Of a stretch of 24,180 nt of DNA, positions 1 to 24,180 are shown one piece after another. Source of the stretch: a virus. The stretch is taken from positions 1 through 24,180 of IMG/VR virus record IMGVR_UViG_3300048592_000581; one strand, given 5' to 3'. The notes beneath the pieces are model-generated. The model was not told where the DNA came from, ran no database searches, and saw only the letters and a list, made by a program, of their open reading frames with translations. The stretch's first letter is position 1. Every line of letters starts with the position of its first letter. Both the position numbers and the translations under genes were made by a program.

Positions 1-636
1 TGCCAGGTCTCGGCCTCCTGTGGGCACGGTGATTACATTGTTCACCGAAACAGCCTCAAGCTGCCGCTGCAATCCATCCACCTCGAAAACATATTTATCC
101 ATCATGGACCCGCGCTGCGCGTCGGTGGAAAGTGACCCAAAAAAGTCATCTGTTCTCGACCGGCCATACCGGAGGCCTACCAGTGCTTGCGGAATAACCG
201 GGAACGAGGGCCATTCACTGAGTTCAAATTTCATATCAACGGGCCCATGCTCGTCCACAGTTCGCGTCAGTGTTCGCAGGATCGAGCGTTGACCGTCGGA
301 CCTGATGCGCCCGAGCACCGCCCGGTCTTGAGAGTAAAACGTTATGACGATCGTATCGTCAGAGAGAGGGAGCGTAGAGGGCGCAAAAATTTCTTCAGGC
401 CACAGCCACCCCCGCGCAAGGAAGAACCCAAAGCCCCACGCCTGATGATAGAATGCTTCCGTCTCGTCGTAAGGCTTGATAAAGTAGATCTCAATCTGGT
501 GAACGGTGAAGCCGCCAAAAGTTCCGCCGCCGAGCGTCCCGGAACCCACGCCACCCGATGAGATAGCAAGCCTCCCGGTATTCGGGCCAAGGCCGAGTTC
601 CGGCATTGCGATCAGTAGATCGTCTGCAAGACTCAA
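1..636 (-). CDS. Phage tail protein, 3' end truncated by the window
   Basis: An uninterrupted frame of 212 codons runs off the left edge. I chose the TTG at 634-636 as start because it overlaps the stop of the upstream distal tail gene (TTGA junction) and has an AGAAGG-type ribosome binding site upstream; the first ATG, 10 codons later, has none. The N-terminal third is glycine-rich (GVGSGTLGGGTFGG around residues 30-43), followed by an aromatic-rich beta-type stretch and a segment ending with 'VFEVDGLQRQLEAVSVNNV'. Its place directly after tape measure and distal tail genes suggests a baseplate, hub or tail-associated protein, as is usual in siphoviruses. I do not recognise a specific family; no enzymatic motif is visible in the part present. 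Confidence 0.75.
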   Translation of the reverse strand, partial: MSLADDLLIAMPELGLGPNTGRLAISSGGVGSGTLGGGTFGGFTVHQIEIYFIKPYDETEAFYHQAWGFGFFLARGWLWPEEIFAPSTLPLSDDTIVITFYSQDRAVLGRIRSDGQRSILRTLTRTVDEHGPVDMKFELSEWPSFPVIPQALVGLRYGRSRTDDFFGSLSTDAQRGSMMDKYVFEVDGLQRQLEAVSVNNVITVPTGGRDLA

Positions 637-1481
637 TGCAAAAACCGCCTTCTAAATTGCACGCGGATCAGAACAGACCCGGCATCGGACTCGTATTGCA
701 AAGTATTCTGCCCGGGCCGCAACCATATCAGCCCGCCCGCTGAAAGGTTCGCAGACGTGTCCACATTACCAAATCGGAAATGTCCTTGAGAGCGAGTGCC
801 GTCCATAACAAGGGACTGATTCTCGGCGCCCGGAGCGCCCGCAAAAGACGGGTCTGTATATTCAAACCCGCCGTTCAGAGTAGTATTCAAAAGCCTGAAA
901 GACTCTATGACGTTCTGGGGAGTCAGAGTTATGATCGGGAACGCGTCAAACTCGCTGTCGTTATTCACCGTCAGCGCGTCACCTGAGTTAAGCTCAATAT
1001 TTTCGGAGTCATCCGAAGCGCCCGTGCCGCCGTAATTTATGATTTCGAGCGTCTCCCATAGCGGGTCCGGGCAGAGCAAGTCCATCGTGCCGTTTCCGAC
1101 TACCCGGCGAAGCTCTGGCTGCTCTGCCCGGACTTGCGAGCGACTCGGCACAACCTCGATGCGAAGGCCGGCTTGTTTGTCGATCAGGTAGACAGTCTCC
1201 CTGCGATAGAAAAACCCTTCCAGAGCGTTCAAGGGGCTGCGCCAGTCGTCGGGCTCGCCGGGCTCTGCGCTGGGCTTGAACGTAAACCGAACCTGCCGGC
1301 CCTCATATCGGCGATCCCCGGAGACAACCCCGCCATCCGCACCCTGCTGCATTTCGAGCTTTGCACTGCGGGCAGCGCCCCCGACCTCGACCATGATTTC
1401 CCGTGCAAGGTCTAAATAATCTGTGCCGCGTTGTAGTTGCCAGAGGGCGTTAACGATTGGAGTGTTTATCTGTAAGTTCAT
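633..1481 (-). CDS. Distal tail (Dit-like) protein
   Basis: The 282-aa protein follows the tape measure gene with a 4-base ATGA overlap. The N-terminal half contains short beta-type stretches such as 'GDRRYEGRQVRFTFKPSA' (about 55-72) and the C-terminal third ends with a galectin-like pattern, 'GGLIWLRPGQNTLQYES', followed by 'VLIRVQFRRRFLH', a form typical of siphovirus distal tail proteins. Such proteins form a hexameric ring joining the tail tube to the baseplate or fibre. Position between tape measure and another tail gene supports the call. The family assignment rests on order and local pattern, not on a search; a generic tail protein is the alternative. Confidence 0.72.
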   Translation of the reverse strand: MNLQINTPIVNALWQLQRGTDYLDLAREIMVEVGGAARSAKLEMQQGADGGVVSGDRRYEGRQVRFTFKPSAEPGEPDDWRSPLNALEGFFYRRETVYLIDKQAGLRIEVVPSRSQVRAEQPELRRVVGNGTMDLLCPDPLWETLEIINYGGTGASDDSENIELNSGDALTVNNDSEFDAFPIITLTPQNVIESFRLLNTTLNGGFEYTDPSFAGAPGAENQSLVMDGTRSQGHFRFGNVDTSANLSAGGLIWLRPGQNTLQYESDAGSVLIRVQFRRRFLH

Positions 1482-4400
1482 CTGGCTACCGCATACCCTC
1501 TAATTTCTTCGCGCAGCATCCCGCGCAGCACTCCGAACAGGTCTTCCACCGCTTGCGTATCGTCCAGGTCAATTTTCGAGGCTACGACCGCACCGGGGAG
1601 CACGTTGACGTTTACGTCCGGCATTCCGCCGAAGGTGCGCGGAGACTCGACTGCATCTAAGATCCGCTGCGTCTCGTCTTTTGCGATCAGGAGTTCCCCG
1701 CCTTCTACGTTTGCGTTGATCCCGCCGCGAGCATGAGAGGGCCCTTTAAACAGACCCCCCGACTCACCCATAAGCTCGGGCGGTGGAAGCGGGGGAATAG
1801 ACGCTGCGATCATAGCTCTTGATTGGTTAGCCGCTGCGCTCACAAGAGCTACGTTTGCTGCGGCAGCAATCGGGCCGAAGATAGACCCGAGTGACATAGC
1901 AGATGAGACAGCGTTTATCGTTCCGATTCCCTGCTGAATACTAACGGCCTGCATCTTTGCGGCCTGCTCCACTTTCCACTGAGCGAGAGTCATCATATAG
2001 CGGAAGGTGGCGATTTCCTTTTCTCGCTTCTTTACTCCGTCCGCCATCTGTTGCTCAAGTGCGGCTACCTTTTTGGCATTGTCCGCAGCCTGTGCCTGGC
2101 TCGCCTTATCATGCGCTTTCTGCTCTTTTTGTTTCTTCGTATCTGCTTCTTTTAGCGCAGCGTTCAGCCTCTCTTGATGCTCTTGCTCCCGCTGCTCTTT
2201 AAGCAGACGGGCGTCTTCTTCCGTGATTTCTTTCTGCACCGCCTCCTGTTCGTCGCGCAGGGTAGAATCTTCGATCTGCTGGAGTTTAAGAGCAAGGGCC
2301 TGCTCGTCCTTCTCAAGTTGTATCAGCAATTCCTCTTCAAGCTTGCGTCGGATAGCCTCCATCTCTTCGTCCATGAGCGAAAGTTTCCGGTTGTGCAGAT
2401 CAAGGGCGATTTGCTCTTGCTGCGCTGCGGCGTCTCGGGCTGCGTCGATCTGCGCTTGCATCTCGCGTTGAAAACTCTGTGTACCGAGCTGCGCGAAATA
2501 GTCGGTCACGGTGACAAAGTTCTGCATCTTCTGCGCTGCCAGTTCTACCTGCTGACCGATAAGAGCGGCGATTTTTCCGGCGTAATCCGCGACAGTGTCG
2601 AGTGCTTTTTGACCGGCTTCGCGCCACGTCATTGTGTCGTTTTTGTTTTTTTCGACTGATGAATCAATAGACGTTAAGCGGTCTTTCGTCTGATCGAGCG
2701 CAGCGTTGAGACCGTTACGTACGGCGTCCTCTGTGATCCCAAAAGTCTTTGCAATCTCTTTAACTGATATTTCAATTGTGTCGAGCGAGACGCCCGCCCC
2801 GTTTAGCTCGTCTTTAACTCTTCGCGTTGACCCGGCGACGTCTGACTCTATCGTTTTTGCGATAGCTTCGGAAGCGGTAAGGAATTCTTTTTCCGAGACC
2901 TCCGCAAGATCCTTGATTTCATCGGCTGCCACGCCAAGCGTTCCTGCAAGGTTCTGGATGAAAGTGTTGGCGTCGAGAACCTCAAGCTTAACCTGAATAT
3001 CTTCGCCTACCGAAAGCGCTTTGTCAATATGCTGAAGCATTCGGTCCAGCTCTTGCTGGTAGCGAAACGAGATTTTAACCTGACTCCCACCTCCCCCACC
3101 CCCTGCTGTGCTTGCGGGTCCGGCTGTGCGCTGCTGGCTCGTATCCATCGATGCGGCCATAAATGCGGTTGTTGCACCCGCCCCGGTTCCGGTAAGATTT
3201 ACAGCTTGCAATTGTTGAGTTATACTCAATACCTGAGTCAAGTTATCTATAAATCTGGATACCGGAGCCAACCAGGACTCAATACGAGCCCCTATGGCCG
3301 TAGCTTTTTCGAGGATCGGCGTCATATAGCTAAGGGCGGAGTCCATGGCCACGCCGGCATCGACAAACAGAGAGTCGATCCAACCAGTCAATCGGCTCCA
3401 TTCGTTTGCCAGCAAATCGAAGGTTTCTTCCCATGCTGCGCGGATGCTTTCGGTGACTTCCTTGTCGATTGCTTCAGTTTTTAGCAGGGCGTCCCCAATA
3501 TCGTCGATAAGAGGGATTTGCTCTTTCAGAGCAGCCAGCCGGTCTCTGTCTACACTGATCGTCAGGCTCGCTATATCAAGCCACAGTCCTTTCATCCCGA
3601 CAGCTATGTCAGTAGCCTTCTCGGACCACGAAGCCATGTCCTTAATCCCGCCGACGATAGATCGTGAAATTATAAAATCGATTAGACTGAACTGGTCTTT
3701 TGCCTCTTGAGCCGATTCCGTCACGTCATCGGTAGGGCCTGATAAGAAGTCTAAGTTTTTAGACACTCTGTCAACGGTAGCACCTATGTCTTCAAAAGCC
3801 GCATCAAGTCGATCAACCGACTCGATCAACACGTCGATGACAGTGTGAGTCAGGCCGCCGCCCTCGCCGCCGACTTTCGCGAGAAGCGCTTCAAATTTCC
3901 CTTGAAGCGTGGAAAGTTTCCCCTCCACTGTCCCGCTTTGCTCGGCCATCATGCCGAAGAACTTGCCGCCCTCGCTCGTCATGTCCTTGAACGCGGTTTC
4001 AAGATTGGAAAAGCTGATTTTGCCTTCCGACCCCATTTTTTTAACCTGACTTTCCGTGACTCCTAACTGTTTAGCAAATTCGCCGATTATCGGAATGCCC
4101 GCCTCAGTGAGTTGGTTTATGTCTTCAGCGAAGAGCGTTCCTTGAACGCGAGCCTTACCGTAGATCGTAGCCAGTTGCTCAAAGTCTTTACCGGTCGCGG
4201 CACTTACATCGCCAATGCGCGTCAAAACAGATTCGACGTTCCCGGCACTTTCGCCGAAAGCCAACAAATTCCGTGCCGCGCCGATAACCTGGCTATTCAT
4301 GAAAGGCGTACGATTAGCAAGTTCGTTGAGCGACGAGATCATCTTGTCAGCAGCAGCGGCCCCCGCTTCCCCACCCCCCATGAAAACCTTGAACGATGTT

Positions 4401-4663
4401 CGAGCCGTTTCGATCTTAGCAGCAGCCATGACAGCTCCTGCGATGCCGGTTGCGAAAACAGCCCCGCTAACACCGCTCAGCTTTTTATTGAGCCCGTCGA
4501 GCGCCCCGCCCACCTTACTGTTTATGTTATTGGTAATCCCGCTTGCAGCTTTTGAGATAGATTGGTCTAAAGAATTTACGGATTTAAGAGCGCCCGAAAC
4601 ACCCGACTTGAAATCCTTGTCTTTGAGTTCGAGGGTTGCGACAACTGCGCCCGCGTTAAACAC
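1478..4663 (-). CDS. Tape measure protein
   Basis: This is the longest gene of the window (1061 aa), as expected for the protein that sets tail length. Residues about 80-260 match the tape measure N-terminal domain, with 'ARTSFKVFMGG', 'LNELANRTPF', 'LTEAGIPIIGEFAKQLG' and 'SGTVEGKLSTLQGKFEALL'. Residues about 730-890 form a long charged coiled coil rich in Glu, Lys and Gln. A hydrophobic Ala-rich stretch follows ('GSIFGPIAAAANVALVSAAA'), then the common C-terminal signature 'GGLFKGPSHARGGI'. The start is GTG at 4663, preceded by GGGAGGG and overlapping the frameshifted chaperone reading frame by 8 bases. At about 0.15 nm per residue the tail would be near 160 nm; that is an inference from the general rule. 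Confidence 0.95.
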   Translation of the reverse strand: MFNAGAVVATLELKDKDFKSGVSGALKSVNSLDQSISKAASGITNNINSKVGGALDGLNKKLSGVSGAVFATGIAGAVMAAAKIETARTSFKVFMGGGEAGAAAADKMISSLNELANRTPFMNSQVIGAARNLLAFGESAGNVESVLTRIGDVSAATGKDFEQLATIYGKARVQGTLFAEDINQLTEAGIPIIGEFAKQLGVTESQVKKMGSEGKISFSNLETAFKDMTSEGGKFFGMMAEQSGTVEGKLSTLQGKFEALLAKVGGEGGGLTHTVIDVLIESVDRLDAAFEDIGATVDRVSKNLDFLSGPTDDVTESAQEAKDQFSLIDFIISRSIVGGIKDMASWSEKATDIAVGMKGLWLDIASLTISVDRDRLAALKEQIPLIDDIGDALLKTEAIDKEVTESIRAAWEETFDLLANEWSRLTGWIDSLFVDAGVAMDSALSYMTPILEKATAIGARIESWLAPVSRFIDNLTQVLSITQQLQAVNLTGTGAGATTAFMAASMDTSQQRTAGPASTAGGGGGGSQVKISFRYQQELDRMLQHIDKALSVGEDIQVKLEVLDANTFIQNLAGTLGVAADEIKDLAEVSEKEFLTASEAIAKTIESDVAGSTRRVKDELNGAGVSLDTIEISVKEIAKTFGITEDAVRNGLNAALDQTKDRLTSIDSSVEKNKNDTMTWREAGQKALDTVADYAGKIAALIGQQVELAAQKMQNFVTVTDYFAQLGTQSFQREMQAQIDAARDAAAQQEQIALDLHNRKLSLMDEEMEAIRRKLEEELLIQLEKDEQALALKLQQIEDSTLRDEQEAVQKEITEEDARLLKEQREQEHQERLNAALKEADTKKQKEQKAHDKASQAQAADNAKKVAALEQQMADGVKKREKEIATFRYMMTLAQWKVEQAAKMQAVSIQQGIGTINAVSSAMSLGSIFGPIAAAANVALVSAAANQSRAMIAASIPPLPPPELMGESGGLFKGPSHARGGINANVEGGELLIAKDETQRILDAVESPRTFGGMPDVNVNVLPGAVVASKIDLDDTQAVEDLFGVLRGMLREEIRGYAVAR

Positions 4664-5018
4664 TGCCCTTCCCTCCCATGATCATCTGCAATGCTTTGCG
4701 ATTGGCTTCTTGCTGTTCGGGGGTGGCCGGACGTACCCGTCCCCACACGATCTGCTCTTCCGGGTCGCGCTCGATAAATAGAAGCTCGTTCAAACGATCG
4801 ATCCAACTCTGCCGCTCTTCTTTAAGCGACGCCATAGGGTAGTTTCCGGCCCGAGCGTAAAGTATGGAATCTACAAGTTCCATGCGGTTCTTGATGCGTC
4901 GAAATTCAATAGCCGCAAGCCAGTCACGGACAGCGGCTGCCGGCATGGCCTCGATCTCAGGGAGACTGAAGCCAAGCTCAAGCAGTTCTAAGACCTCAAT
5001 TTTGGCCTTCCTGGCCTT
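4656..5018 (-). CDS. Tail assembly chaperone, -1 frameshift extension (gpGT-like)
   Basis: This reading frame continues the upstream chaperone gene after a -1 slip at the run of nine A residues near 5017-5025. Re-reading from 5018 gives 'KARKAKIEVLELLELGFSLPEIEAMPAAAVRDWLA' in pieces, and the frame stays open for 120 codons, making a predicted fusion of about 230 aa with the 110 codons before the slip. Only the part from the ATG at 4946 looks like a separate ORF, and that ATG has no clear ribosome binding site. This is the standard layout in tailed phages, where short and frameshifted chaperones are made just before the tape measure protein and load it during tail assembly. Non-shifted internal initiation remains possible. 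Confidence 0.82.
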   Translation of the reverse strand, partial: KARKAKIEVLELLELGFSLPEIEAMPAAAVRDWLAAIEFRRIKNRMELVDSILYARAGNYPMASLKEERQSWIDRLNELLFIERDPEEQIVWGRVRPATPEQQEANRKALQMIMGGKGSV

Positions 5019-5347
5019 TTTTTTTGAGGGGTCGGTATGTCGGAACCCGTCGCTTTCTCGATCATCGCAGAGAACAGCGACAGCACGCCGTCAACGGGCA
5101 TCCCTGTCAGATGCTCTTCCTTGAGGCCGGGGCACATTTCACCCATTGCTTCAAGGATCTGTTTCAGGTAGTCCATGACGGCTTTATTATCCGCCCGATC
5201 CATTGTCTGTCCCACTTCGCGCAAATCGAGAACCTTTAGCTGCGCGACGTAGGACAGCGGCAAAACGTCAACTTCCGCAACCCCTCCATTGAAGAGGCGA
5301 AATTTGAGCTTCGCCGGCTTAGAATACTGAATCTCTAAAACGCCCAC
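4988..5347 (-). CDS. Tail assembly chaperone, short form (gpG-like)
   Basis: A 119-aa protein placed between tail tube and tape measure, the normal position of the tail assembly chaperone. It starts with GTG directly after the TAA of the tail tube gene (TAAGTG). The N-terminal region has beta-type segments ('LKFRLFNGGVAEVDVLPLSY'), the middle is helical ('MDYLKQILEAMGEM'), and the C-terminus is basic ('PQKKRPGRPKLRS'). The terminal lysine codons coincide with the slippery A9 run, so a fraction of ribosomes should read through into the -1 frame. No sequence homology to lambda gpG is claimed; the call rests on position, size and the frameshift site. Confidence 0.85.
   Translation of the reverse strand: MGVLEIQYSKPAKLKFRLFNGGVAEVDVLPLSYVAQLKVLDLREVGQTMDRADNKAVMDYLKQILEAMGEMCPGLKEEHLTGMPVDGVLSLFSAMIEKATGSDIPTPQKKRPGRPKLRS
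5017..5026 (-). promoter_or_regulatory. Programmed -1 ribosomal frameshift slippery site
   Basis: On the coding strand the zero-frame codons are CAA AAA AAA AGG, a C followed by nine A residues, giving the heptamer A_AAA_AAA. Slipping back one base makes the ribosome read AAG GCC and enter the 4656-5018 frame, which is offset by -1 from the gene starting at 5347 (401 bases between 5347 and 4946). No strong stimulatory hairpin was recognised by eye immediately downstream. Confidence 0.8.
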
Positions 5348-5953
5348 TTAGGGAACAACCACCACATGGCCGTTGTCGATTGCGGCTTTCGAGAACCCGG
5401 AACAGGGCTTCCCGCTGACTGCGGTCAGATACTCCTCGGAGCGGTAGCAGTAGAACGAGCCCGCAAACTGACGCTGCGTCTCCGCATCCCCGGCAGTCTC
5501 CGCGCCTTCGACCATCGGAGCCGCAAGCGGGAAAAACATAATATCGTTCGGGTCAGTAGAGTCAACGCCACCAATCACTTTAACAGCCTTTAGAACCTTA
5601 CGGACGTCTGCGTCACTCTCGCCAAGCGAGAAAGACAGCGCGAAGCCCTCAGCTCCTGCTGTGCCGTAGATCTCAAAACCCTGCAAGAGAGCGCGAATTC
5701 TGACAAGCGTTGCTTGAGCGAGTGCGAGATTGACCATCACAGAGCGCCCGGTTAAGATGCGGTTCTGCGGATCCGTTCCGCCCTGATCCCACGTAATGTC
5801 GGTCTTCGTATCGCTGATGGCGATAGTCGTTCCTTTCGTTCCGCCTAAATAGGTGTTAGCGCCGGGGTCGCCGGTTAAGATCGGCGCGTCCCAATAAAAA
5901 TTATAGGGCCCTAAGTCGCCAAAGGGGTCTCCAAAAAAACTTGATCCAGACAT
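5348..5953 (-). CDS. Major tail tube protein
   Basis: A 201-aa protein with a strong GGAGG ribosome binding site eight or so bases before its ATG, consistent with high expression. It begins 'MSGSSFFGDPFGDLGPYNFYWD', then 'GGTKGTTIAISDTKTDITWDQGGTDPQNRI', a pattern common in tail tube proteins in which an early beta hairpin is followed by a variable loop. Its place between the tail terminator and the chaperone gene is the canonical slot for the tube subunit. The gene is separated from the upstream one by 24 bases, the only clear gap between 4.6 and 7.2 kb, which fits an independent strong initiation site. Confidence 0.8.
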   Translation of the reverse strand: MSGSSFFGDPFGDLGPYNFYWDAPILTGDPGANTYLGGTKGTTIAISDTKTDITWDQGGTDPQNRILTGRSVMVNLALAQATLVRIRALLQGFEIYGTAGAEGFALSFSLGESDADVRKVLKAVKVIGGVDSTDPNDIMFFPLAAPMVEGAETAGDAETQRQFAGSFYCYRSEEYLTAVSGKPCSGFSKAAIDNGHVVVVP

Positions 5954-5977
5954 AAGCGGACCTCCACAAGTTGATTT

Positions 5978-6409
5978 TTAATCTCCCTGTCCGGGTCCGG
6001 GGCCCTGTCCAGCCTCGAAGAATTGCAATAATAAGTTGAACGAATACCAATGCAAGCCATTTTTTAGGCCGACATAAAACGGCCTCTGGATCGGAACAAG
6101 CCGCTTTACGAGCTTATCCTCCGCCCCGGTCTGGTCTATGGCCGGGAGGGTCAGGCCGTGTTCTATCCGCCGCAGGAAGTCCCATACGGCAAACGAGGTT
6201 ACGTTTGCGTCGTACTCATGCGTTGCCCGGACTCTGACCTGTATCGTCTCTTCCTGATAGCCAACCGGATAGCCTTCCGATCGGCCACCGGAAGATGAGA
6301 GCAAAACAACCGCGTCCGGGTCATCCACGTCCAGCATCGAGTCAACCACTCGGTAGGGCAGATTGGCTCGCAGGTAGTCGCACAGGTTCGAGACAATCCC
6401 GCCTCTCAT
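5978..6409 (-). CDS. Tail terminator / tail completion protein
   Basis: The 143-aa protein begins 'MRGGIVSNLCDYLRANLP' and has a middle section 'EETIQVRVRATHEYDANVTSFAVWDFLRRI', then a C-terminal 'GLHWYSFNLLLQFFE'. Size, alpha/beta pattern and place between the gp10-like protein and the tail tube match the tail terminator/minor capsid class that caps the tube and joins the tail to the head. The start overlaps the stop of the preceding small gene (ATGA). The C-terminus is a Gly/Pro-rich tail ('GQGPGPGQGD'). The call relies on order plus general resemblance. Confidence 0.7.
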   Translation of the reverse strand: MRGGIVSNLCDYLRANLPYRVVDSMLDVDDPDAVVLLSSSGGRSEGYPVGYQEETIQVRVRATHEYDANVTSFAVWDFLRRIEHGLTLPAIDQTGAEDKLVKRLVPIQRPFYVGLKNGLHWYSFNLLLQFFEAGQGPGPGQGD

Positions 6410-6636
6410 GCGTAGCCCATCCCGCGCAGAATTGCGGCTGAAGCCTCTTTCTCAAAATCCCCGCGCCGCTGCATTTCCTCTTTAACGTCTGCCGGGATTG
6501 TGATAGATATCTGGATTTTCAGAGGGGCTCCTTTTGCGGTTTTCGCCTGCGCACCTTTTTGCTGCAAAGCAATAATTTCAGCCTCTTTGACTCTGAGCTG
6601 ACGGGATAGATCGGCAAGTGCTTCCACGAAATCCAT
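6406..6636 (-). CDS. Small phage protein of unknown function
   Basis: A 76-aa protein with an N-terminal helix ('VEALADLSRQLRVKEAEIIALQQKG'), a basic linker and a second part 'ISITIPADVKEEMQRRGDFEKEASAAILRGM'. The final segment, with a short beta strand and two helices, looks vaguely like a ribbon-helix-helix type module, but that is only an impression. The ATG comes three bases after the stop of the gp10-like gene and no good ribosome binding site is seen, so it probably depends on translational coupling. Its stop overlaps the terminator gene start (ATGA). Confidence 0.7.
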   Translation of the reverse strand: MDFVEALADLSRQLRVKEAEIIALQQKGAQAKTAKGAPLKIQISITIPADVKEEMQRRGDFEKEASAAILRGMGYA

Positions 6637-6639
6637 AAG

Positions 6640-7047
6640 CTATTTTTTAAATACCACCTCTATAAATCTATCGGCCATGATTTTCCCATAGTCTTTCGCA
6701 AACCTGACCAATTTAGTCTCCACGAATTTCGGCCCGATCTTGTCGGAATTGTTACTGTAGACCGCATTCTCAAGCTCATGCTGATATGCGGTGTAAGGTG
6801 TATCCATTGCAAAAGTCGCCACGTCCTCCGGGGCACTGACAGAGCCCTGCCCGCTGACCAGGCGGCTGCCGACAAACACAGACGCGGACCCGCGTAAAAA
6901 GCCGGTATCCACGGGAGGCGTCGGCGCTATGTTCAAAACGTCATCAGCAAGCGCAAGTACCCCGGCAGTCAGAGCCGCTTTCTGCGCCTGCGGGAATCTC
7001 TCGCCGAGTTTTTTCAGGCCATCTGAAAGGGTGTTTTTTACTCTCAC
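6640..7047 (-). CDS. HK97 gp10-like head-tail / tail completion protein
   Basis: A 135-aa protein with the recognisable gp10-like pattern: an N-terminal helix, then 'PPVDTGFLRGSASVFVG', then 'TPYTAYQHELENAVY', and a C-terminal 'GPKFVETKLVRFAKDYGKIMADRF'. Members of this group act at the head-tail interface or in tail completion. The GTG start at 7047 overlaps the stop of the small upstream gene (GTGA). Its position after the stopper and before the terminator is the normal order. Confidence 0.82.
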   Translation of the reverse strand: MRVKNTLSDGLKKLGERFPQAQKAALTAGVLALADDVLNIAPTPPVDTGFLRGSASVFVGSRLVSGQGSVSAPEDVATFAMDTPYTAYQHELENAVYSNNSDKIGPKFVETKLVRFAKDYGKIMADRFIEVVFKK

Positions 7048-7229
7048 TCTTCGCGGCCCTCATAGTCGTGCATATTGCGCCCCGTCACGAGCCACGCAGT
7101 CAGCAACCCCGCACCGCGCAGCAGAGCAGACCCAATGTAGCCTAAAACGTCACAAGAATCCATAATCCATCGAGCGACAAAATCATCTGTCTCTTCCCGC
7201 TCCTGTCTGCCCTCGATCCCGTTTTCCAT
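7044..7229 (-). CDS. Small protein with one possible membrane segment
   Basis: I place the start at the ATG at 7229, because the sequence AAGGAGG lies just ahead of it, inside the 3' end of the longer reading frame that would begin with TTG at 7247. The 61-aa product has an acidic/charged N-terminus and one hydrophobic stretch 'VLGYIGSALLRGAGLLTAWLV' (about 29-49), then a polar tail ending 'DYEGREE'. Function is not recognised. Being placed between stopper and gp10-like genes, it could be a small accessory or membrane-active protein, but the location is unusual for a holin. Confidence 0.62.
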   Translation of the reverse strand: MENGIEGRQEREETDDFVARWIMDSCDVLGYIGSALLRGAGLLTAWLVTGRNMHDYEGREE

Positions 7230-7240
7230 AGCCGCCTCCT

Positions 7241-7534
7241 TCAACAAAGTGCCATCTTAAAACGCCGAGAAAAGCCTTTCTCGTCTGCTACCGATTGGAC
7301 AAGCACAGTTCGCCCGTCCGCTAAAACGATCCTGTCCCCGGCCCTGATGTCCGCGCTGGCTGCGGCGAAAATCCGCCGGGTCGGGTTGAATTCGATCCCT
7401 GCATCTGAAGTAGCACTGATTCCGCTTACCTCTTCCACTCGGGCTCTGACTGTGCGCGTGTCCTCTACAGGCCGATTGTATCGGTCAACGACTGCTCGGC
7501 TGACGGTGATATTTTCGGTAAAATATTCCGTCAT
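7241..7534 (-). CDS. Head-tail stopper / head-tail joining protein
   Basis: A 97-aa, mostly beta protein: 'ITVSRAVVDRYNRPVEDTRTVRARVEEVSG', then 'PTRRIFAAASADIRAGDRIVLADGRTVLVQSV'. The segment 'IRAGDRIVLADGRTVLVQSV' is characteristic of small phage head-tail joining proteins, where a 'gD.v...dG..y.V..v' pattern forms a barrel. The order stopper, gp10-like, terminator, tube is canonical. The unusual feature is its upstream neighbour: its ATG overlaps the stop of the NeuB-like gene (ATGA), so the sugar cassette is coupled directly to an essential morphogenesis gene. Confidence 0.78.
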   Translation of the reverse strand: MTEYFTENITVSRAVVDRYNRPVEDTRTVRARVEEVSGISATSDAGIEFNPTRRIFAAASADIRAGDRIVLADGRTVLVQSVADEKGFSRRFKMALC

Positions 7535-8391
7535 TTTTGGTTCAGGTGCTCCCGCAGTTTTCGCATCGGCTCGATTTCACATTCAAGGATTTCTTTCGGG
7601 CGTGTTGTAACTGCTTTTTCAGCAAGTCTCATTCTCTTCACTGCAAGCGCGAATTGCTCGAAATTCAAGGACATACTTTGGTCAGACCCGTAGTCGTTTC
7701 GATCCTCCGTCACGTGCCGCTCGACGTACAGAGCGCCGGCCCCGATTGCCACGCAATCAAGAATCCCCGGATCGTCATGGTCGGCCACATGAGACGACCA
7801 GCCGTAATAACTGCGCTGCCATCGTAATCGTCCTAAATTCAAAAGATCAATCGGTGCGGGATATGCGGCGACACAGTGAATAAGGAATACCTCCGGGCGT
7901 TCGCTATCCGTAAAATCTTTTCGATGCTCTATGTTCGCTAATACGTCAAAATCTGCCTGAGTGCATCCGCCGGTTGCAATATACAGCCTTTTATAGCGGG
8001 CTGCGCACAAATCCCGTAAGCCTCTGTCTATCGCCATGGCCGAGGGTATTTTTACAGAATCGCTCAGCCACCGCATGGTTTCCGCGCTGTTCACATCCCA
8101 AACAGAGACCATAATCCCAACGCCGCAAGCATCAGCTTCCGCCTTCAACTCCTCGTATTGCTTAACGCTAAATTCCAGCCCTTCTTTCTGCGCCCGCTGT
8201 GTTGTGCCCCACGGTGACTCACGGGGCGAGTCGAGAAATTCTTTCGTATAGCAGAGGTCGATTGTCCGCTTCTGAAATTTTACAACGTCCGCTCCTGCCT
8301 CTGCGGACTTCCGAATCATCCGCTTTGCTTTTTCAAGATCCCCGTTGTGGTTGATCCCTATTTCAGCTATGATCTTGATCTTGACGCTCAT
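7531..8391 (-). CDS. NeuB-type nonulosonic (sialic) acid synthase, catalytic domain only
   Basis: NeuB enzymes condense phosphoenolpyruvate with ManNAc or a related six-carbon sugar to give a nine-carbon acid. The family motifs are all visible: 'AEIGINHNGD' (9-18, Glu10), 'VVKFQKR' (Lys38), 'VKIPS' (Lys114, Ser117), 'ATGG' (139-142), 'IHCVAAYPAP' (171-180), 'GWSSHVADHDDPG' (His201), 'VERHVTEDR' (His226) and 'GSDQSMSL' (Asp237). The two histidines match the divalent-metal ligands of known synthases. The protein has 286 aa, against about 340-350 in typical NeuB, and stops where the C-terminal antifreeze-like (SAF) domain would begin. In characterised enzymes that domain reaches into the partner active site, so substrate use here may differ. 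The start overlaps the 65-aa ORF stop (ATGA). Confidence 0.9.
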   Translation of the reverse strand: MSVKIKIIAEIGINHNGDLEKAKRMIRKSAEAGADVVKFQKRTIDLCYTKEFLDSPRESPWGTTQRAQKEGLEFSVKQYEELKAEADACGVGIMVSVWDVNSAETMRWLSDSVKIPSAMAIDRGLRDLCAARYKRLYIATGGCTQADFDVLANIEHRKDFTDSERPEVFLIHCVAAYPAPIDLLNLGRLRWQRSYYGWSSHVADHDDPGILDCVAIGAGALYVERHVTEDRNDYGSDQSMSLNFEQFALAVKRMRLAEKAVTTRPKEILECEIEPMRKLREHLNQK

Positions 8392-8585
8392 TCGCTTTCA
8401 GCAGATCCCTGCCCATCGCGAATTCCCCATTTCTTCCGCTTCTCTTTCTCTTCACGGCGCAGCGGCAGTTCCGGGCTCTGTTTGATCGGCGTGAACAAGG
8501 CCGCATACTCCGCTTCAGGAATGGCAATCATGTTCCCAATCGGCTGAATTCTTACTTTGCGGTGGTTAGATTTTACAGGTTCCAT
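8388..8585 (-). CDS. Small unknown protein between neuA-like and neuB-like genes
   Basis: A 65-aa protein with a GGAG ribosome binding site ahead of its ATG; the upstream CMP-sugar synthetase gene ends nine bases before. The N-terminal part 'HRKVRIQPIGNMIAIPEAEYAALFTPI' is mixed, and the C-terminal half is highly charged ('RREEKEKRKKWGIRDGQ'). No family is recognised. Its end overlaps the NeuB-like start (ATGA), so it is an integral part of the cassette. It might be a partner of either enzyme or an unrelated phage peptide. Confidence 0.6.
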   Translation of the reverse strand: MEPVKSNHRKVRIQPIGNMIAIPEAEYAALFTPIKQSPELPLRREEKEKRKKWGIRDGQGSAESE

Positions 8586-8594
8586 TCTGTCTCC

Positions 8595-9272
8595 TCAGTA
8601 ATAGCTATTCTGAACAAATTCGCGGGCCACCTTAAGGTCATGCAGCCATTGATGCAAATATAGATGGTCCTCTCTAAAGTCAATGTCAAAAAGCACCCGG
8701 TTAGGAATTATGAACGGGTCAGAGTCTCCAATATTGTGCCGCGCTGTCGGGACTAACGAGCGGTGCATGACGTAGAACGACCCGTCCTCAATCCAGCATT
8801 CTTGATTGCCGGACACAAACTGCCCCGGAGTTTCCCCGTTTATCCCGACCCCGCCCCGCCACACTCGCCCCCGGTGCAAATAGGCGGTGAAACCGGACTT
8901 TTTCTTGCTGGCAAAAAATTCATTCAGCCCCAGCGTGAAGCACCTCCGCCCCCTAATCGGGCAGGTCGGACTCATCATCCCATACCACTCCGCGTCAACC
9001 AGGCTTGCAAAATGCTGCCATAGTTCAGCCCCGTACGGACGGCTCTCGCATAACTCTACGGGGCGCTTAATCCGCGCCTCTGCCGGAACCTGAGCCAAAT
9101 AGTCGTCTGAATCGCTGCTTAAAAATACCCGCCGGGTGTAGGTTTGCGCGAAATGATAGGTCAGACGGATGAGCGACACGCCGTCGAGCGTGGCAAGCCC
9201 TTTTGCCGGGAAGCGTTCACTGCCACCCCGGGCAGGGATAAAAATTGCCAGATTATTCAGCGCTTCGTCCAT
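8595..9272 (-). CDS. NeuA-type CMP-nonulosonate cytidylyltransferase
   Basis: Acylneuraminate cytidylyltransferases activate sialic or related acids with CTP to CMP-sugars. The 225-aa product has the nucleotide-binding motif 'IPARGGSERFPAKGL' (12-26), 'LSSDSDDY' (51-58), 'MMSPTCPIRG' (99-108), 'DGSFY' (163-167) and 'DIDFREDHLYL' (197-207), in the family order and at the usual spacing; length is normal for a single-domain enzyme. I chose the ATG at 9272, which lies within the end of the radical SAM gene (16-base overlap) and has GAGG upstream; a longer reading frame from 9323 would add 17 residues without similarity. Specificity among Neu5Ac, legionaminic and pseudaminic acids, or Kdo-type sugars, cannot be decided by eye. 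Confidence 0.88.
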   Translation of the reverse strand: MDEALNNLAIFIPARGGSERFPAKGLATLDGVSLIRLTYHFAQTYTRRVFLSSDSDDYLAQVPAEARIKRPVELCESRPYGAELWQHFASLVDAEWYGMMSPTCPIRGRRCFTLGLNEFFASKKKSGFTAYLHRGRVWRGGVGINGETPGQFVSGNQECWIEDGSFYVMHRSLVPTARHNIGDSDPFIIPNRVLFDIDFREDHLYLHQWLHDLKVAREFVQNSYY

Positions 9273-9991
9273 TCTGGGATGTCCGTCCTCAGCTCGATTT
9301 TTTTGTCTGCATTGAAATTGCATTTCTTGCAGATTTCATAATAATAGCGATTTTTGCGGAGCCCTTTCCGCGCTTTGAAGTATTCCGGCTTTCTCCAGAT
9401 CTTGTCGATAGACTCTTTGCCGACATTCCCGAAAAACGTTTTCCCGCTCCAATCGTCGCAACACAGAACCACATCACCCAGGTAGTTGACGTAAGTCGCC
9501 TTGCCGTCTGCCGGGAAGCATTTTTCTGCCGGCTTTGCCGTCTGCTCTGTCTCGATAGATCCTCCCCGATTGTGCAGGACCGCGCCGTCAAATCTCCTGA
9601 CGGTAAGAATCCCATGGCTGATGGAGAACCATCGCGGATTGGGAACGGGGTTATGGTCTGTTACGACAATCTCAGACATTCCTGCGGCCTGCAATTTATC
9701 TATGGTCGGCAGGTCCAGGTAGTCACCGTTAGAGAACATCTTTACCCGCGCACCCATCGCCCCGGCAAGCTCACAAATGACATAGATTCTCTGATCGAGC
9801 ATCGGCTCGCCGTACAGGTTCGGGTGGATAGTCCCGGTAAACTCTGCTCGCCTGAGCTGCTCCATAAGCCCGAACAGAATTTCGTCAGGCATGAATTCCT
9901 CAGGCCGAGCCTTTAATGACACGGGGCAATAGCTGCAAGACCTGTTGCACTTGCTCGTCGTCTCAATGTCGATTCGCTCAAATAGTTCCAT
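9257..9991 (-). CDS. Radical SAM enzyme with SPASM-type C-terminal cluster
   Basis: A 244-aa protein with the radical SAM cluster motif 'CNRSCSYC' (Cys15, Cys19, Cys22) binding a [4Fe-4S] cluster, a 'GEP' motif (61-63), and 'VKMFSNGDYL' (83-92). The C-terminal part has the cysteines of a SPASM/twitch-type auxiliary cluster: 'KCFP' (Cys158), 'VVLCCDDW' (Cys177, Cys178) and 'EICKKCNF' (Cys221, Cys224), with 'GNVGKESIDKIWRKPEY' between. Such enzymes modify peptides or dehydrogenate or epimerise sugars and aminoglycosides. In a sugar cassette, sugar modification is plausible, but peptide modification of a virion protein cannot be excluded. It overlaps the GT8-type gene by 14 bases. Confidence 0.88.
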   Translation of the reverse strand: MELFERIDIETTSKCNRSCSYCPVSLKARPEEFMPDEILFGLMEQLRRAEFTGTIHPNLYGEPMLDQRIYVICELAGAMGARVKMFSNGDYLDLPTIDKLQAAGMSEIVVTDHNPVPNPRWFSISHGILTVRRFDGAVLHNRGGSIETEQTAKPAEKCFPADGKATYVNYLGDVVLCCDDWSGKTFFGNVGKESIDKIWRKPEYFKARKGLRKNRYYYEICKKCNFNADKKIELRTDIPEWTKR

Positions 9992-10589
9992 AGAACCGCA
10001 TCCACCTTTCCAGCCATAGAGGGCTGCACTTGTCCGGCTCGATCCACGGTTTCGGCCCGACGAAATGAAAAATTTTTATCTTATTTTGTAAAAACGCATG
10101 CAGGTTTTTATGTCTCTCCACCCACGATGCGAGAAAATTCATTTCCGGGCCGAGAATACCGGGCTTGATCCAGCCGTAATAAATCGCATCGTTTATATAG
10201 CCCTGATCCCCACCGTCATAAGTCGAGAAGGTCTGGAACGGAACGCCGGTAAAGCTGCAATTCTCATAGAATACCACCCCCGTATTCAGAAGCGGATATT
10301 GATAGCGCAGCGAGTCCTTCCCCATCGCAAACCCGGGCCATTTAACGGACCCGAGACACAGACAGTCAGCGTCGATAAAGAGCATCTGTTTATGGCCTTT
10401 CCAGCCGTGCTTAAAGAGACTGATTTTTTTCATCGCCACCGAATAGCGGTCAGAGGCTGGAAGGTCGCACTCTATTCGGTCAGCGTGAATCGCCTCAAAC
10501 TCGATGTCCGGGTTATAGCGTCGAAAACTGCGCTCAAGCACTCGCGCCCCGACCTCATAGGCGTCATCGTAAATAGTCAAAGCAATCAT
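9978..10589 (-). CDS. GT8-type glycosyltransferase
   Basis: The 203-aa product resembles family GT8 enzymes such as glycogenin and LPS galactosyltransferases. Visible motifs are 'MLFIDADCLCLG' with the metal-binding DxD (Asp73-Ala-Asp75), 'LNTGVVFYE' (101-109), 'DQGYIND' (128-134) and the C-terminal 'HFVGPKPW' (175-182), the diagnostic HxxGxxKPW-like element. The protein is shorter than usual GT8 members (about 250-300 aa), so it is a compact catalytic domain. I chose the ATG at 10589 (ATGA overlap with the upstream gene); an in-frame ATG at 10601 would add four residues. The donor is likely a UDP-hexose or UDP-HexNAc by family rule; the acceptor is unknown. Confidence 0.85.
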   Translation of the reverse strand: MIALTIYDDAYEVGARVLERSFRRYNPDIEFEAIHADRIECDLPASDRYSVAMKKISLFKHGWKGHKQMLFIDADCLCLGSVKWPGFAMGKDSLRYQYPLLNTGVVFYENCSFTGVPFQTFSTYDGGDQGYINDAIYYGWIKPGILGPEMNFLASWVERHKNLHAFLQNKIKIFHFVGPKPWIEPDKCSPLWLERWMRFYGTI

Positions 10590-11101
10590 GCGGCGATCCA
10601 TCCGTCTATGTTGTGCGTTCTGCTCGCACCGACTGACAGAACCTGTATGCCGTATTTAGAATTCGGCTTGAGCACCCACCAGGCGATCGGCAAAGACTTG
10701 CCGAGTTCAAAGGCGTAGTCCCCGGAGCGAGCAATAAAAGAGCTGAGTTGAGTTCCGACGTTTGAGACAGTCGGGCGAGTGGTAACTACCGCAGGCGCTA
10801 AAATCGCGCTATTGCGGTTCAGGTTATGCAAAGATTGCGGCGTTCCACCGGTCGAAACGACGTCCTCGAAAAAAAGAATGTCGGCGTTGCCGCTCGATGC
10901 CACCCGAAAAGCGAACAGCACAGCAGACGCCCCGGTTTCTATCTGCACAATGATGAGCGGCGACCCGGCGGCGTTAAACGTATCGCTAAAAGAGAAATAG
11001 AACGCCCGCCCATTGTCAGCCATTTCATCGGTCAGCGACTCTATAGCTATAGCGTGTCTGCTCGTAATGCGAGCAGCCCCCGCCCACAGTTCGCGGCTCA
11101 T
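10586..11101 (-). CDS. Beta-rich probable virion protein within the sugar cassette
   Basis: The 171-aa protein has no enzymatic motif. It is rich in beta-type, Ser/Thr and Ala segments: 'GRAFYFSFSDTFNAAGSPLIIVQIETGASAVLFAFRVASS' in successive strands, then 'ILFFEDVVSTGGTPQSLHNLNRNSA', and a C-terminal 'YAFELGKSLPIAWWVLKPNSKYGIQVLSVG'. The middle part resembles a widespread phage structural pattern (an 'FFE.P..s.nGT...  .N.NR.S' stretch followed by 'LkPnt.Y.i.i') that I associate with head-decoration or virion-surface proteins. This is recall by pattern, not a search result. Being the only non-enzymatic larger protein in the cassette, it is a candidate acceptor for the modification. ATGA overlap with the upstream gene and GGTGAGG before the start. 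Confidence 0.62.
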   Translation of the reverse strand: MSRELWAGAARITSRHAIAIESLTDEMADNGRAFYFSFSDTFNAAGSPLIIVQIETGASAVLFAFRVASSGNADILFFEDVVSTGGTPQSLHNLNRNSAILAPAVVTTRPTVSNVGTQLSSFIARSGDYAFELGKSLPIAWWVLKPNSKYGIQVLSVGASRTHNIDGWIAA

Positions 11102-11775
11102 GCCAGAACCTCACCCAAGACGCCGTCTGATTTAATGATGCCCGGAAATCGCAGCGACAGAAGCCGCCAATCCGCGATTTGCTTTTCATACCCTTCTGCT
11201 TTCTTCTCAGCCATGTGTTGCTCTTTGCCGCTCCCCCATTTCGGGTGCAGCCCGTCGCCCGTGTAATGATGCGTTTTGCCATCAGCCCCTCCGCAATCGA
11301 TCCCGAGAAGCTGAACGCCAATAGCCCCGGCCATGATTGCAAAATGCGCTGCAAAGGTCGATGACGAAAAGCGAGAAAAGCAGCCTGCCGCGAAGCTATC
11401 GTCTATTTTTTTCCAATCGCGCAGCCGGGGGAACCGCGTTACATACTCTTCATCTATCACATTAAGAGGCGTTCCGTCAAAGGTGATCGTTCGGCAGGGC
11501 AGCACGTTCATCGGGCGCACTCCTGCATTGTAGATGGTATGCCAATCCCCGAAACACCATACAGACGGGTTCGGTACATAGAGAATTTCATGATTTACGG
11601 CTATGGTCTTTTTGTCTGCAAGCGAGTCATAGTCAAACCCGCCCATTGACGGCCCGGACCCGACGACGTAGACAACGTGATTTTTGAAAAACCCTCGCAT
11701 CCATGACGGCCCCGCCTCGATCATTTTCTTCTCTTCGGCCTTGCGGTTTACGATGCGGTGCATATCAACCCGCAT
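11098..11775 (-). CDS. DUF115/MptE-like or GT42-like putative glycosyltransferase B
   Basis: The 225-aa protein has a Rossmann-type start, 'VVYVVGSGPSMGGFDYDSL' (34-52), then 'TIAVNHEILYVPNPSVWCFGD' in two parts, 'SSSTFAAHFAIMAGAIGVQLLGID' (137-160) and 'HHYTGDGLHPKW' (169-180). The 'GxGPS...D', 'VN' and 'G...v.L.GiD' elements in this order are shared by DUF115/MptE-like proteins, which include the flagellar Maf nonulosonate transferases, and by GT42 sialyltransferases such as Cst-II. It shares the same layout with the gene at 12391-13101. The first ATG has a weak ribosome binding site; an ATG 4 codons later is also possible. Function as a sialyltransferase is inference from pattern and from the NeuA/NeuB neighbours. 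Confidence 0.65.
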   Translation of the reverse strand: MRVDMHRIVNRKAEEKKMIEAGPSWMRGFFKNHVVYVVGSGPSMGGFDYDSLADKKTIAVNHEILYVPNPSVWCFGDWHTIYNAGVRPMNVLPCRTITFDGTPLNVIDEEYVTRFPRLRDWKKIDDSFAAGCFSRFSSSTFAAHFAIMAGAIGVQLLGIDCGGADGKTHHYTGDGLHPKWGSGKEQHMAEKKAEGYEKQIADWRLLSLRFPGIIKSDGVLGEVLA

Positions 11776-12400
11776 AGCCGTCAGCCACGATTGAAATTTT
11801 AGGCCGGCTTGTCAGGTGCGGCAAATCGGTCGGGCGCAAGACCACGCGGAACCCGGCTTCCTGCATGTCCTGCTTTAGCATCGTCTCTGTATAACCCCCG
11901 CAGTGATCTATGTAAGCACCATGCGGCGTCTGATGACTGACGATCCACTCGATCATCTGCTCTGCATTGAGACGCTTTGCAGCGTTAGCCACCGCTTCCC
12001 GGCTTACGGACGGGCCGCCGACATAGCCCTCATGGCTGTATCGCACAACCCACGTCAGAAGTTTTTGCTCTGCGGTCGCGCCCTCAAGCGCAATCTGCAA
12101 ACCGCGCTGGAAAAAAAACTGACCACCTTTTTGATATTCGCGAAATGCAAGCCCAAAGTCAGGCACGACAATCCGGCACCGCCCTTTTTCCCACAGCACC
12201 CGACGAAAATCTTTCAGCACTCGCACCGCTGCTCGTCTCGGCATGTGTTCAAGGACATGAGAACAGTAGATAATCTCCGCGCTTCCGTCCTCGTAGGGGA
12301 GAGGGTTTTTCAGGTCATGCACGATCGGCCCGATCTTGTCAATGTTCTGCCACCCCTGCATAAGTTCGCGCCCGCATCCGACGTTTAGCTTTAAGAGCAT
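11765..12400 (-). CDS. Class I SAM-dependent methyltransferase
   Basis: A 211-aa protein with motif I 'LKLNVGCG' (3-10), a following acidic loop 'NIDKIG', 'LPYEDGSAEIIYCSHVLEHMPRR' around 33-56, and 'VLWEKGRCRIVVPDFG' around 68-84. This pattern matches the Methyltransf_11 type in which a 'hxxHVLEH' motif precedes a substrate-binding 'PD' strand. Such proteins often accompany polysaccharide or glycan genes and methylate sugars, but specificity cannot be seen. GGAGGA lies seven bases before the ATG, and the start overlaps the upstream gene by 10 bases. The tail of the protein overlaps the next gene start by 11 bases. Confidence 0.85.
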   Translation of the reverse strand: MLLKLNVGCGRELMQGWQNIDKIGPIVHDLKNPLPYEDGSAEIIYCSHVLEHMPRRAAVRVLKDFRRVLWEKGRCRIVVPDFGLAFREYQKGGQFFFQRGLQIALEGATAEQKLLTWVVRYSHEGYVGGPSVSREAVANAAKRLNAEQMIEWIVSHQTPHGAYIDHCGGYTETMLKQDMQEAGFRVVLRPTDLPHLTSRPKISIVADGYAG

Positions 12401-13101
12401 AGTATTTCCTCCGGGCGAGCTTTTCTGAAACGCGGAATGACCGACACCGGGGACAGGTTAATGATATTTTCAGGATCGAATTTCTGAAAAGCGTTCCTCC
12501 CGGCCCGCTCGTATTGCTCCATATACCCGTCGCCATGGTGGATCTCTCCGCCCGGTTTGAAAGACGAGCTGTAAAAATGGCAAGTGTCCCGGTCCTTCCC
12601 GCCGGCTGCTATGCGCTCGAAATACTCCCGCGCCTCCGGCAAATACGCATCGCTCGGCTTCATCTGCGCGGCTCTTTCTGCCGTCATTTTGCACTGATCG
12701 AGCCCGAGCAGGTAGATTTTGCAACCATGCACCTGAGCAAAATTGATTGCGAGCTGCGCGGTCAGGTAGCGGGAGAATAGCCGCCCGCTTCGCAACCATT
12801 CTTCCCGACCGACAGGAGAGCCCTCCGGGCCCGTAGCTATAAACCGCGTGCAGTCGGTCAGATCCTGCAACCCGTCCGCCGTCGTTACAATATGCGCTCC
12901 ATTTCGGGAGGGCTCGCATCTTCTGTAAACGTCCTGATCGTAGAAGATCCAGAAAGCCGGATCCGGTACAAACCGAATCGCATCATTGATGCAGACGCAG
13001 CACTTGTCTCTGAGCAGCTCAAAGTTGAAATGCTTGAGAGACGGGCCGCCGCCGACGATAAAGACCTCTTCGGGTAGATCATGTAAAACTCCGTTAAGCA
13101 T
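12391..13101 (-). CDS. DUF115/MptE-like or GT42-like putative glycosyltransferase A
   Basis: The 236-aa product starts with 'EVFIVGGGPSLKHFNFELL' (12-30), followed by 'CVCINDAIRFVPDPAFWIFYD' in parts, 'LTAQLAINFAQVHGCKIYLLGLD' (113-135), 'EIHHGDGYMEQY' (186-197) and 'NLSPVSVIPRF' (215-225). The order of the elements matches the second copy at 11098-11775: GGGPSL versus GSGPSM, IND versus VNH, LLGLD versus LLGID, HHGDG versus HHYTGDG. The 'S/CP.S....F' C-terminal pattern is also seen in Cst-II-type sialyltransferases. GGAG stands six bases before the ATG, and the start overlaps the head morphogenesis stop by 8 bases. It could be a transferase for the CMP-activated sugar; other roles, such as a nucleotide-sugar binding protein, remain open. 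Confidence 0.65.
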   Translation of the reverse strand: MLNGVLHDLPEEVFIVGGGPSLKHFNFELLRDKCCVCINDAIRFVPDPAFWIFYDQDVYRRCEPSRNGAHIVTTADGLQDLTDCTRFIATGPEGSPVGREEWLRSGRLFSRYLTAQLAINFAQVHGCKIYLLGLDQCKMTAERAAQMKPSDAYLPEAREYFERIAAGGKDRDTCHFYSSSFKPGGEIHHGDGYMEQYERAGRNAFQKFDPENIINLSPVSVIPRFRKARPEEILCS

Positions 13102-13984
13102 TCAACTCCGCCAGCTTGCGTTCATTGCGCTCTTCTTGCTCCTGCAAGCTCTCTTGTTGCGCTTCTCTCCGGGCATCGGTCTTAGCCTCAAAGAAAGGCG
13201 CTAAAGTATGAAAGCAATTTGGATGAAAAGGAGGAAGCTGATCAAGCTCATCATACCCGGCAGTTGCACCGGTTAGCGAAAACACAAGCCCCTCATATTC
13301 AAGGCAGATTTCGGTTTCTGTGTCGTGGTCGCTGACTCTTACCAGGTCGTGCCCGAGTTCAAGCAATGAATTCTTCATCGCCATAGATTGTGCTTCCCGG
13401 ACTCGCGTCCGCGCCACCATGTCCGCGTAAGCCTCGGGATGATAGCGGCGAGTTGTCCCGGTTGCGCTATTCACCGTGATGATCTTGCCGTCCTTTCCCA
13501 CCCGCTCTTCAAGCGTTTTTAGCAATTCCGATTTCACCGCTCTAGGCGTGTTGTCCGTTTCAAGGCCTGCCTTGAGAGCCTGATTTATTTTCGCTTCCTC
13601 AATGTTGTACTGCTGTGTCAGCCGGAACAACCTCTCTGTGTCGCGGGCCCCTGCATCGAGGGCGGTAAAGGTATCAAGCAAGACCTCCCGAGTAAATAGC
13701 TGGATGACCTGCTCCTGTTTACCGGACGCTCGGAGAGCTGCGGCTACCCGGCTACCGACCGCTTTCTTTGCGGACTTTTCGCCGGCAGTGTATGACTCTC
13801 GGATAGCTGCCGTAAAATACCGCGCCATGATGTCCTTGATCTTGCCGTATTCCTCGTTTACGACTTTAAGCCGGGGCTCAAAGAAGTTGTTTTCAGTCCT
13901 GCGGCTTCCGATGACGGACTGAATAAGCGAAATGATCGTATCGCTACGGTTCTTCAGATAGCGTAAAAAGGTTTCCCGGCTCAC
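13094..13984 (-). CDS. Minor head / head morphogenesis protein (phage minor capsid type 2)
   Basis: The 296-aa product has a helical N-terminal two-thirds and a conserved C-terminal module: 'MVARTRVREAQSMAMKNSLLELGHDLVRVSDHDTETEICLEYEG' in successive pieces, then 'YDELDQLPPFHPNCFHTLAPFFE'. The 'ARTxxREAQ', 'DxxxCxxYEG' and 'PPFHPNCxHxL' elements are the signature of the Mu gpF / SPP1 gp7 / minor capsid protein 2 group, with cysteine and histidine residues possibly binding metal. The GTG start overlaps the preceding stop (GTGA). The C-terminal end is a charged coil. In this group the protein is carried into or onto the head near the portal and helps assembly and DNA entry. Confidence 0.85.
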   Translation of the reverse strand: MSRETFLRYLKNRSDTIISLIQSVIGSRRTENNFFEPRLKVVNEEYGKIKDIMARYFTAAIRESYTAGEKSAKKAVGSRVAAALRASGKQEQVIQLFTREVLLDTFTALDAGARDTERLFRLTQQYNIEEAKINQALKAGLETDNTPRAVKSELLKTLEERVGKDGKIITVNSATGTTRRYHPEAYADMVARTRVREAQSMAMKNSLLELGHDLVRVSDHDTETEICLEYEGLVFSLTGATAGYDELDQLPPFHPNCFHTLAPFFEAKTDARREAQQESLQEQEERNERKLAELNA

Positions 13985-14415
13985 GGGTATTCGTTCGTCT
14001 GCCTGGTTAGATTTGTGCCGAAGCTTCGGCGCACTCGGAAGGGATCGATCAGCCGCGAAACAATATCATTATATCCGGTGTTTTTGTAGGCGTCGCGGCG
14101 TTCAGGCACGCGAAACGATTCAGAGAAATTCCCGATTGTAAATGACTGCACGTTTTGCGCTTGAAGCGCGGCCCGCACTCCGTCGGTCGGGTTGTTAAAC
14201 AGAGCAAGCGCCTGTTCCACGTTAGCCGCCATCATGCGGTCTTGCTCATCGGCAGTCCCTGACGTTATAGGATCGGGGAAGCTGTAAAGAGGGTCATAGA
14301 ATAACTGACGGTAGGCTTCGGTATAGTATTTCGTTCTATCGGCAGAAGCGGCAAGGGCCCCGCCGTCCGGCTTCGTAGCCAGATAAGCAAGGGCCCATGC
14401 ATCAGTGATCCACAT
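13981..14415 (-). CDS. Head-tail connector / adaptor protein
   Basis: I chose the ATG at 14415 ('MWITDAWALAYLATKPDGGALAA' in part), eight bases after the capsid gene stop; the longer reading frame to 14490 would overlap the capsid gene by 67 bases and carries unlikely sequence. The 144-aa product is helical at the N-terminus ('YYTEAYRQLFYDPLYSFP', 'QDRMMAANVEQALALFN') and has a C-terminal 'RLIDPFRVRRSFGTNLTRQ'. Position between the major capsid and minor head genes and size fit a gp6-type head-tail connector. No clear Shine-Dalgarno sequence precedes the ATG, so coupling with the capsid gene is probable. Confidence 0.6.
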   Translation of the reverse strand: MWITDAWALAYLATKPDGGALAASADRTKYYTEAYRQLFYDPLYSFPDPITSGTADEQDRMMAANVEQALALFNNPTDGVRAALQAQNVQSFTIGNFSESFRVPERRDAYKNTGYNDIVSRLIDPFRVRRSFGTNLTRQTNEYP

Positions 14416-14423
14416 TTTTGCAG

Positions 14424-15467
14424 TTAAGCGGAGAAGCGGAGGGTTATGATCTGAGCAGTGTCGAACACGCCCGCGCCGAGCCATGCCCACGCGGTCAGGA
14501 AATGCTCGTAAGACCGTTTGTCAGTCTCCGGCCCCATGATCTCCATACCGCCTTCCTGTGCACGCTGGATTTTCATCCCGGGCGCGACAAGCAGCACGCG
14601 GAAAGCGTCACCTGTAGCGTTAGCCGGCAAGTTAGCATTCCAGCTAAAGATCGGCAGGATGTTATAGCGGAGCGCAGTCGGCGATCCGGCTACGGCTTGC
14701 TGCAAGGTTGACAGAGCGGTAAGCACACGTTCACGAGAACCAGCCGCCATGCTGACATACCCGAGCAGCGGTGCAGTCACCGGCAGGCGGCGAGTATTTT
14801 TCAGACCGTTCAGCAGAGCATACGCGCCCGCGCCGAAAGTCTGAATGTCATTTTGAACCTGAGTATTTCCAGTTGTGGTCTGGTAGGACACAGTGCTTGA
14901 GCTCGCTCCTGTCAACAGAGCATAATGCCTGTTTGCCTGATCAAGATTGTATTCCTCGACAAACTCTTCCACGGCGTCAATCATCGGGCCGAGCTTGCGA
15001 TAACGGATCATCTCTTCAGTCCAGTCGAGTTCTGCGCCGAATTTGTGGATATACCCGACAGCACGTTCAGAAGTGATTTTCTGCGATTTGACTTTAGAGC
15101 CTTCAGGAATGATGCTCCAGATTCGCCCGGAAATAGCCCGAGTGCTGACCTCCCACTGCCCGCGCTCTACGATATTCGAGACGTCCTTAAACGCCTGCAT
15201 CCAGCCCATGTCATAATCGGCACGGTTGGCGAAATCGTCGAATCGCTGGTTTACGAGGTCGGCAAGGTCGCCGGCTCGTGTGGTTGCTGAGATTTTCTCT
15301 TTATACTGCCGGGAAGCAGCGTTTGCATTTGCAGAAATGACTTCCGAAATCATTGCCCGCGCTTGTCGCTGCTCGCCTTCCGTGCCGCCGGAGAAACCAA
15401 AGGCTTTCTGAACTGTATCGAGAAAAGCCGACTTGCTGTTGTGATCGTCTTTAAATAGTTTTACCAT
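14424..15467 (-). CDS. Major capsid protein (probable HK97 fold)
   Basis: A 347-aa protein with GGGAG nine bases before the ATG. After a helical N-terminal region of about 85 residues that may act as scaffold/delta domain, the protein has 'FANRADYDMGWMQAFKDVSN', 'RGQWEVSTRAISGRIWSIIPEG', 'AELDWTEEMIRYRKLGPMIDAVEEFVEEYNLD', and a C-terminal half with beta-type and loop elements ending 'ITLRFSA'. Such a 'spine helix' pattern with a long Glu-rich helix after an 'E-loop' strand is typical of HK97-fold capsid proteins. The context (portal, protease/scaffold, decoration gene, then capsid) supports the call strongly. Confidence 0.85.
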   Translation of the reverse strand: MVKLFKDDHNSKSAFLDTVQKAFGFSGGTEGEQRQARAMISEVISANANAASRQYKEKISATTRAGDLADLVNQRFDDFANRADYDMGWMQAFKDVSNIVERGQWEVSTRAISGRIWSIIPEGSKVKSQKITSERAVGYIHKFGAELDWTEEMIRYRKLGPMIDAVEEFVEEYNLDQANRHYALLTGASSSTVSYQTTTGNTQVQNDIQTFGAGAYALLNGLKNTRRLPVTAPLLGYVSMAAGSRERVLTALSTLQQAVAGSPTALRYNILPIFSWNANLPANATGDAFRVLLVAPGMKIQRAQEGGMEIMGPETDKRSYEHFLTAWAWLGAGVFDTAQIITLRFSA

Positions 15468-15480
15468 TTTCGTTCGCTCC

Positions 15481-15873
15481 CTAGATCAGTTTCAGACTGG
15501 AATCGAAATAGATTCGAGCCGTGGTCTGTCCGTTCGTTTTGGTCTGGATGTAGTAACCGATCAGAGGGTCACCGGTTGCAGGTGTGCTGATGAGTTTCGA
15601 TGTCGAAACGGACCAGTAAACCTTGTCACCGATAGATCCGGTTGCTGCGGTTGTGGCGTCATGCTCAAGCTCGTCGCACTGCGTAAGCAGCGAATAGAGA
15701 TTGTTTGAGCTGCCGGACTCAAGGCGATTATCGTCAGCCTCTGCCACGGTCGCAAAAACGAACCCGCAAATATCCTCGACTTGTTTAAATTGCCCTGCGG
15801 TCACGCCGCCTGTCGGGACGGGAAGATTTATATGGCGTCGTCTGTGCGACTCCACTTGTACTGTCATAGCCAT
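15481..15873 (-). CDS. Capsid decoration protein (DUF2190-like)
   Basis: The start is the ATG at 15873, with GGAGG seven bases upstream; the longer reading frame from 15945 lacks a ribosome binding site. The 130-aa product begins 'MAMTVQVESHRRRHINLPVP', then 'GGVTAGQFKQVEDICGFVFATVAEADD', and ends with 'GDPLIGYYIQTKTNGQTTARIYF'. The pattern 'v.aG......g..G.....a..... G..v...v.G.f.....' followed by a beta strand with 'GdplIG.....' resembles small capsid decoration proteins of the DUF2190 group that are normally encoded next to the capsid gene. An independent promoter may lie in the gap ahead of it. Confidence 0.72.
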   Translation of the reverse strand: MAMTVQVESHRRRHINLPVPTGGVTAGQFKQVEDICGFVFATVAEADDNRLESGSSNNLYSLLTQCDELEHDATTAATGSIGDKVYWSVSTSKLISTPATGDPLIGYYIQTKTNGQTTARIYFDSSLKLI

Positions 15874-16009
15874 AAGACAGCCTCCAATTATGATTTTTTG
15901 GAGCCTGTCCGGCCTCTCTCCATGTCCAGGAGCGATACTGTGCAACCTATAAAAGGTCTTTCAGAAATGCAAGCAAAAAAGAATAGAACGTGACTCGAAG
16001 AAACGCGGC
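15874..16009 (-). promoter_or_regulatory. 136-base gap ahead of capsid genes with a weak promoter-like sequence
   Basis: This is the widest gap inside the structural operon. On the coding strand it holds a T-rich stretch and TTGCTT followed after 17 bases by TTTATA, or TTGCAT followed after 15 bases by TATAGG, both poor matches to a sigma-70 promoter. No perfect hairpin terminator was seen. A dedicated promoter for the highly expressed decoration and capsid genes would fit here, but the match is weak. Confidence 0.25.
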
Positions 16010-16168
16010 TCAGTCCGTCTCCGGCTTTTCGGGCTCTTCCGCGTCGCCTGCCAATCGGACGTTCCCAAGGTCGTGCAAGTTCGGCTTCGGTTGCGGTCGC
16101 TCGAATAGCGGCTTTTTGGTGGTCAGCTCCTGTTCGGGCTGCGCTTGCTCAGTAGTTTTCACTTTCAT
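16010..16168 (-). CDS. 52-aa proline-rich small protein
   Basis: A short reading frame starts with an ATGA overlap at the end of the protease/scaffold gene (ATG at 16168) and stops at 16010. The product is polar and proline-rich: 'MKVKTTEQAQPEQELTTKKP', 'LFERPQPKPNLHDLGNV' and an acidic end 'DAEEPEKPETD'. It has no hydrophobic core and looks disordered. The coupling and the coding-type composition suggest it is real; function is unknown, perhaps a small head-associated peptide. Confidence 0.5.
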   Translation of the reverse strand: MKVKTTEQAQPEQELTTKKPLFERPQPKPNLHDLGNVRLAGDAEEPEKPETD

Positions 16169-17274
16169 TTCGCACCCCCGCCAAAGTCAGGCATCCAGTC
16201 AGCACGACTATCGGTCTTGCCGCTCCCGCCCGCAGGCAGTCGGGGCCCGGTTGACTCGTCAAAATTCACACCGGGGATTTTAGCGCCGGCAGCAACCAGA
16301 GCGTCTGTTTCCGTTTTTGCCCGGTCGAGCACCACGCGCACCGCATCTTCGATCTTCTGACCCTCTTCAAGGTGCAACGTCTGGATCGAGTCAGCCGCCC
16401 GCTTGCGGATAAATTCGGGCATATCCTTCCCGATCTCTGAGATTTTCTCCCGTGCGTCGATAGCGGTCAGCCGTCCGGAGGCCTCTTTATAGGTTTTGCT
16501 CAGATTTTCGTGCTCGCCTTTGAGCCTCTCCAGCTCGGATGCGGGTACAAAGCTCTTCTCAACGTAAGCCCTGATCTCCGCGTCTCCGGTCAGGATCTCC
16601 TCAAGCGGCCATAATTGAGTGGGCTTAATTGTGAGGTCGCGGGAAACGTTTTTGAAGAATTTCAAGACCTCATGAAAATTTGTTGGGTCGATACTGACCC
16701 GCCGATCGTCGGCCATTTTTTGCTCCTCTGCGGCGATTGCCAATAGTTCTGTTGATCCGGGAAAAGCCGGGGCTTTTTGCGTAAGTACAATTCCTGTGAT
16801 TTCTGAAATATCGAGCGCTTGGTCCATTTCTGCGCCGGGCTCAACGATCCACTCACCCTCCATGCTGACAGCGCGAATATCCCGCGCTTCGGGGGCTATA
16901 TGCCCGATAATAACGGATGAAAGAACGCCATTTATATTCCGCAGAGCCGCCGCTACCACCTCGCCGAGCACTTTACGGCCTTCACGCTGTGATGGATCTG
17001 TGTGTCCTCGATCCTCAAATAATTTCAGGCCAGCCTTGACTTTCTCATGGGCTTTAGCTACCGCATCGCGGGCCCATGCGATCGGGCGGGACAGCCCGGA
17101 CGTTAAGCGAGAAGGGTTGGAAACGCCCTCATGAAATAGACGATACGCTTTGAGGATCGGGGCTTTTTCTTTTGCTTTCAGCTCTGCAATTTTTCCCGGG
17201 CCTACGATCTCCCGGATTTCGGCCTCAGTAAGCGCGGCCTCAGCCGCAGAAATTTCAATTCGTATCGTTTCCAT
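16165..17274 (-). CDS. Probable capsid maturation protease fused to scaffold
   Basis: The 369-aa product occupies the protease/scaffold slot between portal and capsid. Its N-terminal 200 residues contain 'LFEDRGHTDPSQREGRKVLGEV', 'SSVIIGHIAPEARDIRAVSMEGEW' and 'ISEITGIVLTQKAPAFPGSTELLA', in which the His of 'GHTD' and the Ser of 'VSMEG' occupy positions reminiscent of the His/Ser pair of phage prohead proteases. The second half is charged and coiled ('SELERLKGEHENLSKTYKEA'), as in scaffolding proteins, and the end is Gly-rich ('DFGGGAK'). The protease call is inference from layout; a pure scaffold is the alternative. The start overlaps the portal gene by 20 bases and follows GAAGAAG. Confidence 0.62.
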   Translation of the reverse strand: METIRIEISAAEAALTEAEIREIVGPGKIAELKAKEKAPILKAYRLFHEGVSNPSRLTSGLSRPIAWARDAVAKAHEKVKAGLKLFEDRGHTDPSQREGRKVLGEVVAAALRNINGVLSSVIIGHIAPEARDIRAVSMEGEWIVEPGAEMDQALDISEITGIVLTQKAPAFPGSTELLAIAAEEQKMADDRRVSIDPTNFHEVLKFFKNVSRDLTIKPTQLWPLEEILTGDAEIRAYVEKSFVPASELERLKGEHENLSKTYKEASGRLTAIDAREKISEIGKDMPEFIRKRAADSIQTLHLEEGQKIEDAVRVVLDRAKTETDALVAAGAKIPGVNFDESTGPRLPAGGSGKTDSRADWMPDFGGGAK

Positions 17275-18577
17275 CTTCTTCTTGCTCCTGCGGTTCTTCC
17301 TGCGGCCTGTTCATCATGGCGTCAACTTGCGCTTGAATCTGCGCTTTACGCTCTGCTTCCTGCGCTTCAAGCTCTTTACTCATGCGCGGATCCCATCCGG
17401 GGATGCGATCTTGCACCATTGATTTCGGAATCATACCGCCATCATAGAGAGGCAGCCATACTTCCACAAGTTCCTTGAGCTGATGACTCGTATTCTGCGC
17501 AAGCTGCACGTCCACACGGGATATATCAAGCGTCGGGTCCACCATCGCCATCGATTTCTCAAGAATTTCGTATATTGCGGCAACCCATAAATCGCGGGTT
17601 GCGTTTTGAACCGCCTTCGCCTCCCGCAACTCTTCAGCCGTTGACCGGTTGGACATTTCCGATGCGTAGCCAAGAAGATGAATTCCAATCCCTGTATAAC
17701 CTGAGATAGCCCGAGACAGTGCTGTAATTTCGCGCTCGATCGACTGCTGACCATTGCCAGTGGGCTCCGGGAAATACGCTTTTGCCGCCGCTGCAATTTC
17801 TTCACCCGGTTCAATCCCTCCCGCTGCTTGTTTTGCGGTGAGCCATTCTATGATTTGCGCTGCGGTGTCCGCGTCGCTCGCTTCAAAGTGCCGCCCGAGT
17901 GTGCCCCAAAGGCTGTTCATTGCTCGCCAATCAGCAAAGGCAATTTCGATTGAAGCGCAGGACGTAAGAACCGGTGCGATCGGCGGAGTGGGGTATTCAG
18001 CAAGAGCCTCATGTGTCCCCGCGCTGCCAATATCTTCGAGCGAGACGTAAATAAAACCGTTCTTGTCAAGCAGCGGCACCGCGCTCTGTGCGCCCCGGAC
18101 AAAAAATTCGATACGCTCGATTTCGGTAAAATTATCTTTGTTCAAATAGATCCGGTACCGCCAATCGTGCCACCGCAGATATTGAAGCTTTACAGTATCT
18201 GCGCCCTTATACCGGTGTTTCTTCGGAACGAGCAACACTTGGCCCTCAAGCTCACCGCCCCGGACGATCTTTGTCAGAAACGGCCCGTCAAGCGTGTTGA
18301 CTTTCAAAAAAGTATCAATGAAATCTTGCTCTTTTTTACGATCAGCTCTGATGCTTGCGCCATTCCCGCAAAGCGTTCCGACCTGATGGGCGAGAATGGT
18401 CCGCAAGATCAATCCGCCAAACTGCTCCTGCATTTTGAACATCCGCCATGCGGTGTCGACCTGCCCTTGAAAGTTCGTGTATTGATTGCCTCGATTGCTT
18501 ATGCGACGGAACCCTTCCGGCCCGGTGCGGATGTCCTGAGTAGCGGCGATAACCTGTTTTCTCGCTCTACCCGCCAC
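17255..18577 (-). CDS. Portal protein
   Basis: A 440-aa protein with 'FRRISNRGNQYTNFQGQVDTAWRMF' near the N-terminus in pieces, 'VRGGELEGQVLLVPKKHRYKG' around 105-125, and the long helix region 'REITALSRAISGYTGIGIHLLGYASEMSNRSTAEELREA' around 290-325, which corresponds to the 'g.p...lg...n.snrs.aee' element common to portals of the SPP1/HK97 and related groups. The C-terminus is charged and Gln/Glu-rich. It follows the terminase directly with an 11-base overlap (GTG start). It would form the dodecameric channel for DNA packaging and the attachment for the head-tail connector. Confidence 0.9.
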   Translation of the reverse strand: MAGRARKQVIAATQDIRTGPEGFRRISNRGNQYTNFQGQVDTAWRMFKMQEQFGGLILRTILAHQVGTLCGNGASIRADRKKEQDFIDTFLKVNTLDGPFLTKIVRGGELEGQVLLVPKKHRYKGADTVKLQYLRWHDWRYRIYLNKDNFTEIERIEFFVRGAQSAVPLLDKNGFIYVSLEDIGSAGTHEALAEYPTPPIAPVLTSCASIEIAFADWRAMNSLWGTLGRHFEASDADTAAQIIEWLTAKQAAGGIEPGEEIAAAAKAYFPEPTGNGQQSIEREITALSRAISGYTGIGIHLLGYASEMSNRSTAEELREAKAVQNATRDLWVAAIYEILEKSMAMVDPTLDISRVDVQLAQNTSHQLKELVEVWLPLYDGGMIPKSMVQDRIPGWDPRMSKELEAQEAERKAQIQAQVDAMMNRPQEEPQEQEEDGNDTN

Positions 18578-19862
18578 GCTTACCCACCGTTGCCACCGCT
18601 CGTTTATTCGCGGTTACTCGTTTTGCAAAATATCTCAGGGCGTCCATGCAGTGGTCGTTTTCTTTGACCGGCTTCTCGTCGCGGTCGTCCCCGTGCTTTT
18701 CTGCCGGGTAGCGGTAGCCCATAGCCTCGTTTCGGGTATGCTGACAGGTCGCAAATATGCGTAACTTCGTGCCTCTTTTAGCTCCGATCAAGTCGCGCAC
18801 CGATTGCACCCCTGACTTGATGTCCTTGTCTGCCGCGAGTGTCCGAAGGCCCTGCTGAGCCATAGTTGCCCGGTCGCCCGCATCATGGTCCGCCACGATC
18901 CACTCCAGAGCCAGGCTACCGGAGAGGTACTCAGGTTTTCGTTTCTTGAGTGCCTGGCAATTTTCAAGAGCGGTCCTCCCAACAGATCGATATTCGTCGA
19001 TCAAATAATACGTCTCATTGGCCCGGTCAAGCGCAAAAAGTAAAAATACAAAAGGGTTCGTAAACCCAAAGTCGGCCGCCGCGAACAGATCCCATCCGGT
19101 GACAGGGAAGGGCTCAACGACGGCCTGCTCAAAATCAGGATATACGAGCCCCTCAGATCCTACCCATAGCCCTTTGACCAACCGATCATAGGCAACTCCG
19201 GTCAACGACTCAAGAACCTGACGGCCTCTGTCAGATAGCCGATCGTTGTCAGTCGGGAGCCACGGACCCCGCCGAAACAGAGATTTTGCGTGCTTGACCT
19301 GCTCGCCTGATTCCGGGTCTTCATGCTGCAAAAAATAGCGGTGGATCCAGTGGTATTGATTGGCCGGGTTGCAATCGACTACGATTTTCGGGTCAAGCCG
19401 GCCAGCCGCATCGTCAACCGCCCTCGTTTTTACTGCCTGGTACGTGGCGTAAGGAACCTGTGTGGCCTCGTTGATAAAGACCGTCGAGAATTGCGTGCCC
19501 ATGATTTTCTCGATTCGCTCCGGTTGGTCGAGGGCAAGGCCCCATATTTCAGAGCCGCCGATTTCGAGCAGCAGGGGTTTGCGGCTGTGCTTGATTCGCA
19601 CTCCGGGGCAGTATTCCCGAATTGCGGGCAGGAGTGTTTGGGACCAGAGCGAATAGGCAAGATGGTTTTCCCGCAGGCGTGTCACCAGGTGTTTAGAACC
19701 CGGTGCTTGAATCGCTCGCTGAATAATAGCCACGACATTGACCCAAGTCTTGCCGGAGCGGGCAGCGCCGTCATGACATATTTCAAAGATCGACGGGTCG
19801 CGCCATTCGCCGCGCAGGGCGTCTTTCTGTTTTGCGTTCAGGTGCGGGGTACTGATTTCTAT
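18567..19862 (-). CDS. Terminase large subunit, with no canonical start codon ahead of Walker A
   Basis: TerL is the packaging ATPase and nuclease. The ATPase shows the Walker A-like 'DGAARSGKT' (31-39), Walker B 'STVFINEA' (about 126-133) and the 'DCNPAN' coupling motif. The C-terminal nuclease shows 'AAADFGFTNP', 'WIVADHDAGD' and 'DHCMDALRYF', giving the acidic residues. The first canonical start (GTG at 19733) lies after the Walker A motif and would remove it. Upstream, the same frame stays open to 19880, but contains no ATG, GTG or TTG. The best fit is an ATA codon at 19860-19862, preceded by AAAAGGA; ATC at 19854-19856 or CTG at 19839-19841 are alternatives. From ATA the length is 431 aa, normal for the family. 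Confidence 0.88.
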   Translation of the reverse strand: MEISTPHLNAKQKDALRGEWRDPSIFEICHDGAARSGKTWVNVVAIIQRAIQAPGSKHLVTRLRENHLAYSLWSQTLLPAIREYCPGVRIKHSRKPLLLEIGGSEIWGLALDQPERIEKIMGTQFSTVFINEATQVPYATYQAVKTRAVDDAAGRLDPKIVVDCNPANQYHWIHRYFLQHEDPESGEQVKHAKSLFRRGPWLPTDNDRLSDRGRQVLESLTGVAYDRLVKGLWVGSEGLVYPDFEQAVVEPFPVTGWDLFAAADFGFTNPFVFLLFALDRANETYYLIDEYRSVGRTALENCQALKKRKPEYLSGSLALEWIVADHDAGDRATMAQQGLRTLAADKDIKSGVQSVRDLIGAKRGTKLRIFATCQHTRNEAMGYRYPAEKHGDDRDEKPVKENDHCMDALRYFAKRVTANKRAVATVGKRGG

Positions 19863-19873
19863 AGATCCTTTTC

Positions 19874-20266
19874 TTACGAGTCCTTAACCATCCCCGGAAT
19901 CAGGAACATGGTAGGCTCATCAGATGTCGTCTCGACTCGCTGAGTGGGCCGGCCAAGAAGCCGATCATAGAAACGGTGCAGCTCTGAGAGGTCGCCGCTC
20001 TTGATGCCCTTGATTATCGCGCTGGCCATCATAACCTTGACTGCCGGTTGTCCGGGTGACTGCATGTAACTCTGTAGAGCGGGCAAATCGAGCGACTTGA
20101 TTTCTTCCCACGTTTCCGCAATCTCCCGTCGCGAGGCCTCACGAGCTTTTCTTTCGATTTCGCTCAGCGGATTTCTGCCGGGGCCCGGGACCATAACACG
20201 AGTTCCGCCATTGCCCGCAACCGATGCAGGACGCTGCTTTTTCTTAACGACTTTCTCTTTTTTCAT
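19874..20266 (-). CDS. Probable terminase small subunit
   Basis: The 130-aa product starts at the ATG at 20266, which overlaps the stop of the methyltransferase gene (ATGA) and follows AAGGAG. The longer frame to 20326 would overlap the upstream gene by 64 bases. The N-terminus is Lys-rich ('MKKEKVVKKKQRPAS'), then 'GPGRNPLSEIERKAREASR', helical segments, and 'HRFYDRLLGRPTQRVETTSDE', which resembles small terminase-type proteins with a 'drllGkp.q' C-terminal element. Position right before TerL supports the call. It would recognise the phage pac or cos site. Confidence 0.75.
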   Translation of the reverse strand: MKKEKVVKKKQRPASVAGNGGTRVMVPGPGRNPLSEIERKAREASRREIAETWEEIKSLDLPALQSYMQSPGQPAVKVMMASAIIKGIKSGDLSELHRFYDRLLGRPTQRVETTSDEPTMFLIPGMVKDS

Positions 20267-21576
20267 TGCGGGAACTCCTTTCCGGTCTGTGCGTGCTTCG
20301 CACGTTTTCCGGTGAATTGCTGCCACCGTTTTATTATAACGTCACAGTAAGCAGGGCTTATCTCAATGGCACGCGCTTTCCGACCTGTCTGTTCAGCGGC
20401 GATAATACAAGTGCCCGAGCCCGCGAATGGATCGAGCACAATATCGCCGGCCTCAGAGCTGTTCAAAAACGCGTTCTCGTAGAGCGCCACGGGTTTCATG
20501 GTCGGGTGCTCTGGCGACGCCTGCGGCTTGTTGACCGGCCACACAGAAGTCTGGAAGGCCCCTGCTCGGATGCGCTTGTGTGTCTTGACCCAGGTGAACA
20601 AGATCGGTTCGTGCTGGTAGTCATAGTCGAGGCGGCCCATTGAGAACGTCGGTGATGACTTAACCCAGATAAGAACGTGCCGCACCGGAAGACCGGCGTC
20701 CCGCATCATCATCGTCATCATCATTCCGAGTTCGCCGCCTTGCGGGGCCGTCAGGTAAACCGCGCAATCGTTTGCCATCCCAATCTCCCGAGCATTTATA
20801 AACGCGGCCCGCAGGATAAGTTCCAGATCCTCAGGAGCCAGATCATCGGACTCTATATCGGTTAAATTCCGTCCAGAAGGCTGGACGGAATTTAGCATCC
20901 TGTTCTTCGCGCCTACAGAAACTCCGTAGGGCGGATCGGTAAAAACGCATGTAGCCCGCTCCCCGCCCATCAGAGTCTCGAAACTCTCTGGCTTTGTCGA
21001 ATCGCCGCACAAAAGGCGGTGCTCGCCTAAAAGCCACACGTCGCCCGGTTTGGTGACCGGCTTTTTCGGAGGTTCCGGAACGCTTTCTTCAACTACATCT
21101 ACGTTCTCACCCGCCGCGCTGCTATGGGCGGGCGGCGAGCCTGCGCCAATCTCCCCTAAATCGAAAGTCGGAATATCGATCTCAAGTCGAAAATCCGCGA
21201 GGGGGATCTTCATATCCTCAAGATAGTTTAACAGGTTACCGGGCTGAATATCGGCGTATTGCGACATGAACACGACCGACAGCCGCACAGCCTCTTTCTT
21301 ACTTTTCGCGTTCACCCAGACAGCGGGTAATTCGTCAGGAACCGGGTGCCCCTCAGCTTTCAACTCGCGCAATACGTCTTCGCGGTGGCATCCGTCAAGC
21401 AGCCAATCCGTTTTCCCATCGTTCCATACATGAAATGGCGACGCGAAACCGTTTTTCAGAAGCGACCGTTTCAATTTCTGCCGTTGTTCCGGGCTCTGCG
21501 CTTTTAGATCGCGGGGCTGGAGCCATCTACATTGCGTCCAGTCAATCAAGCCCTGTTTTAATATCCGGGTATCCAC
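20263..21576 (-). CDS. ParB-like domain fused to DNA methyltransferase (DPPY type)
   Basis: The 437-aa protein has two parts. Residues about 10-105 form a ParB-like nuclease-type domain with 'LLKNGFASPFHVW' and 'LLDGCHREDVLREL' (the 'DGxHR' box at 61-65). Residues about 175-430 form a DNA methyltransferase with 'GDVWLLGEHRLLCGDST' (178-194), motif IV 'TDPPYG' (213-218), 'HPTMKP' (357-362) and motif I 'DPFAGSG' (382-388). The order IV before I is the beta-type, common in N6-adenine or N4-cytosine methyltransferases. Such fusions are found in phages near terminase genes and may mask the phage DNA from restriction. A Met-rich run 'MMMTMMM' lies at 285-291. The GTG start overlaps the stop of the preceding gene (TAGTG). 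Confidence 0.9.
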   Translation of the reverse strand: MDTRILKQGLIDWTQCRWLQPRDLKAQSPEQRQKLKRSLLKNGFASPFHVWNDGKTDWLLDGCHREDVLRELKAEGHPVPDELPAVWVNAKSKKEAVRLSVVFMSQYADIQPGNLLNYLEDMKIPLADFRLEIDIPTFDLGEIGAGSPPAHSSAAGENVDVVEESVPEPPKKPVTKPGDVWLLGEHRLLCGDSTKPESFETLMGGERATCVFTDPPYGVSVGAKNRMLNSVQPSGRNLTDIESDDLAPEDLELILRAAFINAREIGMANDCAVYLTAPQGGELGMMMTMMMRDAGLPVRHVLIWVKSSPTFSMGRLDYDYQHEPILFTWVKTHKRIRAGAFQTSVWPVNKPQASPEHPTMKPVALYENAFLNSSEAGDIVLDPFAGSGTCIIAAEQTGRKARAIEISPAYCDVIIKRWQQFTGKRAKHAQTGKEFPQ

Positions 21577-22154
21577 TATTCCACCAACCGCATCCCTGAA
21601 ACATACACTCCGAGGCCGTCATTCTCGCCTACCAGAGCTAAGCCAAGTTTATCGAGCACTTCGGCATTTGTCCAGTCATGTTTATGCGCTTCGTGCGGGT
21701 TGGCCGCCTCAAAATCGGGGTTCTGATGGTAGTGCTTACCGCCTCCCGACTCGTTCGGGATTGAGGCAATGACTGTCTTATACTCCCGCCGTAAATTACC
21801 GATCAAACGAATTGCTTGCTCCTGCTCTAAATGTTCGAGAACATCGATAAAAAGAAAAGCGTCTGCAAATATATACTGCTTCTCAATATCCGCACACGTT
21901 TTGATCTCATAAGTCCCGCCGCAATCATTGAGGTATTCAATATGCACGTCCACACCGATCAAGAACAGATCCGGGCGAACAGTGCGAATCAGACGGCCAA
22001 AAGTCCCGCGCCCGCAACCCATATCGGCCACGTGGGATCTGTGGGGTATCTCCATGATAAGCGGGCGGATCAGAGGCCATGATTTGTCGGGCCTGCTGCG
22101 CCCTCCCTGTAGCGTAAGGGCCTGCTCTATTATTTTTCGTTCGGTCTCAGTCAT
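21576..22154 (-). CDS. Class I SAM-dependent methyltransferase
   Basis: A 192-aa protein with motif I 'VADMGCGRGTFG' (about 42-53), a second 'LIGVDVHIEYLND' strand ending in acid, 'DAFLFIDVLEHLEQEQ' and 'ASIPNESGGGKHYHQN'. The 'D/EVLEH' element is typical for class I methyltransferases with small-molecule or glycan substrates. It is coupled to the genes on each side, ATGA upstream and TAGTG downstream. Substrate is unknown; it might methylate DNA bases, cap-like structures or sugars. Confidence 0.83.
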   Translation of the reverse strand: MTETERKIIEQALTLQGGRSRPDKSWPLIRPLIMEIPHRSHVADMGCGRGTFGRLIRTVRPDLFLIGVDVHIEYLNDCGGTYEIKTCADIEKQYIFADAFLFIDVLEHLEQEQAIRLIGNLRREYKTVIASIPNESGGGKHYHQNPDFEAANPHEAHKHDWTNAEVLDKLGLALVGENDGLGVYVSGMRLVE

Positions 22155-22357
22155 TCTCTTTTCTTCCCGTCCAGTTCCACAGCAAATTCATTTACCCACT
22201 CGGTAGCCTCTCCGACAAGGCCTCGATCTTCAAGCATAGTCGCCACAGCCGCCGCATACCGAACCACTCGTTTCAGCCCTTCCGGCTCAAGCAGCATGAG
22301 CGAGAAAGCCGCGACGTTCTGCTGAAAAAGCTGTTCTTTAGTCCTTTCTTTATTCAT
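22151..22357 (-). CDS. 68-aa protein of unknown function
   Basis: The start is the ATG at 22357, overlapping the stop of the VRR-NUC gene (ATGA), with GGAGGG upstream; the longer frame to 22384 has no such signal. The protein is helical: 'NKERTKEQLFQQNVAAFSLM', then 'LKRVVRYAAAVATMLEDRGL' and 'ATEWVNEFAVEL', with a basic end. No family recognised. It could be a small regulator or an accessory to the nuclease next door. Confidence 0.65.
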   Translation of the reverse strand: MNKERTKEQLFQQNVAAFSLMLLEPEGLKRVVRYAAAVATMLEDRGLVGEATEWVNEFAVELDGKKRE

Positions 22358-22653
22358 TCCAATCCCTCCACCAATCCGCGCCAATCGTTATCCACCCGGA
22401 CAATCAAATAAGATCCGGCGAGCCCGCGCTGCTCGAATTCCGCCGCCATGCGCTCCTGTGATTTGGTAACCCGGCCTTCTGCTGTTTTCAACTCAAAACC
22501 GAAAAACCGCCCGCCGGGTGAGCAGGCGATTATGTCCGGCGTACCCGGTATATACCGCGATCCGGGGGCTACGTTTGAGTTCTGCGGAAACGATAGCCAT
22601 CCCCGCTCGATAAGAAGCGCGTGAAAGACTTTCAGGAATTTAGTTTCGTTCAT
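22354..22653 (-). CDS. VRR-NUC domain nuclease
   Basis: The 99-aa product carries a PD-(D/E)xK-type motif set: 'RYIPGTPDIIACSPGGRFFG', 'FELKTAEGRVTKSQ' and 'GSYLIVRVDN'. The 'GxPDii......g...gfElK...g..s..Q' pattern is diagnostic for the VRR-NUC (virus-type replication-repair nuclease) domain; Asp41 and the ExK of 'ELK' are the probable catalytic residues. Stand-alone phage VRR-NUC proteins are common and are thought to process branched or replication intermediates. It is coupled by ATGA overlap to both neighbours. Confidence 0.9.
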   Translation of the reverse strand: MNETKFLKVFHALLIERGWLSFPQNSNVAPGSRYIPGTPDIIACSPGGRFFGFELKTAEGRVTKSQERMAAEFEQRGLAGSYLIVRVDNDWRGLVEGLE

Positions 22654-22877
22654 TGCTGCTGTTCCAGACTCTGCGGGTTTTCATTTCCCGTCCCCGAAGG
22701 CCAACTGAATTGAAGATGCGTCCGATCTACGATTTCACCTTTTCGCAGTAGAGCTATGTTTATATTGCCTGCAAACATCCCGAGTGACCACCCTCCGTCG
22801 TTCATGAGTAGTTGCGCCTGCACAAAATTGCCTGCTTTCATTAAAGAATCGTAGTCACTGAACTTTTCTGGCTCCAT
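22650..22877 (-). CDS. 75-aa protein of unknown function
   Basis: I take the ATG at 22877 ('MEPEKFSDYDSLMKAGNFVQ'), preceded by CAGG, rather than the longer frame that would overlap the regulator gene by over 140 bases and carries a basic, unlikely N-terminus. The protein has 'AQLLMNDGGWSLGMFAGNINIALLRKGEIVDRTHLQFSWP' in successive pieces and a Gln-rich end ('SLEQQQ'). No family recognised. Its end overlaps the VRR-NUC gene (ATGA). Confidence 0.6.
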   Translation of the reverse strand: MEPEKFSDYDSLMKAGNFVQAQLLMNDGGWSLGMFAGNINIALLRKGEIVDRTHLQFSWPSGTGNENPQSLEQQQ

Positions 22878-22893
22878 GTATCGCCTGAGCGCG

Positions 22894-23187
22894 TCATGAA
22901 TCCACGCTGCTCGCTTTCCCCGCGCTTTTCTTTTTTCTGACCGGGTTCTTAACCGGAGTCGTTCGGGGCCGGCCCTGCCGTGCTTTGTCCGGTATTTTTG
23001 ACCAATCGACACGCAGCAACCGCCGCAGGCTGACAATTGATAGATTCCCGCCCTCAGTTAACCACCGCCACACAGCCGGCTGGCCAATCCCTGTTTGTCG
23101 GGATGCCTCCGCTGCCCCTACCCGCTCAAGCTGCTTGCGCAGGCCGGTTATCAGGCTGTTTAAAGTCTCTTCTGCTGTTTTTGCCAT
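22894..23187 (-). CDS. Helix-turn-helix regulator, possible phage repressor
   Basis: From the ATG at 23187 the product has 97 aa. The N-terminal half has 'GLRKQLERVGAAEASRQTGIGQPAVWRWLTEGGNLSIVSLRRLL' in successive pieces, matching a Cro/CI or XRE-type helix-turn-helix with the recognition helix 'QPAVWRWL'. The C-terminal part is strongly basic ('ARQGRPRTTP', 'NPVRKKKSAGK') and may contact DNA non-specifically. No dimerisation or protease domain as in LexA/CI is present, so it is more like Cro or a small immunity regulator. It is the first gene of the leftward transcription unit next to the repeat-rich region. Function inferred from domain and position. Confidence 0.82.
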   Translation of the reverse strand: MAKTAEETLNSLITGLRKQLERVGAAEASRQTGIGQPAVWRWLTEGGNLSIVSLRRLLRVDWSKIPDKARQGRPRTTPVKNPVRKKKSAGKASSVDS

Positions 23188-23220
23188 GCGGCCATTATTC
23201 CAGACCGCGAGAACTGTCAA
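23188..23220 (-). promoter_or_regulatory. Possible leaderless promoter for the HTH regulator
   Basis: On the minus strand TTGACA (23220-23215) matches a perfect -35 box. After 15 bases AATAAT (23199-23194) resembles a -10 box, though the 15-base spacer is short. The ATG follows only six bases later, so transcription would begin at or next to the start codon. No Shine-Dalgarno sequence is visible ahead of the ATG. This would be a leaderless message, as in lambda cI from PRM. The short spacer leaves some doubt. Confidence 0.5.
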
Positions 23221-23317
23221 TAGGAAAAAAATAATTCAGAGCATATTTCAGAAAAACCGCAAAACTCTTAAGTAGTGCTTTTCCGCTCACTATAGAAGAA
23301 ACCGCTTTTTTGCCGTT

Positions 23318-23351
23318 ATTAAGTATTACCTGAGACACCTTGTGACAGCAC
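23318..23351 (-). repeat. GTGCTGKCACARGGTGTCWCA repeat, copy 1 (inverted) with TACTTAAT box
   Basis: Read on the minus strand, this site has GTGCTGTCACAAGGTGTCTC followed by AGGTAATACTTAAT. The same composite reappears on the plus strand at 23710-23745 and 23838-23873. It lies about 100 bases upstream of the HTH regulator promoter and could serve as operator for it. Confidence 0.7.
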
Positions 23352-23391
23352 TAAACGCTTGATAGCTGGAGCATGGATTTTGCGCAGGTTT

Positions 23392-23430
23392 GGCGATTCC
23401 AGGCCTTCTAAAACTAAAATTTCTTAACTT
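23392..23430 (+). repeat. Degenerate direct repeat, copy 1 (GGCGATTC-AGGCCT-AT-rich)
   Basis: GGCGATTCCAGGCCTTCTAA and the AT-rich continuation to about 23430 match the segment at 23773-23808 (GGCGATTCTAAGGCCTCCAG and AT-rich continuation). A third GGCGATTAG lies at 24022. Each of the first two copies sits immediately before a GGTGKCACA-type repeat. Confidence 0.45.
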
Positions 23431-23450
23431 GTGACACCCTGTGCCAGCAC
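23428..23450 (-). repeat. GTGCTGKCACARGGTGTCWCA repeat, copy 2 (inverted)
   Basis: On the minus strand this reads GTGCTGGCACAGGGTGTCAC followed by AAG. Over 21 bases it differs from copy 1 at only three positions, and it lacks the TACTTAAT box. Confidence 0.7.
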
Positions 23451-23579
23451 TATACGGATGTTTTTTCGCCGAATCTCCCGCACAGGATGGCCAGAATCCC
23501 GAAAACGCGGTCTTACGTAGGTATAAAGTAGCAAAAATCATTTTTAGGAAATCAGATGTCTAACACTGTTTACCAGAAT

Positions 23580-23608
23580 TTGCTAAAACTTACAAGATAG
23601 TATATATT
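23580..23608 (+). promoter_or_regulatory. Possible rightward promoter ahead of iterons
   Basis: TTGCTA (23580-23585) is separated by 17 bases from TATATT (23603-23608) on the plus strand, a fair sigma-70 match. Repeat copy 3 begins about 28 bases downstream, where a bound regulator could control it. The AT-rich nature of the stretch also fits an unwinding element. Confidence 0.35.
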
Positions 23609-23635
23609 TAATTCAGTTTCCGGTATGAGAATGGG

Positions 23636-23656
23636 GGTGGCACAGTAGGTGTCACA
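23636..23656 (+). repeat. GGTGKCACA repeat, copy 3
   Basis: The sequence GGTGGCACA, GTA, GGTGTCACA contains two half sites spaced by one helical turn, in the plus orientation, without the TACTTAAT box. Confidence 0.7.
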
Positions 23657-23709
23657 AAACAGAGGTTCTGGAACCTGCGGTAATTTCTCCGGGGAAACGA
23701 TGCAAAACA

Positions 23710-23745
23710 GGTGGCACAGGGTGTCTCAGGTAGTACTTAATATCG
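23710..23745 (+). repeat. GGTGGCACAG/GGTGTCTCAG repeat with TACTTAATATCG, copy 4
   Basis: GGTGGCACAGGGTGTCTCAG followed by GTAGTACTTAATATCG. It is nearly identical over 36 bases to the end of copy 5; the only difference is GTAGTAC versus GTATTAC. Confidence 0.75.
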
Positions 23746-23772
23746 CTGATCGGTGGTTTACGCTGTCAATCG

Positions 23773-23808
23773 GGCGATTCTAAGGCCTCCAGAAAATTTT
23801 TAAACTCA
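23773..23808 (+). repeat. Degenerate direct repeat, copy 2
   Basis: GGCGATTCTAAGGCCTCCAG with an AT-rich continuation, the counterpart of 23392-23430. It is located eight bases before the tandem iterons of copy 5. Confidence 0.45.
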
Positions 23809-23815
23809 CAATTCA

Positions 23816-23873
23816 GGTGGCACAGAGGTGGCACAGAGGTGGCACAGGGTGTCTCAGGTATTACTTAATATCG
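23816..23873 (+). repeat. Tandem 11-bp iterons GGTGGCACAGA (x3) plus GGTGTCTCAG and TACTTAATATCG, copy 5
   Basis: GGTGGCACAG starts at 23816, 23827 and 23838, an exact period of 11 bases, and is followed by GGTGTCTCAG at 23848 and GTATTACTTAATATCG. Compared with copy 4, it has gained two extra 11-base units. Period close to one helical turn means that bound proteins would sit on the same face of the DNA. Confidence 0.8.
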
Positions 23874-24050
23874 GCTATTCCGCATTCCAGCCGGGCCTAC
23901 AGGCTGTTTCTATGCATTTTAGCAACTGCACCAAAATGAGTCACTTCCTTAAACTTGTTAAACTAAAAAATCGGGCTTTCGCACGTATTTTACAACTAAT
24001 CGGCCTAAAATGCGTAGAAATGGCGATTAGCCGGCAAGTAAAGCCCCACG

Positions 24051-24084
24051 CTGACACCGTGTCATTAAGTAATCACGGTGTTAG
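24051..24084. repeat. 11-bp inverted repeat with ATTAAGTAAT loop
   Basis: CTGACACCGTG and CACGGTGTTAG pair in inverted orientation with one mismatch and a 12-base spacer. The spacer contains ATTAAGTAAT, which is the reverse complement of ATTACTTAAT, the box found in the iteron copies. The left arm itself contains the palindrome TGACACCGTGTCA. It may be an operator or a hairpin. Confidence 0.65.
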
Positions 24085-24119
24085 TTGGGAAACTGTAAAA
24101 ATTCGCATAGCGTCAAGCG

Positions 24120-24160
24120 TTTTTTACGCCTTTTTTACGCCTTTTTTACGCCTTTTTTAC
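24120..24160 (+). repeat. Four 11-bp repeats with phased T6 tracts (CCTTTTTTACG)
   Basis: Runs of six T begin at 24120, 24131, 24142 and 24153, exactly 11 bases apart, each followed by ACG. Phased A/T tracts of this kind bend DNA, and AT-rich 11-mers also occur in replication origins. The array continues close to the right edge of the window. Confidence 0.8.
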
Positions 24161-24180
24161 GGGATTTTGGGAAAAAATTC

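Follow-up and report, generated by a model that had tools for sequence, protein, structure and literature searches.

Why should a phage carry genes predicted to serve the synthesis and transfer of a nonulosonic acid in the middle of its head-tail gene block? The phage concerned is known from metagenomes alone (IMG/VR record IMGVR_UViG_3300048592_000581), and the stretch analysed here, referred to as the window, spans 24,180 nt. On its minus strand, from 13101 to 7531, a nine-gene cassette is situated with a minor head gene on one side and a connector-like gene on the other. We propose, with middling confidence, that it represents a nonulosonate glycosylation module borne by the phage within its virion assembly operon. 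The genes of the cassette and its flanks are as follows.

13094..13984, minus strand: minor head (MuF-type) protein, flank (phrog_4611, 1.6e-34; PF06152, 4.8e-13)
12391..13101, minus strand: GT42a, Maf/MptE/GT42-like putative glycosyltransferase, 236 aa (phrog_4603, 1e-6)
11765..12400, minus strand: SAM-dependent methyltransferase, 211 aa (PF08241, Methyltransf_11, 6.8e-7; VGCG motif)
11098..11775, minus strand: GT42b, Maf/MptE/GT42-like protein, 225 aa (phrog_4603, 1.7e-7)
10586..11101, minus strand: phage-family protein of unknown function, originally described as beta-rich (phrog_5335, 1.1e-8)
9978..10601, minus strand: GT8-like glycosyltransferase, 207 aa (PF01501, 9.3e-4, below the Pfam cut-off)
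9257..9991, minus strand: radical SAM/SPASM protein, 244 aa (PF13186, 8.1e-13; PF04055, 7.5e-8; CNRSCSYC motif)
8595..9272, minus strand: NeuA-type CMP-sugar synthetase (PF02348, 3.6e-7, over the cut-off)
8388..8585, minus strand: 65-aa protein (no Pfam or PHROG match)
7531..8391, minus strand: short NeuB-type synthase lacking the SAF domain, 286 aa (PF03102, 1.1e-38)
7241..7534, minus strand: head-tail connector/stopper-like gene, flank (phrog_5309 and phrog_3881, E 0.005-0.009)

All nine cassette ORFs that the original prediction placed here were present and open. The start/stop coupling it described was confirmed: between the minor head gene and the gene that follows the connector there are 11 junctions, and at 10 of them neighbouring genes overlap by 4-16 nt (8 nt between GT42a and the minor head gene). 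The sole non-overlapping junction was a 9-nt gap between the NeuA and 65-aa genes, with the NeuA start taken as the ATG at 9272; the ATG of the longer ORF, at 9323, falls inside the radical SAM gene. Late expression of the cassette would be expected. Promoter-like sites numbered 11 (7.0 in shuffles) and terminator-like sites 13 (11.0 in shuffles), and an Rfam search gave no match. There is no sign of damage in the genes for NeuB, the CMP-sugar synthetase, the radical SAM/SPASM protein, the GT8-like protein and the methyltransferase, which look intact. The cassette was identical in a second record of 41 kb (G001), which is probably complete, its ends repeating exactly over 127 bp. The metagenomic source raises the prospect of a chimeric assembly, contaminating host DNA or decayed cargo, but identity between two records, codon usage like that of ten genes for packaging and virion proteins (r = 0.95), the presence of motifs and the overlaps into both flanks render such an origin exceedingly improbable, and the decayed fragments that the original prediction had envisaged as a counter-case were not found.

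Of the two flank identities originally proposed, the minor head protein is firm, while the stopper is weak by its own matches and gains support by position: in a related contig (L176) this place is taken by a connector gene (phrog_3881, 3.4e-6). Position and length are the basis on which the window's capsid (14424-15467), portal and major tail (5348-5953) genes are presumed; the PHROGs they match have no known function or are annotated 'protein with Ig domain', and a search of 50,697 phage records with the presumed capsid and portal proteins gave no match at E <= 1e-5. A scan of genome contigs with the terminase recovered one short contig sharing the terminase alone with the window, and no host was assigned. 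Leptospira phages were considered as a host hint on the basis of a 47% terminase match and rejected; over the stretches compared (35.5 and 37.1 kb of the two records) the only other match was a weak one to the DNA methylase, and this similarity was not counted as host evidence.

Does the cassette encode what is needed to make an activated ulosonate? The NeuB-type protein scored 133.5 bits against PF03102, over the Pfam cut-off of 22.1, and matched TIGR03569 at 2e-41, under the equivalog cut-off; against the NeuB_NnaB equivalog it scored 142.1 bits (cut-off 399.65) and against PseI 105.3 bits (cut-off 340.25), thus failing both. It ends at 286 aa without a C-terminal SAF domain. Viral contigs commonly contain short NeuB genes, with 365 matches; none of the 80 relatives kept from these reaches 330 aa. 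Among 50,697 phage records there were three NeuB matches, one of which fell in a Moritella contig whose annotation includes genes for capsule and sialic acid. Aligned to 2wqp, the window protein retains nine of 12 active-site residues (E25, K53, K129, S132, Y186, H215 at H201 or H205, E234, H236 and D247), with E134 changed to M, N184 changed to A and R314 absent, the list being what we take to be the active site of the meningococcal enzyme. In agreement with the original prediction, no NeuC-type epimerase (PF02350) was detected in G001 or in 11 other viral NeuB records. These 12 records, picked by hand, were searched for Epimerase_2 and DegT; in G001 neither family was matched, nor were tyrosine integrase, serine recombinase or thymidylate synthase.

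The NeuA-type protein scored 30.7 bits against PF02348 (CTP_transf_3; cut-off 22.6), with the best stretch confined to residues 26-78, whilst the PseF model TIGR03584 covered residues 28-220 of the longer ORF (2.4e-7) at 30.6 of the 205.7 bits set as its equivalog cut-off. A viral NeuA profile matched it over nearly its full length (3e-22). Its motifs ARGGSERFPAK and DIDFRED are presumably the N-terminal signature and C-terminal DxD of CMP-nonulosonate synthetases. Among 71 viral loci with distinct NeuB, 48 carried a NeuA gene within three genes of NeuB (18.4 expected), a count reached in none of 2000 shuffles, although the NeuA and GT42a families used for such counts came from iterated profiles that may have drifted. 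Radical SAM genes showed no significant linkage to NeuB (147 of 2000 shuffles). In the proposed pathway, NeuB would join PEP to a sugar from the host and NeuA would then activate the product as a CMP sugar; we consider it quite likely that the cassette makes a CMP-activated ulosonate.

Transfer of this sugar would fall to the GT42-like pair. Both proteins, originally labelled 'DUF115/GT42-like', match phrog_4603 ('alpha-2;3-sialyltransferase'), and GT42b is a paralogue of GT42a (BLASTP, 28% over 126 aa, 1e-11). A profile of 15 viral relatives, built with the window excluded, picked GT42a (4.2e-16) and GT42b (5.3e-15) alone among 37 window ORFs, and we place both in the Maf/MptE/GT42 group, which includes CMP-nonulosonate transferases. 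Against PF01973 (cut-off 34.6 bits) GT42a reached 12.5 bits and GT42b had no match, neither protein matched the Maf_flag10_N or C-terminal Maf domains in Pfam, and GT42a did not match PF06002 (CST-I). Within an alignment of 17 members, two of them from the window, 13 matched pfam01973 and four CST-I at E <= 0.1. We take the GxGPS and GxD motifs to be common to GT42-like proteins and GT42/GT29 sialyltransferases. The AlphaFold model of GT42a (pLDDT 67, pTM 0.68) aligned by VIA-align to Maf 5mu5 with Z 11.8 (190 aligned, 4.2 A) and to CstI/CstII with Z 9.5-8.4, and this fold match is not specific, SteA (Z 11.4 and 11.1) and archaeal HPPK (Z 10.8) scoring like Maf.

An alternative follows the latter resemblance: the CMP-ulosonate would be made, but the GT42-like proteins would be MptE-like with another function, and host transferases or some other end would use the CMP sugar. 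Archaeal HPPK (MptE type) was also the best Foldseek match to the GT42a model, at E 0.013, with nothing at E <= 0.001. Furthermore, 80 of 281 GT42-like relatives were kept, including the phage studied here, and of the 79 remaining viral loci with the nearest GT42-like genes three contained NeuB and four NeuA, so that GT42-like proteins, if transferases, often use another donor. Set against this, a GT42-like gene lay within three genes of NeuB in 18 of the 71 NeuB loci (10.6 expected; 12 of 2000 shuffles reached the count), and NeuB lay near GT29 matches in three contigs (L188, L111 and L014). We judge the MptE-like alternative unlikely and transfer by the GT42-like proteins probable. GT42a and GT42b would act as minimal Maf/GT42-like transferases, performing cytoplasmic transfer without a lipid carrier or membrane partner, and the GT8-like, radical SAM and methyltransferase enzymes may extend or tailor the glycan. 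The GT8-like protein carries DAD and HFVGPKPW, presumably the motifs typical of GT8, and phmmer found no homologue of it in 80 viral NeuB loci.

What, then, would be the acceptor? A virion protein from the same transcript, whether a head, tail or phrog_5335 protein, appears to us to have an even chance. The phrog_5335 protein is a candidate virion protein or acceptor, its family being seen near structural genes: a relative in phage MEP301 is two small genes upstream of an annotated head-tail connector, and another, in contig L103, is directly upstream of a portal-sized gene (portal named by eye). Phage M1 encodes a further relative and a scan with the protein added one more locus; the structure model (pLDDT 35) gave no usable fold. 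A glycan on phage DNA, in the form of hypermodified bases, is an alternative in that phage glycosyltransferases can glycosylate DNA (as cited in the available text of PMC12619734) and this phage encodes a D12-class DNA methyltransferase. The glycosyltransferase genes, however, are located among virion genes, apart from replication genes, and G001 had no match to the thymidylate synthase family, making this highly improbable.

Gene order in related phages bears on the same question. Eight relatives by head genes have a GT42-like gene in the head block. In three phages with head genes in common the junction could be read, and as predicted the cassette was absent there; GT42-like genes were instead located further upstream, ahead of the minor head gene. 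The original statement that phages normally have no such genes holds for this junction in the three readable relatives, but many viruses have such genes elsewhere. Contigs L188 and L111 share the presumed major tail protein with the window, and L188 also the tape measure and distal tail proteins. Both have a cassette between the tail terminator and the presumed major tail protein, comprising a GT29 match, GT42-like, NeuB, HAD-like (by eye), methyltransferase and cytidylyltransferase genes (cytidylyltransferase by PF02348 and terminator by PHROG in L188, both by eye in L111). A further phage contig (G002) matched PseB, PseC, two PseH-like proteins, a NeuB long enough to include SAF and a cytidylyltransferase, each scoring below its equivalog cut-off, together with a Maf and its N-terminal domain (PF20157), both over Pfam cut-offs, adjoining Baseplate_J; a scan with this Maf recovered its own contig only. 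Genes in relatives were labelled by similarity to window proteins, by family searches or otherwise by eye, and ORF lists are greedy longest-ORF calls in which genes may be hidden (in L154 and L186, probable genes are masked by ORFs on the opposite strand).

Siting in virion blocks is claimed for these named contigs only. Terminase (phrog_2) was found in 29 of 80 NeuB records, to which the distance test was restricted, leaving out the other 51; NeuB lay within 10 kb of it in nine (12.1 expected by random placement), and in four of 21 contigs of at least 30 kb (5.2 expected). NeuB is thus no nearer to terminase than random, and a place in the virion block is no general rule.

The main rival to a virion acceptor is modification of the host surface, in which the GT8-like and GT42-like proteins would add the CMP-activated ulosonate to the LOS/LPS core on the inner face of the membrane at a late stage of infection, and so prevent superinfection or the re-adsorption of progeny. 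In its favour, enzymes of GT8 and GT42 are classically transferases of LPS/LOS. Precedents also exist, within the available texts, in pelagimyophage glycosyltransferase clusters interpreted as O-chain modification against coinfection (PMC7029224) and in phage O-acetyltransferases acting on Acinetobacter capsule nonulosonates (PMC6586298). Against it stand the coupling of the cassette to virion genes, the related cassettes beside head and tail genes, and the lack of a clear membrane helix in any cassette protein (highest 19-residue hydropathy mean 1.78). Lysogenic conversion is also unlikely, as G001 had no match to integrase families PF00589 and PF07508; an integrase was found in two of 37 hand-picked viral records (one being L080). 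Each of these points is compatible with late modification at the cytoplasmic face, and we consider host-surface modification somewhat unlikely. The original reading, in which the phage makes and attaches such a sugar, is upheld to the extent that intact NeuB, CMP-sugar synthetase and Maf/GT42-type proteins are coupled to virion genes without a NeuC-type epimerase.

Among the closest known counterparts of a virion-directed module is Maf O-glycosylation of flagellin, in which transfer is cytoplasmic and without a lipid carrier. Both systems would involve three enzyme kinds (NeuB/PseI, NeuA/PseF and Maf, the last putative in the cassette) and CMP donors; in the portion of PMC11339370 available, Maf enzymes transfer nonulosonates or KDO from CMP donors to flagellin, and their central domain (pfam01973) resembles Cst-II. 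The cassette differs in being phage-borne, with core-only GT42-like proteins, a NeuB without SAF and no precursor pathway found in G001. Its GT42-like proteins are linked to the sialyltransferases CstI and CstII by phrog_4603 and by the unspecific fold match, remotely so given that GT42a itself is outside the four CST-I-matching alignment members. Che8-type mycobacteriophages likewise have phage glycosyltransferases linked to virion-protein glycans (available text of PMC11256854 and PMC12619734), but here the ulosonate should also be made and activated, and the genes sit among head-tail genes, whereas those of Maravista are near the genome 3' end (PMC11256854, in part). Marine myophage clusters similarly include phage-borne sugar genes such as GT8, but these accompany the tail fibre genes in large myophages and were interpreted as modifying O-chains, and the available main text contains none of the terms 'sialic', 'neuraminic' and 'NeuB' (PMC7029224). 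Acinetobacter phage O-acetylation also acts on a nonulosonate glycan, but alters a host-made sugar on the host capsule (PMC6586298, in part).

Few phages are known to have glycosylated virions, and our literature search, which covered few subscription papers and is weak evidence of absence, found no phage nonulosonate synthesis cassette. We tentatively raise the possibility of a widespread, undescribed class of phages that make their own CMP-nonulosonate, with a SAF-less NeuB using a common host aldose in place of ManNAc (none of the 12 viral records had an Epimerase_2 match), and decorate their own capsid or tail through core-only Maf/sialyltransferase-like enzymes, the module occupying differing junctions. 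Hundreds of viral contigs that carry NeuB genes also gain an interpretation open to test. If true, compact CMP-ulosonate protein transferases would become available for glycoengineering, and there would be phage particles bearing sialic-acid-like acids, by which adsorption and particle recognition may be affected.

The cassette comprises nine ORFs running from 13101 to 7531 on the minus strand of the 24,180-base virus record, flanked by a minor head gene and a connector-like gene:

13094-13984, minus strand: MuF-type minor head gene (phrog_4611, 1.6e-34)
13101 to 7531, minus strand: cassette, in the order GT42a, methyltransferase, GT42b, phrog_5335 protein, GT8-like, radical SAM/SPASM, NeuA, 65-aa protein, NeuB
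7241-7534, minus strand: connector-like gene (weak PHROG matches)

From the minor head gene through the gene after the connector, 10 of 11 junctions were overlaps of 4-16 nt and the remaining one a 9-nt gap. Cassette G+C and codon usage were not distinct from the surroundings (r = 0.95 against ten packaging and virion genes), and its acquisition, if any, was therefore probably not recent. In the window, matches underlie the assignments of minor head and tape measure genes and of terminase distance; capsid, portal and major tail genes were assigned by place and size and are presumed only.

Most of the length of NeuB aligned to solved NeuB, PseI and SpsE proteins. Of 12 positions taken as the active site of the meningococcal enzyme, nine were kept and two changed (E134 to M and N184 to A), whilst R314 was absent along with the entire SAF domain. 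The 80 closest viral NeuB ORFs were all shorter than 330 aa, and Epimerase_2 was detected in 0/12 viral records with NeuB, this phage among them, which together suggest that the substrate may be other than ManNAc. Motifs that we take to be family signatures were present in NeuA (ARGGSERFPAK, DIDFRED), the GT8-like protein (DAD, HFVGPKPW) and the radical SAM protein (CNRSCSYC).

GT42a and GT42b, the two putative transferases, are paralogous to each other (28% identity across 126 aa), and a profile of 15 viral relatives, built with the window left out, picked these two alone from the 37 window ORFs. Within a 17-member alignment that includes the two window proteins, 13 matched PF01973 and four matched CST-I at E <= 0.1, with GT42a matching neither at that threshold. 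Structural alignment of an AlphaFold model of GT42a (pLDDT 67, pTM 0.68) placed Maf 5mu5 first (Z 11.8), followed by SteA (11.4, 11.1), archaeal HPPK (10.8) and CstI/CstII (9.5-8.4), and Foldseek returned nothing for the model at E <= 0.001. Given these similar scores and the Foldseek result, the modelled fold would at best be that of the Maf/MptE/GT42 group. The putative transferase function within this group rests on operon context, namely the CMP-sugar synthetase and nonulosonate synthase; Maf enzymes use CMP-activated nonulosonates or KDO (PMC11339370), and NeuA and NeuB would provide a donor of this type.

Scanning viral sequences with a GT42-like alignment (best 80 of 281 relatives, giving 79 loci besides this phage) uncovered eight loci that each matched at least two window structural proteins, mainly head and packaging. 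All eight carried a GT42-like gene inside the head block, directly after the presumed capsid gene in L126, L133, L142, L176, L184 and L186, at the corresponding place in L154 (capsid gene hidden in the ORF list used) and upstream of MuF in L132, whose contig starts shortly before. This gene was followed by GT2 in L186 and a methyltransferase in L184, and no NeuB was found in the eight. Behind MuF in L132, L133 and L176, the readable cases, the order continues without any cassette into gp10-like and other tail genes, MuF and connector genes overlapping by 4 nt in L176; the L184 contig ends there and the L186 region was not readable. The MuF-to-tail junction of these three relatives is the empty site of the cassette, the outcome expected from the gene-order comparison originally proposed. 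The same eight loci also shared an N-terminal tag of the kind ITTRDxxVxxIxA. It begins no later than residue 26 in 12 proteins (eight GT42-like, four others) and occurs in none of the 1445 further ORFs from the 79 loci, which the search covered; the pattern was composed after the fact, and in the window GT42a and GT42b lack such a start by eye. One of the four other tagged proteins, in L186, matches GT2, and in four relatives the tagged gene is next after the GT42-like gene. The tag could dock enzymes on a shared partner, such as the capsid.

Two further loci shared tail genes: L188 matched the window's presumed major tail protein (3.7e-24), tape measure (4.6e-19) and distal protein (2.5e-25), and L111 the presumed major tail protein (2.4e-24). 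Window head genes had no match in either, and the portal and capsid proteins of L188 fall into different PHROGs. Directly before the presumed major tail gene, both carried a GT29 match, GT42-like, NeuB, HAD-like (by eye), methyltransferase and cytidylyltransferase genes (the last by PF02348 in L188 and by eye in L111), with many 0-4 nt junctions. Across the window, the head-gene relatives and these two loci, related virion operons thus hold glycan cassettes of differing content at three separate junctions, and NeuB, NeuA, GT42-like and methyltransferase genes form a recurrent combination.

A profile from three short NeuB proteins matched 365 viral stretches, of which the 80 nearest were analysed and 71 distinct loci counted. 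Within three genes of NeuB, NeuA-like genes occurred at 48/71 loci (18.4 expected; 0/2000 shuffles), methyltransferases at 35/71 (18.4 expected; 0/2000) and GT42-like genes at 18/71 (10.6 expected; 12/2000), whilst radical SAM genes were not significant (11/71 vs 7.7 expected; 147/2000). Family searches placed some of the NeuB cassettes next to virion or packaging genes: between portal and capsid genes (L063), after a capsid gene (L033) and upstream of terminase (L056, L080, L085). As a rule, though, NeuB did not lie closer to terminase than expected under random placement (9/29 within 10 kb vs 12.1 expected), and an integrase was present in 2/37 viral records tested, one being that of L080.

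A second record of this phage, IMGVR_UViG_3300048838_000785 (41,076 bases), is probably a complete genome because both ends carry an exact 127-bp repeat. It matched the window at 99.98% across 21,765 bases (five mismatches, none inside the cassette) and at 97.6% across 2,541. All 60 mismatches of the shorter match fell at window positions 4-607 (region 1-630), inside a tail gene, the records being otherwise near-identical over 24 kb; this divergence is perhaps recombination or host-range variation. Searches of the longer record for tyrosine integrase, serine recombinase, thymidylate synthase, Epimerase_2 and DegT aminotransferase gave no matches; from this gene content the phage looks lytic, and NeuB should take a host sugar. 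The same phage encodes a GDSL-type hydrolase (L010:2901-3611; PF13472 1.1e-4, under cut-off) that could act on acylated glycans. Within window 18567-21576, its terminase shows 46-47% identity to the terminases of two LE1-type phages of Leptospira, in which ParB-like and DNA methylase genes likewise precede the terminase gene; beyond terminase/methylase, the compared stretches gave no other match. Because the terminase frame (18567-19900) is open upstream of GTG at 19733 and includes GAARSGKT, likely a Walker motif, the start is neither ATG, GTG nor TTG, or is located elsewhere.

Parallel cases were also observed. A 33-kb phage contig, G002, whose NeuB is 28% identical to the window's, encodes the greater part of a pseudaminate-type pathway together with a Maf that retains its N-terminal domain (L107:665-9103, L011:4153-7395). 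Its matches comprised PseB (1.1e-98), PseC, two PseH-like acetyltransferases, NeuB at full model length and cytidylyltransferases, all below equivalog cut-offs, with a 931-aa Maf (PF01973 4.9e-43, Maf_flag10_N 8e-8) on the same contig as Baseplate_J and Mu Gp48; no flagellin was noticed by eye. Huge phage LR756508 (L014:9253-14074) has several sialyltransferase-like genes near NeuB, and both of the two tested match GT29 (2e-30 and 6e-32). FPLJ01000048 (L015), a Moritella contig listed among phages, has capsule and sialic acid genes in its annotation and by that annotation is not a phage.

Phage glycosyltransferase clusters and virion glycosylation are already known; a phage module making and activating a nonulosonate inside a virion operon was not found in a literature search, most subscription papers lying outside its reach. 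A phage gene acting on host capsule nonulosonate has precedent (PMC6586298). We consider it highly probable that this operon would produce a CMP-activated ulosonate, and its transfer by GT42a and GT42b is predicted with somewhat less confidence. Most viral GT42-like genes lack NeuB nearby (present at 3/79 loci), and LOS is the classical target of GT8 and GT42 enzymes; these are the strongest points against this reading. The virion as acceptor is favoured by gene coupling, by a gene content that looks lytic, by the fact that no membrane partners are present and by the related cassettes found next to head or tail genes. On balance, the prediction that the virion itself would be the acceptor of the sugar stands about even.
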